A program made the position numbers and the translations under genes. 64,000 nt of DNA from Todiramphus chloris collaris (Eukaryota > Chordata > Aves > Coraciiformes > Alcedinidae), in assembly GCA_025345505.1 (NCBI GenBank), contig JANVCC010009742.1:3211637-3275636 (forward strand). Direction: 5' to 3'. The notes beneath the pieces were generated by a model. It did not search any database. It saw only the letters and a list, made by a program, of their open reading frames with translations, and had not been told where the DNA came from. This document shows positions 1-64,000 of the stretch, piece by piece. Positions within the stretch are counted from its first letter, which is position 1. Each line of letters begins with the position of its first letter.

Positions 1-81
1 CATGCTTCGCCGGGAAACGCGATGGGCGTTCGTGATCTGTTCCGGGATTCACCACAGAACTATGCGGTTAAAACCCAAGTT

Positions 82-462
82 TCAAGCGGCTTTGAGGCGC
101 GACACGGCTTTTTCGAGCTCTTCGATCCGCTCGCCCAGCTCCTGGTGCAGAGCCTTGAGATTGGCGATCTGGCTTTTCAGCAGGCGGTTTTCGTCCGCCG
201 TGTCGCTCTCGTCGGGCGATTGTCCGACCCCGTGTATGAGCCAGGTCTGCGTGACCCCGAGCGATCCGGCCAGCATGAACAGGCGGTGGACACCGGGCTC
301 CGACCGGTCGGATTCCCAGGCGGCGATGGTTTCCGGCTTGACGCCGACACGCACCGCAAGCTGCGCCACCGTCATCGACTTGGCATCGCGCGCGCGGGAA
401 AGGCGGCCACCCAGCGTGTCCGTGTCGGGCATGGCAGTGATGATGTTGGAGATGAAATTCAT
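82..462 (-). CDS. XRE-family DNA-binding regulator with C-terminal coiled coil
   Basis: A 126-residue protein with an N-terminal Cro/C1-type helix-turn-helix (about residues 16-75, containing MTVAQLAVRVGVKPETIAAW) followed by a charged, heptad-like tail (about residues 90-126, rich in Leu, Glu and Lys) that probably forms a coiled coil for oligomerisation. The ATG at 462 is chosen because GGAG lies six bases upstream; an ATG twelve bases earlier (474) has no good ribosome site. The gene is divergent from the transporter gene at 647, so it may regulate that gene, itself, or both. No ligand domain is visible. The family call is firm; the target is unknown. Confidence 0.8.
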   Translation of the reverse strand: MNFISNIITAMPDTDTLGGRLSRARDAKSMTVAQLAVRVGVKPETIAAWESDRSEPGVHRLFMLAGSLGVTQTWLIHGVGQSPDESDTADENRLLKSQIANLKALHQELGERIEELEKAVSRLKAA

Positions 463-646
463 GGCTTTCTCCATCTTTTTCTTGTTTTTAAAGTGTAGAC
501 GAAAGCTTTTGCACCATTTGGAAGCAGAAAAGTCAAATCCGGCGGCATTTTGCTTCCATTTTGCATTATGCGGATGATTGCATTTTTCCGCAGAGCCGAT
601 ATGGCTGGGGTCCCACCTGAGCCATTTGTCCCGGAAAGGCCGCACC

Positions 647-1573
647 ATGCAAAACACAACCTCGCCGCAAATGAGGGGCGTCGGAACGATGGCCGGTGCG
701 ATGTTTATCCTGCCGATGATGGATGCCATCGCCAAATGGCTGTCGACGGTGGACAGCCTGCCGCCGGCCACGGTGACGCTGTCGCGCTTCGTCGTCCAGA
801 CGATCCTGACCATGCTGATCATCGTGGCGCTGACCGGCATGCGCTCGCTCAAGCCGCACAACCTCTGGGGCAATCTGCTGCGTGGTTTTCTGATGGGCAT
901 CGGCAGCCTGTGCTTCTTTGCCGCCGTCAAATACATGCCGCTTGCCGATGCCATGGCGGTGTTTTTCGTCGAGCCGCTGATGCTGACGCTGCTCTCGGCC
1001 GTGGTGCTGAAGGAAACCGTCGGCTGGCGCCGGCGCATTGCCGTTGCGGTCGGGTTCATCGGGACACTGATCGTCATCCAGCCGAGCTGGGAGCTGTTCG
1101 GCTGGGTTTCGCTGCTGCCGCTGGGCACGGCGGCGCTGTTTGCCGTCTATCTCGTTCTCAACCGCCGCCTGGGCGTGCACGACACGCCGCTGGTCATGCA
1201 GCTCTATGCGGGCATCGGCGGCACGGTGACGGTGATCGTCGCGCTGTTCTTCGGTGCAGCCTTCGGCGTCAGCGATATGACGCTGGGCACGCCCGCAACC
1301 GGCATGTCCTGGTTCCTTTTGTTTGCCATCGGCGCGATCGCCACGGGCGGGCATCTCCTCGTGGTGCAGGCTTCGCGCCTTGCGCCGGCGTCGCTGCTGG
1401 CGCCGTTCCAATATCTGGAAATCGTCATGGCCGTCATCATCGGCCTGTTCGTATTCCAGGAGTTTCCGACCGCATCGAAATGGCTGGGCATTGCCATCAT
1501 CATTGCCTCGGGTGCCTATGTGGTCTGGCGCGAGGGGAAAAAGCAGAAAACGCCGGAGCCCGCTTTCAATTAA
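647..1573 (+). CDS. DMT-superfamily (EamA) inner-membrane transporter
   Basis: A 308-residue protein with about ten hydrophobic segments in two repeats of five, the classic EamA/RhaT layout of drug/metabolite exporters. The C-terminal half carries the usual repeat features (PFQYLEIVMAVIIGLFVFQE) and a short basic tail. The ATG at 647 has GGAAAGG seven bases upstream; the reading frame stays open 23 codons further upstream but without a better ribosome site. The substrate cannot be told from sequence; family members export amino acids, S-adenosylmethionine or other metabolites. The divergent XRE gene (82-462) is the nearest candidate regulator. Confidence 0.88.
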   Translation: MQNTTSPQMRGVGTMAGAMFILPMMDAIAKWLSTVDSLPPATVTLSRFVVQTILTMLIIVALTGMRSLKPHNLWGNLLRGFLMGIGSLCFFAAVKYMPLADAMAVFFVEPLMLTLLSAVVLKETVGWRRRIAVAVGFIGTLIVIQPSWELFGWVSLLPLGTAALFAVYLVLNRRLGVHDTPLVMQLYAGIGGTVTVIVALFFGAAFGVSDMTLGTPATGMSWFLLFAIGAIATGGHLLVVQASRLAPASLLAPFQYLEIVMAVIIGLFVFQEFPTASKWLGIAIIIASGAYVVWREGKKQKTPEPAFN

Positions 1574-1671
1574 CCGGCCTGCTTTCCATGCAAGCACTGA
1601 CAATAGCAGTTGAGCAAATCAGCCATTGGCAATAGAACCAGAGGCGCATTTTGTGCGGGAGGTCCATAAAA

Positions 1672-3684
1672 GTGTTCAAGAAAATCCTGATTGCCAACCG
1701 TGGGGAAATTGCCTGCCGCGTGATCAAGTCGGCAAGGAAAATGGGTATCGCCACGGTGGCGGTCTATTCCGATGCGGATCGCGATGCTGTTCATGTCGAG
1801 ATGGCTGACGAGGCGGTGCATATCGGTCCGGCGGCGGCCTCCGAGAGCTATCTCGTCGCCGACAAGATCATTGCCGCCTGCAAGGCGACCGGCGCTGAGG
1901 CCGTTCATCCCGGCTATGGCTTCCTGTCCGAGCGCGCCTCCTTTTGCGAAGCGTTGGAGAAGCAGGGCATCGTCTTCATCGGGCCGAAACCCAGGGCGAT
2001 CATCGCCATGGGCGACAAGATCGAATCGAAGAAATTCGCCAATGCCGCCAAGGTGAACACCGTGCCGGGCTTTCTCGACATCATCACCGATGCGGCGCAT
2101 GCGGAAAAGATCGCCGGTGAGATCGGTTATCCCGTGATGATCAAGGCCTCCGCCGGCGGCGGCGGCAAGGGCATGCGCATTGCCTGGGACGAGAGCGAAG
2201 TGCGCGACGGCTTTGAACGCGCCACCTCGGAAGCGCGCAATTCGTTCGGGGATGACCGGGTTTTCATCGAAAAATTCGTGGTCGAGCCGCGCCACATCGA
2301 AATCCAGGTGCTGGGCGACAGTTTTGGCAACTGCATTTATCTCGGTGAGCGCGAGTGCTCGGTGCAGCGCCGCAACCAGAAGGTGGTGGAAGAAGCCCCG
2401 TCACCATTCCTCGACGAGGCCACCCGCAAGGCCATGGGCGAGCAGGCCGTGGCCCTGGCCAAGGCGGTGGACTACCAGAGCGCCGGAACAGTCGAGTTCA
2501 TTGTCGACAAGAACCGCAACTTTTATTTCCTCGAGATGAACACCCGCCTGCAGGTAGAACATCCGGTGACCGAACTGATCACCGGCATCGATCTGGTCGA
2601 GCAGATGATCCGCGTGGCGGCGGGCGAAAAGCTCGCGCTGAAGCAGTCGGACATCAAGCTGAACGGCTGGGCCATCGAAAGCCGCCTTTATGCCGAAGAT
2701 CCCTACCGCAATTTCCTGCCGTCGATCGGCCGCCTGACGCGCTACCGCCCGCCAAGCGAAGGCCCGATCGGCAAGGCCATCATCCGCAACGATACCGGCG
2801 TGACGGAAGGGTCGGAAATTTCGATGTTCTACGACCCCATGGTGGCAAAGCTCTGCACCTGGGCGCCGACCCGGCTGGAAGCCATCGACGCCATGGCCGA
2901 TGCGCTCGATACCTTCGTGGTCGACGGCATCGAGCATAACATCCCGTTCCTGGCCGCACTGATGCAGCATCCGCGCTGGCGGGAAGGGCGGCTGTCCACC
3001 GGCTTCATCGCGGAAGAATTTCCAGACGGTTTCCACCCGATTGCACCAACGGCCGGGGACAGGGACGTGCTGGCTGCCATTGCCCTTGTGGTGGAACTGG
3101 TGCGCAAGGGCCGTCTCGACGGCCTCAGCGACCGCCTGCGGCCGCATACGGGCAGGATCCGCGCCGAATGGGAGGTTCGGATCAACGATGAATACGTGCC
3201 GGCGAAAATTCACCGCAGCGTGGCCAAGCCGCCGGTCAAGATCGAACTGTCGCTGCATGGCGGCGAAGCCATCACCATCCGCAGCGACTGGCGGCCCGGC
3301 GATGCGGTCTGGGACGGCTATATCGACGACCGCGCGATAAAGGCGCAGCTGCGTCCCGTGCTCAACGGCGTGCGCATCGACTGGAAAGGCATGTCGGTGA
3401 TCGGCCATGCCATGCAGACGCATGTGGCGGCGCTGGAAAAACTGATGCCGGTGAAACTGCCGCCGGACACATCCAAGATGCTGCTGTGCCCGATGCCCGG
3501 TCTGATCGTCTCGATCAACGTGGCGGAGGGTCAGGAGGTGAAGGCGGGTGAAACGCTGGCGATCGTCGAAGCCATGAAGATGGAAAACGTGCTGCGCGCC
3601 GACCGCGATCTGACCGTATCGGCCATCAATGCCAAGCAGGGTGACAGCCTGGCCGTGGATGCGGTGATTATGGAGTTCGCCTGA
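1672..3684 (+). CDS. pccA: Propionyl-CoA carboxylase alpha subunit (biotin carboxylase plus biotin carrier)
   Basis: A 670-residue protein that should carboxylate its own biotin with ATP and bicarbonate; the beta subunit then makes methylmalonyl-CoA. Visible parts: biotin carboxylase N-terminal domain (ANRGEIACRVI near residue 8), ATP-grasp with a glycine-rich loop (ASAGGGGKGM near 160) and EMNTRLQVEHP near 290, a PCC-type middle domain, and a C-terminal biotinyl domain with AMKMEN at 634-639 (biotinyl Lys636). The start is GTG at 1672 with GGGAGG nine bases upstream. Length and linker fit PccA better than AccC (about 450) or MccA. No carboxyltransferase (pccB) gene lies in the window, so the partner must be outside or elsewhere. 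Confidence 0.92.
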   Translation: MFKKILIANRGEIACRVIKSARKMGIATVAVYSDADRDAVHVEMADEAVHIGPAAASESYLVADKIIAACKATGAEAVHPGYGFLSERASFCEALEKQGIVFIGPKPRAIIAMGDKIESKKFANAAKVNTVPGFLDIITDAAHAEKIAGEIGYPVMIKASAGGGGKGMRIAWDESEVRDGFERATSEARNSFGDDRVFIEKFVVEPRHIEIQVLGDSFGNCIYLGERECSVQRRNQKVVEEAPSPFLDEATRKAMGEQAVALAKAVDYQSAGTVEFIVDKNRNFYFLEMNTRLQVEHPVTELITGIDLVEQMIRVAAGEKLALKQSDIKLNGWAIESRLYAEDPYRNFLPSIGRLTRYRPPSEGPIGKAIIRNDTGVTEGSEISMFYDPMVAKLCTWAPTRLEAIDAMADALDTFVVDGIEHNIPFLAALMQHPRWREGRLSTGFIAEEFPDGFHPIAPTAGDRDVLAAIALVVELVRKGRLDGLSDRLRPHTGRIRAEWEVRINDEYVPAKIHRSVAKPPVKIELSLHGGEAITIRSDWRPGDAVWDGYIDDRAIKAQLRPVLNGVRIDWKGMSVIGHAMQTHVAALEKLMPVKLPPDTSKMLLCPMPGLIVSINVAEGQEVKAGETLAIVEAMKMENVLRADRDLTVSAINAKQGDSLAVDAVIMEFA

Positions 3685-3703
3685 TCTGGTTGCATGACCA
3701 TCG

Positions 3704-3788
3704 TGCGTGGTTCGACAAGCTCACCATGAGGGATGTGGGGTGATTGCAGCCAGCAAGCTCCCTCATGGTGAGCTTGTCGAACCACGCA
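3704..3788. repeat. Palindromic intergenic repeat A, copy 1 (short form)
   Basis: Perfect inverted repeat with 30-base arms (3704-3733 and 3759-3788; arm core TTCGACAAGCTCACCATGAG) around a 25-base loop. It fills the space between the convergent pccA and lipB genes, where it could form a large hairpin in either transcript. Two longer relatives occur at 17069-17209 and 34182-34323. Elements with this arm are known as dispersed palindromes in many bacterial genomes. Confidence 0.93.
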
Positions 3789-3808
3789 GATCGGTTCTGC
3801 CAAATCCT

Positions 3809-4525
3809 CTAGCGCTCGACCGGCCCGAACACAGGCTCGAATGCGTCCCGCAGCGCCCGGTCGAGATCGTCCATGCCGACGGGCAGGCCGAGATCGACGA
3901 GGCTGGTCACGCCATGGCCGCGCACGCCGCACGGCACGATACCGTCGAAATGGGCAAGCTCCGGTTCCACATTGATCGAGATGCCGTGGAAGCTCACCCA
4001 TTTGCGCAGGCGGATGCCGATGGCGGCGATCTTGTCTTCGGCGGGAGACCCGTCCGGCAGCGGCGGGCGTTCCGGCCGGGTCACCCAGACGCCGACGCGG
4101 TCCTCGCGCCGCTCGCCGCGCACGTTGAACGCGCCAAGCGTGGCGATGATCCATTGCTCCAGTGCCGCCACGAAGGCGCGGATATCCTCGCGCCGCCGCT
4201 TCAGGTCGAGCATGACATAGGCCACGCGCTGGCCGGGGCCGTGATAGGTGTATTCGCCGCCGCGCCCCGTGGCATAGACGGGAAAGCGGTCGGCAGCCAG
4301 AAGGTCGCCCTCCTTGGCGCTGGTGCCGGCGGTGTAGAGCGGCGGATGTTCGACCAGCCAGACCAGTTCTGCGGCCGTGCCGGCGCGAATCGCCGCGACG
4401 CGGTCTTCCATGAAGGTGAGGGCGGTATCGTAATCGGTCAGCCCGTCGGCGACGCGCCACTCCACTTTCGGGGAATCGCTTTGGGCAAAAAACGCGGAGA
4501 CGAGATCGTCGCGGTTGTTCTTCAT
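3809..4525 (-). CDS. lipB: Octanoyl-[acyl-carrier-protein]:protein N-octanoyltransferase
   Basis: LipB moves octanoate from acyl carrier protein to lipoyl domains, the first step of endogenous lipoate synthesis. The 238-residue product shows the family signatures: [14 protein letters not shown] near residues 87-99, the catalytic-site Lys175 in [10 protein letters not shown], and catalytic Cys199 in [14 protein letters not shown]. Length matches alphaproteobacterial LipB. The ATG at 4525 is used because it fits the family N-terminus; its ribosome site is weak and an upstream in-frame ATG at 4558 is possible. It is convergent with pccA. No lipA is seen in the window. Confidence 0.92.
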
Positions 4526-4731
4526 GATCGGAAACCAAACTTTCGACTGTCGCTTCATCCCGGATGAATGGCGGCGAATGGGCCGTTTGCGGCCATCAAA
4601 GCGCCGATTCCATTGGGATAAAGATGGTGAGCCGCATATGGACTTTTTCCTGGAAGATTTCCAGTGTGCGGGGTGCGGCATAACTTTCACCCGGCTTTGT
4701 GAAAAACATTCGGGTTTATTGCCGACAGGGC

Positions 4732-4759
4732 TTGTTTCACTGAAATTCATTTGCTACAT
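4732..4759 (+). promoter_or_regulatory. Possible sigma-70 promoter of the tRNA-Leu gene
   Basis: TTGTTT at 4732-4737 and CTACAT at 4754-4759, 16 bases apart, resemble the -35 and -10 boxes of housekeeping promoters in alphaproteobacteria. Transcription would start about 25-30 bases before the mature tRNA end. Assigned by eye only. Confidence 0.35.
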
Positions 4760-4793
4760 GCCGCGAGCCGACACGTTCGGCTTCTACCACAGT

Positions 4794-4878
4794 GCGGTCG
4801 TGGCGGAATTGGTAGACGCGCAGCGTTGAGGTCGCTGTGTCGCAAGACGTGGAAGTTCGAGTCTTCTCGACCGCACCA
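4794..4878 (+). tRNA. tRNA-Leu (anticodon GAG)
   Basis: Class II tRNA with a long variable arm. The acceptor stem GCGGTCG (4794-4800) pairs with CGACCGC (4868-4874); the discriminator A is followed by an encoded CCA (4876-4878). The anticodon arm AGCG-TTGAGGT-CGCT gives anticodon GAG, reading CUC/CUU leucine codons. The T arm carries GTTCGAGTC. A terminator follows at 4912-4947. Confidence 0.97.
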
Positions 4879-4911
4879 TCTGGTTTCTCTTATAGATTGA
4901 AATCATTGCAT

Positions 4912-4947
4912 AACAGGGCAGCCTAACGGCTGCCCTGTTGCATTTTT
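4912..4947 (+). terminator. Rho-independent terminator after tRNA-Leu
   Basis: A perfect 12-base stem (4912-4923 with 4928-4939), loop TAAC, followed by GCATTTTT. It ends the tRNA transcript before the autotransporter gene. Confidence 0.88.
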
Positions 4948-5091
4948 GGCCGGCAGTCCGCCTGCCATCGACATGGTCTCCCCGGCCATGATCAAAATCC
5001 TCAAGAACTACGGCATCTGCCGTATTGATGGAATGAACAGCGCACATTACGGGTACTGATTGCGTTGGGAATGCTATGGGGCGGGGGAATA

Positions 5092-8000
5092 ATGTCGAGA
5101 TCGAATTGGCCGGAGGGGCTCACTTCCTCCAGGCGGACAGGTGGTGCGCGCCCAACACTATTGGCGGCATGGCTGTTCTTCGTCTGTTTGGCCGTATTCT
5201 GGCCCGCCCTGTCGCAGGCCCAGACAGCGCCGGTTGCAGCCGACACGACTGTCACTGTCGCCTATGGCAGCACTGGCAACCCTGTAACGCTCAGTATTGG
5301 CGGCGGCGCGCCGACATTTGTGGCGGTCGCAAGCGCTGCAGCGCATGGGACTGCGTCAGCATCCGGAACGACGATCACCTACACGCCGGCAAGCGGCTAT
5401 GCCGGAGCTGACAGTTTCACCTATACCGCCACCAATTCGAGCGGAACGTCGGCTCCAGCCACTGTTACAGTGACGATCTCACCACCTAGTTTTACCGTCA
5501 CACCATCGTCGTCCCATACCGCCCAGGTTGGCGCCCCATATACGCAGACCTACACTTTCGCTGGCGGCCAAGCGCCTTTCCGTATCGCTTTCATCAGCGG
5601 CGTCCCGCATGGCGTGACCGTCACGTCAGTGACAGGCAACAGCGTTACCCTCTCCGGGACTCCGCAGGTTGCCGGCAGCTTTGGCATAACCGTGAGTGCG
5701 CAGGACAGCAGCACCGGTAGCGGCCCTTTCACAATCACCGGCGCTTTCACGCTGAATGTATCGCCATCGACAGTGACGTTAAGTCCGGTAGGGCCGACGC
5801 TGCCGGATGCCAGTTCTGGTTCCGCTTATAGCCAGACATTCTCTGCCAGTGGTGGCACAGCCCCCTATAGGTTCACGATTGTGAGCGGCGCACCTCCCGC
5901 GGGCATGACATTCAACACCGCGACGGGAGCCCTAACGGGAACGCCAAGCGCCAGCGGTACTTTCCCTTTCAGCGTGCAGGCGACGGACAGCAGCACGGGC
6001 CCCGGCACGCCGTTTTCCGCCACGAATAATTATTCGCTGGTGGTCAATGCGCCGCCGGTCATCATCGTCCTGTCGCCTTCAACCCTTCCCAACGGCACAT
6101 CGGGCGTCAACTATTCCCAAACAATGGTGGCGACCGGCGGGGTGGGCCCCTATACGTTTGCGATTACATCCGGGGCGTTGCCCAACGGCATAACGTTAAG
6201 CAGCGCGGGCGTTTTGTCTGGTGCACCGACTCAGGCTGGAGCGTTCAATTTCACTGTAACCGCCACCGACGATCTGGGTATGAAAGGCACTCAGGCCTAC
6301 ACATTGGTAATCAATCAGGCCGTGCCGGTTGCGGTCAACGATGCCGCCGCAACCTTGGCCAACCAGGCCGTCACCATTCCCGTGACTGTCAACGATGGCG
6401 GTATAATAACCTCCATTGCCGTCACCAGCACGCCTTTGCACGGCGCGGTGGCCGTGAACGGTCTTAACGCCGTGTATACCCCGGCCGCAAACTTCTTCGG
6501 CACCGATATCTTCACCTACACCGTCACCGGGCCCGGCGGCACGTCTGCCCCGGCGACGGTCACCATTACCGTATCGCCGCTGGCTGTCCCGGTCGCCGCT
6601 GCGCATAGCGCTGCAACGATGGCTGGACATGCCACCACCATTGACACGGCGGCGGGCGCCACCGGCGGTCCCTTCACGGGCGCCGCCATTGTTACCCCTC
6701 CGGCTTTTGGCAACGCGACCATATCGGGCACTAATATCATCTACACGCCGCCAGCAGGGGCGTCAGGCGCGGTCAGCATCGGCTATACGCTGAGCAACGT
6801 GTTCGGAACGTCGCTGCCGGCCACGATCACGCTGACGGTCAATCCGCTGCCGGTGGCCGCTGCCCATTCCGTCACCACAAGGGCGGGAACGCCGGTGACG
6901 GTAAACCTGACAGAAGGTGCAACCGGCGGTCCGTTTACCGCCGCGACCATGGTGTCGCTCAGTCCATCGGGGTCAGGCACCGCAACCATTCGCGACAGCG
7001 GGGACGGTGGCAGCCGGGCTTTCCAGCTGGATTTCACGCCCTCCGCCACGTTCAGCGGTGTTGCTACGGTCAGCTATACCCTTGGCAATGCATTCACCAC
7101 ATCGGCTCCCGCCAATGTTACGATTACGGTGATGGCAAGGGCCGACCCATCAAAGGACATGGAAGTCATCGGCATCGTCAATGCCCAGGCGGAAGGCGCA
7201 CGGCGGTTTGCCGATGCCCAGCTGTCGAATTATGGCGACCGGTTGCGCCAGCTGCGCCGGGGCGGCGGCAATGAGTCCAGCCAGGGCATCAGCCTGAACA
7301 CGCCGCGCCGTGACGACGGGGCAAAGGATCGGCGCGACCCGGCCGACGCAACGCCGCTCGGGTTTTTTACCGAGCCGAGACGGACCCGGCCTGCCGAGCC
7401 GTTCAACAGAGTGGTCGCGGAAAAGCCCGCTCCGTCCCGCTTCGGCGTCTGGACGGCCGGTCAGGTCGACATTGGCGACACATCCGGCAAATCCTCCGGA
7501 TCGGCCCGGGATTTTACAACCTCCGGTGTGAGTGCCGGGCTGGATTACCGTTTCAACGAACGGTTGACCGCCGGTATCGGTCTTGGTTACGGCAGGGACA
7601 GGACGGATATTGGCAGCAATGGTACGCGCAGCGAAGGTGAAAGCTGGAGCATCGGAACCTATGCGAGCTGGCGGCCGATCAGGAACACCTATCTTGAAGC
7701 CGTGCTCGGCTATGGCGCGCTCTCCTTCGACAGCAAGCGCTATCTGACGGACGATGGCGGTTTCGCCAATGGTTCCCGCGATGGGCAGCAGGTGTTCGGC
7801 AGCGTGAAGGCCGGTTATGAAATTAGCCGGGATGCCCTTTACTTCACCCCCTATGTCGGGATGGACGCATCCTGGACGAAGCTCGATGCCTTCAACGAAA
7901 GGGACGGCGGATCGAACAGCCTGCGCTTCGGCAGCCAGACGGTGAATTCACTCGTTGCCGTGGTGGGTTTTGAGACGGATTATACCTATCGTTTCACCGG

Positions 8001-8268
8001 CTACACGTTCACGCCGAACCTGAAAGCCGAATGGCGCTACGACATGGCAAATGCGAGCGACATTGACCTGAATTATATCGATTGGTCCGGCGGCCCGTTG
8101 TTCAGTCTCAAGGGCGATGGCACGGTGCGCAACGCGGTCCGGCTGGGCCTGGGTTTCGACGTCGTGCTCGACCAGGGGCTGAATCTCGGCCTTGCCTACA
8201 ACACCACGCTTGGAGAAGGCGGCGCCATTCGTCATGGCTTCAACGCAAAGGCCGGCCTGAGGTTCTAG
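5092..8268 (+). CDS. Large autotransporter with Ig-like passenger repeats
   Basis: A 1058-residue type Va secreted surface protein. A signal peptide lies near residues 20-45 (hydrophobic LLAAWLFFVCLAVFWPAL, cleavage probably after SQAQ). The passenger (about 45-690) is a string of beta-rich modules with putative-Ig features (GVTVTSVTGNSVTLSGTPQVAG, ATGALTGTPSASG) and cadherin-like FGTDIFTYTVTGPGGTSAPATVT units, low in Cys. A charged linker with KDMEVIGIVNAQAEGARRFADAQ follows, then a C-terminal 12-strand autotransporter barrel (about 780-1058) ending in ...KAGLRF with terminal Phe. The ATG at 5092 follows GGGGGAA; an ATG at 5071 and a TTG at 5065 are also open. Likely an adhesin; the ligand is unknown. 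Confidence 0.87.
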   Translation: MSRSNWPEGLTSSRRTGGARPTLLAAWLFFVCLAVFWPALSQAQTAPVAADTTVTVAYGSTGNPVTLSIGGGAPTFVAVASAAAHGTASASGTTITYTPASGYAGADSFTYTATNSSGTSAPATVTVTISPPSFTVTPSSSHTAQVGAPYTQTYTFAGGQAPFRIAFISGVPHGVTVTSVTGNSVTLSGTPQVAGSFGITVSAQDSSTGSGPFTITGAFTLNVSPSTVTLSPVGPTLPDASSGSAYSQTFSASGGTAPYRFTIVSGAPPAGMTFNTATGALTGTPSASGTFPFSVQATDSSTGPGTPFSATNNYSLVVNAPPVIIVLSPSTLPNGTSGVNYSQTMVATGGVGPYTFAITSGALPNGITLSSAGVLSGAPTQAGAFNFTVTATDDLGMKGTQAYTLVINQAVPVAVNDAAATLANQAVTIPVTVNDGGIITSIAVTSTPLHGAVAVNGLNAVYTPAANFFGTDIFTYTVTGPGGTSAPATVTITVSPLAVPVAAAHSAATMAGHATTIDTAAGATGGPFTGAAIVTPPAFGNATISGTNIIYTPPAGASGAVSIGYTLSNVFGTSLPATITLTVNPLPVAAAHSVTTRAGTPVTVNLTEGATGGPFTAATMVSLSPSGSGTATIRDSGDGGSRAFQLDFTPSATFSGVATVSYTLGNAFTTSAPANVTITVMARADPSKDMEVIGIVNAQAEGARRFADAQLSNYGDRLRQLRRGGGNESSQGISLNTPRRDDGAKDRRDPADATPLGFFTEPRRTRPAEPFNRVVAEKPAPSRFGVWTAGQVDIGDTSGKSSGSARDFTTSGVSAGLDYRFNERLTAGIGLGYGRDRTDIGSNGTRSEGESWSIGTYASWRPIRNTYLEAVLGYGALSFDSKRYLTDDGGFANGSRDGQQVFGSVKAGYEISRDALYFTPYVGMDASWTKLDAFNERDGGSNSLRFGSQTVNSLVAVVGFETDYTYRFTGYTFTPNLKAEWRYDMANASDIDLNYIDWSGGPLFSLKGDGTVRNAVRLGLGFDVVLDQGLNLGLAYNTTLGEGGAIRHGFNAKAGLRF

Positions 8269-8373
8269 GCGCCGTCGCTCCGTGCAGCTTGCGCTGGCTG
8301 GTTCCTTCTCAAAATTAAACCGCAATTCGATTTAGGGTAGATCGCACCACATCACTCTAAAGGAATTGTTCTG

Positions 8374-9111
8374 ATGTTCAGCGCTGCAAAATACGCACTT
8401 CTCGCATGTTTTCTCGTGTTGAATGCTCCCGCCAATGCATCGCAATCCGCCGTTGCGCTCGTATATCGCGGGCCTGCCGGTTGTGATGATTGTTCATCGG
8501 CGGCCGCCGAAGCCCTGAGGAACAGCACCTTCCATTTTGATGTTAAATTCATCGGCCCCAATGAGCAGCTGAAGCTGGTGCCATCCAGTTTCATTGGAGC
8601 TTCCTTATATGTACAACCCGGCGGCGGACAGGACATTGACGGCGCAAGGAGAAGCCTGGGCAAGGCGGGCATCCAGGCCGTCCGGGATTTTGTATCCAAA
8701 GGCGGCCGGTATTTTGGAATTTGCATGGGCGCGTATCTCGGTACGGATTTGGGCTTTGACATCGTCGAAGGAGAAACGGATTCCGAGGTCGGGAGGCCGG
8801 GGTTTTCCGTGTCCGATATCCGCGATCACGTGGTGCCGGTTCAATGGGCAGGGGCGTCATTGTGGACATATTTTCAGGATGGTCCGCATCTGCCCAGAAA
8901 TCATGCGAATTCAGGTTTCCGGGAACTTGCCCATTATCAGAATGGCGATCTGGCGGCCGCTCGTTACGCATTTGGCAAAGGCAGCGCGACTTTGGTCGGG
9001 CCGCACCCTGAAGCGCCCCAGAAATGGTATGATCATTACGGTCTGCACAATCCTGATGGTGTGAACTCCAGGCTGATCCAAGGATTGCTGAACGCGGCGA
9101 TGGCAGAATAA
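8374..9111 (+). CDS. Secreted BPL_N-like (class I amidotransferase fold) protein
   Basis: A 245-residue protein with a signal peptide (about residues 1-22, ending ANA). The mature part resembles the N-terminal domain of eukaryotic-type biotin-protein ligase, a class I glutamine-amidotransferase fold: YVQPGGGQDID near 79-88 and a nucleophile-elbow-like GICMGAYLG with Cys117. A late VGPHPEAP segment may supply the His of a Cys-His pair. The true reaction is unknown; such secreted proteins are seldom studied. AAAGGA stands about ten bases before the ATG. It stands alone between the autotransporter and a convergent small gene. Confidence 0.75.
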   Translation: MFSAAKYALLACFLVLNAPANASQSAVALVYRGPAGCDDCSSAAAEALRNSTFHFDVKFIGPNEQLKLVPSSFIGASLYVQPGGGQDIDGARRSLGKAGIQAVRDFVSKGGRYFGICMGAYLGTDLGFDIVEGETDSEVGRPGFSVSDIRDHVVPVQWAGASLWTYFQDGPHLPRNHANSGFRELAHYQNGDLAAARYAFGKGSATLVGPHPEAPQKWYDHYGLHNPDGVNSRLIQGLLNAAMAE

Positions 9112-9180
9112 GGCTCCGGGGATCAGACCCGTCATCATCCGCGTGGATGCCGCTGGCAATACCAGAACAATAGCGGTCAT

Positions 9181-9211
9181 CCCCGGGCGGAAAGAGGGGG
9201 AAAGCCCGGGG
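9181..9211. terminator. GC-rich hairpin between convergent genes
   Basis: CCCCGGGC (9181-9188) pairs with GCCCGGGG (9204-9211) across a 15-base loop. It sits between the ends of the genes at 8374-9111 and 9226-9588, a good place for a two-way terminator, but no T-run follows on either strand. Confidence 0.4.
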
Positions 9212-9225
9212 CGTCGCGGATCAGG

Positions 9226-9588
9226 TCAAAAACTCGGGCCGCTGTTGGTCGTCCACTCCGCATCGGGTACACCATCGGTAAAGCCGCGTTGCGCAACCAC
9301 GAACGTGATGTCGGACTCCAGGACAAAGGGCGTCGTTTCATAATATGCGGTTGCAATGCAATCTTTTTCGGCGCGTGTCAGCCCGCGGCTGGTGATGACG
9401 TCGACATTGTATTCGTTCTCGTCGGTGGGTGCCAGTTTTACTTTATAATGACAGTCACGTGGAATATGGATCCTGATTACTTCGATGCCAAAGGGCCATC
9501 TGACCTTCACGGAATCTCCGCGATCGTAGTATTGATCGGTTGTGATCTCGTTCGACAGTGCTGGAGATGATGACTTGTGCTTTGTCAT
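9226..9588 (-). CDS. Small protein of unknown function
   Basis: A 120-residue soluble protein with no signal peptide or membrane segment. It has a strong ribosome site (GGAGG ten bases before the ATG at 9588), which supports it as a real gene. The sequence is rich in beta-forming residues (VKVRWPFGIEVIRIHIP, YKVKLAP, YNVDVI) and acidic residues, with two Cys (in RDCHYK and KDCIAT). I recognise no family. It stands alone: convergent with the BPL_N-like gene and separated by about 220 bases from the MBL hydrolase gene behind it. Confidence 0.68.
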   Translation of the reverse strand: MTKHKSSSPALSNEITTDQYYDRGDSVKVRWPFGIEVIRIHIPRDCHYKVKLAPTDENEYNVDVITSRGLTRAEKDCIATAYYETTPFVLESDITFVVAQRGFTDGVPDAEWTTNSGPSF

Positions 9589-9690
9589 TTGCTTTTTTCC
9601 TCCAATATCCCTGAAGTATCCAACAACGGTTGCATCAGGAAATCAAGGTGACGACGATGTCCCTACTTGGGTCGCGCGGGCGCCAGAAGG

Positions 9691-9715
9691 CTGCCGGGTG
9701 CACACCCGCCGGCAG
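9691..9715. other. Intergenic hairpin downstream of the MBL hydrolase
   Basis: CTGCCGG (9691-9697) pairs with CCGGCAG (9709-9715), and an inner GGGTG/CACCC can extend the structure. It lies just beyond the 3' end of the minus-strand gene ending at 9811 and may act as a transcript end or stabiliser; no T-run follows. Nothing else is seen in 9589-9810. Confidence 0.3.
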
Positions 9716-9810
9716 GAGAAACGAAGCCAGATAAGAATGATTGGATGGCGGCCATCCCGGCCCTGTGCCGGCGAAGCATGCAAGGTCCGGCGCTTTGCCG
9801 CCTGAGCCTG

Positions 9811-11082
9811 CTATGGCAGGTGTTCTTCGGACTCGCGCTGCGAATAGGCCAGGATCGCCTTGCCGATCAAGGAGGTCTCATCGACGATGCAGTCGGCATA
9901 GATGGCCGCGCGCACGCGGTGAACCGCCTTGTCCTGCGGCGCGGCTGCCACGGCAAATTCGATCAGGTGTGCGGCCACGCGCGCCTGGCCCGCGGCCCGC
10001 AGCGCCTCGGCTCGTTGCGTGACGTTTTCAACGCCGCCTGCAAGGTGCGCGATTTCCCGGCCGAGGTCCCGGTCAGCCGCCGGCTTGAGATGCGCGGGGT
10101 TTCCGTCAAACCAGCCGGCATAGAGATGCCAGACGCTGCGCACGACAAAGGCGGGATCATCGTATTTCGGCAGAAGATAGGGTTTGCCGAGAAGCTCCGA
10201 GGGCGCGCGGACGCTCTGCAGGATTGAATTCAGCGTGTCTCCCCTGTTCATCCGCTCAAGTGTCTGGCGGACGAGGCTCTCCAGGGCACTGGCAGCGTCA
10301 TCCAGCATCTGCGCCACGCGCGCGGCGCCGGCAACGACCGGTCCATGGCCGGGAACCAGGATGTGGGGTTCGAGCGCATGCATGTTGCGCAGCGTTGACG
10401 CCCAATCCTGCGGATATCGCTGCACCTTGCGCGGATTGCCGGCATTCGGGAACACCCAAATGACGAAATCACCGCTGACCAGAATTTTCTTCTGCGGCAG
10501 CCAGACAAAGGTTGCATCGTCCGTTTCGCCGCGCCCGTGCGTCAGTTCCATGCGCAGGCCGCCGATATCGAGGCTGAGCCGATCGTCATAGACGTCGTCG
10601 GGGCGGCGGTGCTCGCCGGGGAAGACATAGCCGGCTTTGTTGAACTGGCGTCCCATGACGAGACTGTTCAGATCCTGCGACTGGTCATAGCGTGCGAAGC
10701 GCCGCAAGACGTTGCGGTGTGCAACGATCCGCGGGCGGGCAACACCGTTGGCATCAGCCTCCTCGTCCAGCAGTCGGGCACCCCAGGTATGGTCGATATG
10801 GCCGTGGGTATAGATGACCGTGTGGACCGGGCTGCTGTCCCAGCGGCGGATCACGTCAAGCGTTTCCCGCGCGGTCTCCCTGCCGCCCGTATCGATGAGC
10901 ACCAGCCCGGCGCCGGTGCGGATTGCCGTGACATTGCCGACGACGTAATGCGTGGAGACAACAATCATATCGTCGCAGACGGCCTGCGCGGAACCGCCGG
11001 CAACCGCCGCGCTCCATTCTTCCATGGCCGCTTCGCCGCGCCATAATCTGTCGAAAAGGCGGTTCATCTCTGTGTCATGCAT
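9811..11082 (-). CDS. Metallo-beta-lactamase-fold hydrolase, alkylsulfatase-like
   Basis: A 423-residue protein. The N-terminal MBL domain carries the zinc motif THGHIDH (residues 92-98), a later GRGETDDATFVW (His/Asp region) and PGHGPVV. The C-terminal helical part (about 290-423) matches the alkylsulfatase dimerisation domain, with the Y-x-G-W-F-D-G-N-P motif typical of SdsA/Pdsa-type enzymes. The SCP2-like lipid-binding domain of full SdsA1 alkylsulfatases (about 650 residues) is absent. Likely hydrolyses a sulfate ester or related substrate in the cytoplasm, as no signal peptide is seen. AAGGA stands eight bases before the ATG at 11082. Confidence 0.85.
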   Translation of the reverse strand: MHDTEMNRLFDRLWRGEAAMEEWSAAVAGGSAQAVCDDMIVVSTHYVVGNVTAIRTGAGLVLIDTGGRETARETLDVIRRWDSSPVHTVIYTHGHIDHTWGARLLDEEADANGVARPRIVAHRNVLRRFARYDQSQDLNSLVMGRQFNKAGYVFPGEHRRPDDVYDDRLSLDIGGLRMELTHGRGETDDATFVWLPQKKILVSGDFVIWVFPNAGNPRKVQRYPQDWASTLRNMHALEPHILVPGHGPVVAGAARVAQMLDDAASALESLVRQTLERMNRGDTLNSILQSVRAPSELLGKPYLLPKYDDPAFVVRSVWHLYAGWFDGNPAHLKPAADRDLGREIAHLAGGVENVTQRAEALRAAGQARVAAHLIEFAVAAAPQDKAVHRVRAAIYADCIVDETSLIGKAILAYSQRESEEHLP

Positions 11083-11121
11083 GGAATGGATCCTTCATCG
11101 CGATGGTCCCGCATACAGCAG

Positions 11122-11149
11122 GCCTCCTGACAGCCTCGTGTCAGGAGGC
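11122..11149. other. Perfect hairpin between wzt and the MBL hydrolase gene
   Basis: Arms GCCTCCTGACA (11122-11132) and TGTCAGGAGGC (11139-11149), six-base loop. It lies after the minus-strand wzt gene and about 40 bases before the MBL hydrolase start, so it may be a terminator without T-run or an operator. Confidence 0.45.
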
Positions 11150-11210
11150 ATTGTCCCTCCGCGCGGGTCAAGAGCGACCCGGATGTCTCCAGCATGTTTC
11201 GCGCTTGACG

Positions 11211-11957
11211 TTACTGGTGGCCGAAATACGCGTTCGCGACGGTTTCGGCATCGCCATCCATCTTGACCTTGCCATGCTCAAGCCAGACGATACGGCTGCA
11301 ATTGGCGAGGAGCAACTGTCTGGAGTGGCTGGCGATGATCAGGATCTTGGTCTTGTTGACAAGGTCGTGCAGGCGTTCATTGGCCTTGTTCTGAAAGCTT
11401 TCGTCGCCCGCTGCCAGCCATTCGTCCATGATCAGGATTTCCGGCTGGATGACGGTCGAGATCGAAAAGGCCAGACGCAGCTGCATGCCGGTCGAATAGG
11501 TGCGCACCGGCATGTCGAGGAAGTTGCCGAGCTCGGAGAATTCTTCGATCTCCGCCTGTTTGGCAGCCATCTCGCGCTTGGAAAAGCCGAGCAGCGCGCC
11601 GCGGATGCGGATGTTTTCCCGCCCCGTGGCTTCCGCATCGATGCCCAGCGAGATGTTGATCAGCGAGGTGCATTTGCCGTTGATGGCGATGCGCCCGCCG
11701 GAGGGATAGTACACGCCGCTCATCACGCGCAGGAGCGTGGTTTTCCCCGAGCCGTTGTGCCCGATCAGGCCGAGCCGTTCGCCGTCGTTCAGGCTCAGGC
11801 TGATCGATTCCAGGCCGCGGATGATCACATGGCCTTCGGCGTTCGAGCCGATGGTGCCGCCCGTCGCCAGACTCATGACCTGGTTCTTGAGGGACCGGCT
11901 TTTCGCATTGTAGATCGGAAAATCCACAGTGACGTTATCGAGTATCATAGAAGTCAT
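11211..11957 (-). CDS. wzt: Polysaccharide/O-antigen export ABC transporter, ATP-binding subunit
   Basis: A 248-residue ATPase of the Wzt/KpsT/RfbE family. Walker A GHNGSGKT is at residues 66-73, the degenerate signature YSTGMQLRLAFS replaces LSGGQ as is usual in polysaccharide exporters, and Walker B is ILIMDEWLAAGDE. It lacks the C-terminal carbohydrate-binding domain of long Wzt proteins, so it resembles the Brucella RfbE or KpsT type. The ATG at 11957 fits the family start (MILDNVTVDFPIY). It follows the permease gene by 41 bases and pairs with it. Confidence 0.88.
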   Translation of the reverse strand: MTSMILDNVTVDFPIYNAKSRSLKNQVMSLATGGTIGSNAEGHVIIRGLESISLSLNDGERLGLIGHNGSGKTTLLRVMSGVYYPSGGRIAINGKCTSLINISLGIDAEATGRENIRIRGALLGFSKREMAAKQAEIEEFSELGNFLDMPVRTYSTGMQLRLAFSISTVIQPEILIMDEWLAAGDESFQNKANERLHDLVNKTKILIIASHSRQLLLANCSRIVWLEHGKVKMDGDAETVANAYFGHQ

Positions 11958-11998
11958 GTTGGCCTTCGCAGGAAAATGGTGGGGCGTGCCGAAAGGGT

Positions 11999-12805
11999 TT
12001 AGAGCCAATAGGTGATGCGCGAGCGGTAGCGGTTGAGGAAGAGCAGAGCGATGATCCATCCGATGATGGCCATGCCGGCAACCACGCCCCAATTGAGCGC
12101 GGTGCCCGTCTGTCCGAGCAGCGGATCGCGGACCACGCTGATGAGATGATAGAACGGGTTGAGATCCAGCATCAGCATGGATTTGTCAGCCGGCAGCTGG
12201 TGCGGCTGCCACATGATGGGCGTCACATACATGCCGACCTGCATGACGTTCTGGATGATCTGCGTCAGGTCGCGATAGCGCGTGCACACCACCGCCAGCA
12301 CCACCATCATCCACAGAAGGTTGAGCGAGACGAGAATAAACGCCGGGAAGACCAGCAGGGCGGTCCATCCCATGAACTTGCCGAACAGCAGGAGCACGAT
12401 GGGGAAAATGACGATGTTGTGGAACAGGATGATGGAGTTGCGCCACCAGGTGCGCAGGACATAGGTGAAGAACGGCAGCGGCAATTGCAGCATCGTCTCG
12501 GTATTGGAGATGAAACTGAGGCAGCCCTCGTTGATCAGCTGCGAAAAATACCCCCACATGATGAGGCCGACGCAGATGAAGGGCAGGAACTCGGACATGG
12601 GCGAGCGGAAAATGGTGCCGAATATCAGGCCCAGGGCGCCGATGAGCACGCCCATGTTGATGGTCAGCCAGAAGGCGCCCACGCTGGAGCGCCGGTAGCG
12701 CTGCGCCACGTCCTGCCAGCCCAGAAGCGCGGCGAGATGAAAATTGTTCACGGCAGCCGTGATATCTTCCCATGCGGTGATTTTCTGCGAATTCGCTATG
12801 GTCAT
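11999..12805 (-). CDS. wzm: Polysaccharide/O-antigen export ABC transporter, permease subunit
   Basis: A 268-residue ABC-2 type integral membrane protein with about six hydrophobic segments and the early motif DVAQRYRRSSVGAFWLTINMG typical of Wzm/RfbD/KpsM permeases. It forms the channel partner of the adjacent ATPase and would export a lipid-linked polysaccharide across the inner membrane. No glycosyltransferase or sugar-nucleotide genes lie near, so the exported glycan must be made elsewhere. The ATG at 12805 is the only good start. Confidence 0.88.
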   Translation of the reverse strand: MTIANSQKITAWEDITAAVNNFHLAALLGWQDVAQRYRRSSVGAFWLTINMGVLIGALGLIFGTIFRSPMSEFLPFICVGLIMWGYFSQLINEGCLSFISNTETMLQLPLPFFTYVLRTWWRNSIILFHNIVIFPIVLLLFGKFMGWTALLVFPAFILVSLNLLWMMVVLAVVCTRYRDLTQIIQNVMQVGMYVTPIMWQPHQLPADKSMLMLDLNPFYHLISVVRDPLLGQTGTALNWGVVAGMAIIGWIIALLFLNRYRSRITYWL

Positions 12806-12991
12806 GTCGACGCGCGTCTTTCCTTACAATGCGGGCTTTAGCATGCGGGCAAGGCCCTGCCGGACCTGCCTATACACCGGTTGGCAGAACAATTCCAAGC
12901 CGCATCGTATTTCATCAACACGGTAGAAGCGCGGTAGCATGACGATGGGTCGAGCAAAACCGGCTCTGGACAGGAGATTTGCGGTGATCGC

Positions 12992-13456
12992 CTAGTGCAG
13001 CGGTTTGACCAAAAAGAGGCACGGATGGCCTTCCGCCCACAATGTGGGGAAGATTTCCGCCTTGAGAAAACCGTTGCGGTCATAGAAGGCGCGCGTGCTG
13101 TCGAGATGCGGTTCATGCCGGCCGCGCGGCGCCAGCGTCTTGACCGTCAGCAGCGAACAGCCGGACTGGCGCGCATGGGCTTCGGCGGCCTGGAGGAGGG
13201 AACGGCCGATCCCCCGGCCATGGAATTCCCGGCGTGTGGCGATCACAAGGATTTCCGCCGCCGCCGGCGGGTGGTATTTGAGCGCGATCAAACCGGTGCA
13301 GGTTCCGCCGTCCGAATGGGCGAGAACGGGCAGCCCGGTCACCAGATTGGCGCAGGCAGCAATGCCATCCGGTTCCTCGAACCATTCCGGCAGGCCGCTC
13401 ATGATGTCGGCGCACAGGGCGCTCTTGTTGTCAGGGCAGGTGATTTCACTGATCAT
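12992..13456 (-). CDS. GNAT-family N-acetyltransferase
   Basis: A 154-residue acetyltransferase. The acetyl-CoA loop is visible as RREFHGRGIGRSLLQAAEAHAR (R/Q-x-x-G-x-G/A motif) and is followed by the strand LLTVKTLAPRG and the usual TRAFYDRNGFLKAE segment. The N-terminus MISEITCPDNKSALCADIMSG matches small GNAT proteins, so the ATG at 13456 (GGAGAGA eleven bases upstream) is preferred to the ATG at 13516 that the open frame also allows. The substrate is unknown. It lies 186 bases before wzm on the same strand, with no obvious functional link. Confidence 0.82.
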   Translation of the reverse strand: MISEITCPDNKSALCADIMSGLPEWFEEPDGIAACANLVTGLPVLAHSDGGTCTGLIALKYHPPAAAEILVIATRREFHGRGIGRSLLQAAEAHARQSGCSLLTVKTLAPRGRHEPHLDSTRAFYDRNGFLKAEIFPTLWAEGHPCLFLVKPLH

Positions 13457-13663
13457 CGGGGCGATCTCTCCGCTGTTGGTTGCACCCATGCGAAATACGG
13501 CATGAAAAATTTTCATCCAGGATGTAGACGCGGCGCGGCCGAGCGGATTTAGGGAATTTCTTTGCGATCAAGCGGTTGTGAATGCCGGTACGATTTGCAC
13601 TGAAATCGCAAGGCTGGACGGGCCGCGATGCGCATCTGACGAATCCGCACCACAATAGGTCGC

Positions 13664-13692
13664 GCGGGAGAAACCCGTCGGGTGATTCCCGC
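13664..13692 (+). other. Nested hairpin in the leader of the OYE-type demethylase gene
   Basis: Outer arms GCGGGA (13664-13669) and TCCCGC (13687-13692) enclose inner arms ACCCG (13673-13677) and CGGGT (13679-13683), ending 35 bases before the TTG start. It may be a structured leader or an operator. It matches no riboswitch consensus that I can recognise. Confidence 0.25.
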
Positions 13693-13727
13693 TGTAGGAT
13701 CGCGGAAAACAACGGGAACCCAGACCA

Positions 13728-15773
13728 TTGCCCTCACATGCCGATCCGCTTCTGCAACCCTATCAGCTGAAACATCTGCGCCTGAAAAACCGTCTGATGT
13801 CGACCAGCCACGAGCCGGCCTATTCGGAAGACGGAATGCCGAAGACGCGCTACCGGCTCTATCATGCGGAGAAGGCCAAGGGCGGTATCGCCCTGACGAT
13901 GACGGCGGGGTCGGCGGTCGTGTCGCGCGAGTCGCCGCCGGCCTTCGGCAATCTGCATGCCTATAAGGACGAGATCGTGCCCTGGCTGCGCGAACTTGCC
14001 GACGATTGTCATGAACACGGTGCCGCCGTGATGATCCAGCTGACGCATCTTGGCCGCCGCACCAGCTGGAACAAGGCGGACTGGCTGCCCGTCGTTTCGG
14101 CTTCGCCGGTGCGCGAGCCTGCGCACCGGGCCTTTCCCAAGGAAGCGGAAGACTGGGATATCGAGCGGATCATTGCCGATTATGCAGCGGCGGCGCAGCG
14201 CATGCAGGCGGCGGGGCTCGACGGCATCGAGTTCGAAGCCTACGGCCATCTGATGGACGGGTTCTGGTCGCCCGCCACCAACCGGCGCGACGATGAATAT
14301 GGCGGCTCGCTCGACAATCGCCTGCGCTTCACCTGGGCAGTGATCGAGGCCGTGCGCCGGTCCGTCGGCCCGGACTTCATCGTCGGCATCCGCATGGTCG
14401 CCGACGAGGACTGGGAAAAGGGCCTGTCGCGGCAGGAGGGCGTCGAGATTGCCCGGCGCATCGCGGCATCGGGCAAATTCGACTTCCTCAACATTATTCG
14501 CGGCCATATCGATACGGATGCGGCGCTCAACGAGGTCATTCCGGTGCAGGGCATGCGCTCGTCGCCGCATCTCGATTTTGCCGGGGATGTCAGGCAGGAA
14601 ACAAAATTTCCGGTCTTCCATGCGGCGCGCATCGCCGATGTGGCCACCGCCCGCCACGCCATTGCCGAGGGCAAGCTCGACATGGTCGGCATGACCCGCG
14701 CCCATATCGCCGACCCGCATATCGTGCGGAAAATCGAGGCGGGCGAGGAGCATCGCATCCGCCCCTGCGTCGGCGCGACCTACTGCCTTGACCGCATCTA
14801 TGAGGGCGGTGAGGCCTTCTGCATCCACAATGCGGCGACCGGGCGCGAAGGCACCATGCCGCATGCCATTGCCAAAGCGGCAACCAGCCGGAATGTGGTC
14901 GTCGTCGGGGCAGGGCCTGCCGGACTGGAGGCGGCGCGTGTTGCGGCCGAAGGCGGGCACAGCGTCACCGTGCTGGAGGCTTCGGACCATGCGGGCGGGC
15001 AGGTGCGCCTTGCCGCGCAGAATCCGCGGCGCAAGGAGATGATCGGCATTGTCGACTGGCGGCTCGAGGAGCTGCAGCGGCTGGGTGTTTCCCTGCGCTA
15101 CAATGTCTGGGCCGAATCCGGCGATGTGCTTGGGCTTTCACCCGATGTGGTGGTGATCGCCACCGGCGGACTGCCGCAAAATCCGCCCCTGGCGGCGGGC
15201 GATGATCTGGTCACCTCGAGCTGGGATATCCTGGCAGGCGCGGTGAAGCCGGGCGAAACGGTGCTGCTCTATGACGATAATGGCGGCCATCAGGGCATGA
15301 GTGCGGCGGAGATGATCGCGCGCGCCGGTTCAAAGCTCGAACTCGTCAGCCCGGAACGGTTTTTCGCGCCTGAAATGGGCGGCATGAACCACGTGCCTTA
15401 CATGCGCGCGTTCCACGAGCACGGGGTGCGGGTGACCATCAACACGCGGCTGATGAGCGTCGCCCGCAACGGCAACCAGCTTGTCGCGACATTGGGCTCG
15501 GATTTCGATCCGGACTATCACGAGGAACGGCTGGTGGATCAGGTGGTTGTCGAGCACGGCACTTTGCCGATCGATGATCTCTACCGCGAGTTGAAGCCGC
15601 TGTCGCGCAATGGCGGGGCGGTGGATTACGGTAATCTGGTCAATGGCGGCGCCATTTTCCCGCAGCGGTTGGCGGAGGGGCAATTCGATCTGTTGCGCAT
15701 CGGCGATGCGGTGCATGCCCGCAATATCCATGCCGCCATCTATGACGGGTTGCGTTACGCCATCCGGTTTTGA
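13728..15773 (+). CDS. Old-Yellow-Enzyme-type FMN/FAD oxidoreductase (N-methylproline/dimethylglycine demethylase-like)
   Basis: A 681-residue protein of the family that includes N-methylproline demethylase and DgcA. The N-terminal TIM barrel (about 1-360) has OYE signatures (LMSTSHEPAY, VMIQLTHLGRR, YGGSLDNRLRF). A Cys-rich segment (CVGATYC...FC near 347-365) may hold the iron-sulfur cluster. The C-terminal half begins with a nucleotide-binding GAGPAGLEAARVAA near 394. Likely oxidatively removes an N-methyl group from a betaine-derived amine. The start is TTG at 13728; the ATG at 13738 is out of frame and no in-frame ATG fits the family N-terminus. The betaine-binding protein gene is convergent. 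Confidence 0.87.
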   Translation: MPSHADPLLQPYQLKHLRLKNRLMSTSHEPAYSEDGMPKTRYRLYHAEKAKGGIALTMTAGSAVVSRESPPAFGNLHAYKDEIVPWLRELADDCHEHGAAVMIQLTHLGRRTSWNKADWLPVVSASPVREPAHRAFPKEAEDWDIERIIADYAAAAQRMQAAGLDGIEFEAYGHLMDGFWSPATNRRDDEYGGSLDNRLRFTWAVIEAVRRSVGPDFIVGIRMVADEDWEKGLSRQEGVEIARRIAASGKFDFLNIIRGHIDTDAALNEVIPVQGMRSSPHLDFAGDVRQETKFPVFHAARIADVATARHAIAEGKLDMVGMTRAHIADPHIVRKIEAGEEHRIRPCVGATYCLDRIYEGGEAFCIHNAATGREGTMPHAIAKAATSRNVVVVGAGPAGLEAARVAAEGGHSVTVLEASDHAGGQVRLAAQNPRRKEMIGIVDWRLEELQRLGVSLRYNVWAESGDVLGLSPDVVVIATGGLPQNPPLAAGDDLVTSSWDILAGAVKPGETVLLYDDNGGHQGMSAAEMIARAGSKLELVSPERFFAPEMGGMNHVPYMRAFHEHGVRVTINTRLMSVARNGNQLVATLGSDFDPDYHEERLVDQVVVEHGTLPIDDLYRELKPLSRNGGAVDYGNLVNGGAIFPQRLAEGQFDLLRIGDAVHARNIHAAIYDGLRYAIRF

Positions 15774-15796
15774 GAGCATATGCGTGATGTTAGAGC

Positions 15797-15821
15797 TATC
15801 TCCCCCAATGAGGGGGAGATA
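15797..15821. terminator. Short RIME-type hairpin between convergent genes
   Basis: TATCTCCCCC (15797-15806) pairs with GGGGGAGATA (15812-15821). It is one hairpin arm of the longer repeat B family and sits between the ends of the demethylase gene and the betaine-binding protein gene, where it can serve as a two-way terminator. Confidence 0.5.
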
Positions 15822-15843
15822 ATCACTGCGATCCATTTCAAGT

Positions 15844-16845
15844 TTACTTCAGCGAAGCCTTCACCTTTGTTGCCACGTCGGCGCTGACCCATTTGGTCCA
15901 GATGTCCTCGTGGTTCTTGAGGAAGTATTTTGCACCGTCTTCACCGGTTGCCTGATTGTCGGTCATCCAGGCGAGCAGTTCATTGACGGTCTTGTTGGAC
16001 CATGACCGCGCCTTCAGGTAGTCCATGACCGGGCCGGACTTTTCGCTGAACTTCTTGGTGACGACCGTATCGACTTCGGCCAGTTCCCAGGCGTTCTTTT
16101 TCGGGTCGGCGCAATCGGCCACGGTGTTGCAGCGCTTCCATTCCGCCGCGTTGAAAGGCGCGCCGTGATCAAGCCTGACCATCTGGTACTTGCCGAGGAG
16201 GGCGGTGGGTTCCCAGTAGTAACCGACCCAGCCCTGCTTGCGTTCATAGGCCTTGGCGAGCGACCCGTCGAGGCCGGCGGCTGACCCGGTGTCAACCAGG
16301 GTAAAGCCCTTCTTCTCCGCATCATAGGCCTTGAAGAACTGTGCGGTCGCCAGCGTGCCGCCCCAGCCGGGAGGACCATTGAACACAGCGCCCTTGGAAG
16401 CGTCTTCCGGTGCCGGGAACAGTTCGGGATGTTTCAGCGCATCGTCGATGGTCTTGATGTCGGGGTGGGCGTCGGCGATGTATTTCGGAATCCACCAGCC
16501 CTGCACGCCGCCATCCGACAGCGATTTTCCGGTATAAACGAGCTTGCCATCGGCAACGGCCTTGTCGAGGATATCGCGCATGAAATCGACCCAGCCTTCG
16601 GGAGCGATGTCCGGCTGGCCCTTTTCGGTCATCGATGTCAGGGTCGGGATCGTATCGCCCTGCACGATGTCGGCATTGCAGCCATAGCCCTTGTTGAGAA
16701 TGATCTTGTCGAGATTGGCGAGAACCTCCGCCGATTGCCAGTTCATGCTGGCAATGGTCACGTCGCCGCACTCGGCTGCCGATGCCGCGCCCGCGGCACC
16801 CATCAGGGCAAAGGCCATGACGCTGCTCATCAATAGTGTCTTCAT
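15844..16845 (-). CDS. Glycine betaine/choline/proline-betaine ABC transporter substrate-binding protein
   Basis: A 333-residue periplasmic protein (OpuAC fold) with a clear signal peptide (residues 1-24, AASAA before ECG). Aromatic residues that could form the quaternary-ammonium cage are visible in MNWQSAE, EGWVDFM, VQGWWIPKY and VGYYWEPTALLG. The start at 16845 has AAGGGG about seven bases upstream. There is no permease or ATPase gene next to it, so it must work with a transporter coded elsewhere. The choline/betaine role fits the facing demethylase gene and the downstream carnitine and betaine genes. Confidence 0.92.
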   Translation of the reverse strand: MKTLLMSSVMAFALMGAAGAASAAECGDVTIASMNWQSAEVLANLDKIILNKGYGCNADIVQGDTIPTLTSMTEKGQPDIAPEGWVDFMRDILDKAVADGKLVYTGKSLSDGGVQGWWIPKYIADAHPDIKTIDDALKHPELFPAPEDASKGAVFNGPPGWGGTLATAQFFKAYDAEKKGFTLVDTGSAAGLDGSLAKAYERKQGWVGYYWEPTALLGKYQMVRLDHGAPFNAAEWKRCNTVADCADPKKNAWELAEVDTVVTKKFSEKSGPVMDYLKARSWSNKTVNELLAWMTDNQATGEDGAKYFLKNHEDIWTKWVSADVATKVKASLK

Positions 16846-17238
16846 GTGAGAACCCCTTTTGTTGGTTTTATGGTGGTGGAAATGGCCGTTCGCAGCAGCA
16901 CCGGACGCAGGGACTGCACCCGGCCTGTACAAAGCCGATAGGAGAATGGCTGGACCATGGCTGAAACGATAACCCTGCATGGGGTGCCCGAGAAGCCCGA
17001 ACGCGCCACATGCTTTGTTCTCAGCGACATGGCTGGGAAGAGCAGAATACGCTTGTTGCAATGATATCGTGCGTGGTTCGACAAGCTCACCATGAGGGAG
17101 ATGGCGGGCTGCAAGGCCAATCGGAAATGTTGAGTTTGAACACTCCTGCAGAATATGGCTCCCTGCAAAGCACCAATCTCCCTCATGGTGAGCTTGTCGA
17201 ACCACGCACACCAGTAATGCCATGTGTTATTTGAATGG
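16846..17238. other. Intergenic region holding the betaine-binding-protein promoter side and repeat A copy 2
   Basis: A 393-base stretch without a gene. The right half is repeat A copy 2 (17069-17209). The left half (16846-17068) is the upstream region of the minus-strand substrate-binding gene and should hold its promoter; I see no clear operator there. Open frames inside it are only readings of the repeat. Confidence 0.6.
17069..17209. repeat. Palindromic intergenic repeat A, copy 2 (long form)
   Basis: Perfect inverted repeat with 34-base arms (17069-17102 and 17176-17209) around a 73-base centre. The centre resembles that of copy 3 (both contain a CGGAAA segment and later TTGCAGAA/CTGCAGAA and TGGCTCCCTG segments), so copies 2 and 3 are one element type and copy 1 is a shortened form. 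Confidence 0.93.
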
Positions 17239-18621
17239 CTAACCAATAATTTTACCCGGGTTCATGATGCCGTTCGGATCGATGGTCCGCTTGATCGTCC
17301 GCATCAGGGAGAGTTTCACCGGGTCGGCCAGCGCCTGCAGTTCCGGCATCTTTTCCAGGCCGATTCCATGCTCGGCGGAGAAGGAGCCGCCCATCTGCCG
17401 CAGGTTGGCATAGACGATGTCCTTGACCGCATCCTTGTGCGGGTTCTCATCTTCGCCGGCCACGCAGATATGCAGATTGCCATCGCCGAGATGGCCGAAG
17501 GCAAAGCCCCTGACATCGGCGCCGAGCGCCACAACGCCGCTGTCGAACTGCCTGAGATAGGCATCCAGATGCTGCAGCGGCACCGAGATGTCGAACCAGT
17601 AGCCATGCGGATAGGCACGGGTGATGACATTGCTGTCTTCGCGGATATTCCAGATGTCGTTCCGTTCCTTGCCGCTCTGGGCGATGATGGCATCGAGCAC
17701 CAGTTCGTTTTCGATGGCAGCGCCAAGCGCCTCTTCCAGCGCTGTTTGTGCGGATTGCTGGTCGAGGCCTTCGGTTTCGACAATGAGATAGACCGGCGCT
17801 GCGGTGAATGCGGTGAGCGATGCGGGACCAAGGGCTTCGACGGCAAGGCTGAAGTAGTTCTGCGCCATGAATTCGGTGCGCAGCAGACGCAGCGCGCGAT
17901 CCTGCCGGAGCGTCTGGAACAGCGACACCGCCGTTGCGGCGGACGGGCAGGCGACAAGTGCGGTGGCGGTAAACCGGTCGACCGGCGCCAGTGCGAGGAC
18001 GGCGCGGGTGACGATGCCGAGCGTGCCTTCCGCGCCGATAAAAAGCTGCTTCAGGTCATATCCCTCATTGCTCTTGGTCACTTCGGCGAGATCGCTCATG
18101 ATGGAGCCGTCGGGCAGGACCACTTCGAGCCCCAGCACGCGCTGGCGCATGACGCCGAGCCGGAATGCTTCCATGCCGCCCGCATTGGTGGAAATCATGC
18201 CGCCAATGGTGGCGCTGCCGCGCGAGGGGATGTCAATGCCGGTGGTAAGGCCGACCTTGGCGGCTTCCTCCTGCAGCGCCTGCAGGGTGACGCCGCTTTC
18301 GACGATGGCGGTTCCCGCCGCCGCTTGCACGGATTCGATCCGGTTGAGCGCAGCCAGCGACAGAATGATTTCGTCCCTCTGCGAGACGGCGCCGCCGGCA
18401 AGGCCGGTGCGCCCGCCATGCGGGACAATGGCGATCCGGTTGTCGTTGCAGAATTTGACGATGGCGCAGACCTGTTCGACATTTCGGGGGATGGCCATCA
18501 GCCCCGCATCGAGATTGTACGGATCGGAGCCCGGATGAATGGCCCGCAAGGCGTCGCCCGTCTTGATTCCGCCCGCGCCGGTTATCGCCTCAAGCGCTGC
18601 TACACTATGGTCTGCAATCAT
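17239..18621 (-). CDS. FAD-linked 2-hydroxyacid dehydrogenase (GlcD/D-lactate dehydrogenase family)
   Basis: A 460-residue flavoprotein with a PCMH-type FAD-binding domain (VPHGGRTGLAGG near 70-80; GIDIPSRGSATIGGMISTNAGG near 128-149) and the FAD-oxidase C-terminal domain (GFAFGHLGDGNLH, MNPGKI at the end). The family oxidises D-lactate, D-2-hydroxyglutarate or glycolate. The iron-sulfur partner subunits (GlcE, GlcF) are absent. The start codon overlaps the permease stop by four bases, so it is the last gene of the transporter operon and may act on the imported compound or its product. Confidence 0.9.
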   Translation of the reverse strand: MIADHSVAALEAITGAGGIKTGDALRAIHPGSDPYNLDAGLMAIPRNVEQVCAIVKFCNDNRIAIVPHGGRTGLAGGAVSQRDEIILSLAALNRIESVQAAAGTAIVESGVTLQALQEEAAKVGLTTGIDIPSRGSATIGGMISTNAGGMEAFRLGVMRQRVLGLEVVLPDGSIMSDLAEVTKSNEGYDLKQLFIGAEGTLGIVTRAVLALAPVDRFTATALVACPSAATAVSLFQTLRQDRALRLLRTEFMAQNYFSLAVEALGPASLTAFTAAPVYLIVETEGLDQQSAQTALEEALGAAIENELVLDAIIAQSGKERNDIWNIREDSNVITRAYPHGYWFDISVPLQHLDAYLRQFDSGVVALGADVRGFAFGHLGDGNLHICVAGEDENPHKDAVKDIVYANLRQMGGSFSAEHGIGLEKMPELQALADPVKLSLMRTIKRTIDPNGIMNPGKIIG

Positions 18622-19430
18622 TTTGTCTCCGATGTCCCGCGCCGTTCGATGAAAATCCTCAGGGCGAGGATGACCGCGGTGACGATGATCAGAAGCACGG
18701 AAATGGCGGCGATGGCAGGATCAATATTGTCGCGCAGGCCCATCCACATCAGGCGCGGCAGGGTAATGGCATTGACGCTGGTGATGAACAGGGTAACGCC
18801 GATCTCCTCCCAGGATAGCACGAAGGACAGCAGCGCCGCCGTGGCGATGCCGAATTTGATGTTGGGGATGATGATGCGGAAGGCGCGGGTGGTAAGGTTC
18901 GCACCGAGGCCGCGGGCGGCGAGATCGATACGCCGGTCCACCTGGAACAGCGCCACGAGGATGAGAACCACGGCAAAGGGCGTGATCATCACCGCATGGG
19001 CCAGCGCCACGCCGATCCACGTGTCATAGCCGATGAAGCTGTTGAAGGCGGAAAGCGTCGTCATGAGGAAATACAGCGTCATGGCCGATACGACGGGTGG
19101 GACGATCAGCGGCAGCAGCACGAAGCCGATGAGCAGCGCGGAAAAGCGCGGCTGGAACATCCAGATGCCGAGGCCGAACAGGGTGGCGAGCACCGTGGCG
19201 ATGGCGCTGGAAAGAATGCCGATGCGCAGGCTGAGCAGCACGCTTTGTCCCCATGCCGGATTGTCGATGAGGGCCTGGTAATGTCGCAGCGACAGCGTGC
19301 CCGTCGGCATCGACAGAAACCGTTGCGGCGTGAACGACACGGGCACGACGGCCAGAAGCGGCATCAGCAGGAACAGCGCGACGGCGGTGGCAATGATCAG
19401 GAGGACGGGACCGGGACGGGATGATTGCAT
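18618..19430 (-). CDS. Polyamine/thiamine-type ABC transporter permease (PotC-like)
   Basis: A 270-residue inner-membrane protein with about six hydrophobic segments and the BPD_transp_1 EAA-type loop (DLAARGLGANLTTRAFRIIIPNI). The second permease of the operon; it starts three bases after the stop of the first permease gene and overlaps the dehydrogenase gene by four bases. The nearest named relatives are PotC and YdcV, but the substrate is not fixed by sequence. Confidence 0.9.
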   Translation of the reverse strand: MQSSRPGPVLLIIATAVALFLLMPLLAVVPVSFTPQRFLSMPTGTLSLRHYQALIDNPAWGQSVLLSLRIGILSSAIATVLATLFGLGIWMFQPRFSALLIGFVLLPLIVPPVVSAMTLYFLMTTLSAFNSFIGYDTWIGVALAHAVMITPFAVVLILVALFQVDRRIDLAARGLGANLTTRAFRIIIPNIKFGIATAALLSFVLSWEEIGVTLFITSVNAITLPRLMWMGLRDNIDPAIAAISVLLIIVTAVILALRIFIERRGTSETK

Positions 19431-19433
19431 GGG

Positions 19434-20264
19434 TCAGCCCACCAGATGCGCGGGTTTGATGAAGCGGCGCATGAGTGCGAGCAGGATGCCGATGAACAGC
19501 ACCAGCACCACGCTGATCGCCGCACCGAGCCCCCAGTCGGGGCTCTGGAAGATCCGCAGATACACCAGTTCTGCCACCATGACGCTGCGGCCGCCGCCGA
19601 GAATGGCCGGGGTGACGAAGAAGCCGAGGGCGAAGACGAAGACGATCAGCGCCGCGCCGATCAGGCCGCCATAGGTCAGCGGCACGAAGACGCTCCAGAA
19701 GATGCGGCTGCGCGATGCGCCCATGCCGCGCGCCGCCAGAAGCACGCGCTCGTCAATGGCGCGCATGGCCGAGGCAATGGGAAAGACCGCGAAGGGAATA
19801 AGAAAATGCGTCATGCCGACGATGACGCCGAACTCGTTGCGGGCCAGCGCCAGCGGTTCGCTGATGATACCGGCCGCCTGCAGCCAGGTGTTGATCAGGC
19901 CGCGATTGGAGAGAAGCGCCAGCCAGCCGAAGGCGCGGGTCAGCACGGAAATCCAGAAGGGCACGAGAATGCAGAATTCCGCCAGCATGCGCTGCACCGG
20001 CGTTCCGCGCACCCAGACATAGGCGATGGCATAGGCCATGACCAGCACGGCGGCGGTGACGATCAGGCAGATGCGCAGTGTGCGTATGAACACGGACTGG
20101 ACGAGCGGATCGGTAAGCACGGCGCGATATTGCCCAAGCCCCGGTTCGGGCAGGGTGACGCTCCATCTGACGACACCGAGAAACGGCACCACATAGGCAA
20201 GCCCGAGAAACAGCAGCAGCGGCGCAAGCAGCAGGATTGTTCGTGATGTCGCCGACTTTCCCAT
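19434..20264 (-). CDS. Polyamine/thiamine-type ABC transporter permease (PotB-like)
   Basis: A 276-residue inner-membrane protein with about six hydrophobic segments and the coupling loop VLLAARGMGASRSRIFWSVFVPL. It pairs with the PotC-like protein to form the channel. A short palindrome (20296-20324) separates it from the substrate-binding gene upstream. Confidence 0.9.
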   Translation of the reverse strand: MGKSATSRTILLLAPLLLFLGLAYVVPFLGVVRWSVTLPEPGLGQYRAVLTDPLVQSVFIRTLRICLIVTAAVLVMAYAIAYVWVRGTPVQRMLAEFCILVPFWISVLTRAFGWLALLSNRGLINTWLQAAGIISEPLALARNEFGVIVGMTHFLIPFAVFPIASAMRAIDERVLLAARGMGASRSRIFWSVFVPLTYGGLIGAALIVFVFALGFFVTPAILGGGRSVMVAELVYLRIFQSPDWGLGAAISVVLVLFIGILLALMRRFIKPAHLVG

Positions 20265-20295
20265 TCAAAATCCCTGTTGCTGTCAAAATGCGGCC

Positions 20296-20324
20296 GGTGA
20301 TCTCCCCCGCAAGGGGAAGATCAC
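20296..20324. repeat. Short RIME-type hairpin inside the transporter operon
   Basis: An imperfect inverted repeat (GGTGATCTCCCC...GGGGAAGATCACC, one base bulged) between the substrate-binding gene and the first permease gene. Hairpins in this position often protect the upstream part of the message, which would favour the binding protein over the permeases. Confidence 0.55.
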
Positions 20325-20334
20325 CAAGCCATGC

Positions 20335-21450
20335 TCAAGCCGAGATGACTTTCGTGTATTCGTCGAAAGCCGAGGCATAGTGTTCGGCATACCATTCCAT
20401 GTTCAGCGGGATCTGCTTGGCCATATTGGCCGGGTCGACGCAGTTGACCCGCTTCTTGTCGGCTGGAATGAGCGCATCGGTGGCCGGATTGGCCGGGCCC
20501 TGTCCGAGCAGTTCGAACATCTGCAGCTGGCGTTCCGGCGTCTGCGCGCTGGCGATGAACTTCATCGCATTGTCCTTGCCGCCGGGATTGTTTTTCATCA
20601 CGGCGAGAGCACCGGGTGAAATCAGGCCCTGATCCCAGACGAATTTGATATTGCCGCCGGAATCCTTTTCGAGCAGTTGCGCGCGGGTCGACCAGATCAG
20701 CGCCATGGAGGCCTCGCCGTCCATGAGCACGGACTGGCTCTCGGCGCCGCCGCCCCAATAGGCCACGACGTTTTCCTTGAAGGCGGCGATCTTGTCATGG
20801 GCGCGCTTCAGGTCGAGCGGGTAGAGTTTTTCCGGCGCCACGCCATCGGCCATCAGCGCCGCTTCCCACATCGCCGAGCCCCATTTGTAGAGGGAGCGCT
20901 TGCCGGGGAATTTCTTCACATCGAAAAAGTCGGCCATCCCCGTTGGCACGTGATCGCCGAATTTCGACGAGTCATAGGCGATGATGTAGGAGAAGAAATA
21001 GGTCGATGCCGCATGATCCCAGCCGAAGCCGGGGCGCATCTTTTTCCTGTCGACAATGGCGTAGTCGATGGGCTCGAGCATGCCCTGCTTGCCCAAGGTG
21101 ATACCGGAGAAGGGATCGATGTCCATCAGGTCCCAGCTGGGCTTGCCGCTCTTGAACTGGGCGGTGATGGCGCCCTCCGTCGGGCCGGAACCGTCCATCT
21201 TGACGGCAATGCCGCTCTCCTTGGTGAAGGGCTGGCCATAGGCCTTGTCATAGGCGGTCATGGCATCGCCGCCCCAGTTGACCAGCACGAGGTCTTTCGC
21301 CTGTGCCAGTGCCCGGTTCGAGCGCATGAGGGCCGGCGCACCCGCCAGCAGCATCGCGGCCATCTGGGTGAAACGGCGGCGGCTGATTTCGCCGCGTTCC
21401 ACCTTTTCAGCCAGTATTTCCAGGCAGTCTTTTTGAAATGCGTGATCCAT
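20335..21450 (-). CDS. Polyamine-type ABC transporter substrate-binding protein, Tat-exported
   Basis: A 371-residue periplasmic binding protein of the PotD/PotF group (SBP_bac_8). The N-terminus carries a twin-arginine signal (SRRRFTQMAAMLLAGAPAL near residues 23-40, cleavage probably after RALA), so it should be exported folded by Tat. The mature start VLVNWGGDAMTAYDKAYGQPF is typical of the group. It follows the ATPase gene by 65 bases. The ligand is unknown; the coupled dehydrogenase hints at an organic acid or amine rather than proving spermidine. Confidence 0.9.
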   Translation of the reverse strand: MDHAFQKDCLEILAEKVERGEISRRRFTQMAAMLLAGAPALMRSNRALAQAKDLVLVNWGGDAMTAYDKAYGQPFTKESGIAVKMDGSGPTEGAITAQFKSGKPSWDLMDIDPFSGITLGKQGMLEPIDYAIVDRKKMRPGFGWDHAASTYFFSYIIAYDSSKFGDHVPTGMADFFDVKKFPGKRSLYKWGSAMWEAALMADGVAPEKLYPLDLKRAHDKIAAFKENVVAYWGGGAESQSVLMDGEASMALIWSTRAQLLEKDSGGNIKFVWDQGLISPGALAVMKNNPGGKDNAMKFIASAQTPERQLQMFELLGQGPANPATDALIPADKKRVNCVDPANMAKQIPLNMEWYAEHYASAFDEYTKVISA

Positions 21451-21515
21451 TGTGTTCCCCTAGGATTGTTATTGTCACATTCCGTATGTCCGGCCCTGTG
21501 GCCGTATGCGTGGTT

Positions 21516-22622
21516 CTAGGTCTGGTGCGGCAGTAAAAACCCCTGTTCTATGGGCCAGGACACCCAGACATCGGCGCGGTGCGCAAAGGGCGGCGTTGCA
21601 ACCGTCGGCATCGACACCGCGATCGATGCGCCGGTGCGGGTTTTCAGGTGATAGCGGGTGACGGCGCCGAGATAGGTCGCGTCCTCGACCCGGCAGGCGA
21701 TGGCATTGTGCCCGGTGTTGTTCGGCGCTGCCGCGATGGTCATATGTTCGGGGCGCACGGCGGCGACGGCTCTTGGCCCGATCTGCGGCTTTGTCCGGGC
21801 AAGCACGATGGTCCTGTCCTCGAACTGCCCGGCCGCCCTGTCGCCATCGAGGCGCAGCGCATCGAGCGGCAGAAGATTGATCTCGCCGAGAAACTCCGCG
21901 ACGAAGCGATTGGCCGGCCGTTCATAGACGTCCTGCGGGCGTCCGACCTGCAAAAGCTCGCCATGGTTGAAAATTGCCACGCGGGAGGACAGAGCGAGGG
22001 CCTCCGACTGGTCATGCGTGACGAAAACAAAGGTCGTGCCGGTTTCCTGATGCAGGCGTTTGACTTCCTCCTGCATCATCTCACGCAAATTCTTGTCGAG
22101 AGCGGAGAAGGGCTCATCCAGCAGCAGCACCGAGGGTTCGAAAGCCAGCGCCCGCGCAAGAGCAACACGCTGCTGCTGGCCGCCGGAGAGTTTTGTCGGC
22201 AGCTTTTTCTCGTGCCCGATGAGGCCGACCCGCTCGACCATCTCGCCGACGCAGCGCTTGATGTCGGCGGCGGAGCGACCGCGCACCTTGAGCGGGAAGG
22301 CAATATTCTGTTCAACCGTCAGGTGCGGGAACAGGGCATAACCCTGGAACACCATGCCGTAGGAGCGGTCTTCGGCCGGCACATCGGTGATATCCCGGCC
22401 ATCCATCATCAGGCGGCCTTCACTCGGCGCGGTAAAGCCGGCGAGAATCATCAGGAATGTGGTTTTTCCCGATCCGGAAGGACCGAGAAGGGTGAGAAAC
22501 TCGCCGCGTCCGATGTCGAGCGACAAATCCTTCAGCGCACGGAATGCACCGAACGTCTTGCCAATGGAAACAGCCTTGATCTCGGCGGCTTTCGCATCGC
22601 CCAGTTGCATGCGTTGAGGCAT
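21516..22622 (-). CDS. Polyamine-type ABC transporter ATP-binding protein (PotA-like)
   Basis: A 368-residue ATPase: Walker A GPSGSGKTT, signature LSGGQQQRVALARAL, Walker B LLLDEPFSALD, switch His in FVTHDQSEALALS, then a C-terminal TOBE domain (GPRAVAAVRPEHM). First gene of the leftward operon ATPase, binding protein, two permeases, dehydrogenase. The ATG at 22622 has GAGG seven bases upstream and is preferred over an open frame extending to 22682. A palindrome at 22704-22720 lies about 80 bases upstream. Confidence 0.91.
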   Translation of the reverse strand: MPQRMQLGDAKAAEIKAVSIGKTFGAFRALKDLSLDIGRGEFLTLLGPSGSGKTTFLMILAGFTAPSEGRLMMDGRDITDVPAEDRSYGMVFQGYALFPHLTVEQNIAFPLKVRGRSAADIKRCVGEMVERVGLIGHEKKLPTKLSGGQQQRVALARALAFEPSVLLLDEPFSALDKNLREMMQEEVKRLHQETGTTFVFVTHDQSEALALSSRVAIFNHGELLQVGRPQDVYERPANRFVAEFLGEINLLPLDALRLDGDRAAGQFEDRTIVLARTKPQIGPRAVAAVRPEHMTIAAAPNNTGHNAIACRVEDATYLGAVTRYHLKTRTGASIAVSMPTVATPPFAHRADVWVSWPIEQGFLLPHQT

Positions 22623-22703
22623 TGATTGACCTCTTTCCCCTTCTTTTCGGGAAAGCCTAGGCACAATCTCCGGTGACGACAATTGAAATATATTGCCGCG
22701 ATA

Positions 22704-22720
22704 CGTGAATGAAATTCACG
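22704..22720. promoter_or_regulatory. Candidate LysR operator upstream of the PotA-like operon
   Basis: Perfect palindrome CGTGAAT-GAA-ATTCACG. It lies between the LysR gene stop and the ATPase start. A near-match with the same GTGAAT-N3-ATT core is at 23661-23679, in front of the LysR gene and the amidohydrolase gene. Confidence 0.55.
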
Positions 22721-22748
22721 CCAGCATGAGCAGATGTTATTCCTGACC

Positions 22749-23639
22749 TCATGCGTTGCGCGTTTGCGACAGGCGCGATTTCAGCCATTCCGTGAACGCC
22801 AGCTGGGCCGGATGCTCGATCTTGGCGAAATCCGTGACGAGAAAATACGACTTCGGCGACTTGATGCTGAGGTCGAACGGACGGATGAGTTGACCTGCCT
22901 TCATGGCTTTGCGGCAGGTGAGCTCATCGCCCATCGCAACGCCCTGCGCCGTGATGGCGGCGGAATAGACAAGGTTCATGTCGGAAAAGATGATGCCGCG
23001 CTCCGAATCCGGGTTCTCGACATTGGCCAGCGCCATCCAGCGGGTCCAGTCCTCGAAATCGCCCAGATGCAGCAGCGGCGCGCGCAACAGGTCTCTTGGC
23101 TCGGCAATGCCGCCGATCTTGTTGAGCAGCACCGGGCTGCACAGCGGCGTGAATTCCACCTCGCACAGCAGTTCCACAGCGCGGTTCGGCCAGTTGCCGT
23201 CACCGAAGGCTATAAAAATATCGACGGTGGAATCAGTCACGTCGTCGAGCTTGCGCGGCGTGACGATGCGCAGCGCGACATCGGGATATTTCTCCTGAAA
23301 CTCGGCGATATGGGTGCACAGCCACAGCGACGCGAAGCCCGCCGTCGAACTCACGCACAATGATCCGCCGACACCCGCCGGGCTCTGCCGGCCGCCGGCA
23401 TCGTCGATGACGATCAGCGCCTTGCGCACGTCATTGGCATATTTGCGGCCGCGCGGCGTGAGCGCAACGCCCTTGCCGTCACGTTGCAGGAGTTCGAAGC
23501 CGAGATCGCGCTCCAAGAGGCGCAGCTGATGGCTGACCGCGCTGCGGGTGAGATGCAGCTCTTCCGCCGCACGCCAGACGCTGCCGTGCCTGGCAAAACT
23601 CTCGAGCGACCGCAGGGCCTGTGTGGAAGGAATGCGCAT
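22749..23639 (-). CDS. LysR-family transcriptional regulator (GcvA-like)
   Basis: A 296-residue regulator. The winged helix-turn-helix is at about residues 8-65 (RSLESFARHGSVWRAAEELHLTRSAVSHQLRLLE), followed by a LysR substrate-binding domain (SLCVSSTAGFASLWL onward). The start at 23639 (MRIPSTQALRSL) fits the GcvA-like N-terminus; the open frame continues upstream without a sensible start. It is next to the leftward transporter operon and divergent from the amidohydrolase gene at 23750, and shared palindromes suggest that it controls both. Confidence 0.9.
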   Translation of the reverse strand: MRIPSTQALRSLESFARHGSVWRAAEELHLTRSAVSHQLRLLERDLGFELLQRDGKGVALTPRGRKYANDVRKALIVIDDAGGRQSPAGVGGSLCVSSTAGFASLWLCTHIAEFQEKYPDVALRIVTPRKLDDVTDSTVDIFIAFGDGNWPNRAVELLCEVEFTPLCSPVLLNKIGGIAEPRDLLRAPLLHLGDFEDWTRWMALANVENPDSERGIIFSDMNLVYSAAITAQGVAMGDELTCRKAMKAGQLIRPFDLSIKSPKSYFLVTDFAKIEHPAQLAFTEWLKSRLSQTRNA

Positions 23640-23660
23640 GAATGGAATTCCGGTTGATGA

Positions 23661-23679
23661 GGTGAATAGAATTTGCACG
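23661..23679. promoter_or_regulatory. Candidate LysR operator between the LysR and amidohydrolase genes
   Basis: GGTGAATAGAATTTGCACG, an imperfect palindrome sharing GTGAAT-N3-ATT with 22704-22720. It sits about 20 bases before the LysR start and 70 bases before the divergent gene at 23750, the normal place for autoregulation plus control of the neighbour. Confidence 0.4.
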
Positions 23680-23749
23680 TTTTGAAAAAACATATCACTT
23701 TTTGTCCCGCCTTCCAGATGATTATCTCGCCGCAACGGGGAGATGGATC

Positions 23750-25336
23750 GTGATCACGGCAGCAGGAAGCACAGCGCTGGATTTTGTCGACGCGCATCAG
23801 GCCGACCTGTCGGCATGGACGCGCACCATTTTCGATTTCGGCGAAACAGCCTGGCGCGAATATCAGTCGGCGGAATGGTATGTGGCGCTGCTGCGCCGCG
23901 AGGGTTTTGACGTCGAGGTCGGCTCGGGCGGCATGCCCACGGCATTCTGCGCGCACTGGACCAACAGGGCTGGAATGACAGGCAAATCCCCTGTCATCGG
24001 CATGTATGCGGAATATGACGCCGTCCCCGGCAACTGCCAGGATGCGGCAACGGTCAAACGGCCAAGACCCGGCTTGAACGAGCATGCGGGCGGCCACACG
24101 GACCCGCATTCGGGGCTCGGCATTTCCAGTCTCGGCGGGCTGCTGGCAACAAAGGCCGCCATGCAGAAGCACGGCATTGCGGGCACGCTGCGCTTCACCG
24201 GCGAACCCGCCGAAAAAGTGCGGGGCTCGAAACCCATCCATGCCGCCAAGGGCTACTATGACGGGCTGGACGGAATGATCTCGTTCCATCCGTTCTACAT
24301 GCTGCCGCTGTGCAATACGGTGCGCTGGGAGACCCACTGCGGCGCTGCCTATTCGATGATCTACCGCTTTGTCTGCGACCAGCCGGAGGGTTGGGGGCTC
24401 AGCGACGGTGCGCCGATCCCGCAATCCCACTCGGCGGTGCGCGCCCCCGGCGCCAACGATGCGCTGATGATGATGTACATGGCCTCGAAGGCGCTGCGCG
24501 ATTCCATGCTGCCGCATCAGGGCGGCTGGTCGATCAGCGAGGCGATCCTGACGGCGGGGCAGGCGACGGCCGACAATCTTCCCGCCGGGCTTGCGGAAAT
24601 CCAGTACATGATGCGCGTGCCTGACATCGCCATGGCCGAGCGCGTCACCGCCGTGCTCGACCGCAACGCCGAGCACGCTGCCGCCATGACCGGCTGCCGG
24701 GTGGAGCGGCACTGGGTGTGCAAGTCGCGGCCCGGTCTTGCCAACCATGCCATGGCTGAAGTGACCTGGGATGCCCTGCAGACCGCCGGTGCGCCGCGCT
24801 GGAACGAGGCGGCAAAGGCGGTTGCGCGGGAGATTCAGGTGAATGCCGGGATCGATGCGATGCAGGACCCGTTTCTCGATGAATGCGAGGCATTGATCGC
24901 GCCTGTGGAAGCTGAGGCGATCCTGCGCCGCGACCTGCCACCATCGCAGATCAATTCTACCTCCGACGATTATACCGACATGACATGGCACGCGCCGACC
25001 GTACGGTTCTACGTGGCGCGGCCCGCTTTGAAGGCACCGAAAGGGTTTGCCTATCCGGGCTGGGTGATGAATGCGCTCGGCGGTATCCCTGCAACGATCG
25101 ATCCGATGGTGCTGACAGCCGCCAGGACGGTGGCGCTGACGGCCCTGCGCCTGCTTGAGGATGGCGAGGCGAGGGACAAGGCAAAGGACGAATTCATCCG
25201 GCGCACCGGCGGCGGAATTGGCGGGTCAAACTGGATCGCACCGCTATGCGACTACGAGCCGCCGATTCATTTCCGCTGGCCGGAATATGTGACCACTGCA
25301 CGCGGGCGGGACTGGTGGATACCCACGCGCCCCTGA
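23750..25336 (+). CDS. M20-family metallo-amidohydrolase (AbgB-like)
   Basis: A 528-residue peptidase/amidohydrolase of the M20 (AbgB, PaaJ-like amidohydrolase) type. Putative metal-site segments are MYAEYDAVPG, NEHAGGHTDPHSGLG, FTGEPAEKVRG and a late SDDYTDMTWHAP. AbgB cleaves p-aminobenzoyl-glutamate; other M20 members cleave N-acyl, peptide or N-carbamoyl bonds of amino acids. The GTG at 23750 has GGGGAGA eight bases upstream; a TTG at 23702 lacks a ribosome site. First gene of a plus-strand operon with a DDAH-fold enzyme (15 bases later) and an aldehyde dehydrogenase, so the substrate is probably a conjugated arginine or a ureido/guanidino acid. Confidence 0.85.
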   Translation: MITAAGSTALDFVDAHQADLSAWTRTIFDFGETAWREYQSAEWYVALLRREGFDVEVGSGGMPTAFCAHWTNRAGMTGKSPVIGMYAEYDAVPGNCQDAATVKRPRPGLNEHAGGHTDPHSGLGISSLGGLLATKAAMQKHGIAGTLRFTGEPAEKVRGSKPIHAAKGYYDGLDGMISFHPFYMLPLCNTVRWETHCGAAYSMIYRFVCDQPEGWGLSDGAPIPQSHSAVRAPGANDALMMMYMASKALRDSMLPHQGGWSISEAILTAGQATADNLPAGLAEIQYMMRVPDIAMAERVTAVLDRNAEHAAAMTGCRVERHWVCKSRPGLANHAMAEVTWDALQTAGAPRWNEAAKAVAREIQVNAGIDAMQDPFLDECEALIAPVEAEAILRRDLPPSQINSTSDDYTDMTWHAPTVRFYVARPALKAPKGFAYPGWVMNALGGIPATIDPMVLTAARTVALTALRLLEDGEARDKAKDEFIRRTGGGIGGSNWIAPLCDYEPPIHFRWPEYVTTARGRDWWIPTRP

Positions 25337-25351
25337 CAAGGAGACGGACCA

Positions 25352-26287
25352 ATGACACGCCATGAACAGGGCTTTGACAATGATGCTTTCACGCTGAAGC
25401 GCCGCAATCCGAACGGCGGTACACAACCGCTGAAAGGCTGGGGCTTTCGCAACGAAACCGACCCGCTGACCGATGTGCTTTTGGGCTCCCCTGCCTTTCT
25501 GCGCCACATGGCGACAAGCTCGCTGTCACGCAAGCATCTGCGCGAGGCGCCGTGCAACATTCAGACCGCACAGGCCCAGCACAAGGAACTGGTCGCCGCC
25601 TATGAGCATTTCGGTGTGAAGATCCACTGGCATGAGCCCGAACCGGAACTGCCGATGCAGGTCTATTCCCGCGATTCCAGCGTCATGACGCCCTATGGCG
25701 CCATCATCACCGCCATGGCCAACTGGTGGCGGCGCGGCGAAAACTATGCCGCGATCCGCACCTATGAAAAGCTTGGCATTCCGATCTATGACATGGTGAC
25801 CGCCGGCACCTTCGAGGGCGGTGATTTCAACGTGATCGAGGAGGGCTGCGTCCTCATCGGCTGCGGCGGTGCCCGCACGCAGGAAGAGGGCGCGCGGCAG
25901 GTGGAGGAATGGTTCCGGCGGGAAGGCTGGGAGACACGTCTTGCCTTCATCGACGAGTATTACGTGCATATCGACCTGATGGTGGTGCCGATTGCGCCGA
26001 AACTGACCGCCGTGTGCCTCGCCTGCACCGAGCCGGGCATTGTCGACTGGCTGAAAGCCAAGGGCCACGAGATCATCGATGTGCCGTTTCAGGATACGAT
26101 GAATCTCGGCTGCAATTTCATGGCGCTGGGCAGGGACCGGATCATCGCGCCGTCGTCGAGCAAGACGCTGATCGACAAGCTGCGCGCGCGCGGATTCGAG
26201 GTGGCTGCGGTGGATATGAGCGAGATTTCCAAAACCGGCGGCGGCATTCACTGCATGGCACAGGCGCTGGTGCGCTCGGCGGGGTGA
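25352..26287 (+). CDS. DDAH/arginine-deiminase-fold guanidino hydrolase 1
   Basis: A 311-residue member of the amidinotransferase/dimethylarginine dimethylaminohydrolase superfamily. The fold uses a Cys-His-acid triad to attack a guanidino carbon. Visible: substrate-site YSRDSSVMTPYGA, EGGDFNVI near 155, His in YYVHIDLM near 206, and the C-terminal nucleophile Cys301 in GGGIHCMAQAL. It could release ammonia from arginine-like substrates (iminohydrolase), or dimethylamine from dimethylarginine. It is only about 20% like the second enzyme at 31444 by eye, so the two probably differ in substrate. AAGGAGA precedes the ATG at 25352. Confidence 0.85.
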   Translation: MTRHEQGFDNDAFTLKRRNPNGGTQPLKGWGFRNETDPLTDVLLGSPAFLRHMATSSLSRKHLREAPCNIQTAQAQHKELVAAYEHFGVKIHWHEPEPELPMQVYSRDSSVMTPYGAIITAMANWWRRGENYAAIRTYEKLGIPIYDMVTAGTFEGGDFNVIEEGCVLIGCGGARTQEEGARQVEEWFRREGWETRLAFIDEYYVHIDLMVVPIAPKLTAVCLACTEPGIVDWLKAKGHEIIDVPFQDTMNLGCNFMALGRDRIIAPSSSKTLIDKLRARGFEVAAVDMSEISKTGGGIHCMAQALVRSAG

Positions 26288-26297
26288 GAGTGGTTTT

Positions 26298-26455
26298 ACC
26301 CCCCTCTGGGCTGCCGCCCATCTCCCCCACAAGGGGGGAGATCAGCTTTCACAATGGTTTCAGCCAACCTTCAACGTTGAAAATGATACGGAATCATTGA
26401 TGTCAATGTGATCTCCCCCCTTGTGGGGGAGATGTCCGGCAGGACAGAGGGGGGT
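26298..26455. repeat. RIME-like repeat B, copy 1
   Basis: A 158-base element: outer arms ACCCCCCTCTG... and ...CAGAGGGGGGT, each with an inner hairpin ATCTCCCCC-AC-AAGGGGGGAGAT. The centre (TTCACAATGGTTTC... to ...TCAATG) is AT-richer and differs between copies. Here it lies inside the presumed operon, between the DDAH-fold gene and the aldehyde dehydrogenase gene. Confidence 0.9.
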
Positions 26456-26565
26456 GATAGCGATAGTCGGCCACCACATAAACTTTCCGTCGTTTTTCCT
26501 TCTAGCAACCAAGCGAAAAGCCCCATACCATTTCCGTGACAAACGGCATTCATAAGGAGGCGACG

Positions 26566-27990
26566 ATGCTCATCAAGCGGGATTTCTACATCAATGGCGC
26601 GTGGGTGCCGCCTCTCAAGGCCAATGATCTCGAGGTGATCAATCCGGCGACGGAGAAGCCGATTGCCATCATCTCCATGGGCACGGCAGCCGATATCGAC
26701 CGCGCCGTGGCTGCGGCGAAAACGGCCTTCCAGACCTACAGCCGGACGTCGGTGGAGGAGCGGCTGGCGCTCCTGGAAAAGCTGCTTGAAATCTACAAGC
26801 GCCGATATGACGAGATGGCGCAAACCATCACGCTGGAGCTCGGCGCGCCGATCACCATGAGCACCCAGCAGCAGGCGGATGTCGGTGTCGGCCATCTCCA
26901 GGGCTTTATCGACGCGCTGAAAGCCCTGCACATGCGCGAGGAACTGCCGAACGGCGATCTGCTGGTGCGCGAGCCCATCGGCGTGTGCGGGCTGATCACG
27001 CCGTGGAACTGGCCGATCAACCAGATCGCGCTGAAGGTCGTCCCGGTGCTGGCCACCGGCAGCACCTGCGTGCTGAAGCCAAGCGAGTTCACGCCGCTCA
27101 ATGCGTTGCTTTACGCGGAGATGGTGCATGAGGCAGGCTTTCCAGCGGGCGTGTTCAACCTCGTCAACGGCGATGGTGCGACGGTGGGCGCGGCTTTGTC
27201 CAAGCATAAGGACGTCGACATGATGTCGTTCACCGGTTCCACCCGCGCCGGTATCGCCGTCAGCAAGGATGCGGCCGAAACGGTCAAGCGCGTCACGCTG
27301 GAACTGGGCGGCAAGTCGCCGAACATCGTGTTCGAGGATGCCGATCTGGAAGATCGCGTCGCGGGCAGTGTGCTCGAATGTTTCAACAACAGCGGCCAGT
27401 CCTGCGATGCGCCGACGCGCATGCTGGTGCAGCGCTCGGTCTATGACAAGGCGGTGAAAATCGCCGAAGCCACCGGCAGGCAGGCACAGGTCGGTGATCC
27501 GCAGGAGGAGGGCGATCATATCGGCCCGCTCGTCAGCCATATCCAGTATGGCCGGGTGCAGAACCTGATCGAAGCGGGTATTTCCGAGGGCGCACGGGTG
27601 CTGGTCGGCGGTGCGGGCAAGCCAGCGGGCTATGAAACCGGTTATTTCGTCCGCCCCACCATTTTTGCCGATGTGCGCAACGATATGCGCATTGCGCGGG
27701 AAGAAGTGTTCGGGCCCGTGCTCGCGCTCATTCCGTTCGATACGGAGGAAGAAGCCATCGCCATCGCCAATGACACGCCCTACGGCCTTGCCGCCTATGT
27801 GCAGACGGGCGATGCCAAGCGTGCGGAGCGCGTGGCATCAAGGCTGAAAGCCGGCATGGTGCATATCAATGGCGGCCCGCATCGCTATGGCAGCCCGTTC
27901 GGCGGCTACAAGCAGTCCGGCAATGGCCGCGAGGGCGGAAAATTCGGGCTGGAAGACTTTCTCGAGGTCAAGACCATCCATCGGCCGTAA
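26566..27990 (+). CDS. Aldehyde dehydrogenase, candidate 4-guanidinobutyraldehyde dehydrogenase
   Basis: A 474-residue NAD(P)-dependent aldehyde dehydrogenase. PWNWPINQIALKVVP, the cofactor loop FTGSTRAGIAVSKDAAET, catalytic Glu in LELGGKSPNIV and catalytic Cys in NNSGQSCDAPTR are all present. In the arginine transaminase pathway the decarboxylase product 4-guanidinobutanal is oxidised by such an enzyme (KauB in Pseudomonas), and the decarboxylase and transaminase genes are convergent right next to it. The ATG at 26566 has AAGGAGG five bases upstream. The family is certain; the substrate is inferred from context. Confidence 0.9.
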   Translation: MLIKRDFYINGAWVPPLKANDLEVINPATEKPIAIISMGTAADIDRAVAAAKTAFQTYSRTSVEERLALLEKLLEIYKRRYDEMAQTITLELGAPITMSTQQQADVGVGHLQGFIDALKALHMREELPNGDLLVREPIGVCGLITPWNWPINQIALKVVPVLATGSTCVLKPSEFTPLNALLYAEMVHEAGFPAGVFNLVNGDGATVGAALSKHKDVDMMSFTGSTRAGIAVSKDAAETVKRVTLELGGKSPNIVFEDADLEDRVAGSVLECFNNSGQSCDAPTRMLVQRSVYDKAVKIAEATGRQAQVGDPQEEGDHIGPLVSHIQYGRVQNLIEAGISEGARVLVGGAGKPAGYETGYFVRPTIFADVRNDMRIAREEVFGPVLALIPFDTEEEAIAIANDTPYGLAAYVQTGDAKRAERVASRLKAGMVHINGGPHRYGSPFGGYKQSGNGREGGKFGLEDFLEVKTIHRP

Positions 27991-28020
27991 CGGGCAGAAA
28001 TGGTTGATGGCGAAACGCCA

Positions 28021-29607
28021 TCAACCAATCAATGTTTCATCGATTTCAATCAGATAGGACTGTCCGCTCGCGTTGGCTTTCAACAGGGCGGCGGGCAGTT
28101 CCTCCAATGTTTTCAGCTTCTGCGAAGCCACGCCATAGGCCTCGGCGATTTTCAGGTAATCGGGTGCCGAGGGACGCACGCCCACCGGATTGATGTGGAC
28201 ATCGCGCATGGCGCGCTCGATTTCCTGATAGCCCTGATTGTTCCAGACGACGAAAATAACAGGCACTTTCTCGTCGACCGCAGCGCCGAGTTCCCCCAGC
28301 ACGAACTGAAACCCGCCATCGCCCACGATGCAGATCGTCGAGGTCTCGGGCTGGCCGAGGGCCGCACCGATGGCGGCGGGCGGGCCGAAGCCGAGCGCGC
28401 CGAAGCCCGTCGCCGCATTGAACCAGCCGCCGACGCGGTCATGATCGTAATAGAGATTGCCGGAATAGATGGCCTGCGTGGAATCCCCGACGATGAGTGA
28501 GCCCGGCAGCGTGTCGCGCAGGATATTCAGAAAGCGCACATGGCTTTGCGTGCGCGGACCGATCTCAGCCCATGCGGCATCGCGTGTTGCCAGGGCGCGG
28601 TCTTCGCCGGACTTCGTGTTGCGCCGCGCGGGCAAGGTAGCAGCGAGCGCTTCGACGGTTTCCCTGGCCGAAGCCTCGATGGGCATGAAGGCGGGACGCC
28701 GGTCGAGTTGTCCGGCATCGATGTCGATGCGCACAAGGCGTTTCAACTCGGGAAAACCGCCATCGCCATACATGTCATAATCGGTCGGTCCCATTTCCGT
28801 GCCGATGGCGAGGACAAGATCGCTTTCCGCAAGAAGAGTGCGCACGGCGGTGAGGCTGGCGCTGGCCGGGATCAGCAGCGGGTGATTGTGCAGGATGCCG
28901 CGTGCATTGGTGGTTGCCACCACGGGCGCATCCAGTTTTTCCGCCAAACCCTTGAGTTCCGCCGCAGCGCCCTTGGCGCCGCCGCCGATGAGAATGACCG
29001 GACGTTCCGCCGCAAGGCACTGGCGGGTGAGTTCCGCCATGGTTTCGGCCGATGCTTGCGGGATCGGCGCATCGGACAACTGGCGGCTCGCACCATCCAG
29101 CGGCTGCGCCATCACGTCGAGCGGTATCTCGATATGCACGGGGCCGGGACGCCGCGAGGCGAACAGCGCAAAGGCGCGGGCGAGCACGATGGGCAATTCG
29201 TCCGCTTTTTCAATGCGATGCGAGAACATCGCAACCGTCTGCAACATGGCGCGCTGATTGGGCAGTTCATGCAGGAAACCCATGCCCTTGCCGAGCGAGT
29301 CCCGCTGGTTAACACCCGATATCACCAGCATGGGAATGGAATCGGCGCGCGCCTGACCCATCGCGGTGATCGTGTTGGTGATGCCGGGACCGGTGATGAC
29401 AAACGCAACGCCGGGCTTGCCGGTTGCCCGGGCATAGCCGTCGGCCATGAAGCCCGCGCCCTGTTCGTGGCGCGGCGTGATGTGGCGTATCGTCGATGCG
29501 GCAAGGCCGCGATAGAGTTCGATGGTGTGGACGCCGGGAATGCCGAAGACGGTATCGACATCGTAGGATTCAAGCAGATGGACGAGGGCTTCACCGACCG
29601 TGGTCAT
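28021..29607 (-). CDS. aruI: ThDP-dependent 2-oxoacid decarboxylase, AruI type (2-ketoarginine decarboxylase)
   Basis: A 528-residue enzyme of the acetolactate-synthase/benzoylformate-decarboxylase fold. The catalytic Glu lies in TPRHEQGAGFMADGYARATG near residue 50, and the ThDP/Mg motif is GDGGFQFVLGELGAAV...VVWNNQGY near 437-465. In Pseudomonas, AruI decarboxylates 5-guanidino-2-oxopentanoate made by AruH. Here the start overlaps the stop of the AruH-like gene by four bases, which makes the assignment strong although sequence alone would allow other 2-oxoacids. It is the last gene of the leftward operon and faces the aldehyde dehydrogenase. Confidence 0.88.
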   Translation of the reverse strand: MTTVGEALVHLLESYDVDTVFGIPGVHTIELYRGLAASTIRHITPRHEQGAGFMADGYARATGKPGVAFVITGPGITNTITAMGQARADSIPMLVISGVNQRDSLGKGMGFLHELPNQRAMLQTVAMFSHRIEKADELPIVLARAFALFASRRPGPVHIEIPLDVMAQPLDGASRQLSDAPIPQASAETMAELTRQCLAAERPVILIGGGAKGAAAELKGLAEKLDAPVVATTNARGILHNHPLLIPASASLTAVRTLLAESDLVLAIGTEMGPTDYDMYGDGGFPELKRLVRIDIDAGQLDRRPAFMPIEASARETVEALAATLPARRNTKSGEDRALATRDAAWAEIGPRTQSHVRFLNILRDTLPGSLIVGDSTQAIYSGNLYYDHDRVGGWFNAATGFGALGFGPPAAIGAALGQPETSTICIVGDGGFQFVLGELGAAVDEKVPVIFVVWNNQGYQEIERAMRDVHINPVGVRPSAPDYLKIAEAYGVASQKLKTLEELPAALLKANASGQSYLIEIDETLIG

Positions 29608-30794
29608 GCGGATTTCCGTTGCTGGAGGCGGGTTGCGAGGCGGACGATCCCGGCGCAGGCGGCATCGATCTTGTCATCGGCGACGCTGAGGCTGAGACGC
29701 AGGTAACCGGCGAGATTGTCGCCGAAGGATTCGCCGGGCATGACGGCCACGTGTTCCTCTTCGAGAAGACGCATGGCGAAATCATTGCCGCTCAATCCGG
29801 TGGCGCGGATGTCGGCGAGAATGAACATGCCCGCCTGCGGCACGTCGGCGCCGATGCCGGCAATGCCGTCGAGCCGCTTGGAGATCAGCTGGGCGCGGCG
29901 GAAATAGCTCTCGCGCATCGTCGCAGCAGCGGCCGATGGCTGGCCGAGGGCATAGGCGGTCATGTCGGCGATGAAGGGCTGGACGCCGAACAGCATGGAT
30001 TCGGACAGCGGCAGCAGTTTCTGCGTGAACTCCGCCGGGCCGACGCACCAGCCGCTGCGGAAACCCGGTGCGGCATGGGATTTGGAAATGGAGGCAACGG
30101 CAATCGTCCGGTCGGCGAGTTCGGGCCGGTCGAGCGGCGAGGCAAAACTGCCGTCAAAGATCAGCAGTTCGTAGACCTCGTCGGAGACGATCCACAGATT
30201 GTGTTTGCGGCAGACTTCACCGATCTCGGCCACTTCCTTGGCGCTCAGCACGGCCCCGGTCGGGTTGTGCGGGGTGTTGAGGAGGAGGACACGGGATTTC
30301 GGCGTGATCGCCTTTTCCAGATCGGCGGCCTGCATGCGGAAACCGTTTTCCGGCCGCAGCGGAACGGACACGCGCGTTGCGCCGGTGGCGCGGACGACGC
30401 CGTCATAAGTGGCATAGAGCGGGTCGCCCGTGATGATCTCGTCGCCTTCCTCGGCAAGGCCGAGCATGACGAGCGACAGCGCGGTCTGCGTACCGGGAAA
30501 GCACAGGATGTGTTCCGGACCGATGGCCCGGCCGGTGCGTGCGGTGTACTTTGCCGAAAGCGCCGCGAGAACGCCGGGTTCGCCCCGCCCGTTGGAATAG
30601 CCGGTGCGGCCGGAGCGCATGGCGTGTTCGGCCACATCCAGCATGTCGGTGGGGGTGGGAATATCCGGTTCGCCGATGGTGAGCTCAATGATCTCATGAC
30701 CGGCGCGCTTCATTTCGCGCGCACGGATATGCACGGCCCATTTATCCGATCCCAGTCCGGCCAGACGGCCGGTCACAGACGCATAGCGCATCAT
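29604..30794 (-). CDS. aruH: PLP-dependent aminotransferase, AruH type (arginine:pyruvate transaminase)
   Basis: A 396-residue class I/II aminotransferase. The PLP lysine is in ISKSHAAPGFRSGW near residue 230, with NTPHNPTGA and SDEVYELLIFDG (Asp and Tyr that hold PLP) before it and the distal Arg in YLRLSLSV. The N-terminal MRYASVTGRLAGLGSDKWAVH and overall layout match AruH. It would convert L-arginine and pyruvate to 2-ketoarginine and alanine. Overlaps of four bases with the TetR gene and with aruI show translational coupling. Confidence 0.88.
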   Translation of the reverse strand: MMRYASVTGRLAGLGSDKWAVHIRAREMKRAGHEIIELTIGEPDIPTPTDMLDVAEHAMRSGRTGYSNGRGEPGVLAALSAKYTARTGRAIGPEHILCFPGTQTALSLVMLGLAEEGDEIITGDPLYATYDGVVRATGATRVSVPLRPENGFRMQAADLEKAITPKSRVLLLNTPHNPTGAVLSAKEVAEIGEVCRKHNLWIVSDEVYELLIFDGSFASPLDRPELADRTIAVASISKSHAAPGFRSGWCVGPAEFTQKLLPLSESMLFGVQPFIADMTAYALGQPSAAAATMRESYFRRAQLISKRLDGIAGIGADVPQAGMFILADIRATGLSGNDFAMRLLEEEHVAVMPGESFGDNLAGYLRLSLSVADDKIDAACAGIVRLATRLQQRKSA

Positions 30795-31447
30795 TGGGCG
30801 CCTCCTTCAGCTTGTAATGAAATTCCCAGTACGGCTTCAATAGCGGCAACCCCGGTTTCCGCCAATTCCCCATCGTCGAAAATATCGCCGGCAAGACAGC
30901 CTTCCAGCCATAATCCGTCGATGATGGCGTTGATGGCGATGGCGTGGCGGCGGGTATGGTTCGGTTCCGCCGGTTTGCCGGCGGCGCGCAGCGCCTCGCG
31001 GATCAGGATTTCCAGCTCGTCGCGAAAGCCGAGATAGCCGTCGCGATGGGCGGAGGCCATGGCCGGGTCGGCATGCACGAGCGCAATGAAACCCGCCCAC
31101 AGCGAGAGGTTGTGCGGGTCCATGATCGGTTCGCCGAGATTGGCGGTAACGAACGCCTGCAGGCGCGAACGCGGATCGTCAGCGGCATTCTGCAAGGCAT
31201 CGCTGGCCTGCACGGTCATGCGGTTCATCACGGCGCGGTAGGCGGCGCCGATCAGGTCGTCCTTGGTCGGGAAGTAATAGCGGATCAGCCCGGCGGTTAC
31301 ATCGGCCCGCTGGGCGATTTCGCGCACGGTCGCACCGGCAAGACCGCGCTCGGCCACACATTCAAGCGTCGCGGCGATCAGATCCTCGCGGCGCTTGTCC
31401 TCGCCCTCACGGCGAAAGGTTTTGCGTGTAGCCGATTGTGCGTTCAT
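30791..31447 (-). CDS. TetR-family regulator (BetI-like C-terminal domain)
   Basis: A 218-residue repressor-type protein. The helix-turn-helix covers about residues 17-62 (GLAGATVREIAQRADVTAGLIRYYF). The ligand domain resembles the BetI/TetR_C_6 group (WAGFIALVHADPAM, AINAIIDGLWLEGCLAG). BetI senses choline, but this gene sits between a DDAH-fold gene and aruH with four-base overlaps on both sides, so it more likely senses a guanidino compound and controls its own operon and the divergent transporter. The start at 31447 overlaps the upstream stop. Confidence 0.88.
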   Translation of the reverse strand: MNAQSATRKTFRREGEDKRREDLIAATLECVAERGLAGATVREIAQRADVTAGLIRYYFPTKDDLIGAAYRAVMNRMTVQASDALQNAADDPRSRLQAFVTANLGEPIMDPHNLSLWAGFIALVHADPAMASAHRDGYLGFRDELEILIREALRAAGKPAEPNHTRRHAIAINAIIDGLWLEGCLAGDIFDDGELAETGVAAIEAVLGISLQAEGGAQ

Positions 31448-32316
31448 TGCCGGAAAACCGGACGGGTGAGGCAGGTCGGGCCGCCCTCGCAGGCAATGCA
31501 CAGCGCATCCGCCTCGAAGGTCGTGACGGTGCAGCCGGCGGCTTCCATGGCGGCCTTGGTCTTTTCGAAGCCCGCCACGGCGATGACTTCATAGGGCGCC
31601 GTCGGCAGCACGTTGAGGTTGAGGCCGTTGCTGGCGGCAAATTCGTCCTCCGGCGCGGCGATCAGGCGGATGCCACGCTCCTTCAGCAGCTGGTAGAAGG
31701 CGGCGGGCAGCAGCGGCAGGTGCACCAGCGCCAGGTCTTCGGCCAGCGGCGAAATGATCGACATCAGGTGCAGGCAGGCCTCTTCGCCCTGCCACAGCGG
31801 CAGGTCGAACCCGAGGACGGTGACGCCAAGCGGCTCGAGGATGGCGGCCATCTGCTCGATACCGGCCTGATTGGTGCGCACGCCGCGGCCGATGGCCAGC
31901 GTCTTGCTGTCGACCCAGACGCAGTCGCCGCCTTCGACGGTGCCCGGCGCGACGATGCGGCCGAGCACCGGCACATCCATCTGGCTGTAGGTTTCGTGGT
32001 GCAGGTCCGTCTCGTCGAGGCGCAGGGATTTGCCCATGCGCAGCAGGATCGCACCCTTGTCGGTGACGAGGGAGGGATCGTGCGTGAACACGGAATCCGA
32101 CAATCCGTCATTGCCGTCCCTGATCCAGGTGATGTCGGCGCCCGACTGGGCGACGAGACCGGCAAAGACGCGGTGCTGTTCGGAGGCGCGGCGCGGATCG
32201 AACTGCGGACCGTAATGCCAGACGTCGCGTTCGGCGCCCGCCATGACGTGGTCAGGCATGCGCATGATGACGCGTTTCAGGGGAAGGGCCATGGACTGGG
32301 AACCGAATGCGCTCAT
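31444..32316 (-). CDS. DDAH/arginine-deiminase-fold guanidino hydrolase 2
   Basis: A 290-residue member of the dimethylarginine dimethylaminohydrolase family. TVEGGDCVW (128-134), His183 in CLHLMSIISPL, and nucleophile Cys282 in GGPTCLTRP form the expected triad; RDGNDGLSDSVFTHDP near 66-80 is the usual substrate-side segment. It resembles bacterial DDAH and arginine N-omega hydrolases more than arginine deiminase (about 410 residues). First gene of the leftward operon DDAH-tetR-aruH-aruI. Start at 32316; the frame is open further but without a fitting start. Confidence 0.86.
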   Translation of the reverse strand: MSAFGSQSMALPLKRVIMRMPDHVMAGAERDVWHYGPQFDPRRASEQHRVFAGLVAQSGADITWIRDGNDGLSDSVFTHDPSLVTDKGAILLRMGKSLRLDETDLHHETYSQMDVPVLGRIVAPGTVEGGDCVWVDSKTLAIGRGVRTNQAGIEQMAAILEPLGVTVLGFDLPLWQGEEACLHLMSIISPLAEDLALVHLPLLPAAFYQLLKERGIRLIAAPEDEFAASNGLNLNVLPTAPYEVIAVAGFEKTKAAMEAAGCTVTTFEADALCIACEGGPTCLTRPVFRQ

Positions 32317-32338
32317 GCGACTGCTCTCTCGTAAAAAT

Positions 32339-32369
32339 TGCATATGCGAGTATTTATACGCTTGCATAA
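32339..32369. promoter_or_regulatory. Candidate operator between divergent DDAH and ABC-transporter genes
   Basis: An AT-rich imperfect palindrome (TATGCGAGTAT...ATACGCTTGCATA) about 25 bases upstream of the DDAH-fold gene and 120 bases upstream of the transporter ATPase gene. It is a plausible binding site of the TetR protein coded in the operon. Confidence 0.4.
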
Positions 32370-32486
32370 TTAGAGCGCAAGTGGTGTGATGCCCTAAATT
32401 AGGCAGTTTCGCCTCATGCTGACAAAACAGGCAGAAATGAACGGTGTCATGACAGCAGGTGCAAGACAACCCATGGGAACCCGGCA

Positions 32487-33311
32487 ATGACGGAGGCGTT
32501 GCGCGCATCCGTTGCCACGGACCCGCTCCAACCCGGTGCGGCCGAACGGGCCGAAGCCATCCACGTCTGGAACCTGCACAAGAAGTTCGGCGCCCTTGAG
32601 GTTCTCAAGGGCGTTTCGCTGACAGCCAGGGACGGCGACGTGGTCGCCATGATCGGCGGCAGCGGCTCGGGCAAATCCACCTTCCTGCGCTGCATCAATT
32701 TCCTCGAAAACCCGACGAGCGGCGTCATCCGCATCAATGGCGAGGACGTGCAGATGGTCAGCGACGGCGAGGGCGGCCAGTACCCCGCCAACCGGCGCCA
32801 GATCGAGCGTATCCGCAGCCGGCTTGGCATGGTGTTCCAGAATTTCAATCTCTGGCAGCACATGACCCTGATCCAGAATGTCATCGAAGTGCCGGTTCAC
32901 GTGCTGGGGATGAAGCGTGACGAGGCCATGGCCATCGGCGAGCAATTGCTGGAGCGGGTCGGGCTGTCGGCCAAGCGCGACGTCTATCCCGCCTTTCTCT
33001 CCGGCGGCCAGCAGCAGCGCGGCGCCATTGCCCGCGCGCTCGCCATCCAGCCGCGCGTCATGCTGTTCGACGAACCGACCTCCGCGCTCGATCCGGAACT
33101 GGTCGGAGAAGTCCTGAAAGTGATCGGTGACCTCGCCAAGGAGGGGCGGACGATGCTCCTGGTCACGCATGAGATGAAATTCGCCCGCGAAGTGGCGAGC
33201 CATGTCATGTATCTGCACAACGGTATCGTCGAAGAAGAGGGGCCGCCGGAAGAATTGTTCGGATCACCAAAATCCGAACGTTTGAAGCAGTTTATCCGTA
33301 CTGTTTCATAA
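32487..33311 (+). CDS. Polar amino-acid ABC transporter ATP-binding protein (HisP/ArtP-like)
   Basis: A 274-residue ATPase with Walker A GGSGSGKST, signature LSGGQQQRGAIARAL, Walker B VMLFDEPTSALD and HEMKFAREVA, the layout of HisP, OccP and ArtP. First of four transporter genes (ATPase, binding protein, two permeases) divergent from the guanidino-compound operon, so arginine, ornithine or a modified arginine is the likely cargo. The start at 32487 leaves a family-atypical 30-residue N-terminal extension before the conserved core. Confidence 0.92.
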   Translation: MTEALRASVATDPLQPGAAERAEAIHVWNLHKKFGALEVLKGVSLTARDGDVVAMIGGSGSGKSTFLRCINFLENPTSGVIRINGEDVQMVSDGEGGQYPANRRQIERIRSRLGMVFQNFNLWQHMTLIQNVIEVPVHVLGMKRDEAMAIGEQLLERVGLSAKRDVYPAFLSGGQQQRGAIARALAIQPRVMLFDEPTSALDPELVGEVLKVIGDLAKEGRTMLLVTHEMKFAREVASHVMYLHNGIVEEEGPPEELFGSPKSERLKQFIRTVS

Positions 33312-33371
33312 GTCGCATGAAAAAATACAGGGAATAATCCTGGGGAACAATAAAGAGAAATGGAGATAGGA

Positions 33372-34151
33372 ATGAAAGCTTTCTTGAAATCAGCGGTTGC
33401 CGCCGCTGTGCTGGTTGCCGGAATGGGAGTTGCCAGCGCTGAACAGATCAAGGTCGGCATTGCCGCCGAACCCTATCCGCCCTTCGCCTCGCCGGATGCC
33501 TCGGGCAAGTGGGAAGGCTGGGAAGTCGATGTCGCCCTTGCCATCTGTGCGCAGGCCAAGCTTGATTGCGTCATCACGCCCGTGTCGTGGGACGGCATCA
33601 TTCCGGCGCTGACCACCAAGAAGATCGACATGATCGCCGCTTCCATGTCGATCACGCCGGAACGCGAGAAGACCATCGATTTCTCCGACAAATATTACAA
33701 CACGCCAACGGTCATTCTCGGCTCGAAGGACGTCAAGATGGACGCTTCGCCGGAAGGCCTGAAGGGCAAGGTGCTCGGCGTGCAGGTGTCGACCATCCAC
33801 CAGGCCTATGCGAAGAAGCATTTCGCCGCGACCGCCGCCGAGATCAAGGAATACCAGACACAGGACGAAGCCAATCAGGATCTGGCTGCCGGACGCATCG
33901 ACGCCACACAGGCCGATTCGCTGGCGCTCGAGACCTTTGCCCAGACCGATGCGGGCAAGGCCTGCTGCGAAATCAAGGGCAAGGTTGCGCCCGATCTGGA
34001 AGTGCTTGGACCGGGTGTCGGTGTCGGTCTGCGCAAGGGCGAGACGGAGCTGAAGACCAAGATCAATGCGGCCATCAAGGACATTCGCACCAACGGCAAG
34101 TATGACGAGATTTCGAAGAAATATTTCAACTTCGATATTTACGGGGGGTAA
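33372..34151 (+). CDS. Polar amino-acid ABC transporter substrate-binding protein
   Basis: A 259-residue periplasmic protein of the SBP_bac_3 (HisJ/ArgT/LAO) family. A signal peptide covers about residues 1-23 (VLVAGMGVASA). The mature start QIKVGIAAEPYPPFASPD and the later MIAASMSITPEREKTIDFSDKYY are classic for cationic amino-acid binders. An internal Cys pair (ACC near 200) is seen. GGAG precedes the ATG at 33372 by six bases. Confidence 0.92.
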   Translation: MKAFLKSAVAAAVLVAGMGVASAEQIKVGIAAEPYPPFASPDASGKWEGWEVDVALAICAQAKLDCVITPVSWDGIIPALTTKKIDMIAASMSITPEREKTIDFSDKYYNTPTVILGSKDVKMDASPEGLKGKVLGVQVSTIHQAYAKKHFAATAAEIKEYQTQDEANQDLAAGRIDATQADSLALETFAQTDAGKACCEIKGKVAPDLEVLGPGVGVGLRKGETELKTKINAAIKDIRTNGKYDEISKKYFNFDIYGG

Positions 34152-34181
34152 GCCGCTCACTTGATGGTGGTTCGCGGTACT

Positions 34182-34323
34182 GGTGCGTGGTTCGACAAGC
34201 TCACCATGAGGGAGAGGGGTGCTGTAAGGCTAACCGGAAAGATTGCAATCCGAACGGTCTTGCAGAACTTGGCTCCCTGAAGTCTTCACTCTTCCTCATG
34301 GTGAGCTTGTCGAACCACGCACC
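34182..34323. repeat. Palindromic intergenic repeat A, copy 3 (long form)
   Basis: Inverted repeat with arms of about 34 bases (34182-34215 and 34290-34323, one mismatch near the inner end) and a 74-base centre similar to copy 2. It lies inside the transporter operon between the binding-protein gene and the first permease gene, so its hairpin could limit permease expression. Confidence 0.92.
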
Positions 34324-34376
34324 AGCACCATGGGCCTTGTGAGAACGGTAACGCATTGTTTTGAATCGAGGATCGC

Positions 34377-35129
34377 TTGGCCGACGCATCGATTGCTCCC
34401 GCCGCAATAGCCGGCATGTTCGACCTTCTGTCGCCCAATCCGCCGGGTTGGGGCGGCAACCTCCTGCGCGGTCTGGCGAATTCGCTGCAGATCGCCGTCG
34501 GCGCCTTTGGCATGGGATTGCTCATCGGCACGGTCGGTGCCTATGGCAAGCTTTATGGCGGCCCGCTGGTGCGCGACATCGCCGCCATCTACACCACCAT
34601 CGTCCGTGCCGTGCCGGAACTGGTGCTGATCCTTTTGCTCTACTATGCCGGTACCGACATGATCAACCGGGTGCTGGAAAGCCTCGGCTATCAGCGCGTC
34701 GACATCAGCGGACTGGTGGCGGGGATCGTGGTTCTCGGCTTCGTGCAGGGCGCCTATGCAACCGAGGTGCTGCGCGGTGCCATCAAGGCCATTCCGCAGG
34801 GGGAAATCGAGGCGGCGCGGGCCTATGGCATGTCGCCGACGCTGATGATGCGCCGCATCACCCTGCCGGCCATGCTGCCGCATGCGCTGCCGGGCCTTGC
34901 CAATCTCTGGCTGATCTCGACCAAGGATACGGCGCTGCTGGCAGTCGTCGGTTTCAGCGAGTTGACGCTCGTCACCCGGCAGGCGGCGGGCACGACAAAG
35001 GCGTATTTCCTGTTCTTCATCGCCGCCGGCATCCTCTACCTCGCCATCACGCTGTTTTCCAATGTCATCCTTGCCAAGGTCGAGCAATGGGCGCGGCGCG
35101 GCATGCCTTCCGTCAAGGAGGCGCGGTAA
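34377..35129 (+). CDS. Polar amino-acid ABC transporter permease (HisQ-like)
   Basis: A 250-residue inner-membrane protein with about five hydrophobic segments and the family motif EVLRGAIKAIPQGEIEAARAYGMSP. The start is TTG at 34377 with GAGG just upstream; the next in-frame ATG (34416) has no ribosome site. The stop overlaps the next permease start (TAATG). Confidence 0.9.
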   Translation: MADASIAPAAIAGMFDLLSPNPPGWGGNLLRGLANSLQIAVGAFGMGLLIGTVGAYGKLYGGPLVRDIAAIYTTIVRAVPELVLILLLYYAGTDMINRVLESLGYQRVDISGLVAGIVVLGFVQGAYATEVLRGAIKAIPQGEIEAARAYGMSPTLMMRRITLPAMLPHALPGLANLWLISTKDTALLAVVGFSELTLVTRQAAGTTKAYFLFFIAAGILYLAITLFSNVILAKVEQWARRGMPSVKEAR

Positions 35130-35968
35130 TGACCGAGACGCCGCTGGAAACCCCGATCGAGACATTCCCGATCCACAAGGACAGCGACACGAGCGGTCAG
35201 GCGCGCGCACTGCCGCCGCACCGCATCGTTCTCATCCTCATCGGCCTCGCGCTTGTGGCCTCGGCTATCGTCTTCATGCGCTGGGACTGGCTGCCCAATT
35301 ACGGCGATCTGATCCTGCAGGGCCTGTGGCGGACGATCTGGATACTGGTCGTCACCGTGATCATCGGCTTTCTGCTGGCGGTTCCGCTTGGGCTGGCACA
35401 GGCAGCCGGGCCCGCCGTGGTGGCGGTGCCGGCACGCGTGTTCTGCACGGTGATCCGCGGCACGCCGCTGCTCCTGCAGCTCTGGCTGCTCTATTACGGC
35501 CTGGGCTCGCTGTTTCCGCAATATCCGTGGATACGCAGTTCTGAACTCTGGCCTTATCTGCGGCAGGCATGGCCCTATGCCGTTCTCGCCCTGTCCCTGT
35601 CCTATGCGGGCTATGAGGGCGAAGTCATGCGCGGCGCCTTCGCCGGTGTGCCCAAGGGACAGCTCGAATCCGCACGCGCCTTCGGCATGCGCCGCTTTAC
35701 GATTTTCCGCCGCATCTGGCTGCCGCAGGCCATTCACCGAGCCTTGCCGACACTGGCGGGCGAGGCGGTCCTGCAGCTGAAATCCACGCCGCTGGTGGCG
35801 ACGATTACGGTCGTCGATCTCTACTCCGTGGCCTCGCGCGTCAGGCAGGATACCTACATCACCTATGAGCCGCTTCTGCTGCTGGCGGCCGGGTATCTGG
35901 TCATCACCGGCATCATCGTTTTCCTGTTCCGGCGGCTGGAAAAGCTCATACCATCGAGGCTCGGATGA
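35129..35968 (+). CDS. Polar amino-acid ABC transporter permease (HisM-like)
   Basis: A 279-residue inner-membrane protein. A hydrophilic 30-residue N-terminus is followed by about five membrane segments and the coupling loop EVMRGAFAGVPKGQLESARAFGM. AAGGAGG lies seven bases before the ATG, which overlaps the HisQ-like stop by one base. Last gene of the transporter operon. Confidence 0.9.
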   Translation: MTETPLETPIETFPIHKDSDTSGQARALPPHRIVLILIGLALVASAIVFMRWDWLPNYGDLILQGLWRTIWILVVTVIIGFLLAVPLGLAQAAGPAVVAVPARVFCTVIRGTPLLLQLWLLYYGLGSLFPQYPWIRSSELWPYLRQAWPYAVLALSLSYAGYEGEVMRGAFAGVPKGQLESARAFGMRRFTIFRRIWLPQAIHRALPTLAGEAVLQLKSTPLVATITVVDLYSVASRVRQDTYITYEPLLLLAAGYLVITGIIVFLFRRLEKLIPSRLG

Positions 35969-36156
35969 GACTTTTTCATCGTGACGCAAATGACCGCACA
36001 TATGTCGCAAGTGTTTGGTCCGCTTAGCCGGACAGATGCGCATAGTAGGATAAAAAGGAACACCTCGCAAAAGACGAGAAAATGGGATTGATGTTTTCAC
36101 CGGGTGTTCTGCCCGGTGTGCGTTATCTGTTTTCAGCTCCGCTGTGAGGACGAAAG

Positions 36157-38169
36157 ATGATAATGCGGACAGTCGAAACATTTCAGCACCAAGTGAAAGA
36201 AACCGCCGATCTGGGCATTGTCTTGCCCGATGGCTGCCGCCTGTCGGCCCGGGTCTGGATGCCCGAGGACGCCATGGAAAATCCGGTTCCCGCGATTCTC
36301 GAATTTCTGCCCTATCGCAAGCGCGACGGCACGACGGCGCGCGATAATCTCACCCATCCCTATATCGCCGGGCATGGCTATGCCTGCCTGCGCGTCGACA
36401 TGCGCGGCAACGGCGATTCGGAAGGTCTGATGGAGGATGAATATTCGGTTCAGGAGCTGAACGATGCCTGCGCGGTGATCGAATGGATCGCGGCGCAGCC
36501 CTGGTCAACAGGCAAGGTCGGCATGATGGGCATTTCCTGGGGCGGGTTCAATTCGTTGCAGGTGGCCGCGCTGCAGCCGGAAGCGCTGAAGGCCATCATC
36601 ACGCTCTGCTCCACTGACGACCGCTATGCCGATGACATCCATTACAAGGGTGGGCTGCTGCTCAACGAGAATCTGGGATGGGGCGCCACCATGCTCGCCT
36701 ATTCCTCCCGCTCGCCCGATCCGGCTCTGGTCGGCGACAAGTGGCGCAGCATGTGGCTGGACCGGCTCGATCATGAACCGTTCCTGCCGGCCGTCTGGCT
36801 GGCGCACCAGACGCGCGACGCCTATTGGAAGCGCGGCTCGGTCTGCGAGGATTTTTCCGCCATCAAGGCCGCCACGCTGGCCGTCGGCGGCTGGGGCGAT
36901 GCCTATAAGAACGCGGTGCCGCGCCTGATGGAAGGCATAAAGGCGCCCGTCAAAGGGATTGTCGGGCCGTGGGTGCACAAATACCCGCATTTTGCCGTGC
37001 CGGAACCGCGCATCGGCTTCCTGCAGGAGGCACTGCGCTGGTGGGACCGCTGGCTGAAGGACATCGATACGGACGTCGAGAACGATCCGGCCTATCGCGG
37101 CTATCTCATGGATTCGGTCCGTCCGAAAAGCTGGTACACGGAGCGTCCGGGGTACTGGATTGCCGAGCCGCAATGGCCGTCCAAAACGATCCGCAGTGAA
37201 ATCCTTCAGCTCGGTGCCGACAAGTCCCTGAGCGCCAGACGGGGCGGGGCGTTTTCCCATCTCGTCGCCTCGCCGCAGGATTGCGGCATGATGGGCGGCG
37301 AATATTGCGCCATCTGGCTCGGGCCGGAGCTTCCCGGCGACCAGCGCCGCGATGATGCGCTGTCGGTCTGCTATGACGGCGATATCCTGGAAAAAGCAGT
37401 CGATATTGTCGGCGCGCCGGAAATCAGCCTGACCGTGTCCAGCGACAAGCCCGTTGCCATGGTTGCCGTGCGCCTGTGCGACGTGCATCCCGATGGTGCT
37501 TCAACGCGCATCACCTATGGCGTGTTCAACCTGTGTCACCGCGACAGCCATGAAAAACCCCAAGCGCTCACGCCGGGCGAACCGGTAAAAATCCGCTTCA
37601 AGCTCGACGATATCGCTTATCGCGTACCCGCCGGGCACCGCCTGCGCGTCGCCGTTTCCTCCAGCTATTGGCCGATGGTCTGGCCATCGCCGGAAGCGGT
37701 CAGCCTGACGCTGCATGCGGGCGCGCTCGCCCTGCCGTCGCGCGATCTCGCCACCGGCGATGAATGGACCTTTCCCGAGCCCGAGGCCGCATCGCCCTGG
37801 CAGCTCGACATCCTGCGCAAGGGCACGAACAGCCGCCGGATCGAACATGATCAGGTCAACGGCAGGATCATCCTGTCGATCGAGGATGATTTTGGCGAAG
37901 CCCGGGACAAGGAACATGGGCTCGTCCACGGCAGCGTGGCGCGCGAACGCTGGGAAATCCATGCGGACGATCCGCTGTCCGCCTATGGCGAGACGCATTG
38001 GACGGAACTGTCCGGCCGCGACGAATGGCGCGTCCGCACGGAAACGTTCACCACGATGCGGTCGGACAAGGCCAATTTTCATCTGACCGGCCGGATCGAA
38101 GCCTACGAAAATGACGAACTGGTTTTCGAGCGGAATTTCGCCGAGACGATCGCGCGTCAATACATCTGA
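36157..38169 (+). CDS. CocE/NonD-family serine hydrolase (X-Pro dipeptidyl-peptidase S15 fold)
   Basis: A 670-residue protein. The N-terminal alpha/beta hydrolase part has the nucleophile elbow GISWGGF (Ser127), after the RVDMRGNGDSEG segment near 80; the C-terminal part (about 380-550) has the jelly-roll PepX_C features (LTVSSDKPVAMVAVRLCDVHPDG, YRVPAGHRLRVAVSSSYWP). The family includes X-Pro dipeptidyl-peptidases, cocaine esterase and glutaryl-7-ACA acylases. No signal peptide is seen. A dipeptide-type ABC transporter follows in the same direction, so it may cleave an imported peptide or ester. Confidence 0.88.
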   Translation: MIMRTVETFQHQVKETADLGIVLPDGCRLSARVWMPEDAMENPVPAILEFLPYRKRDGTTARDNLTHPYIAGHGYACLRVDMRGNGDSEGLMEDEYSVQELNDACAVIEWIAAQPWSTGKVGMMGISWGGFNSLQVAALQPEALKAIITLCSTDDRYADDIHYKGGLLLNENLGWGATMLAYSSRSPDPALVGDKWRSMWLDRLDHEPFLPAVWLAHQTRDAYWKRGSVCEDFSAIKAATLAVGGWGDAYKNAVPRLMEGIKAPVKGIVGPWVHKYPHFAVPEPRIGFLQEALRWWDRWLKDIDTDVENDPAYRGYLMDSVRPKSWYTERPGYWIAEPQWPSKTIRSEILQLGADKSLSARRGGAFSHLVASPQDCGMMGGEYCAIWLGPELPGDQRRDDALSVCYDGDILEKAVDIVGAPEISLTVSSDKPVAMVAVRLCDVHPDGASTRITYGVFNLCHRDSHEKPQALTPGEPVKIRFKLDDIAYRVPAGHRLRVAVSSSYWPMVWPSPEAVSLTLHAGALALPSRDLATGDEWTFPEPEAASPWQLDILRKGTNSRRIEHDQVNGRIILSIEDDFGEARDKEHGLVHGSVARERWEIHADDPLSAYGETHWTELSGRDEWRVRTETFTTMRSDKANFHLTGRIEAYENDELVFERNFAETIARQYI

Positions 38170-38290
38170 TTGCTGGAGGAGAACGTTAGACAATCACGTT
38201 AACGGTTGAAATTTACGGGTATCAAGTCGCATAATTCACAAAAACCGAATTTGGACGCCATGCGTTCCAAGCAACAAAAGGGGAATGGGT

Positions 38291-39880
38291 ATGTCAAGAG
38301 AACTCGATTATCTGAGCCGCAAGGTCGCCCGCGGACATCTGTCGCGGCGTGACTTTCTCGGCCGTGCAGCAGCCCTCGGTGTCACCACCGTTTTTGCCAA
38401 TTCACTTCTGTCCAGTGCGGCCCTCGCCGAAGGCCCGGTCAAGGGCGGCACGCTGAAAGCCGGCATGCAGGGCGGTGCCTCGACCGACAGCATGGATCCC
38501 GCGACATGGCAGAGCCAGGTGCCGTACAAGTTCGGCCGCCAGTGGGGCGAGCAGCTTGTCGAAATCCAGCCGGACGGCACGCTCAATCCAAAACTGGCAA
38601 CCGAATGGGGATCAACCCCCGACGCCAAGGTCTGGACCTTCAAGATCCGCAAGGGCGTGCAGTTCCACAACGGCAAGGACATGACGGCCGATGACGTCGT
38701 GGCCACGATGGAGCGCCACTCCGACGCCAATTCGAAGTCCGGCGCCCTTGGCGTCATGAAGGGCATCGAAAGCGTGAAGAAAGACGGCGATACCGTTGTT
38801 TTCACATTGAAAGAAGCCAATGCCGACCTGCCGTTCCTGATGGATGACTACCATCTGATGATCCAGCCGAACGGCGGCAAGGACAAGCCCACTGCCGGTA
38901 TCGGCACCGGACCGTACAAGGTGGTCAAGGACGAGCCGGGCGTACGGCACATCGGCGAAAAATTCGCCAATTACTGGGATGGAGACAAGCGCGGCCATGC
39001 GGCGCAGATCGAAATCATCGTCATCAACGATGCCACCGCCCGCACGGCTGCCCTGCAGTCCGGCCAGGTGCACATGATCAACCGCGTCGAGCCGAAGATC
39101 GTCGATCTGGTCAAGCGCGTGCCGGGTGTGACCATCCAGAACGCGGCGGGCAAGGGACACTACGTCTTCATCGCCCATTGCAACACGGCGCCGTTCAACA
39201 ACAATGACCTGCGTCTGGCGCTGAAATACGCCATGAACCGCGAAGACATGGTGCAGAAGATCCTGCGCGGTTATGGCACCATCGGCAATGATTTCCCGAT
39301 CAACAAGGCCTATCCGCTGTTCTCGGACGATATCGAGCAGCGCGCCTACGATCCCGACAAGGCGGCTTTCCACTTCAAGAAATCCGGCCATGACGGCGCC
39401 ATACTGCTGCGCACCTCCGATGTTGCCTTCCCCGGCGCCATCGATGCGGCGCAGCTCTACCAGCAGAGCGCGGCCAAGGCCGGCATCAAGATCGAGGTCA
39501 AGCGTGAACCGGGCGACGGCTACTGGTCGGAAGTCTGGAACAAGCAGCCGTTCTCGACATCCTATTGGGGCGGCCGTCCGACACAGGACCAGATGTATTC
39601 GACCGCCTATCTGTCCACCGCCGACTGGAACGACACGCGCTTCTTCAATGAAAAGTTCGACAAGACATTGATTGCAGCGCGCGCCGAACTTGATCCCGTC
39701 AAGCGCAAGCAGATGTACCGTGACATGTCGGTCACGGTGCGCGACGAGGGCGGTGTCATCGTGCCGATGTTCAACGACTTCATCGACGCCACCAGCGCCA
39801 AGGTTGGCGGCTGGGTGAAGGACGGCAATCAGGAAATGAGCGGCGGCTATGCCTTGTCCCGCTGCTGGCTGAACGCCTAA
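38291..39880 (+). CDS. Peptide/nickel-type ABC transporter substrate-binding protein, Tat-exported
   Basis: A 529-residue SBP_bac_5 protein (DppA/OppA group) with a twin-arginine signal (LSRRDFLGRAAALGVTTVF near residues 17-36). Conserved KVWTFKIRKGVQFHNGKDMTADDVVATMERH is visible. The ATG at 38291 has AAGGGG eight bases upstream and is preferred to the ATG at 38285. First gene of a four-gene peptide-type transporter operon after the CocE-like hydrolase. Confidence 0.91.
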   Translation: MSRELDYLSRKVARGHLSRRDFLGRAAALGVTTVFANSLLSSAALAEGPVKGGTLKAGMQGGASTDSMDPATWQSQVPYKFGRQWGEQLVEIQPDGTLNPKLATEWGSTPDAKVWTFKIRKGVQFHNGKDMTADDVVATMERHSDANSKSGALGVMKGIESVKKDGDTVVFTLKEANADLPFLMDDYHLMIQPNGGKDKPTAGIGTGPYKVVKDEPGVRHIGEKFANYWDGDKRGHAAQIEIIVINDATARTAALQSGQVHMINRVEPKIVDLVKRVPGVTIQNAAGKGHYVFIAHCNTAPFNNNDLRLALKYAMNREDMVQKILRGYGTIGNDFPINKAYPLFSDDIEQRAYDPDKAAFHFKKSGHDGAILLRTSDVAFPGAIDAAQLYQQSAAKAGIKIEVKREPGDGYWSEVWNKQPFSTSYWGGRPTQDQMYSTAYLSTADWNDTRFFNEKFDKTLIAARAELDPVKRKQMYRDMSVTVRDEGGVIVPMFNDFIDATSAKVGGWVKDGNQEMSGGYALSRCWLNA

Positions 39881-39891
39881 GGCCGGGGCGA

Positions 39892-40851
39892 ATGAGCGGT
39901 CCTGTCCTCAAACTGGTGGCCCAGCGCATTGCGATGGGCCTTCTCCTTCTCCTTGCCGTCTCGGTGCTGATTTTTGCAGGCACCCAGATATTGCCGGGAG
40001 ACGTGGCGCAATCCATTCTCGGCCAGTCGGCCACACCGGAGGCATTGGAAAACCTGCGGCGTGACATGGGGCTGAACGATCCGGCCTATATCCGCTACCT
40101 GCATTGGCTCGGCGGCATATTGACCGGTGATCTCGGCACGGCGCTTTCCAGTGGGCAGGACATCGCATCGTCGCTCAAAGGGAGGTTGTGGAACACGTTG
40201 TTCCTCGCCTTCTGGGCGGCGGTGGTTTCCATTCCGCTCGCCATCGGACTGGGTTTGCTGGCCGTGCGCTACCGCAACGGCTGGGTGGACAAGATCATCT
40301 CCGGCCTCGGCCTCGCATCGACGTCGTTGCCGGAGTTCTTTACCGGTTATCTTCTGATCTACTTCGTCGCCGTGCGCCTGCAATGGTTTCCGAGCGTCTC
40401 GACCGTCTATGACGGCATGCCGCTCGGCGAAAGGCTGAGCGCCATCGCCCTGCCGGTGACGGTGCTGACGCTCGTCGTTCTCGCGCATATGATGCGCATG
40501 ACCCGGGCGGCCATTCTCAACGTCATGCAGTCGGCCTATATCGAAACGGCTGAGCTGAAGGGGCTGACGCCGTTCCAGATCATCGCCCGTCATGCGTTCC
40601 CCAATGCCATTGCTCCGATCATCAATGTGGTGATGCTCAACCTGGCCTTCCTTGTCGTCGGTGTCGTCGTGGTCGAGGTGATCTTCGTCTATCCCGGCAT
40701 GGGGCAGTATCTGGTCGATCACGTGGCCAAGCGCGACGTGCCGGTCGTGCAGGCCTGCGGACTGGTTTTCGCGGCTGTTTACATCACCCTCAACATCATT
40801 GCTGATATCGTGGCGATTGTTTCCAATCCCCGCCTCAGACATCCCAAGTGA
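39892..40851 (+). CDS. Dipeptide-type ABC transporter permease (DppB-like)
   Basis: A 319-residue inner-membrane protein with about six hydrophobic segments, the N-terminal LILAGTQILPGDVAQSILGQSATPE-like region of DppB and the coupling loop ETAELKGLTPFQIIARHAFPNAI. It starts twelve bases after the binding-protein gene. Confidence 0.91.
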   Translation: MSGPVLKLVAQRIAMGLLLLLAVSVLIFAGTQILPGDVAQSILGQSATPEALENLRRDMGLNDPAYIRYLHWLGGILTGDLGTALSSGQDIASSLKGRLWNTLFLAFWAAVVSIPLAIGLGLLAVRYRNGWVDKIISGLGLASTSLPEFFTGYLLIYFVAVRLQWFPSVSTVYDGMPLGERLSAIALPVTVLTLVVLAHMMRMTRAAILNVMQSAYIETAELKGLTPFQIIARHAFPNAIAPIINVVMLNLAFLVVGVVVVEVIFVYPGMGQYLVDHVAKRDVPVVQACGLVFAAVYITLNIIADIVAIVSNPRLRHPK

Positions 40852-40860
40852 GGCCGCGCC

Positions 40861-41691
40861 ATGCTGAATGTTAAGAACATCCCCATCAGCGCCTGGATCG
40901 GCCTGATCATCACGGCGGTCTTCCTGTTCGCGGCCATCTTTGCGCCGTGGGTTGCGCCTTATTCCGTCGGCGAAACCGTTGGCGATGTGTGGGAGCCCAT
41001 GTCGGCGAAATACTGGCTCGGCACGGACAATCTCGGCCGCGACCTGCTTTCCCGCATGATCTACGGCGCGCGCATCACCATCTTCATCGCCGCCATGGCG
41101 ACGGCGCTGTCCTTCATTCTCGGCTCGGTGCTGGGTTTTGCCGCCGCCGTCATCGGCGGCTGGTTCGACCAGCTGATGTCGCGTTTCGTCGATCTGATCA
41201 TGGCGATCCCGACGCTGATCTTCGCGCTTGTGGTGCTGTCGGTCCTGCCCGGCAATGTCACCACGCTGATCCTCGTCATGGGCCTGCTCGATGCCACGCG
41301 CGTCTACCGGCTGGCGCGGGCCGTGGCGGTCGATATCAATGTCATGGATTTCGTCGAGGCGGCAAAGCTGCGCGGCGAGGGGCGTATCTGGATCATTTTC
41401 CGCGAGATACTGCCCAACGCCCTGACCCCGCTGGTTGCCGAACTTGGCCTGCGTTTCATCTTTGCCGTGCTGTTCCTGTCGGCGCTGTCCTTCCTCGGCC
41501 TCGGCGTCCAGCCGCCGGATGCGGACTGGGGCGGCATGGTCAAGGAAAACAAGGAAGGCATCGTCTTCGGCATTCCGGCCGCGCTGATCCCGGCGGCCGC
41601 CATCGCGATCCTCGCCATCTCGGTCAATCTCGTCGCCGACTGGATTCTCAACCGGACCACCAGCCTGAAGGGAGGACGCGGCAATGGCTAA
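40861..41691 (+). CDS. Dipeptide-type ABC transporter permease (DppC-like)
   Basis: A 276-residue inner-membrane protein with the DppC signature HWLGTDNLGRDLLSR-like segment (YWLGTDNLGRDLLSRMIYGAR) and coupling loop DFVEAAKLRGEGRIWIIFREILPNA. Overlaps the ATPase gene by eight bases. Confidence 0.91.
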   Translation: MLNVKNIPISAWIGLIITAVFLFAAIFAPWVAPYSVGETVGDVWEPMSAKYWLGTDNLGRDLLSRMIYGARITIFIAAMATALSFILGSVLGFAAAVIGGWFDQLMSRFVDLIMAIPTLIFALVVLSVLPGNVTTLILVMGLLDATRVYRLARAVAVDINVMDFVEAAKLRGEGRIWIIFREILPNALTPLVAELGLRFIFAVLFLSALSFLGLGVQPPDADWGGMVKENKEGIVFGIPAALIPAAAIAILAISVNLVADWILNRTTSLKGGRGNG

Positions 41692-43345
41692 AGCGCCTGC
41701 GAAGGACAAGACCGGCCTGCTTCTCGACATCCGCAATCTGCGGATCGAGGCCACCAGCTATCCGCCCGGCGAAGCGCCGCGCAATGTGGTGATCGTCGAC
41801 AATGTCTCGGTAAAGGTTGAACGCGGCAAGGTGCTCGGCCTGATCGGCGAATCCGGTGCCGGCAAATCCACCATCGGCCTGTCCGGCATGGGATTTGGCC
41901 GCGGCGGCGTGCGCATCACCGGCGGCGAGGTGTTGCTCAACGGCCGCGACATTCTCAAAGGCGGTGCGACCATCCTGCGGCAAATCCGCGGGCGTGAGGT
42001 CTGCTATGTCGCGCAGTCTGCCGCCGCTGCCTTCAATCCGGCGCGCAAGCTGATGGACCAGGTGGTTGAAGCGGCGCTGCAGCACAGGATCGCCACGCGC
42101 GCCGAGGCGGAAAAACGCGCCGTCGGCCTGTTCAAGAAGCTCGGTCTGCCCAACCCTGAAACCTTCGGGCAGCGCTTTCCGCATCAGGTCTCGGGCGGGC
42201 AATTGCAGCGGGCCATGACCGCCATGGCACTGTGTTCCGAGCCGGATCTGATCGTGTTCGACGAGCCGACAACGGCGCTCGACGTGACCACGCAGATCGA
42301 TGTGCTTGCCTCGATCAAGGATGCCATCCGCGACACCAACGTAGCCGCGCTCTACATCACGCACGATCTGGCTGTGGTGGCGCAGGTGGCCGACGACATC
42401 ATGGTGCTGCGCCACGGCAAGATGGTGGAATATGGCGATACGCGCCAGATCATCAAGGAACCGCGCGAGGACTATACACGCCAGCTGGTGTCGGTGCATC
42501 ACATCCCGCATCAGGAAAAGACGAGCGCTGACACACCCATCCTGTCGGTGCAGAACATCACCGCGGCCTATGGCGGCGGGCTGGTCAAGGTATTGAAGAA
42601 CGTCTCCGTGGATCTGCATCTCGGCCAGACACTGGCGGTTGTCGGCGAATCCGGCTCGGGCAAATCCACGCTGGCGCGTGCCATCACCGGTCTGCTGCCG
42701 CCGATGGAAGGCACGATCACCTTTGACGGGCGCACGCTTTCGCCGCGCCTTGCCAACCGCACGCGCAACGATCTGCGTGAGTTGCAGATGATCTACCAGA
42801 TGGCCGACGTGGCGATGAACCCGCGCCAGACCATCGGCACGATCATCGGCCGTCCGCTCGAATTCTATTTCGGCATGCGCGGCAAGGAGCGCGACGCACG
42901 CATTGCCGAACTGCTCGACAAGATCGAGATGGGCAAGGGCTTTGCCGACCGCTACCCCGCCGAACTGTCCGGCGGACAGAAGCAGCGCGTCTGCATCGCC
43001 CGGGCGCTCGCCGCCAAGCCGAAGCTGATCATCTGCGACGAGGTGACCAGCGCACTCGATCCGCTTGTCGCCGACGGTATCCTGAAACTGCTGCTCGACC
43101 TGCAGGCGGACGAACATGTCGCCTATCTCTTCATCACCCACGATCTTGCGACGGTGAAATCCATCGCCGACGCCATCGCCGTGATGTATCGCGGCGAGGT
43201 GGTGCGCTACGGTCCGAAAACGCAGGTGCTGAAGCCGCCCTTCGATGCCTATACCGACCTGCTGCTGTCATCGGTTCCGGAAATGGAGCTGGGCTGGCTG
43301 GAAGGTGCGGTCAAGAACCGGCGTATGGCGAGTGCGGGAAACTGA
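41684..43345 (+). CDS. Dipeptide-type ABC transporter ATPase with two fused nucleotide-binding domains
   Basis: A 553-residue fusion of DppD- and DppF-like ATPases. The first domain has GESGAGKSTIG (Walker A), SGGQLQRAMTAMAL and VFDEPTTALD; the second starts near residue 285 and has GESGSGKSTLARA, LSGGQKQRVCIARAL and ICDEVTSALD. Fused peptide-transporter ATPases are common in Hyphomicrobiales. It ends the operon; a 12-base-stem hairpin follows. Confidence 0.92.
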   Translation: MAKAPAKDKTGLLLDIRNLRIEATSYPPGEAPRNVVIVDNVSVKVERGKVLGLIGESGAGKSTIGLSGMGFGRGGVRITGGEVLLNGRDILKGGATILRQIRGREVCYVAQSAAAAFNPARKLMDQVVEAALQHRIATRAEAEKRAVGLFKKLGLPNPETFGQRFPHQVSGGQLQRAMTAMALCSEPDLIVFDEPTTALDVTTQIDVLASIKDAIRDTNVAALYITHDLAVVAQVADDIMVLRHGKMVEYGDTRQIIKEPREDYTRQLVSVHHIPHQEKTSADTPILSVQNITAAYGGGLVKVLKNVSVDLHLGQTLAVVGESGSGKSTLARAITGLLPPMEGTITFDGRTLSPRLANRTRNDLRELQMIYQMADVAMNPRQTIGTIIGRPLEFYFGMRGKERDARIAELLDKIEMGKGFADRYPAELSGGQKQRVCIARALAAKPKLIICDEVTSALDPLVADGILKLLLDLQADEHVAYLFITHDLATVKSIADAIAVMYRGEVVRYGPKTQVLKPPFDAYTDLLLSSVPEMELGWLEGAVKNRRMASAGN

Positions 43346-43351
43346 TGTAGT

Positions 43352-43380
43352 CTTATCTCCCCCACAAAGGGGGAGATAAG
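43352..43380. terminator. RIME-type hairpin between convergent genes
   Basis: Perfect 12-base arms CTTATCTCCCCC (43352-43363) and GGGGGAGATAAG (43369-43380), loop ACAAA. It lies between the end of the peptide transporter operon and the end of the convergent hydrolase gene; probably works as a two-way transcript end. Confidence 0.55.
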
Positions 43381-43409
43381 CAGAACGCATGTATTACTTC
43401 TGATAACTT

Positions 43410-44360
43410 CTAAAGCTGACCCGGCCAGCGCCCCTGACCCAGCAGATGCACGGCGGTGCAGATGCGGCGGAAACTGGAGCGCGCGCGCGTAACACTGTGG
43501 CGGGCACGCAGATAGCCGTGCACGAGGCCGGGCTCATTGTTCCAGATCGCCTTGCCGCCCGCCGCTGTGACGCGCTGACAATACTGCCTGCCATCGTCGG
43601 AAAGCGGATCGCATTCGGCCGAGATCACGACAGTATCGGGCAGGCCGGAAAAATCCGTATCGGCCAGCGGGGCAAAGCGCGGGTCGGTCGACCAGTCGCG
43701 GCCGCCGCTTCGGATTTTCGCATAATAGGCGGTGTCGCGCGTCGTCAGCATCGGTGCTTCCGCTTGGGTGAGGTAAGACCCCTGGTCCTGCGCGCCGCCC
43801 AGTCCCGGATAGACCATGACCTGGCCGATCGGCGCGCGATCGCTATGGCGCACATGGTGCGACACGGCTGCCACCAGATTGCCGCCGGCGCTGTCGCCGC
43901 ACAGGACAATCGGCAGGCTGGATGTTGCCGCCACGTGTTCGAATGCCGCAAGGCAATCCTCGAACGAGGCGGGGTGCGCATGTTCCGGCGCAAGGCGATA
44001 GTCGACCGCGATGAGGTGAAATCCGGTGCTCTCGCAAATCTCGGCGCAGACATCGTCATGACTGTCGAGACCGCCGACGACAAAACCGCCGCCGTGGAAA
44101 TAGAGGCATACCGCTTGCGGGTTTGTGCCTGCTTTGTCGTAGAGACGCACCGGAATCCTGCGGCCATCAGCCTCGATGAAACGATCCATTGCCGAGACGC
44201 CCGCGGGGTAGCCGGCAAAAAAGGCCTTGCACATGGTGTTGTAGACGTCGCGCTGCTGCGCGACGGTATAGTCGACGGCATCGGGCGGATAAAAGCTGTT
44301 CGTCCGCTCGATGAAGGCCCAGGTTTCCGCGTCGATCAGGACTGAATAATCCGTGCTCAT
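43410..44360 (-). CDS. Alpha/beta hydrolase (hormone-sensitive-lipase type esterase)
   Basis: A 316-residue esterase. The oxyanion-hole motif YFHGGGFVVGG is near residue 92, the nucleophile elbow GDSAGGN near 157, the acid in SAECDPLSDDGRQY, and the catalytic His in GLVHGYL. The ATG at 44360 overlaps the hydratase stop by four bases, making it the last gene of the leftward carnitine operon. It may hydrolyse acyl-carnitines or choline-type esters, releasing carnitine; this is inference from position. Confidence 0.87.
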   Translation of the reverse strand: MSTDYSVLIDAETWAFIERTNSFYPPDAVDYTVAQQRDVYNTMCKAFFAGYPAGVSAMDRFIEADGRRIPVRLYDKAGTNPQAVCLYFHGGGFVVGGLDSHDDVCAEICESTGFHLIAVDYRLAPEHAHPASFEDCLAAFEHVAATSSLPIVLCGDSAGGNLVAAVSHHVRHSDRAPIGQVMVYPGLGGAQDQGSYLTQAEAPMLTTRDTAYYAKIRSGGRDWSTDPRFAPLADTDFSGLPDTVVISAECDPLSDDGRQYCQRVTAAGGKAIWNNEPGLVHGYLRARHSVTRARSSFRRICTAVHLLGQGRWPGQL

Positions 44361-45139
44361 CTGCCCTTCCATACGGGATCGCGTTTTTCGGCAAAGGCTT
44401 TGAAGCCTTCCTGACCGTCTTCCGAAGCATAAAGCATGTCAACCGTACGGAATTTGCGCTTGGTGATCCAGTTCATGGCATCCTGGAAGCTCATGTCTTC
44501 CGCTTCGCGCGCCACTTCCTTGATGGCGGCGAACACCAGCGGCGGGCCGCTTTCCAGAAGCCGGGCGATCTCCCACACCCGTTCCATCAGCTTGTCCTTG
44601 GGCAGGACCTCATTGACGAGACCCCAGCGGTGCGCCTCGGCGACATCCATCCAGCGGCCGGTCAGAAGCAGGTCCATGGCGACGTGGTAGGGAATGCGCT
44701 TGGGTAGTTTCACCGTGGCGGCATCGGCCAGCGTGCCCGCGCGAATCTCAGGCAGGGCAAAGCTCGAATGGTCGGAGGCATAGATGAGGTCGCAGGAGAG
44801 GGCGAGTTCGAACCCGCCGCCCACCGCCATGCCATTGACCGCCGCGATGACAGGCTTGTTGAAGTCGCGCAGTTCCTGCAGGCCACCAAAGCCGCCGACG
44901 CCGTAATCGCCGTCCACGGCATCGCCGCCTGCGGCGGCCTTGAGGTCCCAGCCGGCGCAGAAGAACTTGTCACCTTCGGTCTGCACAATCGCGACCCGAA
45001 GCTCCGGATCGTCACGGAACTTTTGAAACGTTTCACCGAGCAGGCGGCTGGTCTTCAGGTCAATGGCATTGGCCTTCGGACGGTCCAGCGTGACTTCAAG
45101 AATACCGCCCTCGCGGCGCGTCCTGACAACATCATTCAT
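44357..45139 (-). CDS. Enoyl-CoA hydratase/isomerase, CaiD-like (crotonobetainyl-CoA hydratase)
   Basis: A 260-residue crotonase. Oxyanion-hole segments DKFFCAGWDLKAAA near 58-71 and AAVNGMAVGGGFELALSCDLIYA near 100-122 are present, and the second closely resembles CaiD. Catalytic-site Glu lies in FALPEIRAG. CaiD interconverts crotonobetainyl-CoA and carnitinyl-CoA. The gene overlaps the CoA-ligase gene by eight bases and the hydrolase gene by four, and shares the operon with an acyl-CoA dehydrogenase and carnitine dehydrogenase. Confidence 0.87.
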   Translation of the reverse strand: MNDVVRTRREGGILEVTLDRPKANAIDLKTSRLLGETFQKFRDDPELRVAIVQTEGDKFFCAGWDLKAAAGGDAVDGDYGVGGFGGLQELRDFNKPVIAAVNGMAVGGGFELALSCDLIYASDHSSFALPEIRAGTLADAATVKLPKRIPYHVAMDLLLTGRWMDVAEAHRWGLVNEVLPKDKLMERVWEIARLLESGPPLVFAAIKEVAREAEDMSFQDAMNWITKRKFRTVDMLYASEDGQEGFKAFAEKRDPVWKGR

Positions 45140-47204
45140 GCAGCTCTCCCCTGGTGATCAACAATGCATCGGCGATCCATGCGCCTTGGCCGCTGCGGCA
45201 TACAAGCAGCGGATTGATATCGAGTTCAACGATCCGGCCGGCATTCTTGACCGCAAATCCGGCAATGCCAAGGATGGCATCCAGCGCCGCATCCAGATCA
45301 GCCTTCGGCTTGCCGCGATAACCGTCGAGCAGCGGAAACATGCGCAGGGAGCGAAGGACGGCTTCGATCTGCGCACGGCTGGAGGGCAACAGCAGCGTGA
45401 CACTGTCCTGCAGCAGTTCCACCAGCACGCCGCCGGTTCCGAGGGTCATCAGCGGCCCGAACTGCGGATCATCGACAATGCCGACGATCAGTTCCGCAAC
45501 GGCGTCGGTCACCATGCGCTCGACATAGAGGCCGCTGCCGATGGCAATCAGGTCGGTTGCCGCCGCGCGCACGGCGTCCGCATCGCGCAGATTGAGCCGC
45601 ACGGCATTGTGTTCGGATTTGTGCGCAACGCCGAGCGCCTTGAGCGCAACCGGGAACGTCAGGTCCTCCGCAGCCGCAATCGCGGCGTCGACCGTCTGGC
45701 AGCGCCAGCCCAAGGGCACGGGCAGGCCATGCTTCGCCAGAAGAGCCTTTGCGGCGGCTTCGTCGGGCGCCTGTTCGTCCGTGTCACGGATTTCCGGGGA
45801 GACGACCGGCTGGGCAAGGGGTGTCTTCCATGCCTTACCGATGAAGGCGGCGGCCTCGGCCGCGTCGAATGCCTCGGTGATGCCGCAGAGCGGCGCAATG
45901 CCCTGCGCCATCAGCCCGGCCATGTACGCCTCCGGGATATTTTCCGGCAGCGAGGCGACGATGGCGCCCTTGGCCCTGTTGGTTTTGAGGGCCGATTCAA
46001 GGCCGCGCACCGTCGACCACCAGTCGACATCGGAACAGCGGTCCTTGCGCGGAAAATCGAGCACGAGACAGCTCAGGGCAAAACCGCCGGATACCATGGC
46101 CGTGAACGTCTCGGTCAGCGCCGGTTCGTTGTTCCAGATGAACGTGTGGTAATCCAGCGGGTTGGCGACGGCGACCAGCGGCCCCAGCGTGGATTTGACC
46201 TTGGCGCGATGCTCCGGTGTAAGCGGTGGAAAGTGGATCGATCGTCCCTCGGCACTGTCGGCCATGACGGAGGCTTCGCCGCCGGAACAGCTCATGGAAC
46301 ACAGCGTATCGCCATCGAGCGGCCCATGCACATGCAGCAGTTTCAAGGTTTCGAGGAACGAGGCGATGGAATTGACGCGGGCAATGCCGAGCCGTTTCAA
46401 AAATGCATCCGATGCCGCATCCGATCCGGCCAGCGAGGCAGTGTGCGACACCGTGGCGGCACGCGCCTGCGCGGAGCGTCCGACCTTCATGGCGACAATT
46501 GGCTTGTTCAGTTCCCGCGCCCGTTTGGCCAATGCCTCAAACTTTGCTGCCGACTGAAACGCCTCGATGTGCAGGCCCAGCGCCGTGACCCGTTCATCCT
46601 CGAGCAGGGCAATGGCCATGTCGGGCAGGCCGGTCTGCGCCTGGTTGCCTGCCGTCATGACATGGGCAATCGGCAAGCCGCGCGTCTGCATCGTCATGTT
46701 GATGGCGATGTTGGAAGATTGGGTGATGATGGCGACACCGCGCTCATCGGCGGCGAGCCTGCGCCCGCCATGCTGATCCGGCCAGAGCAGGGCGCCATCG
46801 CAGTAATTGATCAGGCCATAGCAGTTCGGACCGATGATGGGCATGTCGCCCGCCGCCGCGATCAGTTCATCCTGCAGGCGTGCGCCATCCGCGTCGTCGG
46901 CGCCAGCTTCAAGAAACCCCGAGGCGTAGCAGACGGCAACGCCCGCGCCGCGTTCGCGCAACTGCCTGACGATATCGAGGGTCAGAAAGCGGTTGACGCC
47001 GACAAAGGCGGCATCGGGACTGCCGGGCAGATCGGCAACGGAGCGATAGGCCTTGAGGCCAAGCACTTCGTCATGTTTCGGGTGGACCGGCCATATCTCG
47101 CCGGAGAACCCCATTTTCTGGGATTGCTTGATGACTTCGGCAGCCTGAAGACCGCCGAAGACAGCGATGGTTTTGGGACGGAGCAGACGATCGAGTGCGC
47201 GCAT
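45132..47204 (-). CDS. ADP-forming acyl-CoA synthetase (acetate-CoA ligase family)
   Basis: A 690-residue protein of the ACD/Pat-like family: CoA-binding Rossmann domain at the N-terminus (RLLRPKTIAVFGG), succinyl-CoA-ligase-like domains in the middle (IIGPNCYGLINYCDG; SMSCSGGEASVMAD), and a C-terminal ATP-grasp_5 domain from about 470 (LLAKHGLPVPLGW, FPVALKALGVAHKSEHNAVRL). No acetyltransferase domain follows. In this operon it should make a CoA thioester of carnitine, crotonobetaine or gamma-butyrobetaine, the job done by CaiC in enterobacteria with an unrelated AMP-forming enzyme. A repeat B copy separates it from the dehydrogenase gene upstream. Confidence 0.87.
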   Translation of the reverse strand: MRALDRLLRPKTIAVFGGLQAAEVIKQSQKMGFSGEIWPVHPKHDEVLGLKAYRSVADLPGSPDAAFVGVNRFLTLDIVRQLRERGAGVAVCYASGFLEAGADDADGARLQDELIAAAGDMPIIGPNCYGLINYCDGALLWPDQHGGRRLAADERGVAIITQSSNIAINMTMQTRGLPIAHVMTAGNQAQTGLPDMAIALLEDERVTALGLHIEAFQSAAKFEALAKRARELNKPIVAMKVGRSAQARAATVSHTASLAGSDAASDAFLKRLGIARVNSIASFLETLKLLHVHGPLDGDTLCSMSCSGGEASVMADSAEGRSIHFPPLTPEHRAKVKSTLGPLVAVANPLDYHTFIWNNEPALTETFTAMVSGGFALSCLVLDFPRKDRCSDVDWWSTVRGLESALKTNRAKGAIVASLPENIPEAYMAGLMAQGIAPLCGITEAFDAAEAAAFIGKAWKTPLAQPVVSPEIRDTDEQAPDEAAAKALLAKHGLPVPLGWRCQTVDAAIAAAEDLTFPVALKALGVAHKSEHNAVRLNLRDADAVRAAATDLIAIGSGLYVERMVTDAVAELIVGIVDDPQFGPLMTLGTGGVLVELLQDSVTLLLPSSRAQIEAVLRSLRMFPLLDGYRGKPKADLDAALDAILGIAGFAVKNAGRIVELDINPLLVCRSGQGAWIADALLITRGELHE

Positions 47205-47213
47205 GTGTCAGAC

Positions 47214-47372
47214 ACCCCCCTCTGTCCTGCCGGACATCTCCCCCACAAGGGGGGAGATCAGCCTGCATTGCCGTTTCTGCGAAATTTGAAACGTTTCCTG
47301 TTGTGCGAAAGCATTCATGCCAATGTGATCTCCCCCCTTGTGGGGGAGATGTCCGGCAGGACAGAGGGGGGT
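47214..47372. repeat. RIME-like repeat B, copy 2
   Basis: A 159-base element with the same outer arms and inner hairpins as copy 1 and a different centre (CCTGCATTGCCGTTTC... to ...TTCATGCC). It lies inside the leftward carnitine operon, between the acyl-CoA dehydrogenase and acyl-CoA synthetase genes. Confidence 0.9.
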
Positions 47373-47393
47373 GAAACCTGACCGCATAATCAC

Positions 47394-48268
47394 TTACGCT
47401 CCGTGCGGGCGAAGCAGGGCGCGCGAGATGATATGCCGCTGGATTTCCGATGTGCCTTCCCAGATGCGTTCCACCCGCGCATCGCGCCAGATGCGCTCAA
47501 GCGGCAGGTCGTCCATCAGGCCCATGCCGCCATGTATCTGGATCGCCTCGTCGGCGACAAAGGCGAGCATTTCCGTGGCCTTCAGCTTGGCCATGGCCAT
47601 GTCCTGATCGGTGACGGTACCCTGATCGAACTTCCAGCCCGCCTCGAAGGTCAGAAGATCGGCGGCCTTCAGCTCCGTTGCCATGTCGGCGAGTTTGAAC
47701 GAGACGCCCTGGAACTTGCCGATCTGCTGGCCGAACTGTTCGCGCTGCGCCGCATATTCGATGGCATGGCCAAGCGCCCGTTCGGCGCGACCGAGACAGG
47801 TGGCCGCGACCTGCAGCCGTGTGGCACCGAGCCAGGTATTGGCAACCTCGAAACCCTTGTGCACCTCGCCAAGAATGGCATCGGCAGGCAGCCGGCAATC
47901 GTCGAATTCGACGATGGCATTGGTGTAACCCCGGTGCGAGACGTTGCGATACCCCTCGCGGATCGTCATGCCAGGATGGCCCTTGTCGACGAAGAAGGCG
48001 GTGATTTTCTTCTTCTTGCCGCGCGGCGTGTCTTCCTCACCGGACGCCACGAAGAGGATGACGAAATCCGCTTCCAGCGCGTGGCTGATGAAATGCTTGG
48101 TGCCGTTGACGACCCAGTCGCCGCCCTTTTCGACGGCCGTCGCCTTCATGCCGCGCAGATCGGAACCGGCGCCCGGTTCCGTCATGGCGAGGCAATCGGA
48201 TTTTTCGCCGCGAATGCAGGGATAGAGGTATTTTTCCTTCTGCGCGTCGGTACCGGCGAGCAGGATGT
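47394..48268 (-). CDS. Acyl-CoA dehydrogenase, N-terminus lost in the assembly gap
   Basis: 290 residues are visible; the 5' part lies in the N run. The visible part begins ILLAGTDAQKEKYLYP, then AMTEPGAGSDLRG (FAD/substrate region), the ACAD middle beta domain and the C-terminal helical domain ending FEAGW...IHGGMGLMDDLPLERIWRDARVERIWEGTSEIQRH. The GMGLMDDLPLERIWRDAR...EGTSEIQ pattern is the usual ACAD end. About 100 residues are missing compared with a normal 385-residue protein. In this setting it probably oxidises gamma-butyrobetainyl-CoA to crotonobetainyl-CoA, like CaiA. The reading frame is intact up to the gap. Confidence 0.88.
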
Positions 48269-48368
48269 NNNNNNNNNNNNNNNNNNNNNNNNNNNNNNNN
48301 NNNNNNNNNNNNNNNNNNNNNNNNNNNNNNNNNNNNNNNNNNNNNNNNNNNNNNNNNNNNNNNNNNNN
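48269..48368. other. Assembly gap (100 N)
   Basis: Exactly 100 unknown bases, a usual scaffold placeholder. It cuts the 5' end of the acyl-CoA dehydrogenase gene and the 3' end of the carnitine dehydrogenase gene. A full dehydrogenase alone needs about 300 bases here, so the true gap is probably longer than 100. Confidence 0.98.
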
Positions 48369-49417
48369 TTGGGTTTGGTGGATTTGGCCTTTTCAGCCGC
48401 CTTGGAGACCACAGGCTTCTGTGCCAGTTTCGACAACTGCTTGGTGTAATCCTTGTAGAGCGCACCGGCACCCCAGCCCTTGCCCTTGTTCTGGCGCGAA
48501 AGGGCATCCATGATCGCGACGAGATTGTCGTCGCGGATGCGTTCCAGCTCGCGGATGGACAGGCCATGCGCCTGTTCATCGGACTGTGCGGCGATCTTGT
48601 CGACGAGTTCATCGGTGAGCTCCGGCACGTCCATCAGCTTGGTCCACGGCCAGGACAGGCAGGGGCCGAACTGGGCCATGAAGTGGCGCATGCCGGCTTC
48701 GCCGCCCGCCACGCGATAGACCTGGAACATGCCCATCTGCGCCCAGCGGATGCCGAAGGAATAGCGCATGATATCGTCGAGTTCCTCGACGGTGGTGATG
48801 TCGTCCTTGATCAGCCACAGCGCTTCGCGCCAGACGGCTTCCAGCAGGCGGTCGCCGACAAAGGCTTCGATTTCCTTGCGGATGACCACGGGCTTCATGC
48901 CGATGGAGGCATAGAGTTCCCGCGCGGTTTCGATGGCTTCCGGCGAGGTCAGCTTGCCGCCGACGATTTCAACCAGCGGCAGGAGATAGACCGGATTGTA
49001 GGGATGGCCGACGACAAGGCGTTCGGGATGCTGCATCGATGTCTGCATGTCCGACGGCAGGATGCCTGACGTGGACGAGCCGATGATGGCATCGACCGCC
49101 GCGTGCTTGTCGATCTCCGCCAGCACCTTGTGCTTGAGGTCGAGGCGTTCCGGCACGCTTTCCTGAATGAAATTGGCACCGGCAACAGCCTCGGCAATCG
49201 TCTTGGCGAAGGTGAGCTTGCCCTCTTGCGGCAGGCCGCCGGGCACCATGGTCTTGTAGGCGCGGCGTGAATTCTTCATCACCTCGCTGACCTTGCGTTC
49301 CGCCTCCGGGTCCGGATCGAAGATCGAGACGTCGATGCCGTTGAGAATGAGACGGGCAACCCAGCCCGCACCGATGACGCCGCCGCCGACGGCTGCCGCT
49401 TTGCGAATGACGCTCAT
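48369..49417 (-). CDS. cdhA: L-carnitine dehydrogenase (3-hydroxyacyl-CoA dehydrogenase fold), C-terminus lost in gap
   Basis: 349 residues are visible. The N-terminal Rossmann domain has AVGGGVIGAGWVARLILNG (NAD), the middle GSSTSGILPSDMQ and GHPYNPVYLLPLVEIVGG, and a helical C-terminal domain from about 185. Carnitine dehydrogenases of about 320 residues oxidise L-carnitine to 3-dehydrocarnitine. Here the frame runs on past that length into a Lys/Ala-rich segment (PVVSKAAEKAKSTKP) cut by the N run; this may be a linker to an extra domain or just a tail. It follows the dehydrocarnitine cleavage gene by four bases. Confidence 0.88.
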
Positions 49418-49421
49418 GATC

Positions 49422-50327
49422 TCACCAGCCCTTTGTCAGTTTCATGCGGGCCCGAACCTCGTCCGGTCCCAGAATGCGGGCGCCGATGCCCTCGGCGACC
49501 TTCACGGCCCGTTCGACCAGCTGGCCGTTGGTGGCAAGGACGCCCTTGTCGAGCCAGATATTGTCTTCAAGGCCGACGCGGATATTGCCACCGGCGAGCA
49601 TGGCCATGGCGGCATAGGGCAGCTGGTTGCGGCCGATGGAGAAGGCCGAAAACGTCCAGTTGGCGGGCAGGTTGTTGGTCAGCGCCAAAAGCGTATTGAT
49701 ATCGTCGGGCGCACCCCACGGAATGCCCATGCACAGCTGCACCATGACCGGGTCTTCCAGAAGCTTCTGGTCATAGAGCCATTTGGCGAGGAGCAGGTGG
49801 CCGGTATCGAAAATCTCGACTTCCGGGCGCACGCCCAGCGCCTTGATCTGTGCCGCCATGTCTTTCAGCATGGCAGGCGTGTTGGTCATGACGTAATCGC
49901 CTTCGCCGAAATTCATCGTGCCGCAATCGAGCGTGCAGATTTCCGGGCGCAGCTTGGCCACGTGCACGAGCCGTTCGGTGGCGCCGACCATATCGGTTCC
50001 AACAGGTGAGGGCGGCATCGGCTGTTCGGTGCTGCCGAGCGTCAGGTCGCCGCCCATGCCGGCGGTAAGGTTCAGCACCATGTCGACGCCCGATTCCTTG
50101 ATCAGCTCGACCACTTCCGCATAAAGCGCGACATCGCGCGATCCTTTGCCGGTTTTCGGATCGCGCACATGGATATGCGCCACGGCGGCACCGGCATTGG
50201 CGGCGGAAATGCATTCGTCGGCGATCTGCCGCGGGGTGACCGGAACCTTGTCGGACCGGCCTGTCGTGTCGCCAGCGCCAGTGACGGCACAGGTGATGAA
50301 TACGTCGCGATTGGGGGTGAGTCCCAT
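49422..50327 (-). CDS. cdhC: 3-Dehydrocarnitine cleavage enzyme (BKACE family)
   Basis: A 301-residue beta-keto acid cleavage enzyme (DUF849). Zinc-site residues appear in [16 protein letters not shown] and [10 protein letters not shown]; substrate-site segments [14 protein letters not shown] and [14 protein letters not shown] match the dehydrocarnitine subgroup. It would condense dehydrocarnitine with acetyl-CoA to give betainyl-CoA and acetoacetate. First gene of the leftward operon and divergent from the GlxA-type regulator at 50407. Start at 50327. Confidence 0.9.
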
Positions 50328-50406
50328 TGCTTTGCTCCCATTTTTTCGTTGGGCAAATCATGCAGCTGTTGCAAATGCATGCTTTGCAATATACGAACTT
50401 GATTTG

Positions 50407-51393
50407 ATGAATAGCGAAACGTCGCCACTCTTTTTGCCCAACACCAAAACGCTTGATGTGACGGTCCTCGTCTTCAGCGGCGCATCGCTGATGTGCGTGG
50501 CATCGACCATCGATCCGATGCGTGCCGCCAACCGCGTTTCGGGCAGCACCCTGTTCAAATGGCGGATCGTTTCGCTGGATGGCAACCCGGCGATCACCAC
50601 CTGCGGCCTGCCGATTGCCGTCTCCGGCGCGTTCGATCCGGCTGACAAGGCCGACATGCTGCTGATGATCGGCGGCTTCGGCACATCGGATATTTCGCGC
50701 ACCACCTTCACCGCCGGCCTGCGCCGCGCCATGCATCACTACCAGATGATCGGCGGCATCGAGGCGGGGTCATGGCTGCTTGGCCGGGCGGGGCTGCTGC
50801 GGGGACGGCGTGCCACAACGCACTGGGAGGACATGGAGGAATTCACCGCCGAATTTCCCGAGGCGGATATCCGGCCGGACCGCTATGTCATCGACGGGCC
50901 CGTCTTCACCACGGGCGGCGCATCGCCGACCTTCGATCTGATGCTGCATCTCATCCGCTCGCGCTGCGGCATGTCCGTGGCGCTCGATGTGGCGAGCGTC
51001 TTTATCTACGACGAAGCGCATGCGTCCAATGTTGCCCAGCCGCTTGTCTCGCTGGGGCGGCTCGACGGCGTGCATCCGAAACTCGCCACGGCGATTCGGC
51101 TCATGGAGGGGCATCTCGATGCGCCGCTCACCGTCGGTGCGATTGCCAAACGCTGCGGTCTTAGCGCCCGCAGCCTGGAAAAAATTTTTGCGAAGGCCGT
51201 GGGCGAGGGACCCGGCCGCTACTATCTGCGGCTGCGCCTGAAGATCGCACGGCGGCTGATCACCGACACCAAAACCCCGCTGGCCGATATCGCCGCGCGT
51301 ACGGGTTTTTCATCCGCTGCCGCATTCGCCCGTACGTTCCGGACGTTTGAAGGCAAGCCGCCGAGCAGCCTGCGCGCGGCAGCCAATCGATAG
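50407..51393 (+). CDS. cdhR: GlxA/AraC-family carnitine catabolism regulator (CdhR-like)
   Basis: A 328-residue regulator. The N-terminal part is a DJ-1/PfpI class I amidotransferase-like domain (DVTVLVFSGASLMCVASTIDPMRAAN, LMIGGFGTSD, GGIEAGSWLLGRAGLL) without an obvious catalytic Cys, and the C-terminal part an AraC DNA-binding domain (about 225-325, LTVGAIAKRCGLSARSLEKIFAKAVG and ADIAARTGFSSAAAFARTFRTFEG). CdhR of Pseudomonas has this layout and activates the carnitine operon when carnitine is present. The ATG at 50407 is chosen for fit to the family start; its ribosome site is weak. Divergent from cdhC. Confidence 0.88.
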   Translation: MNSETSPLFLPNTKTLDVTVLVFSGASLMCVASTIDPMRAANRVSGSTLFKWRIVSLDGNPAITTCGLPIAVSGAFDPADKADMLLMIGGFGTSDISRTTFTAGLRRAMHHYQMIGGIEAGSWLLGRAGLLRGRRATTHWEDMEEFTAEFPEADIRPDRYVIDGPVFTTGGASPTFDLMLHLIRSRCGMSVALDVASVFIYDEAHASNVAQPLVSLGRLDGVHPKLATAIRLMEGHLDAPLTVGAIAKRCGLSARSLEKIFAKAVGEGPGRYYLRLRLKIARRLITDTKTPLADIAARTGFSSAAAFARTFRTFEGKPPSSLRAAANR

Positions 51394-51486
51394 GCCGCCG
51401 CCATTATCAGTCGTTTTTGACACAGTGGACGGGCGGCTGCCATGGTTCAAATGCCGCCGAGTTTTACCAATGAGGGGAATATCAGC

Positions 51487-51966
51487 ATGCCAGAAGGTGA
51501 TTTGTACCGCTCCGCTCCGATAGCCATGGAAAAGGAATGGATCGATTATAACGGCCATCTGAACATGGCCTATTACAACGTGGTGTTCGACCGCGGCGGC
51601 GACGAATTCCTTGCCGAACTGGGATTTGGCCCGAAATATGCGGCGGAACGCAAGCTGACGATCTACACGGCGGAGGTTCATATCTGCTACGTGCAAGAGA
51701 TCCATCTCGACCATCTGGTGACGGTCACCAGCCAGCTCATCGATTTCGACGGCAAGCGTCTGCACACCTACAACGAGATCATTCACGTCGATGGCTGGGT
51801 TGCCGCGACCTCGGAAGTTCTGTCACTGCACGTGGATATGAACGGTCCGAAGGTTGTGCCGTTCCCGGAGGACGTGCTGCCAAAGCTCGCGTTTTACCGG
51901 GATGCCCATGCGAAGCTCGGGATTCCGGCGCGGGTTGGAAAATCGATCGGGATTAAGAGGAAGTGA
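51487..51966 (+). CDS. cdhB: Betainyl-CoA thioesterase (hot-dog fold)
   Basis: A 159-residue 4HBT-type thioesterase. The catalytic Asp region is EWIDYNGHLNMAYYNVVFDRG near 18-38. It would release glycine betaine from betainyl-CoA. In some rhizobia this domain is fused to carnitine dehydrogenase; here it is separate and on the other strand, 93 bases after the regulator gene. The ATG at 51487 has GAGGGG nine bases upstream and is preferred to the start at 51442. Confidence 0.88.
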   Translation: MPEGDLYRSAPIAMEKEWIDYNGHLNMAYYNVVFDRGGDEFLAELGFGPKYAAERKLTIYTAEVHICYVQEIHLDHLVTVTSQLIDFDGKRLHTYNEIIHVDGWVAATSEVLSLHVDMNGPKVVPFPEDVLPKLAFYRDAHAKLGIPARVGKSIGIKRK

Positions 51967-51971
51967 TTTGT

Positions 51972-52129
51972 ACCCCCCTCTGTCCTGCCGGACATCTCCC
52001 CCACAAGGGGGGAGATCACATCGACATCACTCATCCCGCTTAGCTTTCACCCTTGAAGGTTGGCTGAAACAATTGTGAAAGCTGATCTCCCCCCTTGTGG
52101 GGGAGATGGGCGTCAGCCCAGAGGGGGGT
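51972..52129. repeat. RIME-like repeat B, copy 3
   Basis: A 158-base element, outer arms ACCCCCCTCTG and CAGAGGGGGGT, inner ATCTCCCCC hairpins, and a centre that resembles copy 1 in inverted orientation (both hold a TTTCAACC/GGTTGAAA-like piece and TCACAATT/AATTGTGA-like ends). It lies between the convergent thioesterase and LysR genes. Confidence 0.9.
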
Positions 52130-52151
52130 GAAACAACAGCAATCGTTGGTT

Positions 52152-53048
52152 TCATCCGCCGAACTGCTCCACCAGCCACTTCTCGAACTGGCGGATGCGC
52201 GCTTCATTGACCCGCTCCTTGCGGCAGATCATGTACCATGCACTGGGTTGCGGGACTTTCAGCGCGAACGGTGCCACCAGACGCCCCGCCTTCAGATCGT
52301 CGGCGACGAGAAAGCCCGGCGCGATGGCCAGTCCCTGACCATCGAGCGCTGATTGCAGGGCGGCGAGGTAGGTGTCGAACTTCAGCGTCACCGCCTGGCC
52401 GCTATCGGCAATCCCTGCGGCATCGAGCCACGTGCCCCAGTCCTCCGGCGCGGTATAGAGCGCCAGACGCGGCACCTTGTTGAGTGCCTTTGCCTCGGTG
52501 TCGCCCGCGATCCGCGCCGCAACCGCCGCGCTGCACACCGGAAACATCTCGGCTTTGACAAGCAGCCGGTAATGCAGGTTCATCCGCTCCGGCCGGGTCG
52601 TGTGGATGATGCCGATATCGGAACTGTCGATGTTGAGTTCCCAGTCGAGCTGGCTGGTGCCGATGCGGATGGCAAGGTTCGGGTTGACCTTGCGGAAGTC
52701 GGTCAGGCGCGGAATGAGCCAGCGGATGGCGAAGGTCGCATAGGTTTCAATCGCCAGATCATCCGTCGTGCCCAGCCGGTTGATCAGCGCCGTGCCGCGG
52801 GCGATCTTTTCGAAGGCATCGCGCATATAGGGATAATACAGCGTCCCGGCATCGGTCAGCGCCACGCCGCGCGGCAGGCGTTCGAACAGTTTTACCCCGA
52901 GAATCGCCTCAAGCTCGGAAATGCGGTGGCTGATGGCCGATTGGGTCACGCCGAGCTCATCGCCCGCCAGGCGAAAGCTCAAGAGACGGGCCGAAGCTTC
53001 AAACGTGCGCAACGAGCCGAGCGGGGGTATTCGGGGCTTCGACATCAT
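52152..53048 (-). CDS. LysR-family transcriptional regulator (GcvA-like) of the betaine demethylation genes
   Basis: A 298-residue regulator. The helix-turn-helix spans about residues 9-65 (LRTFEASARLLSFRLAGDELGVTQSAISHRISELE), followed by a substrate-binding domain with GcvA-like features (AIETYATFAIRWLIPRLTDFR). It is divergent from the Rieske oxygenase gene (start 53206), 157 bases apart, and most likely controls that operon. Ligand unknown; glycine betaine, dimethylglycine or carnitine are reasonable guesses. Confidence 0.9.
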   Translation of the reverse strand: MMSKPRIPPLGSLRTFEASARLLSFRLAGDELGVTQSAISHRISELEAILGVKLFERLPRGVALTDAGTLYYPYMRDAFEKIARGTALINRLGTTDDLAIETYATFAIRWLIPRLTDFRKVNPNLAIRIGTSQLDWELNIDSSDIGIIHTTRPERMNLHYRLLVKAEMFPVCSAAVAARIAGDTEAKALNKVPRLALYTAPEDWGTWLDAAGIADSGQAVTLKFDTYLAALQSALDGQGLAIAPGFLVADDLKAGRLVAPFALKVPQPSAWYMICRKERVNEARIRQFEKWLVEQFGG

Positions 53049-53205
53049 CGGGCGGCATCCTGTAAAGCAGACTGTTGAGAATAATTCATGTCTTGATGAG
53101 CAACCATCGCTTGAACGGCGCCCAATGCGGAATCATTCTAATCTGCGACGCATCCGGGAAACAAGGGAGCGCGTCGGGGGACCACTCTTTTTGAGCGAGG
53201 CTAAC

Positions 53206-54438
53206 ATGGGCGCGGAACAGGCATTGGCTGGCGTTGCACCGGCAGGCGACAAGATCGACCGCATGATTGCGGACCACCGGCCCGGCCATGGGCTGACGCG
53301 CGCTTTCTACATGGACCCGGATGTCTACGCCCGGGACATGGAACGGGTGTTCCGCCGCCATTGGCACTGCATCGGCCATGCCAGCATCATTCCCAATGCG
53401 GGCGATTTCGAGCTGTTCAAGATCGACTCGGAGGCGGTGATCGTTTCGCGCACCGATGATGGCGCGATCCACGCATTTCTCAATGTCTGCCGCCATCGCG
53501 GCGCCGAGGTCTGCACCCAGCAGAAGGGCAATGCCCGCTTCTTCGTCTGCCCCTATCACGCCTGGACCTACATGAATGACGGCAGCCTGCGCGCGGCACG
53601 GCTGATGCCGCGCGATTTCGACCGCAGTGCGCATGGCTTGAAAAAGCTGCATGTGCGGGTGGCCGAAGGGCTGATCTTCATCTGCTTTGCCGACGAACCG
53701 CTGAATTTCGACATTATCGAGCAGTCGCTGCGCACCACCTGCGGGCAGTATGGCTGGGCCGATGCCAAGGTGGCGCACCGCGAGACCTATCCGGTGGATG
53801 CCAACTGGAAACTGGCCGTGGAAAATTACGTCGAGTGCTACCACTGCGGCCCGGCCCATCCGGAATATTCGCAGACCCATGCGCTTGAACAGCCGCTGGA
53901 AAAAATCACCGAGCTGAATGCGCGGATGGAGCAGCGCACCTGTGCGCTTGGTATTGATATCGCCACAGGCGACCATTGGCAGAGCTCCGCGCAAGGCAAT
54001 GAAACCATTCACACGTTCCGCTATGCGCTCTATGACGGCGTGTCGAGCGGCAGCCAGGACGGCTCGCCCGTCGGCCCGCTGATGGGCCGTTTCACCGAAT
54101 TCGACGGCGGCGTGACCTCCATCCACCTTGGCGGCACGAGTTTCCTCGTGTGCTACCCCGATCATGGCATGATTTATCGTTTCATTCCGAAGACAGCCGA
54201 TACCTGCGAGATGGAGCTGATCTGGCTGGTGCACGGCGATGCCGAGGAGGGCCGGGATTACGACCTGGAAAAGCTGACATGGCTGTGGAAAGTGACCACG
54301 GCCGAGGACAAGACGATCATCGAACACACGGCGCGCGGCGTGCGCTCGCACTATTTCGTGCCGGGGCCCATCGCACCGATGGAACACAACGAGTTGCGGT
54401 ACATCCAGTGGTACCTCGATGAAATCGCCCGGGCATGA
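53206..54438 (+). CDS. Rieske-type oxygenase, glycine betaine/stachydrine demethylase alpha subunit (GbcA/Stc2-like)
   Basis: A 410-residue ring-hydroxylating-type oxygenase. The Rieske 2Fe-2S ligands are in CRHRGAEVC...CPYHAW near residues 99-125, and the mononuclear iron His/Asp set is in WKLAVENYVECYHCGPAHPEYS near 205. This group N-demethylates quaternary amines: glycine betaine to dimethylglycine (GbcA) or proline betaine (Stc2). Two dimethylglycine/sarcosine-type dehydrogenases follow, which favours glycine betaine. No reductase (GbcB) gene is present in the window. ATG at 53206 with GAGG five bases upstream. Confidence 0.87.
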   Translation: MGAEQALAGVAPAGDKIDRMIADHRPGHGLTRAFYMDPDVYARDMERVFRRHWHCIGHASIIPNAGDFELFKIDSEAVIVSRTDDGAIHAFLNVCRHRGAEVCTQQKGNARFFVCPYHAWTYMNDGSLRAARLMPRDFDRSAHGLKKLHVRVAEGLIFICFADEPLNFDIIEQSLRTTCGQYGWADAKVAHRETYPVDANWKLAVENYVECYHCGPAHPEYSQTHALEQPLEKITELNARMEQRTCALGIDIATGDHWQSSAQGNETIHTFRYALYDGVSSGSQDGSPVGPLMGRFTEFDGGVTSIHLGGTSFLVCYPDHGMIYRFIPKTADTCEMELIWLVHGDAEEGRDYDLEKLTWLWKVTTAEDKTIIEHTARGVRSHYFVPGPIAPMEHNELRYIQWYLDEIARA

Positions 54439-54480
54439 CCGGGCAGCAAAACCACAGCATGAGACCACGGGAGACTATGC

Positions 54481-56928
54481 ATGTCTGAATTTCCAACGTC
54501 GGCGCGGGTCGTCATCATCGGCGGCGGGGCGGTCGGCGTCTCGTCGCTGTATCATCTGGCCAAGGCGGGATGGACCGACTGCGTGCTTCTGGAGAAGAAC
54601 GAGCTGACATCGGGCTCCACCTGGCATGCGGCGGGCAATGTGCCGACCTTCTCCGCCTCGTGGTCGGTGATGAACATGCAGCGCTATTCCGCCGAGCTGT
54701 ACCGGCGCTTGGCGCAGGAAGTGGACTATCCCATGAACTACCATGTCACCGGCTCGCTGCGGCTCGCCCATGGCAAGGAACGCATGCGCGAGTTCCAGCG
54801 CGTCAAAAGCATGGGCCGCTATCAGGGCATGGATATCGATGTGCTCGGCGTCGATGAAATCAATGGCCGCTATCCCTTCATTGCGACGCATGATCTGGCG
54901 GGCGCGCTGTACGATCCGAACGATGGCGATATCGATCCGGCCCAGCTGACGCAGGCGCTGGCCAAGGGCGCGCGCGACATGGGCGCAAAGATCATCCGTT
55001 TCTGCCCGGTGACGGGTGCCCGGCGCGACGGTGACGAATGGGTGATCGCGACCCCGCAGGGCGAGATCCGCTGTGAATATGTGATCAATGCCGCCGGTTA
55101 CCGGGCGCAGGAAATCGGCAGGCTGTTCGGCCGCGAGGTGCCGATGATGGTCATGAGCCATCAATATCTGCTGTTCGATGAAATCCCCGAAATTGCCGCA
55201 TGGAGCCGCGAGCAGGGCCACAAGCTGCCGCTGCTGCGCGATGTGGATTCGTCCTACTATCTCCGGCAGGAAAAGAACGGCATGAATCTCGGCCCCTATG
55301 AGCGCAATTGCCGGGCGCATTGGGCCACCCCAGACGATCCGATGCCTGATGATTTCTCCTTCCAGCTGTTTCCCGACGATCTGGAGCGGCTCGAATGGTA
55401 TCTGAACGATGCGATCGCCCGCGTGCCGATCCTTGGTACGGCCGGTCTGTCGAAAATCATCAATGGCCCCATTCCCTATGCACCGGATGGCAACCCGCTG
55501 ATCGGGCCGATGCCCGGCGTGCCCAATGCGTTCGAAGCCTGTGTTTTCACCTTCGGCATCGCGCAGGCCGGTGGGGCAGGCAAGGTACTGGCGGAATGGG
55601 TGACGGAGGGCGCGACCGAATGGGACATGTGGTCCTGCGATCCGCGCCGCTTCACCGCCTTTGCCGATCATGACTACAGCGTCGCCAAGGGCGTGGAAGT
55701 CTATGGCCACGAATACGCCATCCATTTTCCGCGCCACACCTGGTCTGCGGGACGCAACAAGAAGCTGTCGCCGCTGCATGCGCGCGTGACCGGGTTGGGT
55801 GCGCAGTTCGGCGCCTATAATGGCTGGGAGCGGGCAAACTGGTATGCGCAGCCGGGCGACGACACCTCGGAAGCGGCGACCCAGACATTTACGCGGGAAG
55901 GGCCCTGGCAGCAGCGCATCCGCGAGGAGTGCCATGCGGTGCGCGATGCGGTCGGCATTCTCGATCTGCCCGGCTTCTCCCGCTTCAAGGTGAGCGGTGC
56001 CGGGGCACGCGACTGGCTGTCGGGCCTGATCACCGGTCTGGTGCCGAAACCCGGCCGCATCGGCCTTGGCTATTTCGCCGATGCCAAAGGCCGCGTCGTT
56101 ACCGAAATGTCCATCATGGCCATCGATGAGGACGTGTTTTTCCTCATTACCGCCGGCGTTGCGGAGTGGCACGATCTGGAATGGCTGCAAAAACATCTGC
56201 CCAGGGGCAGCGCAATCAGCATCAGCAACGTCACCGAGCAGTTTTCCTGCCAGATCGTCACGGGCCCGAAGGCGCGCGATCTCTTTGCCGGTATCTGCGA
56301 TGCGGACCTTGGAAAATCGTGGCTGTCGCACCAGACGACGCAGATTGCCGGTCGCTATTGCCAGCTTGTGCGCGTGTCGTTTGCCGGGGAACTGGGCTGG
56401 GAAATCCACAGCAAGGTCGCCGATACCCAGGCGATTTTCGATGCGGTCTGGCAGGCGGGGCAGCCATACGGGCTAAAACCGTTCGGCATGTATGCGCTGG
56501 ACTCGCTGCGGCTGGAAAAGGGTTATCGCGCCTGGAAGGGCGATCTGTCCACCGACTACACGCCTTTGCAAAGCGGGCTCGACCGTTTCATCAAATGGGA
56601 AAAGCCGGAATTTCTCGGCAAAGCCGCGCTGGAAAGCGAAAAGCAGCACGGCGTGCAGAAGCGCTTCGTCACGCTGACTGTCGACGCCGGCGATTGCGAT
56701 GCGCCCTACATGTCGACGCTCTGGCACCAGGGCAGCATCGTTGGCGAAACCACCTCGGGCGGCTGGGGGCACCGGATCGATAAATCCATCGCGCTCGGCA
56801 TGCTCAAGACCGAACTCACCGAACCCGGAACGGAAATCGAGGTCGAGATTTTCGGCGAACGCTTCAAGGCTACCGTGCATCCGGATCAGCCGCTCTGGGA
56901 TCCCGCTAACGAAAGAATCCGCGCATGA
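54481..56928 (+). CDS. FAD-dependent dimethylglycine/sarcosine dehydrogenase with GcvT domain, copy 1
   Basis: An 815-residue demethylating dehydrogenase. The N-terminal DAO/FAD domain starts VVIIGGGAVGVSSLYHLAKAG, and SGSTWHAAGN near 44 carries the His that binds FAD covalently in mammalian relatives. The C-terminal half (about 430-815) is a GcvT/aminomethyltransferase folate-binding domain with its usual GELGWEIH and LRLEKGYRAWKGD motifs. It would oxidise dimethylglycine or sarcosine and pass the methylene group to tetrahydrofolate. Starts 42 bases after the Rieske gene. Confidence 0.9.
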   Translation: MSEFPTSARVVIIGGGAVGVSSLYHLAKAGWTDCVLLEKNELTSGSTWHAAGNVPTFSASWSVMNMQRYSAELYRRLAQEVDYPMNYHVTGSLRLAHGKERMREFQRVKSMGRYQGMDIDVLGVDEINGRYPFIATHDLAGALYDPNDGDIDPAQLTQALAKGARDMGAKIIRFCPVTGARRDGDEWVIATPQGEIRCEYVINAAGYRAQEIGRLFGREVPMMVMSHQYLLFDEIPEIAAWSREQGHKLPLLRDVDSSYYLRQEKNGMNLGPYERNCRAHWATPDDPMPDDFSFQLFPDDLERLEWYLNDAIARVPILGTAGLSKIINGPIPYAPDGNPLIGPMPGVPNAFEACVFTFGIAQAGGAGKVLAEWVTEGATEWDMWSCDPRRFTAFADHDYSVAKGVEVYGHEYAIHFPRHTWSAGRNKKLSPLHARVTGLGAQFGAYNGWERANWYAQPGDDTSEAATQTFTREGPWQQRIREECHAVRDAVGILDLPGFSRFKVSGAGARDWLSGLITGLVPKPGRIGLGYFADAKGRVVTEMSIMAIDEDVFFLITAGVAEWHDLEWLQKHLPRGSAISISNVTEQFSCQIVTGPKARDLFAGICDADLGKSWLSHQTTQIAGRYCQLVRVSFAGELGWEIHSKVADTQAIFDAVWQAGQPYGLKPFGMYALDSLRLEKGYRAWKGDLSTDYTPLQSGLDRFIKWEKPEFLGKAALESEKQHGVQKRFVTLTVDAGDCDAPYMSTLWHQGSIVGETTSGGWGHRIDKSIALGMLKTELTEPGTEIEVEIFGERFKATVHPDQPLWDPANERIRA

Positions 56929-59369
56929 GTTCTCTTCCGGCCAAGGCCAGAGCCGTCATCATCGGGGGCGGCGTTTCCGGCTGTTCCGTCGCCTATCACC
57001 TTGCCAAGCTGGGTTGGACCGACATCGTTCTCTTGGAACGCAAACAGCTGACCTCGGGCACCACGTGGCATGCGGCGGGTCTGATCGGCCAGCTGCGCGC
57101 CTCGCAGAACATGACGCGGCTCGCCAAATATTCCGCCGATCTCTACGTCAAGCTGGAGGCGGAAACCGAGGTGGCCACGGGCATGCGCCAAGTGGGGTCC
57201 ATCACCGTGGCGCTGACTGAGGAACGCAAACACGAGATCTATCGCCAGGCTTCTCTGGCGCGTGCTTTCGATGTTGATGTGCGGGAGATTTCTCCGCGCG
57301 AAGTCAAAGAGATGTACCCGCATCTTAACATATCGGATGTGGTCGGAGCCGTGCATCTGCCGCTGGACGGGCAGTGCGATCCCGCCAATATCGCCATGGC
57401 ACTGGCCAAGGGCGCGCGGCAACGCGGCGCGAAAATCTTCGAGAACGTGAAGGTCACCGACATTCACAAGAAGAACGGCCGGGTATCCGGCGTTTCCTGG
57501 GCCAAGGGTGAGGAACAGGGCACGATCGAGACCGACGTGGTGATCAACTGCGCGGGCATGTGGGCGCGTGATCTGGCATCGACGTCGGGCGTGACGGTGC
57601 CTCTGCACGCCTGCGAGCATTTTTATCTCGTCACCGAGGCCATCGAGGGGCTCGGCCGCCTGCCGGTGCTGCGCGTCCCGGACGAGTGCGCCTATTACAA
57701 GGAAGACGCCGGCAAGATGATGCTTGGTGCCTTCGAGCCCGTGGCCAAGCCATGGGGCATGAACGGCATTTCCGAAGATTTTTGCTTCGATCAGTTGCCG
57801 GAGGATTTCGAGCATTTCGAACCGATCCTCGAAATGGGCGTCAACCGCATGCCGATGCTCGGTACGGCGGGCATTCACACCTTTTTCAACGGACCTGAAA
57901 GCTTTACCCCGGATGATCGCTATTATCTCGGCGAGGCACCGGAATTGGGCGGTTACTGGGTGGCGGCGGGCTACAATTCCATCGGCATCGTATCGTCCGG
58001 CGGCGCCGGCATGGCGCTGGCCCAGTGGATCCACGATGGCGAAGCGCCGTTCGACCTGTGGGAAGTGGATATCCGCCGGGCCCAGCCATTCCAGAAGAAC
58101 CGGCGCTATCTGAAGGAACGCGTCTCCGAGACGCTTGGCCTGCTCTATGCCGACCATTTTCCCTATCGGCAGATGGCGACCTCCCGCAATATCCGCCGGT
58201 CGCCCATCCATGAACATCTGAAGGCACGCGGTGCCGTTTTCGGCGAAGTGGCCGGATGGGAACGGGCAAACTGGTTCGCCAATGATGGGCAAGAGCGCGA
58301 ATACCGCTATTCCTGGAAGCGGCAGAACTGGTTCGACAATCAGCGCGCGGAACATCTGGCGGTGCGCAACGGCGTCGGCCTGTTCGACATGACCTCGTTC
58401 GGCAAGATCCGCGTCGAGGGCCGCGATGCCCTCGCTTTCCTGCAAAGACTTTGCGCCAACCAGCTCGATGTCGAGCCCGGACGCATCGTCTACACCCAGA
58501 TGCTCAACAATCGCGGCGGTATCGAAAGCGACCTGACGATCACGCGCCTGTCGGAGACGGCATTCTTTGCCGTTGTTCCCGGCGCCACCCTGCAGCGCGA
58601 TCTCGCCTGGATGCGCAAGCATCTCAAGGATGAGTTCGTCGTCATCACGGATGTGACGGCGGCGGAATCCGTGCTGTGCCTGATGGGGCCGAAATCCCGC
58701 GACGTGATCGAAAGGATCAGCCCCAACGATTTTTCCAATACGGGCCATCCCTTCGGCACCGCGCGGGAAATCGAGATCGGCATGGGTCTGGCCCGCGCCC
58801 ATCGCGTCACCTATGTCGGCGAACTCGGCTGGGAGCTTTATGTCTCGTCGGATCAGACAGCGCATGTGTTCGAGGCGCTGGAGGAGGCCGGTCAGGAGCT
58901 GGGTCTAAAACTATGCGGCCTGCATACGCTGGATTCCTGTCGGATCGAAAAGGCTTTCCGGCATTTCGGCCATGATATCACCGACGAAGACCATGTGCTG
59001 GAGGCAGGGCTCGGCTTTGCCGTCAAAACCCCGAAGGGCGATTTCATCGGGCGTGATGCGGTGTTGCAGAAGAAGGAAAACGGGCTGGACCGCAGGCTGG
59101 TGCAGTTCCGTCTTGCCGATCCCGAGCCGCTGCTGTTCCACAATGAAGCCATCGTGCGCGATGGCGAAATCGTCGGAACGATCACCTCAGGCAATTATGG
59201 CCATCATCTCGGCGGGGCGATCGGGCTTGGCTATGTCGCCTGCAAGGGCGAAAGCGCCGAACAGGTGCTGGCGTCGAACTATGAGATTGAGATTGCCGGA
59301 GAGCGCGTGAAAGCCGTGGCATCGCTCACGCCGATGTACGATCCGAAGGCGGAGCGGGTGAGGATGTAA
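56925..59369 (+). CDS. FAD-dependent dimethylglycine/sarcosine dehydrogenase with GcvT domain, copy 2
   Basis: An 814-residue paralogue of the preceding protein with the same order of domains: FAD motif AVIIGGGVSGCSVAYHLAKLG, SGTTWHAAGLIGQLR with the flavin-linking His, and a C-terminal GcvT domain (GELGWELYVSSD, KAFRHFGHDITDEDHVLEAG). The ATG overlaps the previous stop by four bases. The two are clearly different enzymes (roughly 30-35% alike by eye), so one probably handles dimethylglycine and the other sarcosine; which is which is not decided by sequence. Confidence 0.9.
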   Translation: MSSLPAKARAVIIGGGVSGCSVAYHLAKLGWTDIVLLERKQLTSGTTWHAAGLIGQLRASQNMTRLAKYSADLYVKLEAETEVATGMRQVGSITVALTEERKHEIYRQASLARAFDVDVREISPREVKEMYPHLNISDVVGAVHLPLDGQCDPANIAMALAKGARQRGAKIFENVKVTDIHKKNGRVSGVSWAKGEEQGTIETDVVINCAGMWARDLASTSGVTVPLHACEHFYLVTEAIEGLGRLPVLRVPDECAYYKEDAGKMMLGAFEPVAKPWGMNGISEDFCFDQLPEDFEHFEPILEMGVNRMPMLGTAGIHTFFNGPESFTPDDRYYLGEAPELGGYWVAAGYNSIGIVSSGGAGMALAQWIHDGEAPFDLWEVDIRRAQPFQKNRRYLKERVSETLGLLYADHFPYRQMATSRNIRRSPIHEHLKARGAVFGEVAGWERANWFANDGQEREYRYSWKRQNWFDNQRAEHLAVRNGVGLFDMTSFGKIRVEGRDALAFLQRLCANQLDVEPGRIVYTQMLNNRGGIESDLTITRLSETAFFAVVPGATLQRDLAWMRKHLKDEFVVITDVTAAESVLCLMGPKSRDVIERISPNDFSNTGHPFGTAREIEIGMGLARAHRVTYVGELGWELYVSSDQTAHVFEALEEAGQELGLKLCGLHTLDSCRIEKAFRHFGHDITDEDHVLEAGLGFAVKTPKGDFIGRDAVLQKKENGLDRRLVQFRLADPEPLLFHNEAIVRDGEIVGTITSGNYGHHLGGAIGLGYVACKGESAEQVLASNYEIEIAGERVKAVASLTPMYDPKAERVRM

Positions 59370-59376
59370 GTATTTC

Positions 59377-59534
59377 ACCCCCCTCTGGGCTGCCGCCCAT
59401 CTCCCCCACAAGGGGGGAGATCAGCCTTCACAGCTGTATCGGTTCATCTTCAATGTTGAAAATGATGCAAAATCGCTGATGCCGATGTGATCTCCCCCCT
59501 TGTGGGGGAGATGTCCGGCAGGACAGAGGGGGGT
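59377..59534. repeat. RIME-like repeat B, copy 4
   Basis: A 158-base element nearly identical at the ends to copy 1; its centre (TTCAATGTTGAAAATGATGC...GCCGATGTG) also resembles that of copy 1. It lies between the convergent dehydrogenase and ornithine aminotransferase genes. Confidence 0.9.
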
Positions 59535-59552
59535 GTTGAACCCCCGCCGGCC

Positions 59553-60764
59553 TCAATTCATGCTGGTTAGCACTTCGTTGAACTGTTCCAGCGCCCAATC
59601 AATCTGATCGCGGTTGATCACCAACGGCGGCGCGATGCGGATCGTATCGCCATGGGTGTCCTTGGCGAGAATGCCGCGTTCCTTCAGCTCGTAGCAGAAA
59701 CGGTTGGCACCGCCGGCTTCCGGATGCAGCTCGATGGCCAGCATCAGGCCGCGACCGCGCACTTCGCGCACGATATTGCTGCGGATACCCTTGAGCTGCT
59801 GCAGGAAATATTCGCCCTCGATGCGCGAATTCTCGATCATGTTTTCTTCGGTCAAAACACGCAGCGCGGCGCGGGCAATGGCGCAGGCCAGCGGATTGCC
59901 GCCGAACGTGCTGCCGTGCTGGCCCGGTTTCAGAACGCCGAGCACATCGCTGTTCGATAGTACGGCGGAGACGGGATAGAAGCCGCCGGAGAGCGCCTTG
60001 CCGATCAGCGTCACGTCAGCCTCGATCGCCTCATGCTCTTCCGCCAAAAGGGCGCCGGTGCGGCCGAGGCCGGTCTGGATTTCATCGAGGATCAGCGTGA
60101 TGTTGTTCTGCGTGCAGAGCGCGCGCACCTTGGAGAAATAGCCTTTCGGCGGGATTTTCACGCCGGCCTCGCCCTGGATGGGCTCGACAAGGAACGCCAC
60201 GGTATTGGGCGTCAATGCCGCTGCAAAGGCATCGATATCGCCGAAAGGAACGACCTTGAAGCCCGGCGCAAACGGGCCGAAATTCTCGCGGGCGGACGGA
60301 TCCGTGCTGAACCCGACGATCCCCATGGTGCGGCCGTGGAAATTATCGGAACAGACGATGATCTCGGCGGCATTCTCCGGCACGCCCTTGACCTCGTAGC
60401 CCCATTTGCGCACGGCCTTGATGGCGGTCTCGACGGCTTCGGCACCGCTGTTCATCGGCAGGATCTTGTGCGAGCCGGTGAGGGTTGCCAGCTCTTCGTA
60501 GAACAGGGCCAGCTGATCGTTGCGGAAGGCACGCGAGGTCAGCGTCAGCTTGGACGCCTGCTCGGTCATGGCCGCCAGGATCTTGGGATGGCAATGGCCC
60601 TGGTTGACGGCGGAATAGGCTGAAAGACAGTCGAGATAGCGGTTCCCATCGATATCCCAGACATGCACGCCTTCACCGCGCGACAGAACCACATCAAGCG
60701 GCTTGTAGTTGTGAGCGCCAAGACGGGACTCGGTCGAAATCAGTTGGGCGGCTGTTTGCAGCAA
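59553..60764 (-). CDS. rocD: Ornithine aminotransferase
   Basis: A 403-residue class III PLP aminotransferase. The PLP lysine is in [17 protein letters not shown] near 250, with [11 protein letters not shown] before it. The N-terminal [23 protein letters not shown] is diagnostic of RocD/OAT. It turns ornithine into glutamate-5-semialdehyde. The start is TTG at 60764 with a perfect AGGAGG five bases upstream. It follows the arginase gene by 25 bases in one operon. Confidence 0.93.
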
Positions 60765-60789
60765 AATATCCTCCTATTTGCCAATTTTC

Positions 60790-61779
60790 TTAAACGTTGA
60801 GCGCCGTGGTGCTCTGGTCTGAAACGGCGGGCCGTTCATAAATCTGCCGGCCGAACAGGCTGGCGACGAGATCGACGAGCAGCATGGCGCTCTTGCCGCG
60901 ATCATCGAGGAACGGATTGAGCTCGACGATGTCGAGCGAGCCGACAACGCCGGAATCGTGCAGCATTTCCATCACGAGATGGGCTTCGCGGTAGGTGGCG
61001 CCGCCCGGAACCGTCGTGCCGACACCCGGCGCAAGCGACGGATCGATGAAATCCACGTCAAAGCTGACATGCAGGATGCCATTGGCTTTCTGCACCCGCT
61101 CTATGATACGGCGCATCAGCTTGGCCACGCCGAACTCGTCGATCTGGCGCATGTCGATGACGTCGATGCCGCGTTCGCGCAGGAGCTTGCGCTCGACCGT
61201 GTCGATGGAGCGGATGCCGAAGAGATGCAGGTTTTCCGGCTTGATCAGGCCATGCGGCTCGTCGCCGAACACGCCTTCAAGGCCGGGCTCGTTGCACAGG
61301 AGCGCTGCGGACATGCCGTGCATGTTGCCGGAGGGCGAGGTTGCCGGGGTGTTGAAATCGGAATGCGCATCGAGCCAGAGCACGAACAGTTCGCGGTTGT
61401 TTTCCTGGCAGTAGCGGGCGATGCCGCCGACCGAGCCCATGGACAGCGAATGGTCGCCGCCCAGAATGACCGGAAAACTGCCGTCCTTCATCGCCTCATA
61501 GGTTTCAACGCAGAGCATGCGCGACCATGCGGCGATCTTTTCGATGTGATGAGCAAGGCCGGTGACGGGCGCAACGGCTGGCAGGGTCTGCGGCAAGCGA
61601 AGATCGCCATGATCGTCGACCGGATGGCCCATCTCTTCCAAAGTGCGGATGAGACCGGCGGTGCGCAGCGCTGCCGGGCCCATCAGGGCGCCGAGACGAC
61701 CGGCACCTTCCTCGATGGGCGCGCCGACGATCATCAATTTCTGTTTGGGGTCGTTCTCAAAGTTGCTGAGCATGTTCAT
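60790..61779 (-). CDS. rocF: Arginase
   Basis: A 329-residue ureohydrolase. Manganese-ligand motifs: GGDHSLSMGSV near 112, WLDAHSDFNTP near 138 and SFDVDFIDPSLAPG near 247, plus the substrate-side segment after the second motif. It converts arginine to ornithine and urea for RocD. The ATG at 61779 is used; an ATG at 61773 and a TTG at 61812 are alternatives. Divergent from the Lrp-type gene. Confidence 0.93.
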   Translation of the reverse strand: MNMLSNFENDPKQKLMIVGAPIEEGAGRLGALMGPAALRTAGLIRTLEEMGHPVDDHGDLRLPQTLPAVAPVTGLAHHIEKIAAWSRMLCVETYEAMKDGSFPVILGGDHSLSMGSVGGIARYCQENNRELFVLWLDAHSDFNTPATSPSGNMHGMSAALLCNEPGLEGVFGDEPHGLIKPENLHLFGIRSIDTVERKLLRERGIDVIDMRQIDEFGVAKLMRRIIERVQKANGILHVSFDVDFIDPSLAPGVGTTVPGGATYREAHLVMEMLHDSGVVGSLDIVELNPFLDDRGKSAMLLVDLVASLFGRQIYERPAVSDQSTTALNV

Positions 61780-61907
61780 CAACAAGCGCCACTTTCGCGT
61801 TTGAATGGTCAATCAAATGAAGCCGGGGGAGTCTCCGGCGCAGCCAGTATACTGCCACCCCGAGACGGTGACAAATAGACAGCATCCTGATAGAAATGCG
61901 CTACTTA

Positions 61908-61941
61908 ATGCGCAGTTTGCGCATCTCAATTGTACAAATTG
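61908..61941. promoter_or_regulatory. Two palindromes in front of the Lrp-type gene
   Basis: ATGCGC-AGTTT-GCGCAT (61908-61924) and CAATT-GTACA-AATTG (61927-61941), both in the 170-base space between arginase and the Lrp-type gene and just before the latter's ribosome site. Good candidates for Lrp binding and control of both directions. Confidence 0.5.
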
Positions 61942-61949
61942 GAACAGAC

Positions 61950-62375
61950 ATGGATGATCTTGACCGCCGCCTGTTGTCACTGCTGCGCGATGACTGCCGC
62001 ATGCCCGTCTCGTCGATGGCAACGCTGCTCGGCATTTCGCGCGCCACTGTGCGGGCCCGCGTCGACAAGCTGACCACCGATGGCACCATTCAGGGTTTTA
62101 CCGTGACGCTGAAAGCCGGAGCAGGTGTCTACGGCGTTCGCGCCATCGCCATGATCGAAGTGGCCGGGCAGGGTGCGGAAAAGGTCATCCGCCGCCTGCA
62201 GGGCTTTCCCGAAATCCGCGCGCTGCATACCACCAACGGCCGCTGGGATATTGTTGCGGAGATCGAGGTGGAGACGCTGGAAGCGTTCGATCACACGCTG
62301 CGCGACATCCGGCATATTGACGGAATCACCCTGACCGAGACAAGTATACTTCTTTCCACCCGCAAGAGCGGGTAA
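61950..62375 (+). CDS. Lrp/AsnC-family regulator of arginase and ornithine aminotransferase
   Basis: A 141-residue regulator: AsnC-type helix-turn-helix (LDRRLLSLLRDDCRMPVSSMATLLGISRATVRARVDKL) and an effector-binding RAM domain (YGVRAIAMIEVAGQGAEKVIRRLQ). The ATG at 61950 is chosen because of GGAACAG upstream and a normal family start; the frame is open to 61896. Divergent from the rocF-rocD operon, as is typical for arginine-catabolic regulators in alphaproteobacteria. Confidence 0.9.
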   Translation: MDDLDRRLLSLLRDDCRMPVSSMATLLGISRATVRARVDKLTTDGTIQGFTVTLKAGAGVYGVRAIAMIEVAGQGAEKVIRRLQGFPEIRALHTTNGRWDIVAEIEVETLEAFDHTLRDIRHIDGITLTETSILLSTRKSG

Positions 62376-62404
62376 CGCCATCGTTCGGGAAAGGCTGACA
62401 ACGG

Positions 62405-63799
62405 ATGTACGTCCGTGAAATCCCCTGGCTGGAACCAGTCGACGCTGCCGAACGCCTGAAGCCGTTCGGCGGGCTGAGCTTTCTTGACAGTGCCATGCGG
62501 CACGACCAGCTTGGCCGCTATTCCTACGTGGCTGCCGATCCCTTCGGCACGCTGGCGGTCCGGGATGGTGCGGCCAGCTGGAACGATCAGCCACTGGATC
62601 TCGGCCCGCTGGAGGCTCTTGCCCAGTATCTTAAACGTTTCCGCCTCGACGATCAGGCTGGCCTTCCGCCATTCCATGGCGGGGCCATCGGCTATTTCTC
62701 CTATGAATTCGGACGGTTGCTGGAAAATCTTCCAAAACCGCGCAAACAGTCGCAGGGCGATGTGCCCGACGCCATCTGGCATTTCCATGACGTCGTGCTT
62801 GCCTTCGATCACCTGACGCAACGGGTCTGGCTCGTCTCGTCCGGTTTGCCCGAACAGGCGGATGAAAGGCGTGCCGCCGAACGCGCTCATGTCTTTCTCG
62901 CGGCGCTCGAAAAGCCGGTGCACACGCAAGCCCCCGCGCGGCCACCTGTTGCGCGCAATGTCTGGCAATCCAATTTCACACGCGAAGCCTATATGCAGGC
63001 GGTGGCGAAAGTCGTCGAATACATTCTCGATGGCGATATCTTCCAGGCCAATATCGCGCAACGCTTTATCGCCGATCTTCCCGAAAACTATCCCGTCTGG
63101 GCCTTCTACAAGGCGCTGCGCCAGCGCAATGCCGCGACATTTGCCGCCTATCTGGAGCACGATGATCTGATCATAGCGTCAAGTTCGCCGGAACGGTTTC
63201 TTTCCGTTCGGGGCCGGGAGGTGCAGACACGGCCGATCAAGGGCACGGTGCCGCGCTCGACCGACCGTGAAATCGACCAGCGGCATGCGGAGACCCTGCT
63301 TGCTTCTGAAAAGGATCGCGCCGAAAACCTTATGATCGTCGATCTGATGCGCAATGATCTGTCGCGGGTCTGCAATCCCCATTCCGTGCTCACGCCCGTG
63401 CTGTGCGGGCTGGAATCCTACGCCAGCGTGCATCATCTGGTGTCGGTCGTCACCGGGCGTCTGGCGGACGAAAAATCACTGCCGGACCTGATCCGCGCGG
63501 CTTTCCCCGGCGGGTCCATCACCGGTGCGCCGAAACTGCGGGCGATGGAAATCATCACCGAGATGGAACAGGTCGCGCGCGGTGTCTATTGCGGCTCGAT
63601 CGGCTTTTTCGGTTTCAACGGCAATATGGACACCAACATCGCCATCCGCACCGTGCTGTTCCAGGGCGGCAAGGCGGTGTTCCAGGCGGGCGGCGGCATC
63701 ACGGCGCTCTCCGATCCCGCGGCGGAGTATCAGGAGACGCTGGACAAGGCGGCGCGGATTTTCGATGTGTTCGACATGGCCGGAGATGCCGGCTCATGA
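62405..63799 (+). CDS. pabB: Aminodeoxychorismate synthase component I
   Basis: A 464-residue chorismate-binding enzyme. Conserved features: [25 protein letters not shown] (PIKGT lysine, the mark of PabB rather than TrpE), [17 protein letters not shown] and [22 protein letters not shown]. It adds ammonia from PabA to chorismate in folate synthesis. It overlaps pabA by four bases. Its place right after folate-dependent demethylases may be chance. Confidence 0.92.
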
Positions 63800-64000
63800 T
63801 CCTCATCATCGACAATTACGATTCCTTCGTTTTCACCGTGGCGCGCTATTTTGCCGAGCTCGGCGAGGAAACACGCGTCGTGCGCAACGACGCAATCACC
63901 GTCGCCGACATCGAAGCGCTGCAACCCGCGGCTCTGGTCATCTCGCCGGGTCCCTGCGGGCCGCATGAAGCGGGGCAGTCGCTCGCCGTCATCGAAGCCT
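63796..64000 (+). CDS. pabA: Aminodeoxychorismate synthase component II, 5' part (cut by window end)
   Basis: The first 68 residues of a class I glutamine amidotransferase: [18 protein letters not shown] at the start and [13 protein letters not shown] (the conserved PGPxxP segment). The catalytic Cys lies beyond the window. ATG overlaps the pabB stop (ATGA), the usual PabB-PabA order here. Confidence 0.9.

Follow-up and report, generated by a model that had tools for sequence, protein, structure and literature searches.

A pair of neighboring gene units related to Phyllobacterium that may form a urea-free route for arginine-type compounds

Introduction

The closest described system is the arginine transaminase/dehydrogenase pathway of Pseudomonas, with AruH, AruI, an aldehyde dehydrogenase and GbuA. 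According to PMC2242806, 2-ketoarginine is converted to 4-guanidinobutyrate and the latter to 4-aminobutyrate with release of urea. Guanidino groups are also modified by the ADI/DDAH superfamily, for which PMC11659421 and PMC3474736 describe a Cys-His-Glu triad and carboxylate-binding arginines. Within the partial coverage of our literature search, no paper was found that joins 4-guanidinobutyrate with 4-ureidobutyrate, or a 2-ketoarginine decarboxylase with dimethylarginine dimethylaminohydrolase; a guanidinobutyrate deiminase was not found among the matches listed.

The locus analyzed here shares an AruI-family decarboxylase, an aminotransferase and an aldehyde dehydrogenase with the Pseudomonas pathway, whereas its cluster has an M20 protein together with an ADI-like deiminase in place of a guanidinobutyrase. 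From the observed gene content, genomic context, active-site residues, co-occurrence and family matches we infer substrates, reactions and a joining of parts: With a probability of roughly 0.45, the locus comprises two neighboring catabolic units for arginine-type compounds that would be able to form one urea-free route.

Results and Discussion

The window, that is, the whole analyzed stretch of 64,000 nucleotides, lies on a 3.42-Mb contig of a 1.17-Gb assembly with 889 contigs, and the closest relatives of the locus, among the best 80 of 278, are from Phyllobacterium. Between positions 23750 and 35968, intact open reading frames encode an M20-type hydrolase, the deiminase-fold protein DDAH1, an aldehyde dehydrogenase, a ThDP-dependent decarboxylase, an aminotransferase, a BetI/TetR-type regulator, the DDAH-like protein DDAH2 and an amino-acid ABC transporter. 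The genes for the two DDAH-fold enzymes, the M20 protein, the AruI-type decarboxylase and the aldehyde dehydrogenase named in the first-pass annotation are thus confirmed; its view of a single cluster with both DDAH-fold enzymes had to be given up, as the interval holds two units, with DDAH1 in unit A and DDAH2 in unit B.

Unit A begins left of this interval with an ABC transporter and a regulator on the minus strand (18618-23735): two permeases (18618..19430 and 19434..20264, both PF00528; "PotC" and "PotB", named by eye like the following two), the solute-binding protein "PotD" (20335..21450, PF13416; no match in an NCBIfam search at E 1e-20), the ATPase "PotA" (21516..22682, start uncertain; PF00005, PF08402) and a LysR-type regulator (22749..23735, start uncertain; PF00126, PF03466), which is divergent from the M20 gene. 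On the plus strand follow M20 (23750..25336), DDAH1 (25352..26287; PF02274, PF19420) and the aldehyde dehydrogenase (about 26566..27990, PF00171), which also lies 3' of DDAH1 in one relative whose flanks lack unit B (L016). Beside the transporter, a GlcD-like FAD-linked oxidase is encoded (17239..18621, minus strand; PF02913, PF01565; TIGR00387 267 bits, below the cut-off of 567.9), weaker relatives of which accompany unit A in genomes G150, G200 and G023 and in a part of the Rhizobium-type, Labrys and Rhodobacteraceae loci.

Unit B consists of four minus-strand genes with 4-nt overlaps between neighbors if the predicted starts are used, namely DDAH2 (31444..32316), the regulator (30791..31447, start predicted; PF00440, PF13977, BetI cut-offs not reached), a class I/II aminotransferase (29604..30794, PF00155) and the AruI-type 5-guanidino-2-oxopentanoate decarboxylase (28021..29607; NF005712 761.9 bits, cut-off 500), and of a plus-strand amino-acid ABC transporter: an ATPase assigned by family match (32487..33311), a solute-binding protein nearest to the Lys/Arg/Orn type (33360..34151, PF00497; TIGR01096 234 bits, below the cut-off of 256.35) and two permeases (34377..35129 and 35129..35968, the latter with approximate start; both PF00528). 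The earlier label AruH is tentative for the aminotransferase and follows from its place beside AruI; the protein reaches no NCBIfam cut-off. NF005712 is a subfamily model and hence does not prove the substrate of the decarboxylase. In G096, LysR-PotABCD adjoins unit B.

The order PotABCD-LysR-M20-DDAH1 is kept in 65 of 66 relatives with full flanks, so that the grouping of unit A is more than chance. The 80 loci compared are the best of 278 relatives and stem from contigs scanned with DDAH1 as sole query, which may bias them; in 75 of them unit A stands without unit B in the flanks examined (shortened in 14 of the 80), and unit B lies beside it in only five. An AruI-type gene is linked to unit A in 15 of the 80, in two arrangements, and a third is found in G145, where AruI (745 bits) lies immediately 3' of DDAH1. 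Such linkage, with no unit B in the sequence inspected, is seen in nine Rhizobium-type loci, one Rhodobacteraceae locus, G145, G150 and G200. The NF005712 cut-off was exceeded in 19/19 genomes with unit A and in 0/14 controls. As a less biased check, we used 297 order-level genomes, probably with many close kin among them: DDAH1 co-occurs with AruI in 14 (1.9 expected) and with M20 in 14 (1.3 expected), the P values being uncorrected for kinship. Among the 17 sampled genomes with DDAH1 at an identity of at least 69%, 14 carry an AruI-type gene and 14 carry M20, which is absent from three.

These counts bear on the view that the two units are unrelated neighbors, unit A alone scavenging an imported guanidino compound and unit B having been brought next to it in a single lineage of Phyllobacterium. 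The near-constant integrity of unit A and the rarity of unit B beside it speak for this view, as does the location of the AruI-type gene away from unit A in the related genomes G005-G013 (31-54 kb from an arginase-type gene in eight of the nine, on another contig than that gene in G008). It is harder to reconcile with the AruI links that occur without unit B, with the arrangement in G096 and with the coincidence of DDAH1 and AruI in 14/17 genomes, and we regard it as rather unlikely.

We then compared the active sites of the two deiminase-fold proteins, locating the residues by mapping onto P. aeruginosa DDAH and taking their roles from PMC3474736. Both match PF02274 and keep the Cys-His-Glu triad, and both stay below the curated NCBIfam cut-offs for ADI and DDAH (for DDAH1, 36 bits against 489.1 of the arcA model). 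DDAH1 (Met102, D108, R127, E155, R175, H206, D208, C301) has the superfamily's carboxylate arginines and lacks a residue for binding the α-amino group: Of the ADI set, which comprises an Asn at the α-amino site, two Arg, two Asp and Cys-His-Glu, everything is present except the α-amino residue. Met102 at this site, D108 and D208 (His+2), R127 and R175, and C301 are invariant in 81/81 sequences, and the pattern is identical in G200, G251, G023, G145 and G150. Because both guanidinium aspartates and the carboxylate arginines are kept while a methionine occupies the α-amino site, DDAH1 looks like a deiminase for an unsubstituted guanidino acid that derives from arginine and has no free α-amino group, for which 4-guanidinobutyrate, 2-ketoarginine, argininate or an N-acyl-arginine are candidates. 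The earlier suggestion that a DDAH-fold enzyme converts 4-guanidinobutyrate to 4-ureidobutyrate agrees with these residues, which would also admit the other candidates. A canonical arginine deiminase was rejected for want of the α-amino residue, and an agmatine deiminase is disfavored, since the invariance of both carboxylate-binding arginines implies that the substrate should bear a carboxylate. An AlphaFold model of DDAH1 was discarded for its low quality (pLDDT 51). Homologs at 47-58% identity (L200-L204) are situated in other contexts; the four that were checked keep the pattern with a Tyr at the amino site, and more distant relatives carry Lys, Tyr, Phe, Val, Arg, Asp or Glu there. Set aside from the residue table were L093 (Haladaptatus), which has neither the catalytic Cys nor an Asp at His+2, L094, in which one carboxylate Arg is missing, and L091 (Asp) and L087 (Glu), whose acidic amino site is not the DDAH1 pattern.

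DDAH2 (D138, D144, R163, E192, R211, H247, M249 and C346 in the numbering of its 354-aa ORF) has the residue set of DDAH, with Asp as the amino-site residue, a single guanidinium Asp and no Asp at His+2. In 17/17 close and 29/29 wider sequences, the α-amino site is an Asp and a Met replaces the second guanidinium Asp; the corresponding positions in DDAH are Asp and Lys. These residues are fitting for an N-substituted arginine; of the two proteins, only DDAH2 is compatible by its residues with the earlier alternative, by which the locus consumes methylated arginines. In this alternative, DDAH2 would split N-methyl- or dimethylarginine into citrulline and methylamines, followed by the aminotransferase and AruI, which is compatible with our preferred reading of unit A. 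Besides the residues, the transporter speaks for such a role of unit B: Of 13 sampled genomes whose DDAH2 has an identity of at least 58%, 10 retain it (AruI lies in the cluster in 10, the aminotransferase in only three). Against it stand the low scores with the dimethylargininase models NF045658, NF045659 and NF045660 (82.0, 26.9 and 82.1 bits; cut-offs 450, 300 and 340) and a His before the substrate Asp in 17/17 close sequences, where P. aeruginosa DDAH has a Glu. On balance, a methylarginine route is possible but less likely than not.

For M20D enzymes, Cys-Gly-His and Glu-Glu motifs provide metal ligands. Neither motif is present in the M20 protein of unit A: Here, GHTDPHS and PAEK, the Lys of which is invariant, align with GHACGHN and PAEE of HmrA, while an alignment to YxeP puts the first motif elsewhere. 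Its best sequence and fold matches are M20D amidohydrolases and dipeptidases (HmrA, YxeP and PM20D2, the last deposited as Xaa-Arg dipeptidase or β-alanyl lysine dipeptidase), from which it differs in its length (528 aa versus about 390-450), the altered motif and a TIGR01891 score of 95.2 bits, under the cut-off of 153.75. The structural model is of medium quality (pLDDT 63.5, pTM 0.72; top fold match with a TM-score of 0.46) and served for fold matching only, because the segments with both motifs are largely below 50. A search with TIGR01879, the hydantoinase/carbamoylase family (cut-off 204 bits), gave no match to M20 at E 0.001. Lying outside this family and with an altered metal site, M20 does not bear out its earlier likening to an N-carbamoylase.

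Members of TIGR01879 do occur where M20 is missing: Two of the three DDAH1 genomes without M20 have one in the cluster, adjacent to DDAH1 in G023 (L198, 431 bits) and one gene away on the opposite strand in G251 (L197, 406 bits); the third, G200, contains neither protein in its 19 kb. More distant DDAH1-type genes likewise lie beside TIGR01879 proteins (L085, 441 bits; L089, 404 bits) or share a cluster with one (L090, 412 bits). Amidase, nitrilase and isochorismatase neighbors of distant ADI-fold genes were not counted, the proteins of L086, L090 (amidase), L093 and L030 being under the cut-offs. Together with the AruI links in arrangements independent of the window, the TIGR01879 genes lend the proposed urea-free setting some backing. 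M20 may also perform another step, because it or its relatives co-occur with a TIGR01879 protein, in one cluster in G145 and also in Shinella, Kozakia and S. meliloti (strain Rm41 having an M20 relative with an NF005712 protein of 725 bits and a TIGR01879 protein of 276 bits). A Kozakia-type ADI-fold gene is paired with an M20 relative in four loci (L095, L185, L186, L189); in L096-L098, L182-L184, L187, L188 and L190-L194, M20 relatives have no detected ADI-fold gene nearby, L182 and L184 ending at contig ends.

Such a different step would be part of a pathway for N-acyl-arginine or another α-N-blocked arginine, in which DDAH1 would yield N-acyl-citrulline, like AstB acting on succinylarginine, M20 would deacylate it, and AruI would act after transamination of the freed acid. 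The missing α-amino residue of DDAH1, the resemblance of M20 to PM20D2 and HmrA, the joint presence of M20 and a TIGR01879 protein in G145, and the Lys at the amino site of Kozakia-type partners, a possible contact for an acyl group of acidic nature, would all suit it. The TIGR01879 proteins in the clusters of M20-less G251 and G023 would not, and the 2-hydroxyacid oxidase-like genes near unit A better suit a hydroxy- or keto-acid; we deem this pathway unlikely. The same holds, in our estimate, for an ordinary arginine transaminase pathway ended by a guanidinobutyrase encoded elsewhere, with DDAH1 and M20 serving something else. The absence of a ureohydrolase claimed at first applies to 23750-35968, where a search of the assembly gave no arginase-family (PF00491) match, and does not extend to the window, which contains an arginase (RocF; 60790..61812, minus strand; TIGR01229 292 bits, cut-off 227.6) outside the cluster, the sole PF00491 match listed on its contig, next to a class III aminotransferase (59553..60764, minus strand, PF00202; RocD-like by eye). 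Nor does it extend to the relatives, as all 19 unit-A genomes searched have three to 11 arginase-family matches. The window's own assembly is uninformative on the absence of a guanidinobutyrase, since argC, searched there with no positive control in that assembly, was not found either and the bacterial part may be incomplete. In P. calauticae, a protein of locus L105 that scores as an agmatinase in NCBIfam (TIGR01230 209.8 bits, cut-off 174.3) is one we take to be GbuA-like. Relatives of it at an identity of at least 68% occur in four of the 19 genomes, P. calauticae included; one adjoins AruI in G017, and another is close to AruI in G150, where this gene near AruI and unit A is read as guanidinobutyrase-like. 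The best matches in the other 15 reach only 45-52%, which argues against such an ordinary ending.

In the urea-free route that we prefer, unit B would import an arginine-like amino acid, probably N-substituted, whose guanidino group DDAH2 would hydrolyze. The aminotransferase and AruI would convert arginine or citrulline via the 2-keto acid to the aldehyde, and the dehydrogenase would oxidize this to 4-guanidino- or 4-ureidobutyrate. DDAH1 would deiminate an arginine-derived guanidino acid without free α-amino group (most likely 4-guanidinobutyrate, perhaps 2-ketoarginine or argininate), giving ammonia and the ureido acid, and M20 would cleave the ureido acid into amine, CO2 and ammonia, a task that a hydantoinase/carbamoylase-family protein may take over in some relatives. 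A more specific version is doubtful: In Rhizobiales and relatives, the arginine transaminase pathway would finish with no release of urea, DDAH1 being a 4-guanidinobutyrate-specific deiminase that forms 4-ureidobutyrate. The M20 enzyme, its metal site remodeled by loss of the customary Cys and Glu positions and gain of an invariant Lys, would then produce 4-aminobutyrate and replace the TIGR01879 carbamoylase of sister lineages.

Conclusion

Gene comparison suggests that Phyllobacterium-related bacteria of soil and plants may degrade arginine by first taking ammonia from the nitrogen-rich end of the molecule and then cutting away what is left of that end, rather than by releasing urea. If this is true, it would provide a route for arginine nitrogen that gives ammonia and CO2 and no urea, along with a deiminase whose α-amino pocket has been lost and an M20 enzyme in which the metal site is unusual. 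It would also assign functions to two uncharacterized protein groups, annotated as "dimethylarginine dimethylaminohydrolase family protein" and "amidohydrolase", both of which occur in Mesorhizobium, Phyllobacterium, Rhizobium-type and Rhodobacteraceae genomes.

Gene Organization and Conservation

Every gene named in the first-pass annotation is in place with an intact open reading frame, but the single cluster it proposed resolves into two units with one DDAH-fold enzyme each: DDAH1 in unit A and DDAH2 in unit B. Unit A comprises, on the minus strand, two permeases (PotC, PotB), a solute-binding protein (PotD), an ABC ATPase (PotA) and a LysR regulator (18618–23735; Pot names assigned by eye) and, on the plus strand, an M20 amidohydrolase (23750–25336), DDAH1 (25352–26287), which starts 15 bases past M20, and an aldehyde dehydrogenase (26566–27990). 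In unit B, DDAH2 (31444–32316), a BetI-like regulator (30791–31447), an aminotransferase (29604–30794) and AruI, a 2-ketoarginine decarboxylase type (28021–29607), lie on the minus strand with successive four-base overlaps at their predicted starts, and an amino-acid ABC transporter (32487–35968) diverges from them. By its position the aldehyde dehydrogenase is a member of unit A, since it is convergent with AruI and, in the Paramesorhizobium locus L016, lies downstream of DDAH1 with no unit B in the flanks.

The window finds its best relatives in Phyllobacterium, and the assembly totals 1.17 Gb in 889 contigs, the one bearing the window measuring 3.42 Mb; consequently, we regard the window as bacterial DNA, of symbiont or contaminant, inside a eukaryote-sized assembly. 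Exactly 100 N at 48269–48368, probably a scaffold gap, break open reading frames. Farther downstream (49422–59369) lie genes of carnitine/glycine-betaine catabolism type, named by eye from their open reading frames: a BKACE-type cleavage enzyme, a Rieske oxygenase and two dimethylglycine/sarcosine dehydrogenase-like proteins.

With DDAH1 as query, we compared the loci of the best 80 of 278 relatives. M20 is found in 78 of these, the exceptions being L045, a locus truncated at a contig end, and L030; PotABCD, LysR, M20 and DDAH1 occur together in 65 of the 66 loci with full flanks. Unit B stands beside unit A in only 5 of the 80 loci. Across 297 sampled genomes of the order, a less query-bound set, M20 was detected in 23 (E 1e-80), DDAH1 in 39 (E 1e-60; 17 at ≥69% identity), AruI in 33 (E 1e-120) and DDAH2 in 30 (E 1e-40; 13 at ≥58%). 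The set of 17 DDAH1 genomes coincides with M20 in 14 (1.3 expected) and with AruI likewise in 14 (1.9 expected); AruI accompanies M20 in 14 (2.6) and DDAH2 in 14 (3.3), M20 accompanies DDAH2 in 10 (2.3), and DDAH1 and DDAH2 co-occur in 7 (1.7), with P values of 1.5e-15 to 5e-4 that ignore kinship. AruI and the ABC transporter are clustered with DDAH2 in 10 of the 13 genomes at ≥58%, counting the window's near relative G001; among these ten clusters the aminotransferase was detected in three and BetI in nine. A Shinella plasmid holds the full unit B, and Rhizobium AB2/73 the set complete except for AruI. In genome G096, unit B is followed by a hippurate-type M20D hydrolase (by eye) and then LysR-PotABCD, with neither M20 nor DDAH1 in the stretch read around unit B.

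Linkage of AruI to Unit A; Ureohydrolases

Units A and B may merely be juxtaposed in the window, without metabolic coupling; against this speaks the linkage of AruI to unit A elsewhere. Of the 80 loci, 15 have an AruI-type gene in their flanks: five with unit B, nine of Rhizobium/Pararhizobium type and one of Rhodobacteraceae. In the latter ten it adjoins PotC, and the two of these that were scored exceed the NF005712 cut-off of 500 (L018, 738 bits; L072, 727 bits). AruI is also found beside PotC in G200 (733 bits), directly after DDAH1 in G145 (745 bits), and by PotC in G150, where a GbuA-like gene lies nearby, with a LysR-like open reading frame between. DDAH1 and AruI are linked in 4 of the 14 sampled genomes that carry the two genes (chance 1.7e-7 for a 20-kb target in 5.5 Mb), or 3 of 13 without G001 (1.3e-5), kinship being ignored in both values. 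Moreover, a protein over the NF005712 cut-off occurs somewhere in the genome in 19 of 19 unit-A genomes versus 0 of 14 controls. FMN- and FAD-linked oxidase-like genes, of which two were scored and reached no NCBIfam cut-off, repeatedly adjoin unit A; their recurrence hints, as a guess, at a hydroxy acid such as argininate as the imported compound.

The initial claim that no ureohydrolase is present holds for the interval it concerned, but an arginase lies at 60790–61812 of the same window (TIGR01229, 292 bits vs. a cut-off of 227.6). The 19 relatives searched have 3 to 11 arginase-family matches per genome. We take a protein of P. calauticae (locus L105) to be GbuA-like; NCBIfam classes it as an agmatinase (TIGR01230, 209.8 bits, cut-off 174.3). 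Relatives of it at ≥68% identity occur in 4 of the 19 genomes, P. calauticae itself counted, the best match in the other 15 reaching only 45–52%. In the window's own assembly the remaining arginase-family matches are short and exon-like, and a missing ureohydrolase counts for little there because argC was not found in it either.

Active Sites of DDAH1 and DDAH2

Active site residues were assigned by alignment to P. aeruginosa DDAH and by the residue roles in arginine deiminase: as described in PMC3474736, Asn198 contacts the amino group, Arg223 and Arg276 contact the carboxylate, and Asp204 and Asp315 contact intermediates, with Cys440-His313-Glu257 listed alongside. DDAH1 has Met102 at the amino site together with D108, R127, E155, R175, H206, D208 and C301 in 81 of 81 sequences, and the set is identical in G200, G251, G023, G145 and G150. 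This pattern predicts a substrate with an unsubstituted guanidino group and a carboxylate but no free α-amino group. DDAH2 carries Asp138, D144, R163, E192, R211, H247 and C346, but Met249 at His+2, in 17 of 17 close sequences; the pattern recurs in 29 wider sequences, with C346 gapped in one. As in DDAH, it fits an α-amino acid with a substituted guanidino group, which is the substrate we predict. The amino site is occupied by Lys, the rest being kept, in the ADI-fold partners of M20 relatives (Kozakia, G312, G225, G145), by Lys, Tyr, Phe, Val, Arg, Asp or Glu in other distant relatives, and by Tyr in four DDAH1 homologs outside unit A (47–58%).

The M20 Enzyme and the Proposed Route

M20 gave no match to the hydantoinase/carbamoylase family TIGR01879 and scores below the TIGR01891 cut-off; its closest solved relatives are HmrA, YxeP and PM20D2. 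It differs from HmrA in having GHTDPHS for GHACGHN and PAEK for PAEE, although an alignment to YxeP puts the first motif elsewhere. All 79 sequences compared carry the PAEK lysine, and relatives of 50–58% identity keep it too. In M20D enzymes, the cysteine and the second glutamate are metal ligands; if these roles hold here, the metal site would be rebuilt or lost. By eye, the M20 relatives of L193 (8736–10316) and L194 (8988–10568; 67–68%) adjoin a YtcJ-like amidohydrolase and a CobW-type metallochaperone-like gene, and a comparable pair lies near the DDAH1 relative of Halioglobus L089; such genes may serve to supply metal to the unusual M20 site.

The first-pass annotation had proposed a urea-free route in which a DDAH-fold enzyme converts 4-guanidinobutyrate to 4-ureidobutyrate and M20 releases GABA, CO2 and ammonia. 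In amended form this is the most economical reading: DDAH2 would act at an earlier step, on an amino acid; DDAH1, not DDAH2, would deiminate the guanidino acid; and M20 would then hydrolyse the ureido acid, a likely but unproven step. 4-Guanidinobutyrate fits supply by AruI and the aldehyde dehydrogenase; 2-ketoarginine or argininate would fit the DDAH1 residues equally well.

The role of M20 as a ureido hydrolase is suggested by gene context. M20 is absent from 3 of the 17 DDAH1 genomes: in G023 a TIGR01879 protein (431 bits) adjoins DDAH1; in G251 one (406 bits) is next but one, past a GMC oxidoreductase and on the opposite strand; in G200 neither M20 nor a TIGR01879 protein was found in the 19 kb read near DDAH1. 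TIGR01879 proteins also adjoin the DDAH1-type genes of Halioglobus (404 bits) and Alisedimentitalea (441 bits), and one (412 bits) lies within the cluster of the P. zundukense DDAH1-type gene. Against this role, G145 carries M20 plus a TIGR01879 protein (430 bits), and an M20 relative is clustered with one in S. meliloti, Shinella (gene assigned by annotation and 75% similarity) and Kozakia. Also against it, no ADI-fold neighbour was detected for the M20 relatives of L096–L098, L182–L184, L187, L188 and L190–L194. A fair rival is that the substrate is an N-acyl-arginine, with M20 as its deacylase.

Two further gene sets were observed. A conserved cluster of L097 (Shinella) and L098 (S. meliloti Rm41 pSymA) holds an AruI-type decarboxylase, a carbamoylase-type gene, a PuuE-like protein, an M20 relative, an aminotransferase, a class II aldolase and an amino-acid ABC transporter. 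On S. meliloti and P. zundukense plasmids (L086, L090), an ADI-family gene accompanies an amidase, a class III aminotransferase and a BKACE-type protein, in L090 additionally a carbamoylase-type gene and an acetoacetate-CoA ligase; the plasmid sets of L086 and L090 may represent another guanidino-acid-like pathway.

A literature search of partial coverage found no account of a 4-guanidinobutyrate deiminase or of this gene set. The components are of known kinds; what would be new is how they are combined, along with the alterations in two active sites.
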